From IMG/VR virus record IMGVR_UViG_3300021511_000224, positions 1 through 38,395 of that record: DNA of 38,395 nucleotides; one strand, 5' to 3'. Shown here piece after piece: positions 1 through 38,395 of this stretch (position 1 is the stretch's first letter; each line of letters begins with the position of its first letter). Below the pieces are notes generated by a model. It had not been told where the DNA came from, made no database searches, and saw nothing but the letters and a program-made list of their open reading frames with translations. Both the position numbers and the translations under genes were made by a program. The DNA is from a virus.

Positions 1-644
1 CACTCATCCCCATTCTCCGATGCGCGCAGGAACTCATGGATGGCTTCGAGTTGCTCGGTCAGCGTGGCGTACGGGACCTTGGTCCCGTACTTCCAGTAGT
101 GGTAGCGCAGCGTCCTGCCGAGCCAGTCTGGCCGGGGAAGGCCGGCATTCTCTAACAGGATCGAACCGGTGGCGTCGTTGATCTCCAGGTCCAGCCTGTC
201 GCACGCCCGCCGCGTGTGTTGGTTGCTGGCGTTGAACGGCGGGATGAAGACACGCACTTCCTTTCGGGGGAAGAGCCGGGCCAACGCCTCCAGGGTCTTC
301 TCCAGTTCGGCCACCTGGACGTCGTAGCCCTCGTGGGCGTAGCAGATGTGGTGGCAGCCGTGGGCGGCGAGCTCGTCGTCGCGGCCATTGAGAAACTCGA
401 TGATCTCGGGATTACTCTCGATGTGGCGGTTGCAGTGCTCGATGATTCCCCGCTTGCCTTTGGCAAACAGCCGGTTCTGGCCGGTCGGATTGGCCACCGG
501 GCCCCAAATGGTGATCCCGTGCAACTGCCGGAACCCGTACCGGTCGAACAGGGCGCAGAACGCCTCGAACGACTCGACCTCGGTGTCGGCCGACACGTCG
601 TCGTTGCGGAAGACCGGATACACTCTCTCGGTCAGCCGGTTCAC
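1..644 (-). CDS. Polysaccharide deacetylase-like (NodB-fold) protein, C-terminus cut by window edge
   Basis: Open reading frame of about 214 codons that runs off the left edge. Near the N-terminus it has a 'FRNDDVS' motif, which resembles the Asp-Asp metal motif of NodB-type carbohydrate esterases. Later come 'AAHGCHHICYAH' (His pair) and 'FIPPFNASN', in the place where the family has its Pro-rich motif. A role in trimming or remodelling a surface glycan is inferred. The start is GTG at 644: it overlaps the stop of the upstream glycosyltransferase gene as GTGA and follows a GGGAG-type ribosome site, so the two genes look translationally coupled. The divergent motifs mean activity is uncertain. 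Confidence 0.65.
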   Translation of the reverse strand, partial: MNRLTERVYPVFRNDDVSADTEVESFEAFCALFDRYGFRQLHGITIWGPVANPTGQNRLFAKGKRGIIEHCNRHIESNPEIIEFLNGRDDELAAHGCHHICYAHEGYDVQVAELEKTLEALARLFPRKEVRVFIPPFNASNQHTRRACDRLDLEINDATGSILLENAGLPRPDWLGRTLRYHYWKYGTKVPYATLTEQLEAIHEFLRASENGDE

Positions 645-1489
645 CCCGCCTCTCCCTTCAGGTAAGGTTCGACCCACCGTGCGATCTGCGTTGATCCGAC
701 CGGGATCTGCCGGTCAACCAGGGCGGCCAGCAGCTTGTGTTCACGCCCCCGGTGGGCAGTCAGGAACCCGTCACCCAACGCCGTGGTGGGCACGCCCATC
801 ATCACCGCCTCCAGCAGGCAGGTGGAGTTGATGCCCACCACCCGGCCGGCGTTCTCGGCCATCTTCGGGAAGCTTCCGCCGCGAACGATCGGGGTGCGGG
901 TGCGGTACCGGCGTTGCGCCGCGACCGGGTGCGATTTGAACACCACGGTGTCGCGGGAGAACATGACCCGCTCCACGTGGTCGATGAATGCCTGCATGTT
1001 CCTGAAGGGCGAGTGCTCCTGGATGTTGGTGTCTTCCTCCAGTTGCAGCGGACACAGCACGTACTCGCCCGAACCGCTCCAGGACCGGCCACCCAGGTAC
1101 TCGGCGGCGAACTCGTCGAGACGGGCCAGGTGCGCTTGCGTGACCCACGTTAAGTCGTCGGTCATCAGTGAGGATTTGGCGTTGATGCCCAGGTGGTCGA
1201 GGTGGTACCACCTCTTCTGTGGGAACCAGCCCACCTCGACGATGGTGACGGGGACGCCGCGCTCTCGGGCCAGACGACGTAGCGGCTTATAGTGTTCGAG
1301 GTTGCCGTTCCATAAAAACACGTGGTCGACGCCGTCGAGCAGGCGGCGGAATCCTTCGGCGTCCCGCCTGCCCGGCCCGTTCTGCGAGGCCGGGACCACC
1401 GAGTGGCCCTGCTCGCGGAGATACCCGACCAGCCCCGTGAGCCAGTCGCGGATGTGGTCGCCATAGATATCGTAAATCAGGAGATTCAC
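641..1489 (-). CDS. Capsule-type (KpsC/KpsS-like) glycosyltransferase
   Basis: 282 residues, GTG start overlapping the upstream methyltransferase stop (GTGA) and preceded by AAGGAGAG. The middle and C-terminal half resemble capsular polysaccharide synthesis proteins of the KpsC/KpsS group: 'CPLQLEEDTNIQEHSPF', then 'FKSHP', then 'GINSTCLLEAVMMGVPTTAL', which is the usual nucleotide-sugar binding end of this GT-B-like fold. Known family members add Kdo-type sugars in capsule export systems. Here no capsule transporter is present, so the acceptor is unknown; the host envelope, a virion glycan and modified DNA are all possible. It sits between a deacetylase-like gene and a DNA methyltransferase. 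Confidence 0.65.
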   Translation of the reverse strand: MNLLIYDIYGDHIRDWLTGLVGYLREQGHSVVPASQNGPGRRDAEGFRRLLDGVDHVFLWNGNLEHYKPLRRLARERGVPVTIVEVGWFPQKRWYHLDHLGINAKSSLMTDDLTWVTQAHLARLDEFAAEYLGGRSWSGSGEYVLCPLQLEEDTNIQEHSPFRNMQAFIDHVERVMFSRDTVVFKSHPVAAQRRYRTRTPIVRGGSFPKMAENAGRVVGINSTCLLEAVMMGVPTTALGDGFLTAHRGREHKLLAALVDRQIPVGSTQIARWVEPYLKGEAG

Positions 1490-2574
1490 GCGGCACCCCT
1501 CTCCTTGGGAAGCCGGGTGGCGCCGGCTTCGTTCCGTGTCTTTCCCGTGGGCAACCTCCGCGGCGTGGACCTCAGCCGGAGACGCCTGAGTGTGACTCCC
1601 TTCCGGCTGCCGATGAACTCGTTGTCCGGAGGCGGGCAGTCGGACTCAAAACGAAAGGCCGAGCCGTCGACGTAGGTCCGGTCGGTCTCGAACGCGAGCC
1701 AGCGCCGCCTTGCGTGCTCGGACACCCAGCCGGTGACGTTGCTGCCCGCGAAGATATCCACCACGACGTCGTTCGCGTCCGTCAGCATGTTGATGAAGTA
1801 GAGGGGGATGTCCGCCGGAAAACGTGCCGGGTGGATGAGCGTCCCCGTCGCCCGGCAGCGGCGCTGGTAGTAGTCGTTAGAGCTGGTGTGCGATACGACC
1901 AGGAGATTGGACGGAATCGCCCCGCCGCGATCCTTATGGAACCCCGTCGATATGTCGTGTCCACTGGGGCGCTTCCTGGCTTTGCAGCCATTCTTCAGCA
2001 AGCCCCGCATAGCCTCGCTGTATTCGAGCGACACCCGCTGGTTGCTGGCCTTGGGGAACGGCGTCTTGGACAGCCACCAGATCGTGTTGACGGCGTCCTT
2101 TACCCGGATCTTGCGCACCGTGACCCACTCGGCGGGGGCGGGCAGCCGGCTGGGGCTGTACCAGAAGTAGTCCTGCGCCAGGTGGAACCGGCCGGGCCGG
2201 GTAAGTTCAATGAGCAGTTCGTATTGATACGTAGAGCGGACCGGGACACCGGGAAGCCAGCTTCCGCCGAGGTCGATGACGAAGCTGCCCGTGTCCTTGA
2301 GCACCCGCCGGACTTCGACGGCGAACTCCGCGAACCACGGGACGTAGCGCTCCGCGTCCCGGTTGCCGTAGGCTTTCTTCTTCACCAGGGCGAACGGTGG
2401 AGAGGTCAAGACCAGGTCGACGGAGTCCGCCGGCATGAGCCGAAGGTGCTGCAGGCTGTCGGCGCAGAACATAGCCCCGCGCCGCGTAGTGTAGGCGGGC
2501 GGGCAGGCAAAGCGTTTGGTCAGCCGAGTTAAACCGCGAACGCTCAACGTCAACCCCTCACCCTCGGATCGCAA
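1486..2574 (-). CDS. DNA methyltransferase (beta-type order, probable N4-cytosine)
   Basis: 362 residues from a TTG start at 2574. The catalytic motif 'TSPPF' is at about residues 57-61 and the AdoMet-binding motif 'FAGSNVTG' at about 275-282. This order (catalytic first, AdoMet second) is that of beta-class amino-methyltransferases, and SPPF/Y favours N4-cytosine over N6-adenine. No restriction endonuclease is next to it, so self-protection of element DNA against host restriction is the simplest role (inference). The ATG at residue 35 is an alternative start, but it would remove a stretch that family members usually keep before the first motif. The C-terminal 40 residues are basic and low in complexity. 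Confidence 0.85.
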   Translation of the reverse strand: MRSEGEGLTLSVRGLTRLTKRFACPPAYTTRRGAMFCADSLQHLRLMPADSVDLVLTSPPFALVKKKAYGNRDAERYVPWFAEFAVEVRRVLKDTGSFVIDLGGSWLPGVPVRSTYQYELLIELTRPGRFHLAQDYFWYSPSRLPAPAEWVTVRKIRVKDAVNTIWWLSKTPFPKASNQRVSLEYSEAMRGLLKNGCKARKRPSGHDISTGFHKDRGGAIPSNLLVVSHTSSNDYYQRRCRATGTLIHPARFPADIPLYFINMLTDANDVVVDIFAGSNVTGWVSEHARRRWLAFETDRTYVDGSAFRFESDCPPPDNEFIGSRKGVTLRRLRLRSTPRRLPTGKTRNEAGATRLPKERGAA

Positions 2575-2583
2575 GCCGAGGCA

Positions 2584-3369
2584 CTATCCCTCTCCCCACT
2601 CCTCCCCGTTGCGAACGATTTGTTTCGGATCTTTCGACTCGAAGGTGCGGGCGTTAGACGGCAACGTGCGGCCCCAGAACTTCGGTCGCGGATGCCAGAC
2701 GTGATAGGTCCAAACTCTTGGGTCGATTTGTATCTTCAGCCCCGCGGCCACGAGCCGGTGGAGCATGTCCCAGTCCTCGTATCCGTAGGCGTAGGCGTAG
2801 TCTTCGTCGTATCCTCGCATGGCCACCAGTTGGGCGGTCTCGATGGTCACCCCGGCGTGGAAACCTTCGGAGATGCCCCGCCGGGTGTGCCAGACTCGAA
2901 GAGGTTGAAGCTGATTGAGAGGCACCGTCCGGGGGTTGTTGAACACTTTCTGCACGTCGATGTCGCGCAGTTCGGTCATGCCACCGGTCCGGTAGACCAT
3001 ACCGGGCGGTAGCGCGAGCACGCTTTCGACGAAATGCTCCCCCTCAATGAAGATCTCCGGGTCGCGGGTGCAGAGCAGGCGGCTGCGGCATCGCCGGATG
3101 AAGTAATTGCGGATCATGCAGCCGTTGCGCTCGACCGCCGGGTTGCGCTCGAACGTAAACCAGGCCAGATTGAATCGCTCTGCCAAGTCGGAGAGGTCTT
3201 CGTGCAAGCCGTCGTTGACGACGACGGTGATCCAGCGGTCGGTCGGGACCGCAGTCGCGAAGCGCTCCAACGTTGCCACGAGGTAGTCCCTGCGGCCGAA
3301 GTTGGGCACGAAGATGACCAGATCGCGCTCGGTGACCGCCCAGTCGAAGTTGTGCTGAGTGATCGCCAC
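2584..3369 (-). CDS. GT-A fold glycosyltransferase (GT2/GT27-like)
   Basis: 261 residues. The N-terminus 'DLVIFVPNFGRRDYL' and 'VVVNDG' match the nucleotide-binding half of GT-A enzymes. 'FHAGVTIETAQLVAMRGYDE' followed by 'YGYEDWDMLHRL' is the galactosyltransferase-type C-terminal motif with the ED acid pair near the acceptor site. A clear DXD motif is not seen in the usual place ('RDPEIFIE' may serve). The GTG start at 3369 overlaps the last base of the DnaE stop (TAGTG), so it is probably translated by coupling. Substrate unknown; together with the other sugar genes it suggests glycan or DNA-base decoration. Confidence 0.75.
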   Translation of the reverse strand: MAITQHNFDWAVTERDLVIFVPNFGRRDYLVATLERFATAVPTDRWITVVVNDGLHEDLSDLAERFNLAWFTFERNPAVERNGCMIRNYFIRRCRSRLLCTRDPEIFIEGEHFVESVLALPPGMVYRTGGMTELRDIDVQKVFNNPRTVPLNQLQPLRVWHTRRGISEGFHAGVTIETAQLVAMRGYDEDYAYAYGYEDWDMLHRLVAAGLKIQIDPRVWTYHVWHPRPKFWGRTLPSNARTFESKDPKQIVRNGEEWGEG

Positions 3370-5714
3370 TATTCCCCCCCGTCCACACGTGCCACGTGTG
3401 TCTGGTCGAGCGCCGGGCCCTGGCCGTTTCCGTTGACCAGTCGTTCGGCGAACCAGAGCTTGTCCAGCACCGTCACGCCCAGGAAGTCGAACTTGACCGC
3501 GCCCATGGTCTCGGCGTCGCCCATCTCCAGACCGCAGACACGGGCCTTAGTCTTGGCGTCGTAGGCCAGGGGCACCAGATCGGCGATGGGCACGTCGGCG
3601 ATGACGATGCCGCCGGCGTGCCGGGACTGCGACTTCTTGGTGCCCTCGATCCGCATGGCCTGATCGAACAGCGGCTTGTACCACTGGTATGCCCGGCCGA
3701 CTTGGTCCACGTGCTCGACGGCCCAGCGCAGGATGCCGTAGTCCTGCTCGCCGGTTGCTTCGCGCATCTGGCGCAGGTCATCGACGATCATGGCCTCGTC
3801 CGGGATGTGCCGCGTGATCTCGTTGCACACGTCGAAGGGGTGCTCGGCAATGTTGTTGGGGTCCTTGCCCTCCTTGACCGCCTTGACCTTCATCAGGTGC
3901 CTGACGGTGTCCGGCTGGGCGCGGAAGACCTCTTTCAGGGCGGCTTTGCCCTGCAAGCGACCGAAGGTGATCATCTGGGCCACGTGGTCCTCACCCCACC
4001 GACGCTTGAGGTACTCAATGACCTCGCCGCGGAAGACGACGCCGACGTCCACGTCGATGTCCGGCAGACTCACGTGCCCCCCGACGGTCTCGAACAGCTT
4101 GTCGGCCTCAAGTTCGTCCGCCAGGCCCAGGGCATAGGCCAAGTGCGAGTTGTGCGGGTTCGGATGGTTCTGAAGCGGACCGTCCTTCGGTAGTTGATCC
4201 GAGAGATAACACCACATTCTCGGGTTGTGCTCATCGATCCACTTGGCTTCCTGCCGGAGCAACGAACAGTTGGGCATCCGCTTGAGTCGTTTGGCCCGCC
4301 GGCCGAGTCGGCGCCGCGCCGCGGACGGATCGCACTCGTGCAGGCTCTCGAAGTTCTCCCCGTACCAGGACATGAAGTCCCTGACCCCGGCGTTGAAGTG
4401 CGGCGGGATGTTCCTTGAGGCGTTGTAGAACCGCTCGAAGAGCAGGCCGTACTCGATCGGATCGACGTCGGTAATCCCCAGCACGTAGTTGACCAAGCTG
4501 CCCGCGCCGGAGCCCCGACCCTTGCCGCGTGGTCCGTTGCGGCTGTCCACGAAGTTGCAGGCGTCCCAGACGATGAGGAAGTAGTCGGCCAGCTTGGCCT
4601 CGGCGATGACGCGCAGCTCGCGCTCGATCCTCGCCCAGTAGACCTTCTTCTGTGTCGGCGTGAGGTGAGCGAGCTTGTCGGTCGCCCCGTCCCGACACAG
4701 CCGGGCGAGGTACTCGTCGGATGTGCATCCGGCCTGCTCGGTGGTCTCGTTCGAAAACTTCGGCAGGCACGGTTTACGACCGATCTCCGGCGACTGGACC
4801 ATGTCGGCGATTTCGAGGGTGGCTTCGATCTCAGCGTCGATATATTGGGCCCGCATCTCGTCGATGTCGTAAATGTGGAACGTGTCCAGGTGGAAGAACG
4901 CCATGGTGTCGGCCCCGCGCATCTTGAGCCGCTCCTGCGCCTCCGCCGTGGTGTGCATCTGGGAGTAGAGCAGCAGCCGTTGGTCCTCGGCGTCACCCTT
5001 ACAGGCGTAGTGGGCGTCGAGCGTGGCCACCGAGCGCAGGTTCATCCCCCTGGCCACGTCGCGCAGGCAATCAACCACCACCTGCTGAACGGCCATCCCC
5101 TCACATTGAAGCTCGACCCAGAAGTTCTCGGGGCCAAACACCCTTTGGTGCTGCTCGACAATCTCCGCGGCCCGGTCCTTCCAGTCGTCCCGCAGCAATG
5201 TGCGAACCCGCTTGGGATCTTCGCTGGCCGTGCTGATCCGGCAGGCCTCGTCCAGGTCCGTGAACAGGCTGCTGGACAGCCGGCCCGCCAGGCAGCCCGA
5301 CAGACAGATCAGGTTGCCGCCGGCAGTGAACTCGGCGAGCCTGGCCAGGTCGATCCGGGGCTTGCGGTGGAAGTAGTCGGGACGGTTCGTCTCGCTGACC
5401 AGCTTCATCAGGGCCTTGAACCCCGCCTCGTTCCTGGCCAGCACGGTCAGGTGGAATCGCTTGTTGTTGGCGGCGGTCTTGACGGTGGGATCATCGAGGC
5501 AGATGTATAATTCCGCGCCCGGGATCGGCTTGATGCCCGCCTTCCGGGCGGCCTTGGCGAAGGCCACGATTCCGAAGATGGAACCATGGTCGGTCAGGGC
5601 GATGGCCGGCGCGCCGATTTCCTGGGCGCGCTGGACGATGCGCTGCGGGCTGGGCAGTCCATCGAGTAGTGAATAGTGGCTGTGAACGTGCAGTGGAGCG
5701 TAAGTCCGGTTCAT
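3369..5714 (-). CDS. dnaE: DNA polymerase III alpha subunit (DnaE type), short form
   Basis: 781 residues with ATG at 5714. The N-terminal PHP domain starts 'LHVHSHYSLLDG' and continues through 'ALTDHGS' and 'PGAELYI'. The polymerase palm follows, with 'GRGSGAGSLVNY' at about 399-410, the Asp-rich motif 'PDIDVDV' at about 551-557 and the third catalytic Asp in 'KFDFLG' at about 742-747. Compared with bacterial DnaE (about 1160 residues) the protein stops soon after the third Asp, so fingers, beta-clamp binding and OB domains are absent. About 115 extra residues (roughly 435-548) separate the two palm motifs. The stop overlaps the next gene, so the end looks natural rather than broken. It is either a split polymerase whose second half lies elsewhere, or a reduced enzyme. 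Confidence 0.9.
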   Translation of the reverse strand: MNRTYAPLHVHSHYSLLDGLPSPQRIVQRAQEIGAPAIALTDHGSIFGIVAFAKAARKAGIKPIPGAELYICLDDPTVKTAANNKRFHLTVLARNEAGFKALMKLVSETNRPDYFHRKPRIDLARLAEFTAGGNLICLSGCLAGRLSSSLFTDLDEACRISTASEDPKRVRTLLRDDWKDRAAEIVEQHQRVFGPENFWVELQCEGMAVQQVVVDCLRDVARGMNLRSVATLDAHYACKGDAEDQRLLLYSQMHTTAEAQERLKMRGADTMAFFHLDTFHIYDIDEMRAQYIDAEIEATLEIADMVQSPEIGRKPCLPKFSNETTEQAGCTSDEYLARLCRDGATDKLAHLTPTQKKVYWARIERELRVIAEAKLADYFLIVWDACNFVDSRNGPRGKGRGSGAGSLVNYVLGITDVDPIEYGLLFERFYNASRNIPPHFNAGVRDFMSWYGENFESLHECDPSAARRRLGRRAKRLKRMPNCSLLRQEAKWIDEHNPRMWCYLSDQLPKDGPLQNHPNPHNSHLAYALGLADELEADKLFETVGGHVSLPDIDVDVGVVFRGEVIEYLKRRWGEDHVAQMITFGRLQGKAALKEVFRAQPDTVRHLMKVKAVKEGKDPNNIAEHPFDVCNEITRHIPDEAMIVDDLRQMREATGEQDYGILRWAVEHVDQVGRAYQWYKPLFDQAMRIEGTKKSQSRHAGGIVIADVPIADLVPLAYDAKTKARVCGLEMGDAETMGAVKFDFLGVTVLDKLWFAERLVNGNGQGPALDQTHVARVDGGE

Positions 5715-5715
5715 G

Positions 5716-5835
5716 CTATTCCGTGACGACAGTTCTCTGGTGGTCGAAAAACCAATCGAAGTGGTTGAGGTAGGCCGCCATCGGCGTGGCGACCCGAACG
5801 CAGTGGTCGGCGTTGGTGAGCGGGATGTCTGTCAT
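5716..5835 (-). CDS. Small hypothetical protein (39 aa)
   Basis: A 39-codon ORF fills the gap between the nuclease gene and dnaE. Its ATG lies four bases after the nuclease stop and its TAG lies one base before the dnaE ATG, as expected for a coupled small gene in a tightly packed operon. The product is rich in aromatic and His residues towards the end ('YLNHFDWFFDHQ') with no recognised domain. There is no clear ribosome site of its own, so translation would depend on coupling. It could also be a chance ORF. Confidence 0.45.
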   Translation of the reverse strand: MTDIPLTNADHCVRVATPMAAYLNHFDWFFDHQRTVVTE

Positions 5836-5839
5836 AGGG

Positions 5840-6760
5840 TTATACGGCACAGTTGGCTTTCTGTTTCTGTTTTTCCAAATTCATGCCCTGGTAACAGCAC
5901 TGCACGTGTTCATGTCCCATAGTGTTCAGATCGGACCAGACCCGGTCGCAGATGCCGGTGCGGCCGAAGGGGCAGATACGCCGGCAGCGCCAGGTGCGGC
6001 TGCGCGGGATCACCGTGTCGTGCCTGACCCGTTGGAACCAGCGCCAGACGGCGGCCGTGGTGGCGATGGCGTCCTCGAAGGTGAGTGGGACGGTCACCGG
6101 CCCACCGTCAGCCAGCCAGTGGAAGGTGACCATGACGGTCGGATGGGGCAGCAGGTGCAACGCCGCCAGGTGGTAGAGGCGAACCTGCACGTCCCGCCGC
6201 ATGGCATCGAAATCCTTGGGTTTACCTGTGGCGAAGTCGGCCCGCCGGCCGGTCTTCCAATCCACGATCTCGGCCATAGCCGGATTGATCTCGTGAACCA
6301 GGTCCATGTAGCCGTTGATGACGAACTGGCCGGTGGTGCCGTCCCGCCGGGTGACCCGCCACTCTTCGCCCGGCATCTCCAGCTCGAACCGCTCCTCGGC
6401 GCTGATGACCTTGAGTTTCGAGGGGTTGTAATGCGGATCGTTGAGGATCGTCTCGACGAACGTGCGCACCTTGCGGAAGTCGGCGGCCTCGCCGCGCGAG
6501 GTTTCCCGGCGCAGGGCGATCTGGGGGTTCTCGGCGGTGTGCTTATCCCAGGCCGCATCGAGCAGGTCCATGGGTTTGGGAACCGTCTCACCCGCTTTGT
6601 TCGCCAGGGCCAGCCTCTCGAAGACCTCATGGGCGATCTTCCCCATCACCGCCGCCTTGCCCGTGGTCGTTTCCATCTGAAGGTCGTACTTCTGAAAGTA
6701 TTGGAATGGGCACCAGCGGTAGGTGTTGATGCAGGATGCCGAAGCGTGATTAACGAACAT
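5840..6760 (-). CDS. PD-(D/E)XK nuclease, Cas4/RecB-like with probable Fe-S cluster
   Basis: 306 residues. Order of motifs: Cys17 in 'RWCPFQYFQKY', His44 in 'GKIAHEVFE', Asp153 in 'INGYMDLV', the D-x-K core 'EIVDWKTGR' at about 164-172, and Gln192 in 'QVRLYHLAAL'. C-terminal cysteines at about 259, 263 and 271, with Cys17, make the one-plus-three pattern of the 4Fe-4S cluster in Cas4 and AddB nucleases. A 5' to 3' or end-processing DNA exonuclease in phage replication and recombination is the likely role. Its ATG overlaps the stop of the dNMP kinase gene by 11 bases. A second relative is at 15295-16203. Confidence 0.85.
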   Translation of the reverse strand: MFVNHASASCINTYRWCPFQYFQKYDLQMETTTGKAAVMGKIAHEVFERLALANKAGETVPKPMDLLDAAWDKHTAENPQIALRRETSRGEAADFRKVRTFVETILNDPHYNPSKLKVISAEERFELEMPGEEWRVTRRDGTTGQFVINGYMDLVHEINPAMAEIVDWKTGRRADFATGKPKDFDAMRRDVQVRLYHLAALHLLPHPTVMVTFHWLADGGPVTVPLTFEDAIATTAAVWRWFQRVRHDTVIPRSRTWRCRRICPFGRTGICDRVWSDLNTMGHEHVQCCYQGMNLEKQKQKANCAV

Positions 6761-7532
6761 GCCACAGCCCTTCCAGCCACTCGGTCACCATGCCCTCCAT
6801 GGCCCGGTTCTGCTCGGCAATGGTCATGTGGCGGTTGTCCAGGACGTGGGTGAACTTCGTGTCAGGCAGGTCGTCAAGGGCGGTCTCCGAAGCGTGGGCA
6901 TCGACAGAACAGACGTTGCGCAGCAGGCGCAACGTCTTGCCGCCGTTGTCGTTGGCCACGGCGACCTCGTTGGGGAACCGCCCGTCGGTGATGATGGCCA
7001 GCGCCGGCCGGTCCCGCCCGATCCGGGCCATGGTGGCGGCGGCCCAGGCGTCGGAGAACATCTCGCGAACCACGTCGGTGCCGAAGTATTGCAGCACCTC
7101 GCGGGCGTTCATGCACCGCTTTCGGTCCAGCAGGTCCAGAACCATCGCACCGTTACGGTCCTGAAAGGTGGGCATCTCTTCCCACCTCAGTCGGGTTGGA
7201 CTGTTCTTGTCCTCCTCGCTGCCGTAACACTGCGCGTAGGTCAGGCCGAAGACGTCCATGCAGAACTGCTTCAAGGCATCGGCGAAGCTATAGAGCGCCA
7301 CCCCGGAGAACCGGTGCTCGCCCAACGCACCCTCGGCAACGTCCACCCAGGCCCCACCTTCGGTACGCAGGTATTTCAGGTGCCCGTCATCAGAGATGTC
7401 GAACTGCTGGACCTGACCGGTCTCCACTAGGAACCGTCCGAGGACGTAGTTTGCCGCCGTGTTCTTGCCGGACTGCTTCCTGCCGCACAAACAGACCACA
7501 ACCGTACTCAACGGTGTTCTCGGTACCGACAT
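6750..7532 (-). CDS. Deoxynucleoside monophosphate kinase (phage type)
   Basis: 260 residues. The P-loop is at the N-terminus ('CGRKQSGKNTAANYV'), followed by an insertion and a helical kinase-like region with 'VLQYFGTDVVRE' and 'ITDGRFPNEV', typical of large phage dNMP kinases such as T4 gp1 relatives. It would phosphorylate dNMPs to dNDPs in the cytoplasm, feeding DNA synthesis together with ThyX and the class II RNR. The start is ATG at 7532, preceded by AGGTGGGGA, 15 bases after the primase stop; reading can be extended upstream in frame but has no support there. Confidence 0.8.
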   Translation of the reverse strand: MSVPRTPLSTVVVCLCGRKQSGKNTAANYVLGRFLVETGQVQQFDISDDGHLKYLRTEGGAWVDVAEGALGEHRFSGVALYSFADALKQFCMDVFGLTYAQCYGSEEDKNSPTRLRWEEMPTFQDRNGAMVLDLLDRKRCMNAREVLQYFGTDVVREMFSDAWAAATMARIGRDRPALAIITDGRFPNEVAVANDNGGKTLRLLRNVCSVDAHASETALDDLPDTKFTHVLDNRHMTIAEQNRAMEGMVTEWLEGLWHVR

Positions 7533-7546
7533 GCTTCGTTCCCCAC

Positions 7547-8680
7547 CTATCGTGCCAATTGCCTGCTTCGAGACGCACCGTTGATGGTGGGAGCGAGGTG
7601 CCTGCGTATGTCGCGCGGGAGCATCTCGCCGATGTCGTGCTTGTGGGTCGGTGCCACAAAGAATAGTCGGAAGTAGTGTTGGAGTTGTTCTTCGAGGGTT
7701 ACCCTCGCTTTTTGCCCGGCCTCGTCGTTGTCCAGGGTGAACACCAGCGTTAGCGCCCCGGCCCGCTGGAGCATCTTCCGCTGCGCCGCCGACAGGCTCA
7801 CTCCGAACATGGCCACCGAGCTGCGGATGCCCGCTTCCTCGTAGGCCCAGACGTCGCCCGGCCCTTCGCAGACAATCGCGACGCCCGTTCTTGAGATGAA
7901 CGGCTTGGCGAACCAGACGTTGTACAGGCAGCGCTCCGCCCTGAACCCCTGGGAGTGACGCCACTTCCGATATAGACCGGCCTGTTTCTTGGGCGGACAG
8001 GCCACCTTGGCGGCGTGATAGAGGCCACACTGTTCGCACTTCTCGTGGACGGACCTCGCCGAGTAGCCGACCACGTACTGGCCGGTCTCATCCAGCACCG
8101 GGAAGAACGCCCGGTCTGAGAACGGCTTGTCGGGCCGGTCACAGTAGGAGACGTGGTAACGGGCCATGATGCGTGGGGACACGCCTCGGCCGGGGTAATA
8201 CACCGTATCCGGCGTGAGGTGGGGCAGCACCTCCGCCAGCGGGACCCCGACCCGGCCGGCTTTCTCGTTCTTCTTCTGCCGGTGCCGTCGCAGCACCCGC
8301 TCTATTTCCAGGTCCTGCACACTGTAGCTGCCTCCCTTGGCCTGCCCCAGGTTCAACGCCACCACAACAAAGTCAATGGCTTGCTGGAAGCTGCACGCCC
8401 GGCCGTTCTTGCGGGCCAGCACGCCGCGCACCAGGCCGAAGATGCTGCTCGACGGGCCGGTGACCGGGTCTCGCTGACACTGCCGGGTCATGCACCGCCA
8501 GTGCACGGTCCGCATCGCCCAGTACCAGGCCCGCGGGTTGTCGCCCTCGTGAATGGGACAGGGGCCGTGAATGTAATCGTGTCGTTCGTCGTACTCCACG
8601 CCGAGCGCGTCCAGCACCTCGGTGATTCGCTCCGTAGCGCGGTCCTGGATGAATAGAATCTCACGCTCGTCGTAGGCCAT
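7547..8680 (-). CDS. DNA primase, DnaG-like (CHC2 zinc finger plus Toprim)
   Basis: 377 residues. The N-terminal zinc site is CPIH at 41-44 with Cys63 and Cys68, as in CHC2 primases. A second Cys cluster ('CEQCGLYHAAKVAC') lies near residue 215. The Toprim domain follows: the acidic residue is in 'VCEGPGDVWAYEEAG' and the Asp pair in 'TLDNDEAG'. It makes RNA primers and presumably works with the DnaB helicase just upstream: the ATG overlaps the helicase stop as ATGA. The protein is shorter than cellular DnaG (about 600 residues) and lacks an obvious C-terminal helicase-interaction domain, which is common in phage primases. Confidence 0.88.
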   Translation of the reverse strand: MAYDEREILFIQDRATERITEVLDALGVEYDERHDYIHGPCPIHEGDNPRAWYWAMRTVHWRCMTRQCQRDPVTGPSSSIFGLVRGVLARKNGRACSFQQAIDFVVVALNLGQAKGGSYSVQDLEIERVLRRHRQKKNEKAGRVGVPLAEVLPHLTPDTVYYPGRGVSPRIMARYHVSYCDRPDKPFSDRAFFPVLDETGQYVVGYSARSVHEKCEQCGLYHAAKVACPPKKQAGLYRKWRHSQGFRAERCLYNVWFAKPFISRTGVAIVCEGPGDVWAYEEAGIRSSVAMFGVSLSAAQRKMLQRAGALTLVFTLDNDEAGQKARVTLEEQLQHYFRLFFVAPTHKHDIGEMLPRDIRRHLAPTINGASRSRQLAR

Positions 8681-10128
8681 CAGTCCGGCTCCTCGATCGG
8701 CGTGTTGTCGGTGGCGCTGTTGGCCAACTCCTGCGACCAGGTCTTTCCCTCGACGAAGCGGGCGCACTTCAGTTCGCTCTTGAGGTTGATGTAGTCGGTG
8801 GGCTCCATGGCCGGGCCGTAGCGCGTGTCGGTGACCACCAGCTTGTGGGTGCCGTGCGCCGGCGGGTCCTCGGCGAGTTCTTCCTTCAGCTTCCGCTTGA
8901 GGATGGTGAAGCTGGAGCACAGCCACAGAATCCGATCGGACCCGGCGATGACCTGGCCGCCCTCCTTCTCGACGCCGTCGCGGTTGAGCTGCACGGTGGC
9001 CAGGATCGGCAGCCCCCAGCGCAGGGCCCAGTTGTGCAACTCGCTGAGTAGGAATCCCAAGACCTGGAATTCGGAAATGTTACTCTTGAGATCATCAGCA
9101 TTCATCAGCTTGATGTAGTCGTAAACAAGCAGGCACGGCTTCGCTTGTCCCGCGTCATCGAGTCCAACATTCTTCATCAGCCATCTGCGGGCCAACGACA
9201 GTACGCACTTGAGCGACTGCCCGGCGATGGAGCAGTAGGTGATCGGCAGCGCTTCGATCTGCTCCCTCACCGACAGAACCGCGTCCCGCTCCTCGGGCAC
9301 GCTTCCGAACTGTCCGGTCTCGATCCTGCTCAGTTCGACGTTGCTGGCCAGGGCCGCGAGCCGGTTCATCTGGGTCTGGCGGTTCAGTTCCGTGTCCAGC
9401 AGCAAAACCGGAATCCCCGCCCGCGCCATGTGATAGGCCACGTTCAGGCAGAAGAAGCTCTTCCCAGCCTTGGGGCGGGCCCCGAGCAGGTTGACCGTCC
9501 CGCGGCGCAGGCCACCACCGATTGCTTTGTCCCAGCAGGGGAAACACGTTGGCAGACCAACCACGTCCACGGGGTGCGTCATCTGGGTCTGCATCTGCTT
9601 GGCGAAGTCGAGGCCCAAAGGCACCAGCGTTTCGTTCGTCGAAGTCAACTTGGACGTGAAGTCAAAGATGGGGTTCTCGACCAGACCCAGGATATCGGTG
9701 ATCTTCTCGTCCCCGGTCATCTGTTCCAGCGATTTCTGGATCGCCAAGGTGGTGTAGTAGGCCGCGCGGGCCATGCTCAGCTTGAAGACGACCGTGGCCA
9801 ACGACCGGGCGTTGTCCAGGCTGACGTGCTCGGCGAACAGGCTGCCGAGATACTCCTGTTCCCTGGCCCGGCCCGCGAAGTCCTCCAGCCCCTGGGCCTT
9901 GGCCGCCGTCAGGATGGTGGGTTCATCGAACGTTCGGGCATCGCGCTCATGCACCAGGTGTTTCAGTATGTCGAAGATTCTCTGGTTGACCGGCCAGTAG
10001 AAGTCCCTGGCCCCGACGATCTCTTCGATCTCCATGAAGCCGTCGGCCCCATGGCGGAGGATGGCCGCCAGCACCGCCCGCTCGGCGCCGCCGTCCTGAC
10101 ACTTCGCGTTGGCCTTGGGTCTGCCCAC
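8680..10128 (-). CDS. dnaB: Replicative DNA helicase, DnaB family
   Basis: 482 residues. An N-terminal helical DnaB domain ('AERAVLAAILRHG', 'FYWPVNQRIFDIL') is followed by the RecA-fold motor: Walker A 'GARPKAGKS' at about 216-224, 'VLLLDTEL' and Walker B 'CLLVYDYIKLM', then 'ATVQLNRDGVEKEGGQVIAGS', the DNA-binding and sensor region. It unwinds DNA as a hexameric ring at the fork. The start is GTG at 10128, overlapping the stop of the zinc-ribbon gene (TAGTG) after a GAGAGAG ribosome site. Helicase, primase and polymerase lie in one operon, which supports independent replication of this element. Confidence 0.92.
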   Translation of the reverse strand: MGRPKANAKCQDGGAERAVLAAILRHGADGFMEIEEIVGARDFYWPVNQRIFDILKHLVHERDARTFDEPTILTAAKAQGLEDFAGRAREQEYLGSLFAEHVSLDNARSLATVVFKLSMARAAYYTTLAIQKSLEQMTGDEKITDILGLVENPIFDFTSKLTSTNETLVPLGLDFAKQMQTQMTHPVDVVGLPTCFPCWDKAIGGGLRRGTVNLLGARPKAGKSFFCLNVAYHMARAGIPVLLLDTELNRQTQMNRLAALASNVELSRIETGQFGSVPEERDAVLSVREQIEALPITYCSIAGQSLKCVLSLARRWLMKNVGLDDAGQAKPCLLVYDYIKLMNADDLKSNISEFQVLGFLLSELHNWALRWGLPILATVQLNRDGVEKEGGQVIAGSDRILWLCSSFTILKRKLKEELAEDPPAHGTHKLVVTDTRYGPAMEPTDYINLKSELKCARFVEGKTWSQELANSATDNTPIEEPD

Positions 10129-10706
10129 TACGCTCTCTCTCGGGATGCTCCCGCCAGACACCTGGGGCACTGTTGGCCGACGTCCTTCGGGGCCCGCACC
10201 GGGACCTCGAACTCCTGCTCGCACTGGGTGCAGACCTGCTTATGGACCTTGGGCTTGCCGCGATGCCGCTTGCGGGTCCGGCTCGCTCGGGTCCGGTTCT
10301 TGGCGATGCGTTGCGATGGCGGATCGCCCTCGGCGGTGACGAACGTCTGCGTATTGCCGTAGATGGTCTGTTTGCCGCTCTCGCCGGCCGGGGCCACCGC
10401 CTCGACACGGTTCTCTTCGTCCCCATCTTCGTCGTCGGGCTCGTCGTCAAGTTCGGTGTCGGGGCGGGGTTCTTGCCCCGCCTGTTGTTCGCCGGGCACC
10501 TCGGCCGCCGATTCCGGCTCCGGCCGCGCCGGGGTGAGTTGCAGTTCCTCGGCCAGTTCCGCGACCAGTTGGTGTACGCGGGTTCCCACGCCTCCCGCCA
10601 CGTCGGGTACCGGCAGGGCCTCACCGGTCAGTTCGGCGTACCCCTCCACCACGATGCTCCAGTTGCCCTCACTGATTCCAGTCTTGAGCTTCTCCAACGC
10701 ACTCAT
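10128..10706 (-). CDS. Zinc-ribbon protein of unknown function with acidic linker
   Basis: 192 residues from ATG at 10706, chosen because of the GGGAGAGAGTG ribosome site just before it. The N-terminal part is helical, the middle (about residues 75-110) is a strongly acidic low-complexity linker ('TELDDEPDDEDGDEENR'), then comes a basic stretch and a C-terminal zinc ribbon of the C-x2-C/C-x2-C kind ('VCTQCEQEF' and 'QQCPRCL'). The layout suggests a nucleic-acid binding or adaptor protein; its place directly before dnaB hints at helicase loading or single-strand handling, but this is only context. Confidence 0.7.
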   Translation of the reverse strand: MSALEKLKTGISEGNWSIVVEGYAELTGEALPVPDVAGGVGTRVHQLVAELAEELQLTPARPEPESAAEVPGEQQAGQEPRPDTELDDEPDDEDGDEENRVEAVAPAGESGKQTIYGNTQTFVTAEGDPPSQRIAKNRTRASRTRKRHRGKPKVHKQVCTQCEQEFEVPVRAPKDVGQQCPRCLAGASRERA

Positions 10707-10719
10707 CACTCTCTCTCCC

Positions 10720-11145
10720 TCACCGCGCAACCCAACCGATGCGGTGCAGGCATTGCGACATGAACTCCAGCCGTTTGGTCAGGTACTCGATCCGGCTGAT
10801 CTTGATCTCGGCATCCTGTTTCAGGCGTTCCAGCCGTGGGCCATCGCTTCCGCTCATGGCTCTGCGGTTGTAGTTGGCCCACCGGATGAACGCGTGGCAG
10901 CGGTTAACGCGCCGCTGCACGTAGAAGGCGAACTGGGCCAGGACGAAGGCGTACTCGGCCGCCTGCCGGCCCGACAGTTCCGACAGCCGCCTGCGGTCCA
11001 TGGCCAGAACCATGTCGACGTCGGCGGTGTCCACCGGGCAGGTATCACCGCACGTCGGGAAGCCCAGTTCCTCTTCCCACCGCTCGAGCGCCGCCCGAGA
11101 CTGTTTCATCCCTTGGGACAATGTCCCTTCATTCAGGTTGCTCAT
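10720..11145 (-). CDS. Hypothetical helical protein in replication operon
   Basis: 141 residues from ATG at 11145 (TGAGG six bases before). It is mostly alpha-helical and basic towards the C-terminus, with scattered Cys ('FPTCGDTCPVD') and the stretch 'AMDRRRLSELSGRQAAEYAF'. No family recognised. It overlaps the end of the DUF559-like endonuclease gene by 17 bases and precedes the zinc-ribbon gene by 13, so it belongs to the replication-recombination operon. A structural or DNA-binding accessory role is possible but not shown. Confidence 0.65.
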   Translation of the reverse strand: MSNLNEGTLSQGMKQSRAALERWEEELGFPTCGDTCPVDTADVDMVLAMDRRRLSELSGRQAAEYAFVLAQFAFYVQRRVNRCHAFIRWANYNRRAMSGSDGPRLERLKQDAEIKISRIEYLTKRLEFMSQCLHRIGWVAR

Positions 11146-11443
11146 CGTATACCTCAATGAGCCTCAGTTTATTCAACGCGCACCAGCGGCGTTTGCGATC
11201 TTCACGGTCCTGTTGTCGATGGAACCCCGAACGGTTCCCATGAAAGTGATGGACGTACTCGCTGTGCTGGCGACCATGGCACTCCACGACCAGGTGCAGC
11301 GACGGGATTACGAAATCCAGCACGAGACGTTCTCCGGGGACCGGGACCTCCGCGTAGACCGGATCGTTGGGGTATCGCCGCAGAAGCTCTCGGCCGATGC
11401 GCTGCTGGAACCGGGATTTCGACGGGCTATCCGGCCTCACCAT
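11129..11443 (-). CDS. Small DUF559/Vsr-like PD-(D/E)XK endonuclease
   Basis: About 104 residues from ATG at 11443 (an in-frame ATG at 11497 is possible but would overlap recA by 71 bases and lacks a well-placed ribosome site). 'RLVLDFVIPSLHLVVECHGRQHSEY' carries the Asp and the E-C-H core, and 'QQDREDRKRRWC' gives the Gln/Asp/Arg helix, the pattern of the Vsr mismatch nuclease and DUF559 fold. Such small enzymes nick or cut DNA in repair or act as homing-type nucleases. Being packed between recA and the replication genes favours a recombination or repair role. Confidence 0.7.
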   Translation of the reverse strand: MVRPDSPSKSRFQQRIGRELLRRYPNDPVYAEVPVPGERLVLDFVIPSLHLVVECHGRQHSEYVHHFHGNRSGFHRQQDREDRKRRWCALNKLRLIEVYDEQPE

Positions 11444-12527
11444 TCGACCCCGAAGCCTCAGCCTCACCGTCCGCCCGTTCAACGTTCTGACCTGCATCGC
11501 CGAACACTACCTTCCGAATCTCGTCCTCAACCTTCCTCAGTTGGTCCGGGTTGTGGTTCAGGTGCTCCAGGACGGCGTTGATCCCCTGGTGCTTCTCCGC
11601 ACCCAGCATGGGGATCGTGTACCAGGCCCCGGCCCGCTCGATGAGCCCCAGGTTCTCGCCGGTGGTCACCACGTCTTTGGCGACGTCGATCCCCCTACCG
11701 AAACGCAGCGGCAGCACGCAGGGAATGAACGGTCGGCCCAGCGCCGAGCACTTCACCTGCATGTGGATGTCGTGCCCCAAGGGGGCCTGGGCGTCCTTGT
11801 CCGCCTCCCACAGCGACGTCCACTGGACGTTGATCCATACCGAGCAGGCATACTGCACCGCCAGCCCGCCCTTCTCGGTGTACCGGGGGCCACGGGGCTG
11901 CCGGTTGGTCATAAGCTGCGAGATGAAGATCAGGGTGACGTTGAGCGGGTCGATGATCTCGGCCATCTTACGGAAGAACGCCGCCAGCAGCTTGGGCACG
12001 CCGGCCATGTCCCGGCTCTCCCCCGTCAGCGCTTCCTGCTCCGCGGCCGTGGACAACGCCGCCAGGCTGTCCACCACGAGCACGGAGCCGGGATGGTCCT
12101 TGATGCTGCGCTCCAGAATCTGGAGCCACTGTTCGGCGGTGAGCTTCACCTCTTGGGTGGACTGGAGGAAGTGGAGTTTGCTCAGGTCCAGGCCGGGAAT
12201 GGTGTGCAGCAGCTCGGCCTTACAGCGCCGTTCGATGTTCAGGTAGAAGGCCGGGCGGCCCAGGTCGATGGCGTTCTTCAGAACGTGCAGACAGAGCGTG
12301 GTCTTGCCGGCCTTGGCCTTACCGCTGAGCAGCACGATCGAACCCTCGGGAATGCCGCCGCTCAGCGAGACGTCCAGCGACAGGACGGTGGGGATGATCT
12401 TCCGGGGCCGCTCGACGATGGAGTCGGCGCTGATCAGGACGCCCTCGCCGTAGACCCGCTGGACGTACCGGTCAAAGTTTTCGAGGTCCGGCCTGACCGT
12501 TCCCTTGTTCCTGGTTCGTTTCGCCAC
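11427..12527 (-). CDS. recA: RecA-like recombinase
   Basis: 366 residues, GTG at 12527 after GAGAGGTGGAAC. After a short N-terminal helix the motor begins 'IIPTVLSLDVSLSGGIPEGS'. Walker A is unusual, 'SGKAKAGKTT' at about 68-77 (cellular RecA has GPESSGKT). Walker B is 'SVLVVDSLAAL', then 'ALTGESRDMAG', 'VTLIFISQL' (with the Gln sensor) and 'GGLAVQYACSVWINV' follow as in RecA. The C-terminus is acidic. It pairs homologous DNA strands in recombination-dependent phage replication. The 5' end overlaps the upstream small gene by 56 bases. Confidence 0.88.
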   Translation of the reverse strand: MAKRTRNKGTVRPDLENFDRYVQRVYGEGVLISADSIVERPRKIIPTVLSLDVSLSGGIPEGSIVLLSGKAKAGKTTLCLHVLKNAIDLGRPAFYLNIERRCKAELLHTIPGLDLSKLHFLQSTQEVKLTAEQWLQILERSIKDHPGSVLVVDSLAALSTAAEQEALTGESRDMAGVPKLLAAFFRKMAEIIDPLNVTLIFISQLMTNRQPRGPRYTEKGGLAVQYACSVWINVQWTSLWEADKDAQAPLGHDIHMQVKCSALGRPFIPCVLPLRFGRGIDVAKDVVTTGENLGLIERAGAWYTIPMLGAEKHQGINAVLEHLNHNPDQLRKVEDEIRKVVFGDAGQNVERADGEAEASGSNGEAG

Positions 12528-12978
12528 GACGTTCCACCTCTCGTATCCTGCTCAAGCGATTCCGCTGCGTCGTCGGCGATAATGATCGGTTCCTCTCCAC
12601 GTAGCCTTCCAGGTCACCCACCGGCTCGCTCGCCGTCGCGGCCAGGGTCTCCCGCCGGGCGACAAGCTCCCGGTGTTTCGCCCGGACCCGCTTCACGTTC
12701 CGCGCTTGGTTCCTGGTCATCAGCGTGCGCATGCACCGTTCGTCCACCATTTCGATGACCGCCCGCCGGACCACGGGGTCGTTCTCGTCAAGATGCTTGA
12801 GCAACCGGGAAAGCGCGACCGATTCCCGCACGAACTTCGGCTGCCAATACCGTTTATCCTTCCAGAACCGCGGTCCGAGATCGGGTCGCAAGTTCAGGCA
12901 CACCAGCTCTACCACGTAGGCCCGGTACGTCACCATCAGGCCGGGCGTGGTCGGTGATTCGTATGCCTTAGCCGCCAT
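12472..12978 (-). CDS. Hypothetical basic protein upstream of recA
   Basis: 168 residues, Arg-rich and helical ('RNQARNVKRVRAKHRELVARRE'), with no recognised family. The ATG at 12978 overlaps the stop of the upstream gene by 11 bases, and its 3' end overlaps recA by 56 bases. The basic helical C-terminal half suggests nucleic-acid contact. It could be a recombination mediator because of position only; no sequence evidence supports that. Confidence 0.65.
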   Translation of the reverse strand: MAAKAYESPTTPGLMVTYRAYVVELVCLNLRPDLGPRFWKDKRYWQPKFVRESVALSRLLKHLDENDPVVRRAVIEMVDERCMRTLMTRNQARNVKRVRAKHRELVARRETLAATASEPVGDLEGYVERNRSLSPTTQRNRLSRIREVERRGETNQEQGNGQAGPRKL

Positions 12979-13396
12979 CCTCAGTGTTCTCGATCAGCAT
13001 AAAGCCCGCTCTCTGTTTGCTGCGCTGCTCGGAGAACTGATGGTTAAAGTGCGGTATAGCCAGCCAGTTGATGATGACGCTGTTGCCGTCGTAGTAGCCG
13101 ATGCCGACGTAGTGCTGCTGGGGACCACCGACGATGGCCTGTCCCTTGAAGCCGAAGAAGTACCCCCGCTGGTGGCTGAGCACGGTCAGTTCCTTGCCCT
13201 TGACCCCCTGGAGACGCAGTCCGGTGATCGCAAGGCCGGGGTTGGCCACCAGGAACTCGCGCAGCCGGTGCCACGCAGCCGGCGCGTTCTTGCGGTCGTC
13301 CTGGATCACGGTGCGGCCGTCCGACAGTGAGGCCAACCAGCGCACCGGCGGCGTGTCCGGGGTCACGTTGAACGCAACCAGGTGTTCCTTAGCCAT
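12968..13396 (-). CDS. Hypothetical protein
   Basis: 142 residues, mixed alpha/beta, with 'VRWLASLSDGRTVIQDD', 'ITGLRLQGVKGKEL' and 'GGPQQHYVGIGYYDGNSVI'. It begins like a family of short phage proteins that open with a phrase about a 'dGRtv.qd' strand pair, but I cannot name it. ATG at 13396 overlaps the upstream gene by eight bases. It is part of the pre-recA small-gene run. Confidence 0.6.
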   Translation of the reverse strand: MAKEHLVAFNVTPDTPPVRWLASLSDGRTVIQDDRKNAPAAWHRLREFLVANPGLAITGLRLQGVKGKELTVLSHQRGYFFGFKGQAIVGGPQQHYVGIGYYDGNSVIINWLAIPHFNHQFSEQRSKQRAGFMLIENTEDGG

Positions 13397-13721
13397 CGCT
13401 CGTCTCCGGGGTGTTGCCCGCCCTGGCGTCGATCTTCATCGACTCGCCCTGGGTCATCTCCACCACACCACCGGGCAGGCCGCTTGGAATCTGCGGCGTC
13501 ACTTTGTGGACACGGGTGTCGGGGCCGGGCTCGACCTCCGGTTCCGCGTGCGGCTCGACCCGCGGTGAGGTTCGATGCACGTCACGGTCGAAGAACCGTT
13601 CGATCCGCGCCCGCACCTCGTCGAGGAACGCCCGTCGAGTGGCCGTCCCTCGGCGCCCTACATTTGACTCTTCCAGAAAGGCCATTAAATCGTTGACGAA
13701 ATCGGCCTGTCGATCATTCAT
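13389..13721 (-). CDS. Hypothetical small acidic protein
   Basis: 110 residues from the ATG at 13721 (GGGAG seven bases before, within the previous gene). Its N-terminal half is helical ('QADFVNDLMAFLEESN', 'RRAFLDEVRARIERFFDRD'); the rest is Pro/Glu-rich and probably disordered. It overlaps both neighbours by eight bases. No function can be assigned. Confidence 0.6.
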   Translation of the reverse strand: MNDRQADFVNDLMAFLEESNVGRRGTATRRAFLDEVRARIERFFDRDVHRTSPRVEPHAEPEVEPGPDTRVHKVTPQIPSGLPGGVVEMTQGESMKIDARAGNTPETSDG

Positions 13722-14028
13722 CGAGAAACTCCCGCTGTGCAATCACCAGATGGACTCTGTTCTTGGTCCGCAGGTATTCGGTGTACCTGTCAAACACACG
13801 CTTGCTGCACCGGCGCAGCTTGTAGAGCGGTTCACCCCGTTCCCGGTCCCGCGCCTGCGGGATCGTCGGGTGCTCCACGGGGTTGAACAGCGTCCCGTCC
13901 GCCTCGGCGAGAACCTGCCAGCGGTTGTCAACCAGAGCACGGGCCGCGATCTCGCTGGAGGGCACGGGTGGTGGATGGGGATCGTCACAGAAGTGGGGCG
14001 TGCCGCCCACGTCAACCACGATCATCAT
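13714..14028 (-). CDS. Hypothetical protein
   Basis: 104 residues from the first of two ATG codons at 14028, five bases after a perfect GGAGG. The protein starts 'MMIVVDVGGTPHFCDDPHPPP' and ends with a basic helical segment ('LRRCSKRVFDRYTEYLRTKN'). No family recognised. It overlaps the preceding zinc-ribbon gene by four bases. Confidence 0.6.
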   Translation of the reverse strand: MMIVVDVGGTPHFCDDPHPPPVPSSEIAARALVDNRWQVLAEADGTLFNPVEHPTIPQARDRERGEPLYKLRRCSKRVFDRYTEYLRTKNRVHLVIAQREFLDE

Positions 14029-14366
14029 CGCTTCCTCCTGACCCTGAAGGCCACGTCGCAACCTTCCGGAGGGTCTTCCTCGTACTCGCAGAGCAGGGCA
14101 TCGTCGGCGGGTCCGTAGTAGAACTGCCCTTCGATGGTTCGCCGGTGGGACTTCCCGCCGCACAGGCCGCAGTTGGCCTGCACTACGGTCGTCACCGGAC
14201 CAGGGGAGTCATCCAGTGCGGCGATGTCCTCGTTGCTGCGGACGATCTGGAACTCCATCAGCGCCCGGCCGCAGTCAGCACAGTCCAGACGGACTTTTCC
14301 CCGATCCTGGAGCCCCTTGGGCTCCCGTTTGCCCTTGGTGATCTCTAATCTCGCTTTTTCTGGCAT
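14025..14366 (-). CDS. Zinc-ribbon hypothetical protein
   Basis: 113 residues. Two Cys pairs, 'DCADCGRALMEF' and 'ANCGLCGGKSH', about 38 residues apart, form a probable zinc ribbon. AGGTAGGTGG precedes the ATG at 14366. It lies eight bases after the FmdB-like gene stop. Several zinc-ribbon proteins in one phage-like operon suggest transcription or replication adaptors; specific role unknown. Confidence 0.65.
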   Translation of the reverse strand: MPEKARLEITKGKREPKGLQDRGKVRLDCADCGRALMEFQIVRSNEDIAALDDSPGPVTTVVQANCGLCGGKSHRRTIEGQFYYGPADDALLCEYEEDPPEGCDVAFRVRRKR

Positions 14367-14373
14367 AAGCCAC

Positions 14374-14688
14374 CTACCTCTTGGTCTCGCCCGTGTGGAT
14401 GTAGTGGTCAGGGTCTTTGAGGACGTCCGGGTTGATCCGGTCGCCGGACCGGTACCACGGCTTCTCGCGTTTTTCGCCCCTCTTCCTGCGCTTGGCCCTG
14501 GGCGGCCGGCGCGGGGGATGACAGGGAGTTGACGTGCCCCTCACGATCGCGGCAGCGCCCATGCCGATCAAACGCACCAGCGCCGGCCGGCCGCACCGGG
14601 GGCACTCCTTGAGGCGCTCGGCCGACATGCTCTGGAACGTCTCGAACTCGTGTCCGCAGTCCCGGCATTGGTACTCATAGGTGGGCAT
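14374..14688 (-). CDS. FmdB-family zinc-ribbon protein
   Basis: 104 residues. The N-terminus 'MPTYEYQCRDCGHEFETFQS' followed by 'KECPRCGRPALVRLIG' is the classic FmdB/CxxC-CxxC regulatory zinc ribbon. The basic C-terminal tail (Arg/Lys/Pro) may bind nucleic acid. ATG at 14688 follows GGGAGAG. A promoter-like motif lies 19 bases upstream of the start codon, so this gene probably begins its own transcript that continues through the small genes into recA and dnaB. Confidence 0.85.
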   Translation of the reverse strand: MPTYEYQCRDCGHEFETFQSMSAERLKECPRCGRPALVRLIGMGAAAIVRGTSTPCHPPRRPPRAKRRKRGEKREKPWYRSGDRINPDVLKDPDHYIHTGETKR

Positions 14689-14706
14689 GTCTTCTCTCCC
14701 TAAGAG

Positions 14707-14737
14707 GGTTGTACGGACGACTTCTACTTTTGGTCAG
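14707..14737 (-). promoter_or_regulatory. Promoter-like motif, copy at 14.7 kb
   Basis: On the minus strand this reads CTGACCAAAA-N9-GTCCGTACAACC, the same as at 21854-21884 and 28117-28147. CTGACC could be the -35 and TACAAC the -10 (18-base spacer). The -10 ends 19 bases before the fmdB-like ATG, leaving a very short leader with the ribosome site (CCCT-CTT-AGGGAG). The motif overlaps the last codons of the upstream membrane-protein gene. The nine variable bases differ in all three copies, which supports selection on the flanks. Confidence 0.65.
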
Positions 14738-15272
14738 CGAATGTTCCGTTTTCGCGGGTGAACTGCGCGAGCGCGGTTTTATCGCGCGGTTTGAACGAGC
14801 CGCCGTTGGTGACCTCGCGTTCGATTTGGCGCTTGACCTCCCGCTGTACGTCCGGCGACATCTTCTGTACGGCGCAGGTCACCAGCTTCAGCAGGTTGCC
14901 GTTTGTCTTGGCCCGCTTGACGAAAGTCAGCAGTAGAAGCAGGCCCGCACCCAGGAACAATGCCACGATCAGCCCGGCCCCGAGCACCACCCACCCGGCG
15001 CCGCCGTAGGTGACGTTCTCGGCCTGGACGGACTTCTTCCATTCCAGCAGCGTCTCGGCCACCTGGGTGGTCTGGTTGGTTTCGTTTTCGATGCTCTCGA
15101 TTTTGTCCGCCAGGAACCGGGTGTCGGCGTGCTGCTCGGTCAGCTTCTCCAGCTTGGATTCGACTACCCCGAGTTTGGCCTTAACCGCACCGGGGGCTAC
15201 ACAGGCGATGGTAAGCGTGCTTGACAGGCACAGTAGTGAGATCACGACGCTCGCGATCTTCACCGTTCGCAT
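14724..15272 (-). CDS. Membrane protein with signal segment, coiled coil and second membrane helix
   Basis: 182 residues from ATG at 15272 (GAGGGAGAAACC before it). The N-terminal hydrophobic segment ends 'LTIACVAPG', which may be a weak lipobox. A helical region likely to form a coiled coil follows (about 35-85). A strong transmembrane helix is at about 90-118 ('WVVLGAGLIVALFLGAGLL') followed by a basic 'KRAK' and a soluble tail. This topology resembles phage envelope or spanin-like proteins, but no family is recognised. The stop codon lies inside the promoter-like motif for the next gene. Confidence 0.65.
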   Translation of the reverse strand: MRTVKIASVVISLLCLSSTLTIACVAPGAVKAKLGVVESKLEKLTEQHADTRFLADKIESIENETNQTTQVAETLLEWKKSVQAENVTYGGAGWVVLGAGLIVALFLGAGLLLLLTFVKRAKTNGNLLKLVTCAVQKMSPDVQREVKRQIEREVTNGGSFKPRDKTALAQFTRENGTFADQK

Positions 15273-15294
15273 GGTTTCTCCCTCGTCCTGATTC

Positions 15295-16203
15295 TCATCC
15301 CATCGCCCCTTCACAGATTTCCCGGAAGGGGCACCACTTGCACTCGTTCAGGTCCTCGCACGTGGGGAAGTGGGCGACGTCGTCCTTGAGCCCCTCGACG
15401 CGCACCAGTTCTTCGTATTCCTTCTGGATGCTGCCGGCCTTGCGGCCCAGGTCGTCCCAGGTGAAGGGCACCTCGGGCATGGCCCGGCTCTGGTCCTCGG
15501 CGTTGAGGTACACGGGACAGCAGCAGAGACCCTCGGGGTCTTTGGCCCAGCCGGCCTTGATGGCGTACATGGCGTACGCGCAGAGCTGCTCGGCCACGTC
15601 CGCGGACGGCTTGCCCGTCTTCCAATCGAACAGGAATGTCGTGCCGTTAGCCCGTATGGCCAGGTCGAGCTTGACCGACACGACCGCGCCCTGCTTGGTG
15701 CGAAACTTCAGGAACTCCTCGGTGGTCAGGTAGTCGGCCGGGCCGGCCTTGCGTAGTCGCTGCATCACCACGCCGTGATAGAAGTTGTGCAGGCAGCGCA
15801 GCACCCGCTGCTTGTACTCCTCACACTTTTCCTTGCTGGGCTTCGGCCCGTAGTAGTGCTCGGAGAGCAGCAGGAACTTCGAGGGGTGCCTGCGGCCCGG
15901 CCCTTTGACAGATTCGACCCAGCCCTTGCGCAGGAGCTTGACCGCATGGGCCTGCGCCTTGTCCAGCGGGACGAGTTCACCCCTGGTCCGCAACCCGTGG
16001 ATGACGTGCTCGATGATGGTGTGGACGATGTCCCCGGCCCACAACGGCAGGCCCGAGAGTTTCTTGAGCAGGTACGCCTTGCGACGCTCCGGGCTGGCCG
16101 ACTCCATCCAGCCGTTGTCCGCCAGGAAGTAGTGATAGTAGTACCGGCGCACGCAGGTCTTGAGCGTCTTGACTCTGGAATGGCTCCACGCAACTTGGGC
16201 CAT
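15295..16203 (-). CDS. PD-(D/E)XK nuclease, second Cas4/RecB-like with Fe-S cysteines
   Basis: 302 residues. Cys17 ('KTCVRRYYYHY'), His61 ('AGDIVHTIIEHV'), Asp180 ('VSVKLDLAI'), the core 'FLFDWKTGKP' at about 190-199 and Gln206 ('EQLCAYAMYA') give the full nuclease motif series. Cys288, Cys291 and Cys297 ('NECKWCPFREIC') with Cys17 complete a likely 4Fe-4S site. It is longer at the N-terminus than the 5840-6760 enzyme and shares little beyond the motifs, so the two are probably not recent duplicates. Role: end resection or recombination. Confidence 0.85.
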   Translation of the reverse strand: MAQVAWSHSRVKTLKTCVRRYYYHYFLADNGWMESASPERRKAYLLKKLSGLPLWAGDIVHTIIEHVIHGLRTRGELVPLDKAQAHAVKLLRKGWVESVKGPGRRHPSKFLLLSEHYYGPKPSKEKCEEYKQRVLRCLHNFYHGVVMQRLRKAGPADYLTTEEFLKFRTKQGAVVSVKLDLAIRANGTTFLFDWKTGKPSADVAEQLCAYAMYAIKAGWAKDPEGLCCCPVYLNAEDQSRAMPEVPFTWDDLGRKAGSIQKEYEELVRVEGLKDDVAHFPTCEDLNECKWCPFREICEGAMG

Positions 16204-16232
16204 CGGCCTACCTCACTGCCTTGTCCCTTTGG

Positions 16233-18110
16233 TCAATCACCGATGACCATCTGCTTTTGAAGATCGTCGCGAAGCTCGTAGTAGCGCTTATCAAAAAACG
16301 GGAACCACTCGGGCACGAAGCGAACGATGCCTCCGTTAACATCTTGTTGGAACGTGCAGATCACGAAGCCGACGTGGGCTTCGAGCTTCTTTTTCCGCAT
16401 GAATGTGCTCTGATCGCAAACCGTCCCGCACTGTAAAGTGTGGACGTTGCGGGGATAGCAGTTTCCGGTGATCGTGATCTGACCGTTCTGGCGCATGACC
16501 CACGTACCGAGTCGAGTCGTGGGGCACCATGTCGGTTCAATGCTGCGTGCCACGCGCTGATCACGAATACGGTAATCACGATGTCGCTTGCGCAAGATGG
16601 CTGTAGAAAGCACTCGATCCGTCGTGCGTTTGCGGCTCCTGGACGGCGCCCATCCTTCCAAGAAGGACGCGAGCAGAAAGGCATCATTGATCGGACCTGG
16701 GTTCTGATGGAATTGAATTGTATCACGCCCGGTGATCGACCCCTCTCCAACCAAAAGGGCGTAGATGAACGCTTGTCGTTCTGCTGATGTCATCCGTAAT
16801 GCCAAATCAGTTGCAGCCTCACGGTCCAGCAATCCGGAATGGGACAGCTTGCCGATGCCTGGTCCGTCAGGTCCTTTCGCGGCCTGTATGAGTTTCGCCG
16901 TAGCGGGTGCCGAACCCAGCGATGAAAGGAATCGCCTCCCTTTGTGCTCCCAGGCCCATTTGTGATCTGGGGTGCAGCGAACCGAGAAGACGGTGTTCTC
17001 GAAGTGATCGACGGATGTAGGAGGCGTCAGGTTGATCCGCAGTAGCGGGGTCCATTCCAACGTGTCGGTGTCAAGGTTGTACGCCAAGACATCTTGTCCG
17101 ACACGAAGTGAATCATGCGTTCTCCATCCTTGGCGGGTCAGAATCTCGGAATCCAATGGAACGCAGTAGTCAAATTTGTGGGTGTGCCCCAGCAGCAAAA
17201 TGGCCGGCTTGGAGCCACCTTGTAGGCTCTCGACCATCTTCTGAGCGGAGTAGGAAATGGCGTAGGCCGAACCGCCTCCGGGGTGCATTATCTTGATCGT
17301 CGCATCGCCGTTCGGCGCTTGCAACAAAACATCCGCCTCCAAATAGCCCAGATACTGAAGGTCGTCGCGCCCCCGCTCTTTGGCCTCAAGGTACAGGTAG
17401 CGGCCGAACTCCACCCCCTCGCGCTGGTAGTACCAACCCTCGTGGTCGTCACCGTCGACGTAGTACGTGGTGATCCCTTTGCGCTGCGGCCAGTGGTCGA
17501 TGGCGAACAGGGCCTGGTCGGTGAAACCGTGGACGACCAGTTCATGCGTGTTGAACCTGGCCTCGCCGTCCACGTAGTTGCCGGGACAGAACACGGTCTT
17601 GATCTTACGACGCGCAAATTCATCGTAGGCGGCTTCGAGCACGTCGAGACGGGAGTGTTTGTTCCCCATGTGCATGTCCGACACCACGCCGAACTGCATG
17701 GGCTTGCCGTGGAAGTGGTTGGGGAAGTGAATCCTGCGCCCACCGGTCTGGACGGTCTTGCCGAGGTGGACGGTGTTGCCCACCCGCTTGACGATGTAGC
17801 CGCGATCCTCCAGGTCGGTGAGCGCCGCCTCAACCTCTTCGACCGAGACGTTGAGCTTGCCGGCGAGCGTCTTGATGGTCCTGGGCCGGTTGAGTTGTCG
17901 CAGCAGGATCGAGCGGAACTGCGGATCGGTGGCGTCGAACTTGACGGTGGGGACGTTCTCCAGCAGCACCCTGGCTTGAGTGATGAGTTGCCGCGCCTCC
18001 CAGACCGACACCTTCAACGCCTGGGCCACGTCCTTGCGGCCCAGGCCGCGCTGCACCATCTTGGCCACATCCGCCAGGAGACGCTGCCTTGGGTCATCTT
18101 GCCTGGGCAT
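16233..18110 (-). CDS. Metallophosphoesterase with N-terminal helix-turn-helix, interrupted by an in-frame intein
   Basis: 625 residues as translated, about 390 after splicing. Residues 1-115 hold two helical winged-helix-like parts. The phosphoesterase follows: 'VVSDMHMG' (D-x-H), 'VFCPGNYVDG', 'VDGDDHEGW', 'KIMHPGGG' and 'LLLGHTHKFDY'. Motif II has Asn where Asp is usual and motif III has Asp where Asn is usual. The family (calcineurin-like, near SbcD/Mre11) includes nucleases and phosphatases; HTH fusion suggests a DNA substrate. ATG at 18110 is used; an in-frame GTG at 18119 lacks a ribosome site. The intein is described separately. Next upstream gene is the class II RNR. Confidence 0.82.
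   Translation of the reverse strand: MPRQDDPRQRLLADVAKMVQRGLGRKDVAQALKVSVWEARQLITQARVLLENVPTVKFDATDPQFRSILLRQLNRPRTIKTLAGKLNVSVEEVEAALTDLEDRGYIVKRVGNTVHLGKTVQTGGRRIHFPNHFHGKPMQFGVVSDMHMGNKHSRLDVLEAAYDEFARRKIKTVFCPGNYVDGEARFNTHELVVHGFTDQALFAIDHWPQRKGITTYYVDGDDHEGWYYQREGVEFGRYLYLEAKERGRDDLQYLGYLEADVLLQAPNGDATIKIMHPGGGSAYAISYSAQKMVESLQGGSKPAILLLGHTHKFDYCVPLDSEILTRQGWRTHDSLRVGQDVLAYNLDTDTLEWTPLLRINLTPPTSVDHFENTVFSVRCTPDHKWAWEHKGRRFLSSLGSAPATAKLIQAAKGPDGPGIGKLSHSGLLDREAATDLALRMTSAERQAFIYALLVGEGSITGRDTIQFHQNPGPINDAFLLASFLEGWAPSRSRKRTTDRVLSTAILRKRHRDYRIRDQRVARSIEPTWCPTTRLGTWVMRQNGQITITGNCYPRNVHTLQCGTVCDQSTFMRKKKLEAHVGFVICTFQQDVNGGIVRFVPEWFPFFDKRYYELRDDLQKQMVIGD
16461..17165 (-). mobile_element. Intein (235 aa) inside the metallophosphoesterase
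   Basis: The insert begins at a Cys directly after 'GHTHKFDY' and ends with Gly-Asn before the Cys of 'CYPRNVHTLQ', so both splice junctions have the standard residues (Cys1, Asn-end, Cys+1). Block A is 'CVPLDSEILTRQGW', block B 'VRCTPDHKWAWE' and the C-terminal block 'GTWVMRQNGQITITGN'; a His before the terminal Asn is missing (Gly there). The centre has a LAGLIDADG-like first helix ('FIYALLVGEGSI') but is short, so the homing nuclease is probably reduced or single-motif. After removal the catalytic GHTH motif is continuous with the C-extein. Confidence 0.88.
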
Positions 18111-18161
18111 CCTCCACACCTGCTTTCGCGGCGCGGATGGTGGGGCCGAATGGTGGGGGGT

Positions 18162-19913
18162 CTACAGTTCACACGCTCCGGCGGGACAGTCGCCCACCGC
18201 AGCACCGATCGTCAGGTTGGCGAGGTGTTTGGCGGCCTCGGCGATGGGGAGCGGGGTCATGGGCGACTCCCCCCTGCTGCCGTGGCGGTAGATGGTGAGG
18301 CCCTTGAGCCGGGGAATGAATCGACGCATGGTTTGGGATAGTTGTTCGACAGGATAGTCGGTAGGCAGGTTGATGGTCTTGGAAATGGCGTTGTCGATGT
18401 GCTTCTGGCAGACTTCCTGGACCGCGCAGTGTTGCTCCGGGCCGATCTCATGTGCCCCCTGGAAGTGCTCGATGGACCGCCCCTCGCGCAGGAACTTCGC
18501 TAACAGCGGGTGCACGACGATTTCGCTGGATTCCTGTCCGTGCCCGCCGTGTTCGGCGAACCTCTGCCGGTACACCGGAGCGAAGATCGGCTCGATGCCG
18601 GACGAGCAGGCGGCGACGATGGAGGTGGTCCCGGTCGGTGCAACCGTGAGGACGGCACAGTTCCTGATCCCGTGTTCCTCGATTCTGCGGCGGATGCTCG
18701 GGGGTAGACACTCCGTGGCGAAGCCGCTACGGGCGTGCTTCTCTCGATCGACGGCGGGGAACGGTCCCTTCTCGATCGCCAGGCGGATGCTGGACTCGTA
18801 GGCGGCTCTCTTGATGAAGTCCATGACCTCAGCGGTGATCTTCAGGGCCTGGTCGCTGTCGTACCTGACGCCCAGTTTCAGCAGCAGGTCGTGCAGCCCC
18901 GTCACGCCCAGGCCGATGCGCCGATACTCTCGACAGGTCTCCTCGATGATCGCAAGCGGATAGTGGTTGCGGTCCAGCACGTCGTCGAGGAACCGCACCG
19001 CCAGGGATACCGTTTCTTTCAGGGCGTTCCAGTCGATCCCGCCGTTCCTCACGTGGGTCGGAAGAACGACCGCGCCCAGGCAGCAACAGTCGTAAGGTGA
19101 CATCCAGATTTCGCTACACGGGTTCGGGCACACCAGCCTGACACGGTAGTACAGCGTGTTCATTCTCTCGGCCAAGCCCAGGTTCAGCAGGCCGGGATCG
19201 CCGGTCGCCCAGGCGTGGCGGACGATCTTGTCCCACACCTCTTTCGCCCGGACGCGCCCGCGTTCCTCGCCGTGCCACCGCAGTACGATCTCCCCATCCT
19301 CGTCCACCAGCTTGAGGAACTCGTCGTCGATCAGCACGGAGATGTTAGCGTTCTCAAGCTGCCCCCGGTTCAGCTTAACCTCCAGGAACTCCGGCAGGTC
19401 AGGGTGGTCATAGCGCAGGCAGAACATCAGCGCCGATCGGCGGCCCCCGCCCTCTCGAAGCTCGTTGCAGACCGCGTTGATGCACCGCATGAGGCTGACC
19501 GAGCCGGTCGCCACGCCTCCGGTGCCTCGAATTGGAGAGCCACGAGGGCGAACTTTGGAGAAGTTCAGTCCCACGCCGCCGCCGGTGCCGGAGATGATGG
19601 TCACCGCCCGGAGCGCGTCACCCCAACCCTCTCTCGAATCCAGGTCGTCAGTCCACGTAAAGCAGTTCAGACACTGCCCGCGTGGACGACCGGCCCCGCG
19701 CCACACGCGTCCGCCCGGAGAGAACCGGTTCGTGGCCAGCAGATTGTGGAACCTGGCGGCGTAGTCTTCACGCTCGGTCCCCTGTTCTACCTGGGCGATG
19801 AATGCAGCCACGCGCTGGCAGGCCTGTTCAAACGTCTCCCTCTCGTGGATCGCGTAGCGGTCCCAAAAGACCGTGGCGGCGAAGCCGGTTGGTGTGTACG
19901 GGGGAAACGCCAT
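18162..19913 (-). CDS. nrdJ: Class II (adenosylcobalamin-dependent) ribonucleotide reductase
   Basis: 583 residues from ATG at 19913 (GGGAAGG upstream). Motifs: 'NLLATNRFSPGGRVW', 'LNCFTW', 'SGTGGGVGLNFSKVRP', 'NPCSEIWM' (Cys and Glu of the active site) and 'VLTVAPTGTTS' phosphate loop. The C-terminal Cys pair 'CPAGACEL' is the swinging redox couple. It reduces ribonucleotides to deoxyribonucleotides without oxygen, using B12, and needs no small subunit. At about 580 residues it is a compact phage-like form. With dNMP kinase and ThyX it gives the element control of dNTP supply. Confidence 0.92.
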   Translation of the reverse strand: MAFPPYTPTGFAATVFWDRYAIHERETFEQACQRVAAFIAQVEQGTEREDYAARFHNLLATNRFSPGGRVWRGAGRPRGQCLNCFTWTDDLDSREGWGDALRAVTIISGTGGGVGLNFSKVRPRGSPIRGTGGVATGSVSLMRCINAVCNELREGGGRRSALMFCLRYDHPDLPEFLEVKLNRGQLENANISVLIDDEFLKLVDEDGEIVLRWHGEERGRVRAKEVWDKIVRHAWATGDPGLLNLGLAERMNTLYYRVRLVCPNPCSEIWMSPYDCCCLGAVVLPTHVRNGGIDWNALKETVSLAVRFLDDVLDRNHYPLAIIEETCREYRRIGLGVTGLHDLLLKLGVRYDSDQALKITAEVMDFIKRAAYESSIRLAIEKGPFPAVDREKHARSGFATECLPPSIRRRIEEHGIRNCAVLTVAPTGTTSIVAACSSGIEPIFAPVYRQRFAEHGGHGQESSEIVVHPLLAKFLREGRSIEHFQGAHEIGPEQHCAVQEVCQKHIDNAISKTINLPTDYPVEQLSQTMRRFIPRLKGLTIYRHGSRGESPMTPLPIAEAAKHLANLTIGAAVGDCPAGACEL

Positions 19914-19973
19914 AGCGAATCGACCTTCCCTAACCATCCAGCATGGACCTGGCGCTGGCGACGGAGAACAGCT

Positions 19974-19988
19974 TGAGGTATTACCTCA
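19974..19988. promoter_or_regulatory. 15-bp palindrome upstream of the class II RNR gene
   Basis: TGAGGTA-T-TACCTCA is a perfect inverted repeat with one central base. It overlaps the stop codon of the small secreted-peptide gene and lies about 60 bases before the RNR start. It has the size and symmetry of a repressor operator, but a single copy is weak evidence. Confidence 0.3.
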
Positions 19989-20163
19989 TCTCCGCCGCAC
20001 GGTTGTCGCCTCCGGTGGTGGTCGGGCCCGTCGTTGTTGGTGGTAGTGTTGTCATTGGGGGTGGTAATAGTGATGATTGTGGGTGGGCCGGTGGTGGTGG
20101 GTCGTTGGTGGATGAGGCGATGATGGTCAACGAGATGACGATGACCAGCAGCACCGTTTTCAT
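19981..20163 (-). CDS. Small secreted or membrane-anchored peptide, Pro/Thr-rich
   Basis: 60 residues. The N-terminus is a signal/anchor ('MKTVLLVIVISLTIIASS'), followed by a Pro/Thr-rich tail ('PPPPAHPQSS', 'TTTGPTTTGG'). The start ATG overlaps the stop of the preceding lipoprotein gene (AAATGA), which is good evidence that it is translated. No family recognised; the tail looks like a periplasmic or surface linker. Confidence 0.6.
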   Translation of the reverse strand: MKTVLLVIVISLTIIASSTNDPPPPAHPQSSLLPPPMTTLPPTTTGPTTTGGDNRAAEMR

Positions 20164-20618
20164 TTCGCGCCGCTGCGGAACTCGGTCAACGCCTCGATGG
20201 CGCCGTCAACGGCCGCGCCGAGAATTACCTGGAGAGGCCCCAGGTTGTCACCGAGTTCCGCCAGATGGTTCGCCGCGTAGCGCTCGATGACGTCGATCAC
20301 CGCGACGGCCACATAGCGATAGCGATCGTCATCGAACTGGGCCAGGGCCAGCGCCCTGGCGGCGCCGAAGCCCGGACCTTCGGGGTCCAGCAGCAACTCT
20401 TTGGCGGTCTGGAAGTATTGCACCAGGGGCTCGACTTGCTCGGGCTCGATGGCGGTTTCCCCGAGCGCGATGCGGGTGCCGATCTTGACGAAGAACTTGA
20501 CGTCCTCGCTGTACCGGGCGACGTTCTGGGGGTCGCCCCAGTCGCCATCCGGGAGGCCGGAACATCCACTCACGATCGGAACCAGGAACAGGGCCAACAG
20601 GATACAGAGGGTTTTCAT
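20160..20618 (-). CDS. Lipoprotein of unknown function
   Basis: 152 residues. A signal peptide of type II ends at the lipobox 'IVSGC' (Cys19). The mature part is helical and mildly acidic, with no recognised domain. It lies after a 152-base intergenic stretch that holds a terminator hairpin and a possible promoter, so it probably starts a new transcript. The paired small secreted peptide overlaps its stop. Phage-encoded lipoproteins often act in superinfection exclusion or lysis; nothing here decides between them. Confidence 0.7.
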   Translation of the reverse strand: MKTLCILLALFLVPIVSGCSGLPDGDWGDPQNVARYSEDVKFFVKIGTRIALGETAIEPEQVEPLVQYFQTAKELLLDPEGPGFGAARALALAQFDDDRYRYVAVAVIDVIERYAANHLAELGDNLGPLQVILGAAVDGAIEALTEFRSGAK

Positions 20619-20670
20619 CTCTCATCTCCACTCTCAAAGGACAGGAAGTGCACAGAACAGCTTGCCGCAG

Positions 20671-20706
20671 GCTTATACACCAACCGATGACGTGTCGTGG
20701 AAATGA
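20671..20706 (-). promoter_or_regulatory. Possible promoter for the lipoprotein gene
   Basis: On the minus strand the stretch reads ...GGTTGGTGTATAAGCC..., with TATAAG as a -10 preceded by GTG, shared in part with the GTGTATAACC boxes at 21.7 and 26.6 kb. No good -35 is seen. It is placed between the terminator hairpin and the gene start at 20618. Confidence 0.35.
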
Positions 20707-20726
20707 AATCGTTGAAACGAAGGGAT

Positions 20727-20750
20727 GGGGCCGGGCTTTCGCCCGGCCCC
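20727..20750 (-). terminator. Strong hairpin after the 21313-20771 gene, terminator candidate
   Basis: GGGGCCGGGC and GCCCGGCCCC form a perfect 10-bp GC stem; on the minus strand the loop is the GNRA tetraloop GAAA. It lies about 20 bases after the lipoprotein gene stop. The following bases (ATCCCTTCGTTTC) are only moderately T-rich, so it may be a pause site or RNA stabiliser rather than a classical intrinsic terminator. Confidence 0.6.
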
Positions 20751-20770
20751 GGCTCTCTCCCCCTCCCAGG

Positions 20771-21313
20771 CTACGGCGAGGGCGCTTCCGGGATGAGGCC
20801 CTTGAGCTTGGGCAGCACACCGCCCAGCAGCGCCCCCCAGGCCTCAATCTCCGTGGTCGCGTCCATGATCGCCGAGCGCAGTTGGTCACTGCGCGTCCAG
20901 ATCGGCTTCTGGGCCTCGATGAACCCGTACACCTGATCGAGATACGAGTCGGCCCGCTCACCCATGACGGCGAGTAATGCGAGGAAAGCGAAGTTTTCCG
21001 ACGTGACGATCTCATCGGCGGCAAGCTCGGCGACGAGGGCGTCGAGGACTTCCATCGCCGCCCCGGCGTCCACGGTGCCGTCAGGTCCGCCGGCGCTTTC
21101 CAGGATCACCAACTTGGCTTCGGCCACGTATCCCCGCCGGGACTCGGTGATCAGGGCCCGGTTCAGGCCCCAGGATTTGGCCAGGAAGGCATTGCGAATC
21201 TCCAGGTTCGAGTCCTGGCCGGTCGCCAGGGACTCCTGGGCCAGACGCATGGAACTACAGCCGCTCAGCAACAACGCACAGACCAACGCAAAGGAAGCAG
21301 TTTGCTTCAGCAT
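20771..21313 (-). CDS. Lipoprotein of unknown function
   Basis: 180 residues with type II signal 'MLKQTASFALVCALLLSGC' (lipobox LSGC, Cys19). The mature protein is almost wholly helical ('VDAGAAMEVLDALVAELAADE', here shortened in meaning: long amphipathic helices) and ends 'LKGLIPEAPSP'. No family recognised. It follows the 91-residue gene by eight bases and is followed by the strong hairpin at 20727-20750, so the two genes form a short operon with the tandem promoter-like boxes at 21.7-21.9 kb upstream. Confidence 0.7.
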   Translation of the reverse strand: MLKQTASFALVCALLLSGCSSMRLAQESLATGQDSNLEIRNAFLAKSWGLNRALITESRRGYVAEAKLVILESAGGPDGTVDAGAAMEVLDALVAELAADEIVTSENFAFLALLAVMGERADSYLDQVYGFIEAQKPIWTRSDQLRSAIMDATTEIEAWGALLGGVLPKLKGLIPEAPSP

Positions 21314-21321
21314 CTCTCACC

Positions 21322-21597
21322 TCACACTCCAAATGCTGCCATGAGTTGCAGCGCCAACACGAACCCCTCGACCCACTTCTCCGTGGCGATCGCGGCGGTG
21401 AGCTTGGCCTGCTGCTCGCGGATATCCTTCCGCCGCAGCATCCGCACCCCGATGTTGAACCCGCCCGTGTCCCGCAGACCGACCGTCTGCCGGGACAACC
21501 GCCTGACATCCTTGAAATCGTCGACGCTCACGTCGGTTAGAGACTCGAACACCTCGGCGACCTTGGTCGCCACCTCCTTCATCAACGCTTCATCCAT
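21322..21597 (-). CDS. Hypothetical small protein, first gene of lipoprotein operon
   Basis: 91 residues, ATG at 21597 after GAGGGAGAAGC. It is helical; the C-terminus ('GFVLALQLMAAFGV') is hydrophobic and may sit in the membrane. No family is recognised. It precedes the 180-residue lipoprotein gene by eight bases. The upstream 390 bases contain the recombinase-sigma remnant with two promoter-like boxes. Confidence 0.6.
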   Translation of the reverse strand: MDEALMKEVATKVAEVFESLTDVSVDDFKDVRRLSRQTVGLRDTGGFNIGVRMLRRKDIREQQAKLTAAIATEKWVEGFVLALQLMAAFGV

Positions 21598-21734
21598 CGA
21601 GCTTCTCCCTCGGCGGCCTCGCCGCCTACCCGTGCCATGATCCTGACGTGGTGGGTGGATGTGGTAGAATCTGTTGCACTCGGTTTTATGACTTGGCCTG
21701 TCGTGGATTGTCTGGTCTCAATGGCCCGTCAGAA

Positions 21735-21765
21735 GGTTATACACCTGAGTTCAGATTATGGTCGG
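21735..21765 (-). promoter_or_regulatory. Second type promoter-like box, remnant copy
   Basis: Minus strand CCGACC-N18-TATAACC. The spacing equals that of the CTGACC-N18-TACAACC boxes, and the twin is at 26606-26636. It points towards the 91-residue/lipoprotein genes that start 140 bases downstream. Confidence 0.45.
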
Positions 21766-21853
21766 TCGATTGTCAAAGTCGGGTACGTTTTTCTGACCCT
21801 CGCTACCACCTGGTCCTGGACGGGGACAGTCCAACCCTCGATCCCTCTGTGAG

Positions 21854-21884
21854 GGTTGTACGGACGCCTCCCGGTTTTGGTCAG
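21854..21884 (-). promoter_or_regulatory. Promoter-like motif, remnant copy at 21.86 kb
   Basis: Same CTGACCAAAA-N9-GTCCGTACAACC arrangement as at 14.7 and 28.1 kb. Downstream is CCCTC-ACA-GAGGG, then TTG in the place of the recombinase ATG, opening a 27-codon reading frame that is probably not functional. An extra TTGACC lies 13 bases before CTGACC, as in the 28.1-kb copy. Confidence 0.6.
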
Positions 21885-21991
21885 AAACAACTCGGCCGGT
21901 CAAAAACAGTTGTCTCGGGTTTGACCTTGGCGGCACAGGGACTCGACGCCGTGGGGCTCATCGCTGTTCAAGTGTGATTCGCCATTCGCCA

Positions 21992-22150
21992 TCAAACGGG
22001 TGTGGCTCGGGCGGAGGTTCGGGGCCGAGGTTCGGGCTCCATACTTGGACCAGCCGCAGGCTCGGCAGCGGTTGACCCTGGCTGGGCCGTCGGCACCGCC
22101 CCGCAACCGGCGACAGCGACTCCGAGAAGTGCAAGCGCCAACATCTTCAT
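21992..22150 (-). CDS. Small lipoprotein (52 aa)
   Basis: 52 residues from ATG at 22150, preceded by AAAGGAATTG. Signal peptide and lipobox are clear ('MLALALLGVAVAGC'), and the mature part is a Pro/Ala/Thr-rich linker with no domain. Such entericidin-like or lysis-type lipopeptides are easily missed. It lies between the TPR-CHAT gene and the remnant repeat, so it may belong to the island rather than to the main lipoprotein operon. Confidence 0.6.
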   Translation of the reverse strand: MKMLALALLGVAVAGCGAVPTAQPGSTAAEPAAGPSMEPEPRPRTSARATPV

Positions 22151-22256
22151 CGCGCAATTCCTTTCAACGCACATTGTCGACCGGGCATGCGTACTCAACG
22201 GTTCCGGCGGACAGAGACACGGTTGGCAATCGTCAGTAGCTCTGCGCAAATCGCGC

Positions 22257-25200
22257 TCATTTACGGAGCTCTTGCATCAAGTCGCGAGCCTCGGTTGCGT
22301 CGCGTAGGCCTAGCCATCGAGCGATACGCTTCAACAAGCCCAACCAGCGCGTGTCGTCGCAACGGCTACTCAATCTAATTGCGTGCGGCAGCTCCACATA
22401 CGGATTACCGTGGTATGTAACCAATGCCCATGTCGGCCACATCATTGAGCTCCGGGAGACACTCGCCAACAGTCTTCGGACTCTTACTAGGGTTGCACCC
22501 ATACCTCCCGTTGACGCGACCAACGGCGAGTAAAGCGACTCACCGAGTATCTTCCCCATGGCATCGTAGACTGGTAAGGCGCTTGCGATAACTGCCTCCG
22601 CCCCTTGGTTCAGGAGGGCCCACGCCAAGTCCTCGCGCTTCCCACCCCAATCACGCACACGACCCGCCCTGCAACAGTTGAGGATCACAATCGGCCCATG
22701 CGAGAGCAGCTTGTCTCGCGCCAATCGCACATTCAGATCCTCAAGCTCCCTTCGTCCGAAATAGACCGGGCCCAGATCGTCGCCACTGTGCAAAACCAAG
22801 ACTTCTTCATTGCCCACAATCGCACCGTGCCCGGAGTAATGAATCACGGAACTCGAGTGGGATATCACCTCGCCAATCGATACCGCATTCGCGTCACGCC
22901 CGATCAATGGTCCTCCCTCGGGCACTATCGTATATCCCTCTTGCGCCAATACCTCCGTCACGTACCCAGCTTCCTGCTTCGCAGACACCAGATGCGATTC
23001 GGAGGAGCAACCGGCGTTCCAGGGACACACAATTGCTGCGGTCTTTCTCCCCTCGCCGACTGACCGACGGCGAAGACAACCAAGCGCCCCTCCTGTCACG
23101 CCCCCCCACCTAGCCAGATGCCGCTGCAAGCCTAGCCAATCTGCTTCCCCGGATCCACAGCGCAGCGCCTCCCAAGGGAATGCCGTCCAGAGCGCGTCGC
23201 CACTGATAAGCACGTCACTATCAGACGCCGGGTCCAATACCTCTCGCACACCATTTGGCAGCTTGTTCCATGCGTCTTCAGCAAGGGTTTCAAAACCTTG
23301 CCACGAACCTTCGCGCCCCGGTTGCCCATCTCGGTCAAACGCCTTACCTATCTCAAGAAACAACCTTACTCCTGCATCGTGGAATCGGTCAGCGCGGTAC
23401 CACTGTAATCCCCTGGAATTCTCACCATCTAGGACTGCTAAGACCGCCCCGGAGTCTCTCAAGTACTGTCCGATCACAACACAGACTCGTTGTCCCGCCC
23501 CTCCGCTGACCTCTCTCAGTGTCTCGAGCGCCGTCTCAAGGCTTTCGTCTGCTACTTCACGCGTAACACGAACCGATCCTTCGCGCAACGCGGCTAGGTA
23601 ACGGAATACTGCATCTGCGTCCTTACCTCTTATTAAGTGAGCCAATAATTCCCTGTAGCTGGCCGACGCCCTCCCCTTGACCAACCACATATCCCGTTCG
23701 TCCGCTTCAGAGTTCTCAGCCGTTTGTACCGCACGGCGCGCATGTCCCAACGCCTGCTCATGCTCACATAATCGTGCCATGACTTTGACTAGATTGTTTT
23801 CCGCAACCACAACATCTGCCAGGTACGCGCTAGGTTGCTCTGCCGCCAAACTGCGCAACAACGTGCATGATTCTTCATAGGCGCCTCGCGCGCCGGAGTA
23901 GTCTTGTGCATCTACCAATGCATTGCCAAAGCCGTTCAAGGTGTGCGCGAGGAGAAGGCCATTCGTGTGTGGCTGCTCTGTCGCAAGCGCGCGACTAATC
24001 CCCACTGCCTGATGGTACATAACGCGTGCCTTTGCGTGCTCGCCGTCATCGCTCAACACAGCACCGAGGTTTAATAGTGTCGACGCCACATGGCGCGGAT
24101 AAATGCCTGGGTCCCGCTTTAGCAAACGGCCATAGATACGGATCGCCGACATGAATGCATCTTGCGATCTACCAAACTCTCTTCTACTGTGAAGTACCAG
24201 ACCAAGATTGTTCAGACAGGCTGCTTCTGAGCACTTGTGGAGTTCCGGTTCACTTGTCGCGAGTCCGCCGAAAGTCGCCGCTGCTTCTTCTAACAGCGCT
24301 AGCGCGGCAGAGTAGTCCCGCTGCTCGCGCAGTAAGTTCCCGAAGTTGGCAAGTGTGCGTGCGAGTGCCGCTTGATGGGAGCGCGATTGTTGTCTCGATA
24401 GTGTCCGGCAAATCCCCAACGCCTCCGCAAAGTGTTGCCGCGCCGCGGCGAGACCGCGTTGTCCTTGGAGGACATTCCCGAAACTGTTCAGGGTGCTCGC
24501 GACCTCGTGCTCGAAGCTGGCCGGATCCGTGTCGGCTAAGATGCGGCGGATTACGAGAGCCTTGGATAGGGCGCTACCTGCTCTGTCGTACTCGCCAGCT
24601 TCATGTAGGGCAATGCCCAGGTTGTGCCATGTTGTTGCGACAAATGGTCGATACAGCTCCGGATCCGCAGCTGCCAGCGCCTCCCGGATGCGCACTGCCT
24701 CATGAAGAACATTTTGCGCACGATCGAAATCACGTCTCTCAGTTAACACTGTTCCAAGATTGTTCAGCGTAGTGGCTGCTTGTGCGCGATAAAGCTCAGG
24801 CTCCGCCTCCGCCAAGCCAGCATACAGGTCTCTCGCCTGCTCTAGGAGTTCGCATGCCTTCTGCCACTGGCAACGATTCGCAGAATAGGCTCCCAGGGTC
24901 GTCAAGAGGTAGGCTTCACATTCAGTGAAGTCATGCTCGCGGGACGCGGACAAGAGTAATTCGCAGCTCCACTCCGCTTTGTCTATCGCGGGTTGGCCAT
25001 AACTCGCGAACTCTTCGGGATGGTCGATCACGAGCGCGAATCCTCTGAATCCTATGAGTACAATTGCTGCCGATTCAGTTACCCGTCCCTCGGACTTGAG
25101 CTGACGAGCGACGGGCTCCCAAACAGAGAGAGCCAACGCGCCTTGGCCGGTCTCTCGTTCGCCTAGCAACTCACGAATGCGGCTGTCAGAACAGCTATTC

Positions 25201-25280
25201 GTTGCCATCTCAAGAAACTCGGCTCGCCCTGTTGCGACGAATTTCCTTACATAATTGACCCAAAGGGGCGTGGTATCCAT
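22257..25280 (-). CDS. TPR-CHAT protein (caspase-like protease with tetratricopeptide repeats)
   Basis: 1007 residues. From about 115 to 530 there are roughly ten 42-residue tetratricopeptide repeats ('ATTLNNLGTVLTERRDFDRA', 'ARTLANFGNLLREQRDYSAA'). The C-terminal CHAT domain has His818 in 'VIHYSGHGAIVG' and Cys870 in 'ILNCCRAGR', the dyad of caspase-HetF peptidases. Known relatives act as abortive-infection or gasdermin-activating proteases, and the type III-E CRISPR partner Csx29 is a TPR-CHAT; here no CRISPR or gasdermin gene is in view. Base composition is visibly more AT-rich than the replication genes, as for a transferred gene. It has no strong ribosome site. Confidence 0.85.
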   Translation of the reverse strand: MDTTPLWVNYVRKFVATGRAEFLEMATNSCSDSRIRELLGERETGQGALALSVWEPVARQLKSEGRVTESAAIVLIGFRGFALVIDHPEEFASYGQPAIDKAEWSCELLLSASREHDFTECEAYLLTTLGAYSANRCQWQKACELLEQARDLYAGLAEAEPELYRAQAATTLNNLGTVLTERRDFDRAQNVLHEAVRIREALAAADPELYRPFVATTWHNLGIALHEAGEYDRAGSALSKALVIRRILADTDPASFEHEVASTLNSFGNVLQGQRGLAAARQHFAEALGICRTLSRQQSRSHQAALARTLANFGNLLREQRDYSAALALLEEAAATFGGLATSEPELHKCSEAACLNNLGLVLHSRREFGRSQDAFMSAIRIYGRLLKRDPGIYPRHVASTLLNLGAVLSDDGEHAKARVMYHQAVGISRALATEQPHTNGLLLAHTLNGFGNALVDAQDYSGARGAYEESCTLLRSLAAEQPSAYLADVVVAENNLVKVMARLCEHEQALGHARRAVQTAENSEADERDMWLVKGRASASYRELLAHLIRGKDADAVFRYLAALREGSVRVTREVADESLETALETLREVSGGAGQRVCVVIGQYLRDSGAVLAVLDGENSRGLQWYRADRFHDAGVRLFLEIGKAFDRDGQPGREGSWQGFETLAEDAWNKLPNGVREVLDPASDSDVLISGDALWTAFPWEALRCGSGEADWLGLQRHLARWGGVTGGALGCLRRRSVGEGRKTAAIVCPWNAGCSSESHLVSAKQEAGYVTEVLAQEGYTIVPEGGPLIGRDANAVSIGEVISHSSSVIHYSGHGAIVGNEEVLVLHSGDDLGPVYFGRRELEDLNVRLARDKLLSHGPIVILNCCRAGRVRDWGGKREDLAWALLNQGAEAVIASALPVYDAMGKILGESLYSPLVASTGGMGATLVRVRRLLASVSRSSMMWPTWALVTYHGNPYVELPHAIRLSSRCDDTRWLGLLKRIARWLGLRDATEARDLMQELRK

Positions 25281-25400
25281 TGCATCTCGTCTTTTTGCCG
25301 ATAGCCGCGTCTAGCCGAGGCAACGCAGATGTCCAGTGCGATGCAGGCTTTTATGCACGGAGAATCCGGAACATCTGCATCGAAGCCCTCGACCATCCCA

Positions 25401-25940
25401 TTACTCATCCGCCTGCGCCGCACTATGCTTCCAGAACTTGATCGTTCCGTCGGAACCGGCGGAGGCGACGGTTGGGCCGGCATCGCTTACGGCCACCTTG
25501 AGGATGGCCCCCTCGTGACCGCGCCAGACGCGCGAGCACGAATCACTCGATTCCTTCGGAAACACGCTGTCCAAGTTTCGACGCTTCCACAAGTCCGGAC
25601 GCAAGTTCTACGCGCGTACCGTGCCGTCCATCGAAGACGAGTAGAGTGTGTTGCCGTTCGGGCCAAAAGAGCCTTTAGGGTTGGCGGGATGACGGACAGG
25701 ATCCTGCAATGGGGAATGCGGGCCACCTGGCACCGCGTCCGAGAGAATGGGACCTGTCACCGTACGTAATCTCATGCGGCCGTCCTCGCGACGAGCCCGA
25801 ATAGGAGTGTGGGACGCCAACCCCCAATATCTCAGCCCGCTGCCCTTGACAGGCTCCGGTTCATAGGATTTCCCATTTGCCACCTCCGAAGTCGCGATTC
25901 TACCGGACTTTGGGCCAATCTCAAAACCGAACGACCATGC
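25401..25940 (-). pseudogene. Decayed WD40-repeat gene with a nonsense codon
   Basis: One frame encodes two WD40-type blades: 'FGPNGNTLYSSSMDGTVRA' then, after a TAG at 25608-25610, 'NLRPDLW...' and 'GHEGAILKVAVSDAG', 'ASAGSDGTIKFWKH'. The TAG stands exactly where WD40 repeats have the Trp of the WD pair (TGG to TAG), and the frame stays open on both sides. Upstream sequence loses similarity, so the gene is also truncated. Such WD40 proteins are common in Planctomycetota and some defence systems. It lies directly before the TPR-CHAT gene on the same strand, with about 120 bases between. Confidence 0.6.
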
Positions 25941-26092
25941 TGCCGATGATGCCCGTGTTTGAACGCCAGATCTGACCTGTCTCCGCTTATCAGAGTGCTG
26001 CGGCGGGCGCTTGCCCACTACACGGCGCAGCACCAACCGGCCCCTGGCTGGGATCATCATGGTATTTGCCCTATCGCGACACTCATCCACGC

Positions 26093-26254
26093 GGTACCAA
26101 CGGCGGGGGAACACCGAACCGCTGGATGCGGTCCAGAATCGCGGCGAACAACTGCCGCGGCACCGCCACGGGTGCTGGGCGACCTTAGCATGTAGCGGGC
26201 CGTCTTGCCGCCGTCCGGGTCGGTGAACTCGGCCACGGCGGGGGTGCGGGCCAT
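26093..26254 (-). pseudogene. Small frameshifted ORF remnant
   Basis: Begins 'MARTPAVAEFTDPDGGKT' at 26254 and, after a one-base shift near 26195, continues 'PVAVPRQLFAAILDRIQRFG' to a stop at 26093. Both pieces look like real protein rather than random translation, so a frameshifted gene of about 53 codons is likely. Family unknown. Confidence 0.4.
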
Positions 26255-26257
26255 GTC

Positions 26258-26292
26258 GATTGCGGATTGACGATTGTGGATTGCGGATTTTG
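26258..26292. repeat. Short GATTGCGGATT repeats
   Basis: Two to three degenerate copies of GATTGYGGATT in a row, between two decayed coding fragments. Low-complexity AT-richer patch; similar short repeats are often seen in intergenic regions of GC-rich bacteria, so it may derive from a chromosome. Confidence 0.4.
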
Positions 26293-26354
26293 TCGCCGAC
26301 GCCGTGATGGACTCGTGGGCCTGGATTCGCGGAACGACCTCGCGGATCAGCCGG

Positions 26355-26588
26355 TCATACTCGCCGCGCCGCTGATCCTTGGCCCGCAGGGCGGCTGTTT
26401 CGTTTCCGCCGCTTCCAGTACTCGATCTGCCACAAGCGTTCCTCGGCCGCTTCCTTTGTCCGGTAGCACCCCAGCTTCTTGCCCGTCTCGGAATAGATGC
26501 ACCACGGACGATCGGAGCTTCCGTCCCTGCGGATGACCGCCTCGACGTGTCGCGCCGCCTTCTCGGCGGCATCACGGATTGCTTGATC
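26355..26588 (-). pseudogene. Fragment of a phage-type protein ('PWCIYSETGKKLGCY')
   Basis: A frame open from 26588 to a TGA at 26355 encodes 'DQAIRDAAEKAARHVEAV', then 'RPWCIYSETGKKLGCYRTK' and 'AAEERLWQIEYWKRRKRN'. The W-x-x-Y-S-x-x-T-G-x-x-L-G segment is a short motif that recurs in many phage proteins. No start codon or ribosome site is seen and the 5' end runs into the repeat at 26576-26690, so I take it as a fragment joined to that repeat. Confidence 0.4.
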
Positions 26589-26690
26589 CTAACGGCCCAT
26601 CAGTCGGTTATACACCTCGGTTCAGATCATGGTCGGTCCATCATCAAGGTCGGGTGCGTTTTCCTGACTCTCGCCACCGCCCGGTCCCGA
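26576..26690 (-). repeat. Repeat block shared with 21705-21819
   Basis: Covers the last 21 or so sigma codons and about 50 bases beyond its stop. Ungapped alignment with the 21.7-kb block. Together the two blocks flank the TPR-CHAT island as direct repeats 4871 bases apart. Confidence 0.7.
26606..26636 (-). promoter_or_regulatory. Second type promoter-like box after the sigma gene
   Basis: Minus strand CCGACC-N18-TATAACC, overlapping the sigma stop codon. It could drive the small remnants and island genes downstream. Its twin is in the 21.7-kb remnant. Confidence 0.45.
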
Positions 26691-27145
26691 ACGGAGAACA
26701 GATTGACGTGCGAGCAGCCGATCTCCCGCGACACCTGCCGCACGGACTTCCCCTCGGCCAGGTGACCCCAGAGCAGGGCGCGCTCCTTCTCGTCAAGCCC
26801 GTCCAGGATTTCATGGGCCGTGAGGGTTTCCGCCGGGTCGTCCGCCTCGCCCGCCGCGAAGTCGGCGAGCCTCTCCTCGTCCATCAACTCGATGCGTCGG
26901 TGCCGACGTTCCGATTCGAGGAAGTGCTGTACGCGGCCGCGCACCCGGCAATACAAGTAGGTGACGAACCGAGCCCGCGCCGGGTCGAAGTGGATCATGG
27001 CGTACAGCAATTCCCGGTGGGCGACGGCCATGGCATCGTCCACCTGCGCTTCGCCGGGACACAAGCGGCAGCAGATGGCCTTCAGCATGTTCTCCCACCG
27101 GCTCATTCGGTGGTTGAAAAGTGACGACGTGATTCTTCTTTGCAT
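26627..27145 (-). CDS. Small sigma-70 family factor
   Basis: 172 residues from ATG at 27145 (GGAAG upstream). 'FDPARARFVTYLYCRVRGRVQHFLES' matches sigma region 2 (core and -10 binding). 'LDEKERALLWGHLAEGKSVRQVSREIG' plus 'SHVNLFSVRDRAVARVRK' matches region 4 helix-turn-helix (-35 binding). Only regions 2 and 4 are present, as in ECF sigmas and phage sigmas. It starts 13 bases after the recombinase stop in one operon. I infer that it reads the YGACC-N18-TAYAACC boxes found here, one of which drives its own operon (autoregulation). Confidence 0.8.
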   Translation of the reverse strand: MQRRITSSLFNHRMSRWENMLKAICCRLCPGEAQVDDAMAVAHRELLYAMIHFDPARARFVTYLYCRVRGRVQHFLESERRHRRIELMDEERLADFAAGEADDPAETLTAHEILDGLDEKERALLWGHLAEGKSVRQVSREIGCSHVNLFSVRDRAVARVRKTHPTLMMDRP

Positions 27146-27158
27146 GGGTGACTTCCAA

Positions 27159-28097
27159 TCAATCGTTTGGAACCTCTGTAATCCGGGCGCACTTTCGCCC
27201 TGCTTCGTCGGGAGGACGTCCCCTCTCCGCCCACCGGGGGTGGCACCGCCGACAGATCTCAGCCAGCCGTTCCGGGGACGTGTTGAGGTAGACCTGCGTG
27301 GACGACAGGCTGGAGTGGCCGAGCAGCCGCTGCACCTGGCCCAGGTCAACGCCGCGCCGCAGCAGCCACGTGGCACACGTCCGCCTGAGCGTGTGGGAAG
27401 TGGTGTGTCGCACCCCGGCACGTTGGGACAGGGCCGTGATCATGTTGCTGACCGCGCGGCGGGTCAGGCGCTCGTTCGTGTCGCCCTGGATGAACAGGGC
27501 GTCGGTCCGTCCACGGTTCCCATGCCCGCGTTCGGCCAGGTATGCGGCGATGGCCTCCACGCACTCGGCGCTCAGTGGGACGATCCGCTCCCTGGCTCCC
27601 TTGCCCTTCACCCGTGCCCAACGCTGATCGAGGTGGCAGTCGCCCAGGTTCAGGCCGCAGAGCTCACTGACCCGCAGGCCACTGCCGAAGAGGGCGTGGA
27701 CGATCGCCCGGTTGCGCAGCGCATTGGTTCCCCTCGCCGGCACCAGTGCCACTACGAGGAGCCGATCGAGTTCGTCGGGTTCCAGGGACGGCAGGTTCTC
27801 CCTGTGGACTCTGATGGGGTCGATCAGAAACAGTTCCTGCTCGTCGAGCTTTCCCTTGTCAGCCAGGAACCGGTAGAAGCACCGGACGCTCATGCACTTG
27901 CGACGCACGGTGCTCGCCCTGAGCCCCAGCCCGAACAGGTGTCTCACGTAATCCTCGACCGACCGGGCGGTGAACGTCCGGTCATCGTTGAAGGACAGGA
28001 ACCCGGTCACGTCCCGCACATAGGCGATCAGCGTCTCCTCCGCGAGACCCAGTTCGATGCTGACGTAGGCCTTGAATCCAGACAGGTGACAGTCCAT
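27159..28097 (-). CDS. Xer-like tyrosine recombinase
   Basis: 312 residues. N-terminal SAM-like core-binding domain ('TLIAYVRDVTGFLSF', 'STVRRKCMSVRCFYRFL') and C-terminal catalytic domain with Arg142 ('GSGLRVSEL'), Lys in 'VKGKGARERIVPL', His235-x-x-Arg238 ('HTLRRTCA'), His261 ('LLGHSSLSST') and the nucleophile Tyr270 ('TQVYLN'). ATG at 28097 is chosen for the CGGAGGGACC ribosome site and because the promoter-like motif ends 20 bases before; the frame extends further upstream without support. It could integrate the element, resolve dimers or move the repeat unit it belongs to. Confidence 0.9.
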   Translation of the reverse strand: MDCHLSGFKAYVSIELGLAEETLIAYVRDVTGFLSFNDDRTFTARSVEDYVRHLFGLGLRASTVRRKCMSVRCFYRFLADKGKLDEQELFLIDPIRVHRENLPSLEPDELDRLLVVALVPARGTNALRNRAIVHALFGSGLRVSELCGLNLGDCHLDQRWARVKGKGARERIVPLSAECVEAIAAYLAERGHGNRGRTDALFIQGDTNERLTRRAVSNMITALSQRAGVRHTTSHTLRRTCATWLLRRGVDLGQVQRLLGHSSLSSTQVYLNTSPERLAEICRRCHPRWAERGRPPDEAGRKCARITEVPND

Positions 28098-28185
28098 GCC
28101 TCGGTCCCTCCGGGATGGTTGTACGGACCACCCTCGCTTTTGGTCAGAAAAAGTCGGGGTGGTCAAGAATCGTTGTTCTCGGTTT
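28088..28185 (-). repeat. Repeat block shared with 21825-21922
   Basis: Promoter region and first three codons of the recombinase gene, ungapped against the remnant at 21.8 kb. It holds two -35-like boxes (TTGACC, then 13 bases, then CTGACC). Confidence 0.7.
28117..28147 (-). promoter_or_regulatory. Promoter-like motif of the recombinase-sigma operon
   Basis: CTGACCAAAA-N9-GTCCGTACAACC on the minus strand. The -10 (TACAAC) ends 20 bases before the recombinase ATG, nearly the same distance as for the fmdB-like gene. The leader contains TCCC-GG-AGGGA, where the second half is the ribosome site. Confidence 0.65.
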
Positions 28186-28270
28186 GCGCACTCCGACCGC
28201 ACTCCGGAACCCTGCACCAATAAATGAGCAGGCAACCGATAATCAGAAACGTCTGATGAATGTCAGCGCG

Positions 28271-28342
28271 TTACTCAGGCCGCGCGGCGTGGTCCCGCTC
28301 GACGGACGTCGTCGCCGCGATGTTTTGCTGTTGCCAGGTCAT
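28271..28342 (-). CDS. Possible tiny ORF (23 aa)
   Basis: Begins with ATG overlapping the stop of the 128-residue gene (CCATGA) and ends with TAA at 28271. Product starts 'MTWQQQNIAATT'. The overlap is typical of coupled genes here, but length and lack of similarity leave it doubtful. The 130 bases after it are non-coding up to the recombinase promoter and carry a weak ATCAGA/TCTGAT inverted repeat. Confidence 0.3.
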   Translation of the reverse strand: MTWQQQNIAATTSVERDHAARPE

Positions 28343-28725
28343 GGGGGCTTCCCTTCGCTGGTCAGGTCGGGCGCCTCGCCCCACGAGGCCCGCGTGTGCC
28401 GACGCCCGGTCTCATCTTGGTGCAGACGCTCCTCCTCGGTCCCGTCCACGTCATAGTCACGTACCTCGACGAGCACGTCAGGCGGCGTCGTGACTTGGGA
28501 AACGGTCCCGCTCTCGACGCAGACCACGACGTGCTTGGTCACCGTCGCTGGCTCCTTGCGTTCCAGCGCCGCGAGTGCCTTGTCGTAGGTGACCAGCAGG
28601 TCCGGCCAGTCGTTCGTCAGTCCCATCCGGTCCAGTTCGTCGCCTTCGCCGGTGCCGTACGCCGCCTTCATGTCCTCCACGAACTCGCGCAGCACGTCAC
28701 ACGGGCGGACAGTCTCTCCGTTCAT
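28339..28725 (-). CDS. Hypothetical protein
   Basis: 128 residues, ATG at 28725 after GGGAGAACC. N-terminal helix-rich part ('CDVLREFVEDMKAAYG', 'DLLVTYDKALAALERKE'), then a beta-like stretch 'KHVVVCVESGTVSQV' and 'VLVEVRDYDVDGTEEE', and a polar tail. The 'vEVRDYDvdg' strand is common in short mobile-element proteins next to unknown gene clusters, but no function is known to me. It follows thyX by 30 bases. Confidence 0.6.
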   Translation of the reverse strand: MNGETVRPCDVLREFVEDMKAAYGTGEGDELDRMGLTNDWPDLLVTYDKALAALERKEPATVTKHVVVCVESGTVSQVTTPPDVLVEVRDYDVDGTEEERLHQDETGRRHTRASWGEAPDLTSEGKPP

Positions 28726-28755
28726 AAGGTTCTCCCGTACAATCGTCAGACAGGT

Positions 28756-29553
28756 TCAGAGTTCAGGGCACGCGGGCTCGACCCCCTTGGTCCCGTCATC
28801 GAGCGTGATCACCCTCATGCCGTGCATCAGCAGGGGTGATACGCGCCGCATGATCTCGAAGACCTTGACGAACAGGCGTCGGGTCTCCGGGTCGGCAGCC
28901 GGGTGCGCCCTGGTTGCGATCATGTGCCGCAGCGCCCGCGTGTTGGCCCCAACGAAGACCTTGGTCTCCATCGCGTCGGGCAGGACCGACCGCGCGGCTT
29001 CACAACGTTCGGTTTGGTCGCAGACGTCCGAGTGCCGTTCGCCGAGCGCGCCGGCCAAGTCCGCGCATAACTCGCGTGACGCAGCCATGTGCGACTTCCA
29101 GCGCTCAAACATGGCCGCGTTAGCCTTCTCCAGGGCTTGAATGGCAGGGGGCACCACGAAGGTGACGTCCGATCCATCCACGCAGCATTGCCGCAGTTGG
29201 GAATAGGACACACCGATGCGATGCCGCACCAGTTCGTGCGTGAGAGACCGGGACACGTTCCACACCACGAAGCACCAGTAGGCGTGCTCGAATGCGTTTC
29301 CGTGTTCGATCTCGATGAGATGCTGAATGTAGGCGTCGTGACCCCCGCCCTTGCCGTCGAAGGACATGGTGCGGAGGCGCGCCGCCAGTTCGCAGACGTA
29401 CTCCGGGTCCCGGTCGCCCAGGTCCAGGTCACTGTCGATCTTGTGGCGGAGTTCCTCCCAGCGCAGCTCGTGCGCATTGAGAAACCCGACTACGCCGGCA
29501 ACGTCAAAGACCTGCCTCGCGACCAACTCCACTTGTGGTTCGGTAACAAACAT
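28756..29553 (-). CDS. thyX: Flavin-dependent thymidylate synthase ThyX
   Basis: 264 residues from ATG at 29553. The ThyX signature appears as 'RHRIGVSYSQLR' at about 110-121 (R-H-R-x7-S type), with 'GHDAYIQHLIEIEHGNAFEH' before it (FAD-binding His/Glu) and 'NTRALRHMIATRAHPAAD' later. It methylates dUMP to dTMP with FAD, NADPH and methylene-folate, and is common in phages. An in-frame GTG at 29598 precedes the ATG; a GGAGGGAGAG run lies between, too far for the ATG, so the true start may lie in this stretch. The 138 bases before it, after brxL, hold no clear gene. Confidence 0.9.
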   Translation of the reverse strand: MFVTEPQVELVARQVFDVAGVVGFLNAHELRWEELRHKIDSDLDLGDRDPEYVCELAARLRTMSFDGKGGGHDAYIQHLIEIEHGNAFEHAYWCFVVWNVSRSLTHELVRHRIGVSYSQLRQCCVDGSDVTFVVPPAIQALEKANAAMFERWKSHMAASRELCADLAGALGERHSDVCDQTERCEAARSVLPDAMETKVFVGANTRALRHMIATRAHPAADPETRRLFVKVFEIMRRVSPLLMHGMRVITLDDGTKGVEPACPEL

Positions 29554-29691
29554 TTGCCCAGCTTTCTTGGTTTGAGATGTGATCTTCTCTCCCTCCACGG
29601 TCCCACGCGGGACGCGCGGGCCGTCGTCTTCCCCCCATGATCGAAGTGGTAGGTAGGCGTCGTAGGTGGGTGTGTCTGCGGTGAACTCGCG

Positions 29692-31143
29692 TCACGCCGC
29701 CGCTCCCTTCAATTCGCAGAGCAGTTCTGCGTGACGGAACTCACCCGGAGCCATCCTGGCCAGTTGATCGAGCACCCGCCGGCGAAGCCCCACGGCCTCG
29801 GCCAGGATCCAGTCCAGTTCCTCACGCTGGATCGTTTCGGACGTCCTGTGCGGGTAAACCAGCTTCAACAGCCCCGACGCGATCTTGGTGATCGCGGTTT
29901 CGCTCCGCTTGCCCATCCCATTGAAGTCCACGTGATCGAGCAGGATGGGGCCGTAGTTGCGGGAGCGCATCTGGTGCATGATCTCGCTGAGGTAGTCGGC
30001 CATGAAGCCGACGCCTCGGGCGAGCCTGGATTCGGCAATCTGCGGGGCGGTCCACCCCGGCAGGAAGCCGTGAATCCGGTCAAGGAAGGCGCAGTCCCGA
30101 CCCATAACCTCGGGCAGCGGATCGAACAGGTTGCGGCAGCGGGACGAGACCTGGCGGGTCGACCGGTCACACTCGATGTTGCCGGCGAAGACCACGCTGC
30201 ACTCCGAGGCGAACTCCTCGGTGTCCCTGCCGAAATGCCCGGTGTTAAGATAGTCCTTGAGGATGGCCACGATCCGCTCGTCTCGGAAGTTCGAGTGCGC
30301 GATCTCGTCGAACAGGATGCAGTCGCGGTAGCCTACCAGGCCCATCTTGCGCCGGGCCTTGTTGTAGAACAGGCTGGCCACCGTGGTGTTCGAGCCGGAC
30401 ACGACGAAGCCGTAGCTGCTCAGGGACCTGAACGCGAAGGTCTTGCCCGTCTCCGGCGGCCCCAGTTCGATCAGGTTGACGTTGGGCTCGATGAAAGGCA
30501 CCAGCCGTAAGAGATACAACACTTTTTCCCCCCGATTCAGACCGGAAGGGTCGAATCCGATCGAGGTAATCAGCAGGTCGATCCACTCATCGTCCGTGAA
30601 GGAGGCGCGGCCTTCGATCCAGGCGTCCACGTTGATCTTGGTGATCTGCAACGGCGTGAACGCCTCAACAACAAATGGGAACCTCTTCCCCCCAAGGCTG
30701 AAGTGTCCGTCAAATGCGACAGTGATTCTACCCCACGCGCCGGCGGTAAGCAAACTCTCCGAGAAAGTTCTCACGAGTGAAAGGTCGATGCGGACATACT
30801 GATCTCCAAGCGCGGGTATCTCGGCCCAGTACATGTCGCGTCCCTGATCGTAGCGCACGCGCAGCGGGCCGATAAGATGATGCTTGCCGTTCTCGCGTAT
30901 AAGACTCTTCACCAACTCTTGTTGTTCGCTCTCGATGAAGTGCTCGCGCAGGAGCCGGTCCATCTTCTCCAGGCCGGGCGCGGGGTCGTTGGGATCGACC
31001 AGCGAAGCGACCAGATAGTCCGCCACGAACTTCGGCAGCCTGCGGAACTGCTCGGCGAAGTGGGCGATGCCCTTGTTGACCACGACCTTGCCCGGCTCGA
31101 ACACGGTGAGCACTTTGTCGTCCAGCGTGGTGGAAACAATCAT
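29692..31143 (-). CDS. brxL: BrxL-like AAA+ ATPase without Lon protease domain
   Basis: 483 residues from ATG at 31143 (GGAG ten bases before). The whole length follows BrxL of BREX phage-defence systems: 'GKVVVNKGIAHFAEQFRRLP', 'FTDDEWIDLLITSIGFDPSG', 'LIELGPPETGKTFAF' (Walker A about 228-235), 'SGSNTTVASLFYNK', 'CILFDEIAHSNF' (Walker B about 275-281), 'VVFAGNIE' sensor, 'CAFLDRIHGFLPGW' and 'GLLKLVYPH'. Canonical BrxL is near 680 residues and ends in a Lon-like domain; here the protein stops after the AAA+ and its lid. No brxA, brxB, brxC, pglX or pglZ is in the window. It is a probable DNA-translocating ring, role in this element unknown. Confidence 0.82.
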   Translation of the reverse strand: MIVSTTLDDKVLTVFEPGKVVVNKGIAHFAEQFRRLPKFVADYLVASLVDPNDPAPGLEKMDRLLREHFIESEQQELVKSLIRENGKHHLIGPLRVRYDQGRDMYWAEIPALGDQYVRIDLSLVRTFSESLLTAGAWGRITVAFDGHFSLGGKRFPFVVEAFTPLQITKINVDAWIEGRASFTDDEWIDLLITSIGFDPSGLNRGEKVLYLLRLVPFIEPNVNLIELGPPETGKTFAFRSLSSYGFVVSGSNTTVASLFYNKARRKMGLVGYRDCILFDEIAHSNFRDERIVAILKDYLNTGHFGRDTEEFASECSVVFAGNIECDRSTRQVSSRCRNLFDPLPEVMGRDCAFLDRIHGFLPGWTAPQIAESRLARGVGFMADYLSEIMHQMRSRNYGPILLDHVDFNGMGKRSETAITKIASGLLKLVYPHRTSETIQREELDWILAEAVGLRRRVLDQLARMAPGEFRHAELLCELKGAAA

Positions 31144-31148
31144 CCGAT

Positions 31149-31418
31149 TCACTCCATGAAACCCAGTGCGTCGGTCCGCTCGACCGATCCGCACTCGTGA
31201 CTCTCGACATGGTCAGCCTTATCGGGCACGACGGGGGCGGGCCGGCCGACCAGCATCTTGTCCCAGCAGGCCAGGTGCACGACCAGGTTCTTGGACCTGA
31301 CGTCGTAGGCGACCGAGTAGCCCTCGGCGTCGAGCCCCTCCAGACGGCAATTGGTCGCGAAGATGATCCGTTCGCCGGGCCGGACCCGGCGGTGACAGTA
31401 CGGACACTTGCTTGTCAT
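31149..31418 (-). CDS. Zinc-finger protein upstream of brxL-like gene
   Basis: 89 residues from ATG at 31418. It opens 'MTSKCPYCHRRVRPGERIIF' with a C-x2-C pair and completes with 'VHLACWDKML' (His and Cys), a small treble-clef or LIM-like zinc site. The stop lies five bases before the brxL-like ATG, and the ribosome site of that gene lies inside this gene's last codons, so the two are probably coupled. It could be a DNA-binding partner of the ATPase. Confidence 0.65.
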   Translation of the reverse strand: MTSKCPYCHRRVRPGERIIFATNCRLEGLDAEGYSVAYDVRSKNLVVHLACWDKMLVGRPAPVVPDKADHVESHECGSVERTDALGFME

Positions 31419-31549
31419 AGTCAGAATCCATGGGAAAACCAACCCGCTGCGGAGCGCGTCTCCACGTGTCCAGCGCACTCCGCTTGCAAGCGGTCCCGGC
31501 GATGGGACAATATGACGGTTGAGAGCGCCCGGCTCGCGGGAGTACAAGC
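31419..31549. other. Divergent intergenic region between zinc-finger gene and nuclease-STAND gene
   Basis: 131 bases with starts pointing both ways. No repeats or inverted repeats of note other than the promoter listed next. The minus-strand gene has no evident promoter here, so it may use a box hidden in the stretch. Confidence 0.5.
31484..31512 (+). promoter_or_regulatory. Possible promoter of the nuclease-STAND gene
   Basis: TTGCAA, a 17-base spacer, then ACAATA on the plus strand, about 37 bases before the ATG at 31550; GGGAG lies seven bases before the start codon. A housekeeping-sigma promoter rather than the element-specific motif, as expected for autonomous cargo. Confidence 0.4.
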
Positions 31550-34500
31550 ATGGTTCGTGCAGCATCACCAGCGACGGTCACAGGTGGCAGCGGGTTTGGA
31601 TTCGAAGATCAGGTTGGCGCGTACTACCTCGCTCACCTGCTGGCGTGCCGCATGCCCCTCGGGAAGGAGTTCGGACCGATCCAATCGATTCAGTTCCAGG
31701 TCCGCGATGCCGGATGGCTCTTGGACGATCTGCTCTTGGTCACGGCTGGGGACGGACGGGCGCGGTCATTCTCAATCTCGATCAAAAGCAATCGGCAAGT
31801 CACGCGAAACGGGTTTCCTACGGATTTTGTGCGGTCGGCGTGGGAACAATGGCTTGGCATCGACAAGGAGGTTTTCCAGGAAGAACGAGACATTATTGGG
31901 CTCGTCACTGGCGAGCTCGCCAGCGTGGTAAGAACCGCCTGGAGCGCTCTGCTTCGCGCTGCGATGGAAACAGACCCCGCACGTCTTGCGCAACGGATTG
32001 CCACCCCCCGGCTTTCCTCCAAAGTCCAGCGTGCGTTATTCGCAAGCCTCCAGTGCCCTTCGGATCTGCGAGCCCGAGACAAAACGGATGACCTTGCCGC
32101 GGCACGCCTAATACGACATCTTCGGTTGCTTCACCTTGACTTTACGGAAGAACCGTCAGCCCATCGTGATGATGCTATCGACATTTGCCGATCACTTCTC
32201 GACGCCGAATCGTCACACGAGGCGGCGTCTCTCTGGGATCACCTGGTAGGAGTAGTGAGCGACAAGCGACAGTGCGGCGGGTCGATCGGTCTACCTGAGA
32301 TCCTCCGCGCACTACGGAACGAGCACCGGTTGAAGGACTACGCCGATTATCGCGCGGATTGGAGGAATCTCGAACGTCGTACAGCTGAGTCAATGGATGA
32401 CATCTTGGACACTGTTGGCGGGAACGTATCGCTGCTCCGCTACGAGCAGTTGGAATCGATCCAGGGCCAGCTCCGAGAGATACGTGCGATCGTGCTGCTG
32501 GGCAATTCAGGATGCGGGAAGTCCGCCCTGGCGAAACGCACAGCCCAGCGACTAGGTGGTTTCGACAAGGTCGTGTGGCTGGACGGAAGCAGCCTGAATG
32601 CCCCCGACTTGATGTCGGTGGAGCGATCATTGGGTCTAGCAAACAGTTTTGAGGAGCTCCTGAGGTCCATTCCGGCGACGCGGGCGCTACTCGTGCTCGA
32701 TGGTATCGACCGGTTTTCAGAACAAGCCCTGCAACGCACCGTTCGCATTCTCCGGCTCTGTGATCTCGATGGACCTGCAAGCCCCTGGCATGTACTCGCG
32801 ACATCGAGCCCAGAGAGGTGGGAAGTCACAGCTACGCAACTATCCGCTGATGGAGGATGGCCGACCAAGTTCGATGTTCTCCCGATCGGCGACCCACTGC
32901 CGGAGGAAACTGTGATGCTTCTGGAGGCATGTCCGTCGCTCCGACCTCTTGCGCTCAGGACCGAACTCCAGCCGCTGTTGTCCAACCTCAAAACATTTGA
33001 CTGGGTCGCGGTCGCATCGATGCAGCATCTTGACGCTGGTCCGAGTTCCTGGGTAGGCATGTCCGATGTCGTCGATTGGGTTTGGGCACGATGGATAGGC
33101 CAAGGAGGGGATCGTCACGCCCGCGCAGGCTTGCTCAAGAAACTCGGGGAGACCGAAGCCTCCTCTCTTGAGAACGGCGTCCCGACGTCGTGCCTGACCG
33201 GCCCGGAACTTACGACGTTAGGCGCGCTTGCGAACTCCGGGCTTCTCGTCGTCAAGGACGAGCGCGCCCGATTTGCGCACGATCTCTTGTCAGATTGGGC
33301 ACGACTCCGGATATTGATGGGTCAGGAGGCGACCCTGGCTGAGGAGCTCAAAACACGAGTTACTTCTCCTCGCTGGCATCGCGCGATCCGGCTGTACGGT
33401 CAACGTCTTTTGGAACACTGCCGGACGGACACGTCGTCCTGGCAGGCCGTCATGCGGCGATTGTCCGCCGAGTCTAACGAGGACATTCTCGCCCGCGATC
33501 TTCTACTCGAATCAGTGATCTTCGCGACTAACGGCCGTGTGCTCCTTGAACATCTGCTGCCCGAGCTTCTTGCCGAGAATGGGTTGCTGCTGAACCGGTT
33601 GCTCAAGCGGTTCCTGCATGTGGCCACCTATCCCGATCCGCGCATTCCCGAGGTCGCGGAAACCGAAGATACGAAACATTACTTTGCCTCTGAATTCCGC
33701 GTGCCACTCCTGCCGTACTGGCCGCCAATGCTGGCGTTCTTGCATCGGCATAAGGGCGAGGTGATTCCGATCAGTTGGCATCTCACGGCCAGGGTATGCG
33801 GACTGTGGTTGAGCGCCCTGCCCAGCGACATGGGGCCGGGCCGCCCGTTTCCTTGGCGACGCCAAGCGGCGGTGGTCACTGTTGCCGCCGCCCGGGAGGT
33901 TCAAGGTCTCAAGGCGGCGGGCGTACACATTTTGGATGACTTGGACCAAGCGGTCTACGAAGCCGCACTTGCGGCCGTCCCGGACCTGCCCGAAGAGGTA
34001 TCCTCACTCGCGCTCGAGCTCGCACGGCGCTGTGATGAGTCACCCGAGATTCAAACGCGGGCTCATGCTTATAAGGTACGTGTCGCCAAAAATGCGCTGG
34101 ATCGGCAACAACAAAACGCGGTACTCGCGAGTCTCTCCGGCGTCCCTTCCTTGGGACGGGCTAGGCGAGGTCCGCGTAAAGAGCCCTGGCCAGATGGTCC
34201 GCGCGAACGCGTTGACGACGGCTTTCAGGAAGCGTGCCTGAAGGGTCCCGCGATGATCCCCCTGATCCGCGCACTGCCGGAGACGGCGCTGGAAGTTCTG
34301 CTGGCGGTCTGTATCGAGCCACCAGCATACGAGGGCTGGGATGGTAGCGACTGGTTGCTTGATCACATAGGGACCACCCACTCGCGAGACCTTTACCCTC
34401 CGATGTACTTTCGCGGACCCTTCTTGCCGTTTCTCCAACTCCAACCTGTGCATGGGCTCGAGTTTATCTTGCGGCTGGTCAACTTCGCCACCGAGCGCTG

Positions 34501-36907
34501 GCAATACTCGGAAGAGCAGCACGCAAATCGCTTCGGCGCACCGAGCGTCAAGCCCGCGCCCGTGGTCTCTGTCCCGCTCGACGATGGACCCGTGCAGTGG
34601 GTTGGCGATCACCGGCCCTACGGATGGTATCGGCATCTCTGGATTCACGCTGACTGTGTTACCAGCGCGTTGATGGCGCTTGAGAAATGGTTCTACGACG
34701 AGTTGGATGCCGGCCATGACGTGAGTCGGTGGATTGAGTTGATTCTTCGTCGTTCGAGGTCGAATGCGTTCGCCGGGGTTCTCTCCGCCTTAGGCAAGAG
34801 GGAGCCGAAGCTGTTCGAGGGACCGTTGCGGCCACTTCTCGGAATATGGCGAATCTACGATTGGGATTACCAGCTCGTCATGAACGGCGATGTGTGGCGC
34901 ATCGAGATGATGAGTTGGGTACGGGGGGGCGAGACCGTCTATAATGGTGTGCGCGACTGGCACATGTTCGCTCACCGCAAGGGGTCGCTTCGAGACCTAG
35001 CCGTCCTACTCATGCTTTCCAACGCTGAGCTGGCAAAGTGGTTCGAATCAATCCGCGCAAATTGGACCAGTGAGCTCGCAGGCGATCCAGACAATGAATC
35101 GCTGGAGCTGCTTCTCGCGAGGTTCGATCCTGCGAACTACCAACGCTCCCGCCTCGACGATGGGCGATACCAGATTGGCCTCGTCTGGCCCGAACACTTG
35201 CGAGAGCGGATCGAAGCTGCGGCCAGTGATGATGAGGACGCCTTGGCTTTGATGGGCTTCCCCCTGAGGTGCCACCGCATCATTGAAGAGCGGAATGCAC
35301 TGACTGACGCTGACCTCCCCAATTTCTGGAATGAACTTCAGCGCTTTGCCGTGCCGGTTGACGAGAGTGAGCGGGAGGAATCCTCCAGGTCCCGGGCTGA
35401 CGCGCTCTGCGCTGGCATCGCGGTGCTTCTGCTCCTTCACCGCGAATGGCTAAGAAGCGACTCTGCACGAGAGCAGTGGTGCCTGGAACAACTTGAGGGA
35501 ATCTGGTCCCGCCCACCACAGCGCGACGAGTTTGCGGTTCCAAACTCGGTCATGCCGACAGCTTGGGACCGGGCCTTCGCGAAGTGTGCCGTCGTACTTC
35601 TGTCGGAGGCACCGGACGACGAGCTGCGCCGGCGTTGGGTCGCTGCCAGTGTGACTGCGTATCACTACGAAGCGACCAGTACGGCCATGCATATGGCTCG
35701 CGACCTCCGAAGACATCTCGGCGACGACTTCATGCGACTCACGAACCTCGTTGTGTTGTGGGCCGGTCTTCGCGGTACAGTCCACCGTGCGCAATCACTG
35801 GGCTTCGGGCTTTCACGGTGGAATCGATGGTATGGCGCGATGATAGCGGCTTTTGTTGCAAGGTTGCTCCCAACTCAGCCATTGTCTTGGCAGCGAATCG
35901 GCGCTGCGGCAGAGCGCCTTGGTGTGCGCATGACAAGGAGGAAGTACCCAGGATTCGGGATGGCTGATCCCGCGGAGAGCGAGGACAGCGTCAGGAATCG
36001 GCGCTCCCGCAGGAAGCGATCCCATCCAGGGTTCGACCCGCGCACAATCCAAGCCGGTTTCGGATGGCTCGTGGATATCGACATCGCGCGGGGCGCCAGC
36101 GAACGAAATTCATGGATAGGGCTGGTTCATGAGGTGTTGGGCGTAACACTTCGAATGCTGCCCAGCACCGAGGAAGACCAGGAAGTGGATGGGACTCCTT
36201 ACGAGCTCGACCACTGGGTCTTCGAGCTTGTCGCGAAAGTCATCCCGAAGCTGACTCCGGAGGAGAACGCCGAGTCGCTGTGGCGACCAATCCTGGAGCT
36301 CGGACCAGCAGCCCACTACTGGGTTGAGGGTTTCCTCAGTGATTGGTTCATCCATGGAGAGAGAGCTTCGCCAGCCCCCGAACTCTTTGTCAGCCATTGG
36401 CACGCGATGATCCGGCACGCCCTCCAGTCGCCAACATGGACACCCGGCAGTTGGCTAAGTCGCCGGCATTTGGAGGACATGTTCATTCAGCTCATGGGAT
36501 TAGGCTGGGCTGCGGAGGCCGTGAGGGAAGCCAAGTATGCTGCCGAGATAGAGTCAATGCTGCCGGCGTACAAGGCCTGGGCCCACCGCTGGCTTCAGCA
36601 CTCGCGTTCGGCAGCAAGCTTTGCCGCTTTTCTTGCACGCCCCGCCGGCCGCAAACTGATCTCCCCGGGCATCCGCTGGCTTCACAGTGCCGTTGCGGGC
36701 TACGATGACCGTGACTGGCGGTGGGACAATCTGGAAGGCAACCTCGTGGAGGCGCTTCATGCGTGTTGGTCGCAGCAGGGTCACCTCCTTGGTAACAACC
36801 GAGACCTCAAGGACGCCTTCTTCGGCTTGTTGGGACTCCTTACCCGCCGTCAGACCCCAAGCGCCATGGAGCTTCGTGACCGAGTGTTGCGCTCGATCCA
36901 AACCTAG
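31550..36907 (+). CDS. Giant nuclease-STAND NTPase (Avs-like), predicted defence protein
   Basis: 1785 residues, the only plus-strand gene and the largest. N-terminus: a PD-(D/E)XK-like nuclease with Glu19 ('GFGFEDQVGAYYL'), Asp59/Asp60 ('LLDDLLLV') and Lys79 ('FSISIKSNRQ'), the layout of Mrr/Cap4-type effectors with S-x-K in place of E-x-K. A P-loop NTPase follows: Walker A 'GNSGCGKS' at 318-325 and Walker B 'LLVLDGID' near Asp384. About 1300 residues of helical sequence with many Trp then form a possible sensor; no standard repeats are evident. Architecture effector-NTPase-sensor is that of STAND (NLR-like) antiphage proteins. Base use is more AT-rich than the minus-strand genes. Target and exact family unknown. 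Confidence 0.8.
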   Translation: MVRAASPATVTGGSGFGFEDQVGAYYLAHLLACRMPLGKEFGPIQSIQFQVRDAGWLLDDLLLVTAGDGRARSFSISIKSNRQVTRNGFPTDFVRSAWEQWLGIDKEVFQEERDIIGLVTGELASVVRTAWSALLRAAMETDPARLAQRIATPRLSSKVQRALFASLQCPSDLRARDKTDDLAAARLIRHLRLLHLDFTEEPSAHRDDAIDICRSLLDAESSHEAASLWDHLVGVVSDKRQCGGSIGLPEILRALRNEHRLKDYADYRADWRNLERRTAESMDDILDTVGGNVSLLRYEQLESIQGQLREIRAIVLLGNSGCGKSALAKRTAQRLGGFDKVVWLDGSSLNAPDLMSVERSLGLANSFEELLRSIPATRALLVLDGIDRFSEQALQRTVRILRLCDLDGPASPWHVLATSSPERWEVTATQLSADGGWPTKFDVLPIGDPLPEETVMLLEACPSLRPLALRTELQPLLSNLKTFDWVAVASMQHLDAGPSSWVGMSDVVDWVWARWIGQGGDRHARAGLLKKLGETEASSLENGVPTSCLTGPELTTLGALANSGLLVVKDERARFAHDLLSDWARLRILMGQEATLAEELKTRVTSPRWHRAIRLYGQRLLEHCRTDTSSWQAVMRRLSAESNEDILARDLLLESVIFATNGRVLLEHLLPELLAENGLLLNRLLKRFLHVATYPDPRIPEVAETEDTKHYFASEFRVPLLPYWPPMLAFLHRHKGEVIPISWHLTARVCGLWLSALPSDMGPGRPFPWRRQAAVVTVAAAREVQGLKAAGVHILDDLDQAVYEAALAAVPDLPEEVSSLALELARRCDESPEIQTRAHAYKVRVAKNALDRQQQNAVLASLSGVPSLGRARRGPRKEPWPDGPRERVDDGFQEACLKGPAMIPLIRALPETALEVLLAVCIEPPAYEGWDGSDWLLDHIGTTHSRDLYPPMYFRGPFLPFLQLQPVHGLEFILRLVNFATERWQYSEEQHANRFGAPSVKPAPVVSVPLDDGPVQWVGDHRPYGWYRHLWIHADCVTSALMALEKWFYDELDAGHDVSRWIELILRRSRSNAFAGVLSALGKREPKLFEGPLRPLLGIWRIYDWDYQLVMNGDVWRIEMMSWVRGGETVYNGVRDWHMFAHRKGSLRDLAVLLMLSNAELAKWFESIRANWTSELAGDPDNESLELLLARFDPANYQRSRLDDGRYQIGLVWPEHLRERIEAAASDDEDALALMGFPLRCHRIIEERNALTDADLPNFWNELQRFAVPVDESEREESSRSRADALCAGIAVLLLLHREWLRSDSAREQWCLEQLEGIWSRPPQRDEFAVPNSVMPTAWDRAFAKCAVVLLSEAPDDELRRRWVAASVTAYHYEATSTAMHMARDLRRHLGDDFMRLTNLVVLWAGLRGTVHRAQSLGFGLSRWNRWYGAMIAAFVARLLPTQPLSWQRIGAAAERLGVRMTRRKYPGFGMADPAESEDSVRNRRSRRKRSHPGFDPRTIQAGFGWLVDIDIARGASERNSWIGLVHEVLGVTLRMLPSTEEDQEVDGTPYELDHWVFELVAKVIPKLTPEENAESLWRPILELGPAAHYWVEGFLSDWFIHGERASPAPELFVSHWHAMIRHALQSPTWTPGSWLSRRHLEDMFIQLMGLGWAAEAVREAKYAAEIESMLPAYKAWAHRWLQHSRSAASFAAFLARPAGRKLISPGIRWLHSAVAGYDDRDWRWDNLEGNLVEALHACWSQQGHLLGNNRDLKDAFFGLLGLLTRRQTPSAMELRDRVLRSIQT

Positions 36908-37260
36908 TCTGCACTGACATCATGTATCCCCGACAGGCGGAAGGCATGGGGCTCGCGCCCATGGCGAAGATCCGACGCCTTGGCCGGGGCTCGGAGTGGA
37001 CGGGCGCGTGGCGGGCGTGGACCCGAAGTCTGCGGCAGGCGGATTAGACACAATTGGCAGATGCATGCGGAGCGCCATGTCGGCGCCGGCGCCGACAAGA
37101 CGTTCTTTTTCTTCACATGGTGGTGGTACTACCAGCGGTGGCTGACGTACCTCGGGTGGCAACCGGTAACACCGCGCGTTCTGACTCGACGTCAGCGTGC
37201 GCGCCATCTATGTCCCGATCGTCGCGCTGGCCGCCTCGATGATCTTGGACACCACCGCGG
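36908..37260. other. Convergent intergenic region, no confident gene
   Basis: Reading frames exist on both strands but none has a ribosome site and sensible composition. One plus frame encodes a curious run of aromatic residues near 37100. A minus frame open at 37211-37330 looks like the end of a protein similar to that at the right edge (see findings). An 18-bp palindrome is listed separately. Confidence 0.5.
37079..37096 (+). terminator. Perfect 18-bp palindrome followed by T-rich run, terminator candidate
   Basis: GTCGGCG-CCGG-CGCCGAC can fold into a seven-bp stem with a four-base loop; on the plus strand it is followed by AAGACGTTCTTTTTCTTC. It lies about 170 bases after the nuclease-STAND stop and could end that transcript where it meets the opposing operon. 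Confidence 0.4.
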
Positions 37261-37473
37261 TCACGGTAGTTCTGAATTCGTCGCTCTGGAAGTTCTTCGA
37301 GTCACAGCCGGTTGCCGCTTCGCGTACTCGGGCTTCTTCGTCCGATTGGTCGTCTGGCCCAGCGCCGTCTCGATCTCACGCAGTGCCTTGTCGCACTCCG
37401 GACCGACAAAACCCTCACCTTCGATGGAGCAGTCGCCGCTCTCGTCGAACTCGATCACGATTGATTTAGCCAT
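37261..37473 (-). CDS. DUF2997-family small protein
   Basis: 70 residues from ATG at 37473 after CGGAGGTG. 'MAKSIVIEFDESGDCSIEGE' then 'GFVGPECDKALREIETALGQ' and 'TKKPEYAK' match the DUF2997 pattern (strand-rich, Gly-x-x-Cys, final K-P-E-Y). Function unknown; relatives sit beside DUF1257 (Ycf35) in cyanobacteria and other bacteria as I recall it. After the K-P-E-Y part the frame becomes basic and ends abruptly, while the neighbouring frame stays protein-like, so a frameshift is possible. Confidence 0.7.
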   Translation of the reverse strand: MAKSIVIEFDESGDCSIEGEGFVGPECDKALREIETALGQTTNRTKKPEYAKRQPAVTRRTSRATNSELP

Positions 37474-37738
37474 TGGACACCTCCGGGCAGTAGTATGGGC
37501 CACCGGGACCGAAGTTCCTGATCTCCCACGCGATCGCATGGTCACGGTTCCTGTCCCGATGCACGATCTCGCCGTCAGGCGTCCTGACCATCCATTCCTG
37601 GCTGGCTTCATCGAACTCCACGTGCGACGCGCGCTTCACCTGCCCGAGCAACCCAAGCTCGTACAGATCGATCTCGTCGGTGTAGAGCGTTACAACGTCG
37701 CCGTTCTCATCGAATTCAAGCACCGGTACGGCGCTCAT
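37466..37738 (-). CDS. Hypothetical protein between DUF2997 and DUF1257 genes
   Basis: 90 residues from ATG at 37738 (AGGCAGGTG upstream). 'VLEFDENGDVVTLYTDEIDL' and 'HVEFDEASQEWMVRTPDGEI' are beta-strand pairs; the end is 'GPGGPYYCPEVSNG'. No family known to me. It overlaps the DUF2997 start by eight bases, so the three genes form a cassette. Confidence 0.65.
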   Translation of the reverse strand: MSAVPVLEFDENGDVVTLYTDEIDLYELGLLGQVKRASHVEFDEASQEWMVRTPDGEIVHRDRNRDHAIAWEIRNFGPGGPYYCPEVSNG

Positions 37739-37830
37739 CTGCGCACCTGCCTCTCCCCGGCCCACATAGCGGCCGGTTTCGTGGTGGGTTGTCGTGGCTA
37801 TCCTCGCCTGCCCGACGACAGGCCGGAGTG

Positions 37831-38256
37831 TTAACGGTAGCCGGTGACGATCACCTGCTGCCGCCCTTGGGGCGTGCGGATGCGCTCGACTCGCCGACCC
37901 CTCCTCTCCTGCTGGGCCTTGATGACGTGGTAGCCGTAGCTTTCCTTGAGTGCCCGCTGCCACCGGGGTCCGTACTTGGAGGTATCGCGCCCGCCGTCGT
38001 ACTCGGAGATGACGGCCGCATACGTTCCGTCCGCCTGCCGCTCAAACCCGATGTCGTTGGACGCCCGGCCGACGTGCTGCCGCCGGATGATGACGTGGGC
38101 GATCTGCTCACGCTGGTCACCGTGGTAGCCATACAGATGTTGGGGATCGTCATGGACCTCGATCTGCTCGACGGTCCAATGCCCCGTTTCCATGAGCGCC
38201 GCGATCAGCGCCGCCCGGTTCTTGAACTGGGTCTTGATGTTGCAGTACATCGACAT
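37831..38256 (-). CDS. DUF1257 (Ycf35-like) protein
   Basis: 141 residues. 'NIKTQFKNRAALIAALMETG' at the start, 'LYGYHGDQREQIAHVIIRR', 'SNDIGFERQADGTY', 'SKYGPRWQRALKESYGYHVI' and a final beta hairpin match DUF1257, the family of plastid Ycf35. Its function is not established. It starts two bases after the stop of the gene that enters from the right edge; an ATG two codons later is an alternative. Seeing this pair in an element with replication genes is unusual. Confidence 0.78.
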   Translation of the reverse strand: MSMYCNIKTQFKNRAALIAALMETGHWTVEQIEVHDDPQHLYGYHGDQREQIAHVIIRRQHVGRASNDIGFERQADGTYAAVISEYDGGRDTSKYGPRWQRALKESYGYHVIKAQQERRGRRVERIRTPQGRQQVIVTGYR

Positions 38257-38258
38257 GA

Positions 38259-38395
38259 TTAAATGACCACCCTCCTCCTGAGCCTGTTCACGAACTTGCT
38301 GGTCTGCTCGCTGTCGTTGGCCGCCTTGGTCCTGATCTTGCTGAGCGACGCGGTCACGGCGGCCTTGACACCGTCGCCCTGGAAGTTCTTGGGGG
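38259..38395 (-). CDS. C-terminal end of an unidentified gene (cut by right edge)
   Basis: About 45 codons ending at TAA 38259-38261. Sequence ends 'KAAVTASLSKIRTKAANDS' and 'KFVNRLRRRVVI'. It resembles an out-of-frame stretch next to the DUF2997 gene (both have K-N-F-Q-x-D and V-T-A-x-x-S-K-I). The family cannot be told from this part. Its last codons contain the AGGAGGAGGG that may serve the DUF1257 start. Confidence 0.55.
   Translation of the reverse strand, partial: PKNFQGDGVKAAVTASLSKIRTKAANDSEQTSKFVNRLRRRVVI

Follow-up and report, generated by a model that had tools for sequence, protein, structure and literature searches.

Why would a tailed phage carry a gene for BrxL, a component of the BREX defence system, with no other BREX gene beside it? 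The question is raised by a virus contig (the window, a full IMG/VR virus record of 38,395 bp) that covers the early region of a tailed-phage genome, with genes for the N-terminal half of Pol III alpha, a dNMP kinase, exonucleases, a primase, DnaB, UvsX and ribonucleotide reductase (RNR). On its minus strand, at exactly the interval that the initial annotation had picked out from the letters (29692..31143; ATG at 31143, stop at 29692), is a gene of 483 aa for a BrxL-like, MCM-type AAA+ ATPase without a C-terminal Lon-like domain.

We identified the protein from Pfam, NCBIfam, PADLOC and PDB matches, together with an AF2 model and Foldseek. Pfam finds a BrxL_N region in residues 19-143 (PF20442, 30715..31089, minus strand; E 1.9e-23, 83 bits against a curated cut-off of 28.2) followed by an AAA+ domain in residues 157-473 (PF13337 BrxL_ATPase, 29725..30675, minus strand; E 4.1e-107, 358 bits against a cut-off of 25). 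TIGR02688 from NCBIfam scores 431 bits, above its cut-off of 329, and spans nearly the whole of its 449-position model. PADLOC assigns the protein to BrxL at 422 bits, and the Acinetobacter BrxL structure 8emc matches query residues 12-470 at 2e-84. The initial annotation had seen a match to the AAA+ part of BrxL; the family was right, but the N-domain matches as well. It had also called the Lon-like domain absent, and indeed the roughly 200 residues that form it (~498-679 in 8emc) have no counterpart here. Since that domain is absent and Pfam gives no Lon match, the protein is not a Lon protease.

Profile searches were also made for the helicases that such a protein might be. No MCM family was found in Pfam at E<=1, and the protein did not match the DnaB, SF3 or primase-helicase families of Pfam or PHROGs, so the profiles place it in the BrxL family and in no ordinary phage helicase family. 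The phage's own DnaB is a separate gene at 8680-10224. The AF2 model (pLDDT 89, pTM 0.87) has strands at residues 87-164 that agree with the OB-fold annotated there in PMC12839542. With this model, Foldseek puts BrxL 8emh at the top (TM 0.90), followed by MCM subunits at about 1e-9, and VIA-align gives a Z of 44 for BrxL, with MCM chains next at Z 16-18 over about 350 residues. The predicted model thus has both the OB-fold and the AAA+ fold of the MCM replicative helicase, and we infer a ring on dsDNA for the phage form too. In contrast, identity to MCM is only 9-16%, and MCM double hexamers are joined by their N-domains.

By sequence and fold, then, the window protein belongs to the BrxL family. 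By context it is not a BREX component. PglZ is the hallmark gene of BREX, and searches of the window for PglZ, PglX, BrxC and BrxP gave no match, in line with the initial annotation. That annotation had left room for a full BREX locus just outside the window. We looked for PglZ in 27 records of the same clade (21 plus 6 further), 15 of them 113-181 kb long, and found it in none, a result that concerns the family rather than the window's own flanks. One of these relatives, G007 (181,233 bp), is classed as linear, but the 100+ bases at its start are found again 127 bp before its end, and we therefore consider it a complete genome of about 181.2 kb with a 127-bp terminal repeat. It carries a terminase, a portal, NAD ligase, DnaB and a split Pol III, and no BREX locus.

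What the gene does have beside it is a conserved set of neighbours. Directly upstream is a gene for a small CxxC..HxxC protein of 89 aa (31149..31418, minus strand). A gap of 5 nt separates its stop from the start codon of BrxL, and this stop codon is overlapped by the GGAG in the ribosome-binding site of BrxL. Immediately downstream is ThyX, the FAD-dependent thymidylate synthase (28756..29598, minus strand; PF02511 7e-38), so both the coupling to a small zinc-finger gene and the adjacency to thyX were correctly read from the sequence. Next come a Xer-type tyrosine recombinase (27159..28235, minus strand; PF00589 1.6e-39) and a sigma-70-type factor (26627..27421, minus strand; PF04542 3.5e-8, TIGR02937 1.2e-11), whose true start is probably within that frame and which is syntenic with positions 4169-4681 of the related contig G001. 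The RNR large subunit lies in the same early region (18162..19937, minus strand; PHROG 84, 1.7e-116).

Across the family the conserved order is Zn-BrxL-ThyX-Xer-(ClpP)-sigma. ThyX follows BrxL on the same strand in 30/30 loci with enough downstream sequence. Upstream of BrxL, a zinc gene can be recognised in most loci; in some, a free-standing HNH-type gene lies between the two. Because the pair and the order recur in divergent phages, we believe that the pairing with the zinc gene is not due to chance. Free-standing HNH-type genes and ThyX inteins surround BrxL in the family loci; such genes and inteins are usually found around conserved DNA-metabolism genes. One ThyX of 605 aa (L192) contains a LAGLIDADG intein. 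In most family members there is also a ClpP-like protease (L183:11725-12492 and orthologues) between the Xer recombinase and the sigma factor, and it is missing from that place in the window and in G001.

The AF2 model of the zinc protein has a small core with a pLDDT of about 90 and a flexible tail of low confidence, and a fold search with it gave no clear match (best Z 3.5). The tail ends in a conserved peptide, SVERTDALGFME in the window (31152..31187, minus strand), for which a 22-row alignment gives the family pattern R[ST][DN]AL.[LFM]. The R and L of R[ST][DN]AL are invariant in all 22 rows, and among 36 sequences searched, other phage proteins included, this ending is confined to zinc proteins. 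We considered the 'ALSLF' of the tail as a clamp-binding motif and rejected it, as the key Gln is absent.

The extent of the family depended on how it was sampled. A scan of virus contigs with the single protein returned no relatives. A mixed BrxL profile returned 67 virus-database loci, nearly all of them true BREX loci with PglZ beside BrxL; it missed the phage clade, since the clade's usual PPE[ST]GKT does not fit the Walker A pattern of that profile, P[RK]GTGKS. The family was recovered by using the phage UvsX as bait, in virus records of up to 181 kb. A short PF13337 gene was present in 19/30 UvsX-related records, and the other 11 likewise lacked this ThyX locus (two distant ones had only a ThyX, at 29%). 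A scan with a profile of the phage clade then gave 33 loci, 32 of them clade members; the remaining one, L237, was rejected as an ordinary 678-aa BREX BrxL with PglZ. In all, the Lon-less form of 465-509 aa is found in 34 records, some of them near-duplicates: the window, one MAG contig and 32 virus contigs. 

These loci span 28-62% GC, and every family contig that covers the locus has the gene. G001 (37,190 bp) is syntenic with the window over about 28 kb and has the same order Zn-BrxL-ThyX-Xer-sigma. The two are 52% identical in DnaB, 54% in UvsX, 53% in primase, 65% in RNR, 48% in ThyX and 51-52% in BrxL, so BrxL has diverged about as far as the replication genes have and is no recent passenger. 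Among most phages of the family the BrxL-like proteins are 52-59% identical. We conclude that, in a lineage of large tailed phages, the BrxL-like gene belongs to the core genome. A much closer copy, 97% identical to that of the window, is on a contig of a Phycisphaerales MAG (L165); when the clade profile was run over 392 Planctomycetota genomes it scored 788 bits in this MAG, and in none of the other 391 did it exceed 409 bits. Among named phage isolates and plasmids, we found no isolate with a clade member, and the hits inspected were BREX loci or distant short BrxL. By RNR and UvsX the nearest isolate is Moorella phage MTATph1, at 30-35%.

We built a maximum-likelihood tree of 63 proteins from the shared N-domain and AAA+ region. 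The phage proteins form one branch (support 100/99), the long BREX proteins of type 1-like systems another (96/98) and the short proteins of type 4 a third (100/100); the G010 member (38% identity) sits on a long branch. The tree is unrooted and has long branches, so it does not decide whether the C-terminal domain was gained or lost. Being Lon-less is not new in itself, as type 4 BREX BrxL likewise lacks the C-terminal extension (PMC12839542). The apparent novelty is the existence of a third clade of BrxL, one that is a phage core gene outside BREX. We found no paper on phage-encoded or stand-alone BrxL in open-access PMC full text, and PMC12839542 mentions neither orphans nor prophages.

The comparison with BrxL of type 1 BREX (8emc/8emh; TIGR02688, TIGR02653) shows how much is shared: the N-terminal region and MCM-like AAA+ domain at 32-38% identity, the fold already described and all ATPase residues. 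The type 1 protein differs in having a C-terminal Lon-like (or HKD nuclease) domain of about 200 aa that dimerises rings, for a total of about 680 aa (about 600-720 aa in the mixed-profile loci). The phage form belongs to a separate clade, has another Walker A, does not keep R104 and K287, and sits in a DNA-metabolism cluster without PglX, PglZ or BrxC. Type 4 BrxL is alike in architecture, a Lon-less N-domain and AAA+ in 474-540 aa, but it is only 26-29% identical, forms its own clade and has BrxP, BrxC and PglZ in nearly all loci seen. Rudiviruses and lipothrixviruses also have short AAA+ ATPases outside BREX (SIRV1 ORF440, SIRV2 ORF436, AFV2 ORF425); these viruses are archaeal and the proteins are 14-17% identical to the phage form. 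Among predicted models of viral proteins, the closest folds are those of ORF425 from Acidianus filamentous virus 2 and of a SIRV9 protein (TM 0.61/0.68), and a weak match of the window protein to PHROG 6542 is perhaps a link in sequence. Judging from these folds, and perhaps from that match, archaeal viruses too seem to have short BrxL-like ATPases that are not part of BREX. A 2014 review labels AFV2 ORF425 and the rudivirus ATPases of the same size 'Lon protease' (PMC4124505).

Some single loci that we came across do not fit these groups neatly. L071:7965-9395 encodes a 476-aa type-4-like BrxL in a 67,969-bp phage contig whose record has no PglZ, and it is apparently an independent orphan BrxL. 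L269, in Planctomycetota genome G420, belongs to type 1 BREX and includes PglX and PglZ, yet its BrxL is only 495 aa long, so loss of the C-terminal region also occurs inside type 1 BREX. L271, in Planctomycetota genome G332, has a long BrxL and no PglZ or PglX by tblastn in 16 kb.

The residues needed for an ATPase ring are kept. In the 22 phage members that we aligned, the Walker A lysine, Walker B E280, the sensor-1 asparagine and the DR arginine are invariant. The Walker A itself, GPPETGKT in the window (30439..30462, minus strand), is GPPE[ST]GKT or GPTMTGKT in most phage-clade members compared with GP[RK]GTGKS in BREX members (22 phage and 75 BREX proteins). At the subunit interface, L134 is kept in 22/22, and position E/D79 is kept in the clade too. 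Of the positions that contact DNA in BREX BrxL, 264 holds a basic residue in 22/22 and 265 does so in 20/22 (one His included), while R104 and K287 are not retained. Between the window and the L165 copy, dN/dS is 0.07 for the BrxL-like gene and 0.235 for the zinc gene. On this ratio, the BrxL-like gene is under strong purifying selection.

BREX BrxL is an ATP-dependent hexamer on dsDNA with homology to MCM, and its C-terminal domain joins two rings (PMC10164562). Helicase activity is undemonstrated even for this protein, and an E280Q mutation in it abolishes BREX restriction (PMC10164562). We think it probable, at roughly 60%, that the phage protein is an MCM-like AAA+ ring on dsDNA that helps the phage to replicate its own DNA or to maintain its genome. 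Going by the solved BrxL structure, it would assemble with ATP on dsDNA through its N-domain and AAA+ domain. BREX BrxL rings are joined tail-to-tail, whereas the phage protein should form single rings, because it does not have the ring-joining domain. The ATPase of the ring would be essential. The zinc protein, which is co-transcribed and has the conserved tail, would, judging from its context, be the partner of the ring or the adaptor that brings it to DNA.

In favor of a role on the phage's own DNA are the cluster with ThyX, the Xer-type recombinase, the sigma factor and RNR, the intact catalytic residues and the MCM-like fold. Against a role in replication, the phages already have DnaB and do not need a second replicative helicase, and ClpP and a sigma factor are in the cluster as well, so guilt by association is loose. 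The initial annotation had offered, as one of its readings, a helicase or translocase for the element's own DNA. The own-DNA part of this is the reading we favor, given the core status of the gene, its context, selection, residues and fold; the helicase part is putative.

As for the specific step, origin opening or loading of the phage DnaB is the most economical candidate, though we hold it tentatively. It is favored because DnaB, a primase and Pol III alpha are present in these phages, while neither DnaA nor DnaC/IstB could be detected: DnaA was found in 0/13 records and IstB/DnaC above the cut-off in 0/11, where the sole weak IstB matches were the P-loop of BrxL itself. The absence of a loader was judged by two Pfam families, and G007 has another AAA protein. 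The cumulative GC skew of G007, in which the BrxL-like gene lies between the extremes and at neither, counts against an origin role. Our next choice would be a translocase or remodeller that acts at forks or on recombination intermediates. A wider scenario, which is speculative and which we consider rather unlikely, is that this third branch of BrxL is a replication initiator or DnaB loader guided by the zinc tail, that such a viral ATPase was drawn into BREX when bacteria added to it the ring-dimerising C-terminal domain and PglZ/PglX, and that the short ATPases of archaeal viruses are further relics.

Several other explanations need to be weighed against an own-DNA role. The protein could be a weapon against other phages or a host shut-off factor, with the zinc protein targeting the ring to rival phage or host DNA where it blocks replication, as BREX is thought to do. 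Two defence-like genes in the window, for a TPR-CHAT protein and an Avs4-like STAND protein, are close enough to invite this idea, but they are recent insertions absent in close relatives, whereas Zn-BrxL-ThyX is fixed across the lineage. There is no methyltransferase or PglZ partner, the context is nucleotide and DNA metabolism, and on balance we find this explanation unlikely. The same goes for the suggestion that BrxL and the zinc protein are a new two-gene defence module: the conserved pair stands, and nothing about it points to defence. The initial annotation also suggested a decoy, and the Lon-less protein might indeed enter host BrxL rings or occupy BREX partners and so block restriction. 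It has the parts for assembly (N-domain, AAA+, L134 and E/D79) but not the ring-dimerising domain, so mixed rings could be defective, and the effect of E280Q on BREX shows that disrupting the ring ATPase can inactivate the system. Yet the identity to BREX BrxL is merely 26-38%, a single clade serves phages of 28-62% GC with presumably unrelated hosts, the gene is universal in the family contigs, and BREX-type BrxL is found in only 29/392 Planctomycetota genomes. A poison would not need all of its catalytic residues, and a dN/dS of 0.07 is unlike an arms race, which leaves the decoy disfavored and, in our judgment, very improbable.

The downstream ClpP-like protein (PF00574, 1.1e-34) belongs to the conserved cluster, and ClpP and AAA+ rings are classic partners, so a protein unfoldase or remodeller also comes to mind. 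This we would give even less credit, since ClpP is not at this place in the window or G001, the fold is that of BrxL/MCM with a DNA-binding N-domain rather than of a Clp or Lon unfoldase, and head maturation is a frequent role of phage ClpP-like proteins. Finally, the gene could be the degraded BrxL of a captured BREX locus. Truncated BrxL inside BREX does occur, as in the type 1 locus of G420, and L071 is a lone type-4-like BrxL in a phage contig without PglZ. We see hardly any chance of this for the window, as the phage clade branches deeply, apart from every BREX BrxL that was sampled, and its members are uniform in length, intact and strongly constrained.

BrxL is among the least understood components of BREX. 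It rings DNA, resembles MCM and is required for restriction in some systems, and its proven activity is nothing beyond that of a DNA-dependent ATPase. In a conserved, stand-alone, minimal BrxL that strong selection maintains in a phage lineage, what the ring itself does is set apart from the remainder of BREX and can be tested directly. PADLOC and TIGR02688 will label these phage genes 'BREX' or 'Lon protease', and the context says that they are neither. If the replication reading is true, a defence ATPase and a viral replication ATPase are members of a single family, and which of the two was recruited from the other is then a matter for phylogeny.

A few other features of the window and its relatives are worth recording. 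Between the zinc gene and further early genes, but on the other strand (31550-36907, plus strand), lies a gene for a 1785-aa STAND-like NTPase with an Avs4-like stretch (NF041815 3e-12; PADLOC Avs4 1e-9). It is absent from the otherwise 92-93% identical L165, so we consider it a recent defence-like insertion into the phage. A TPR-CHAT (caspase-like) protein of 1007 aa (22257-25280, minus strand) is absent from the roughly 92% identical virus contig L121 and is another defence-like insertion specific to its lineage. The gene for Pol III alpha is split, and in G007 its N- and C-terminal halves are separate genes, several kb apart (L245:14320-16788, L246:1905-4493). In the window the N-terminal half is at 3369-5714 (minus strand), with no intein fragment at its end by eye. 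The metallophosphoesterase-like protein at 16233-18119 (minus strand) has, also by eye, an apparent intein-like insert.
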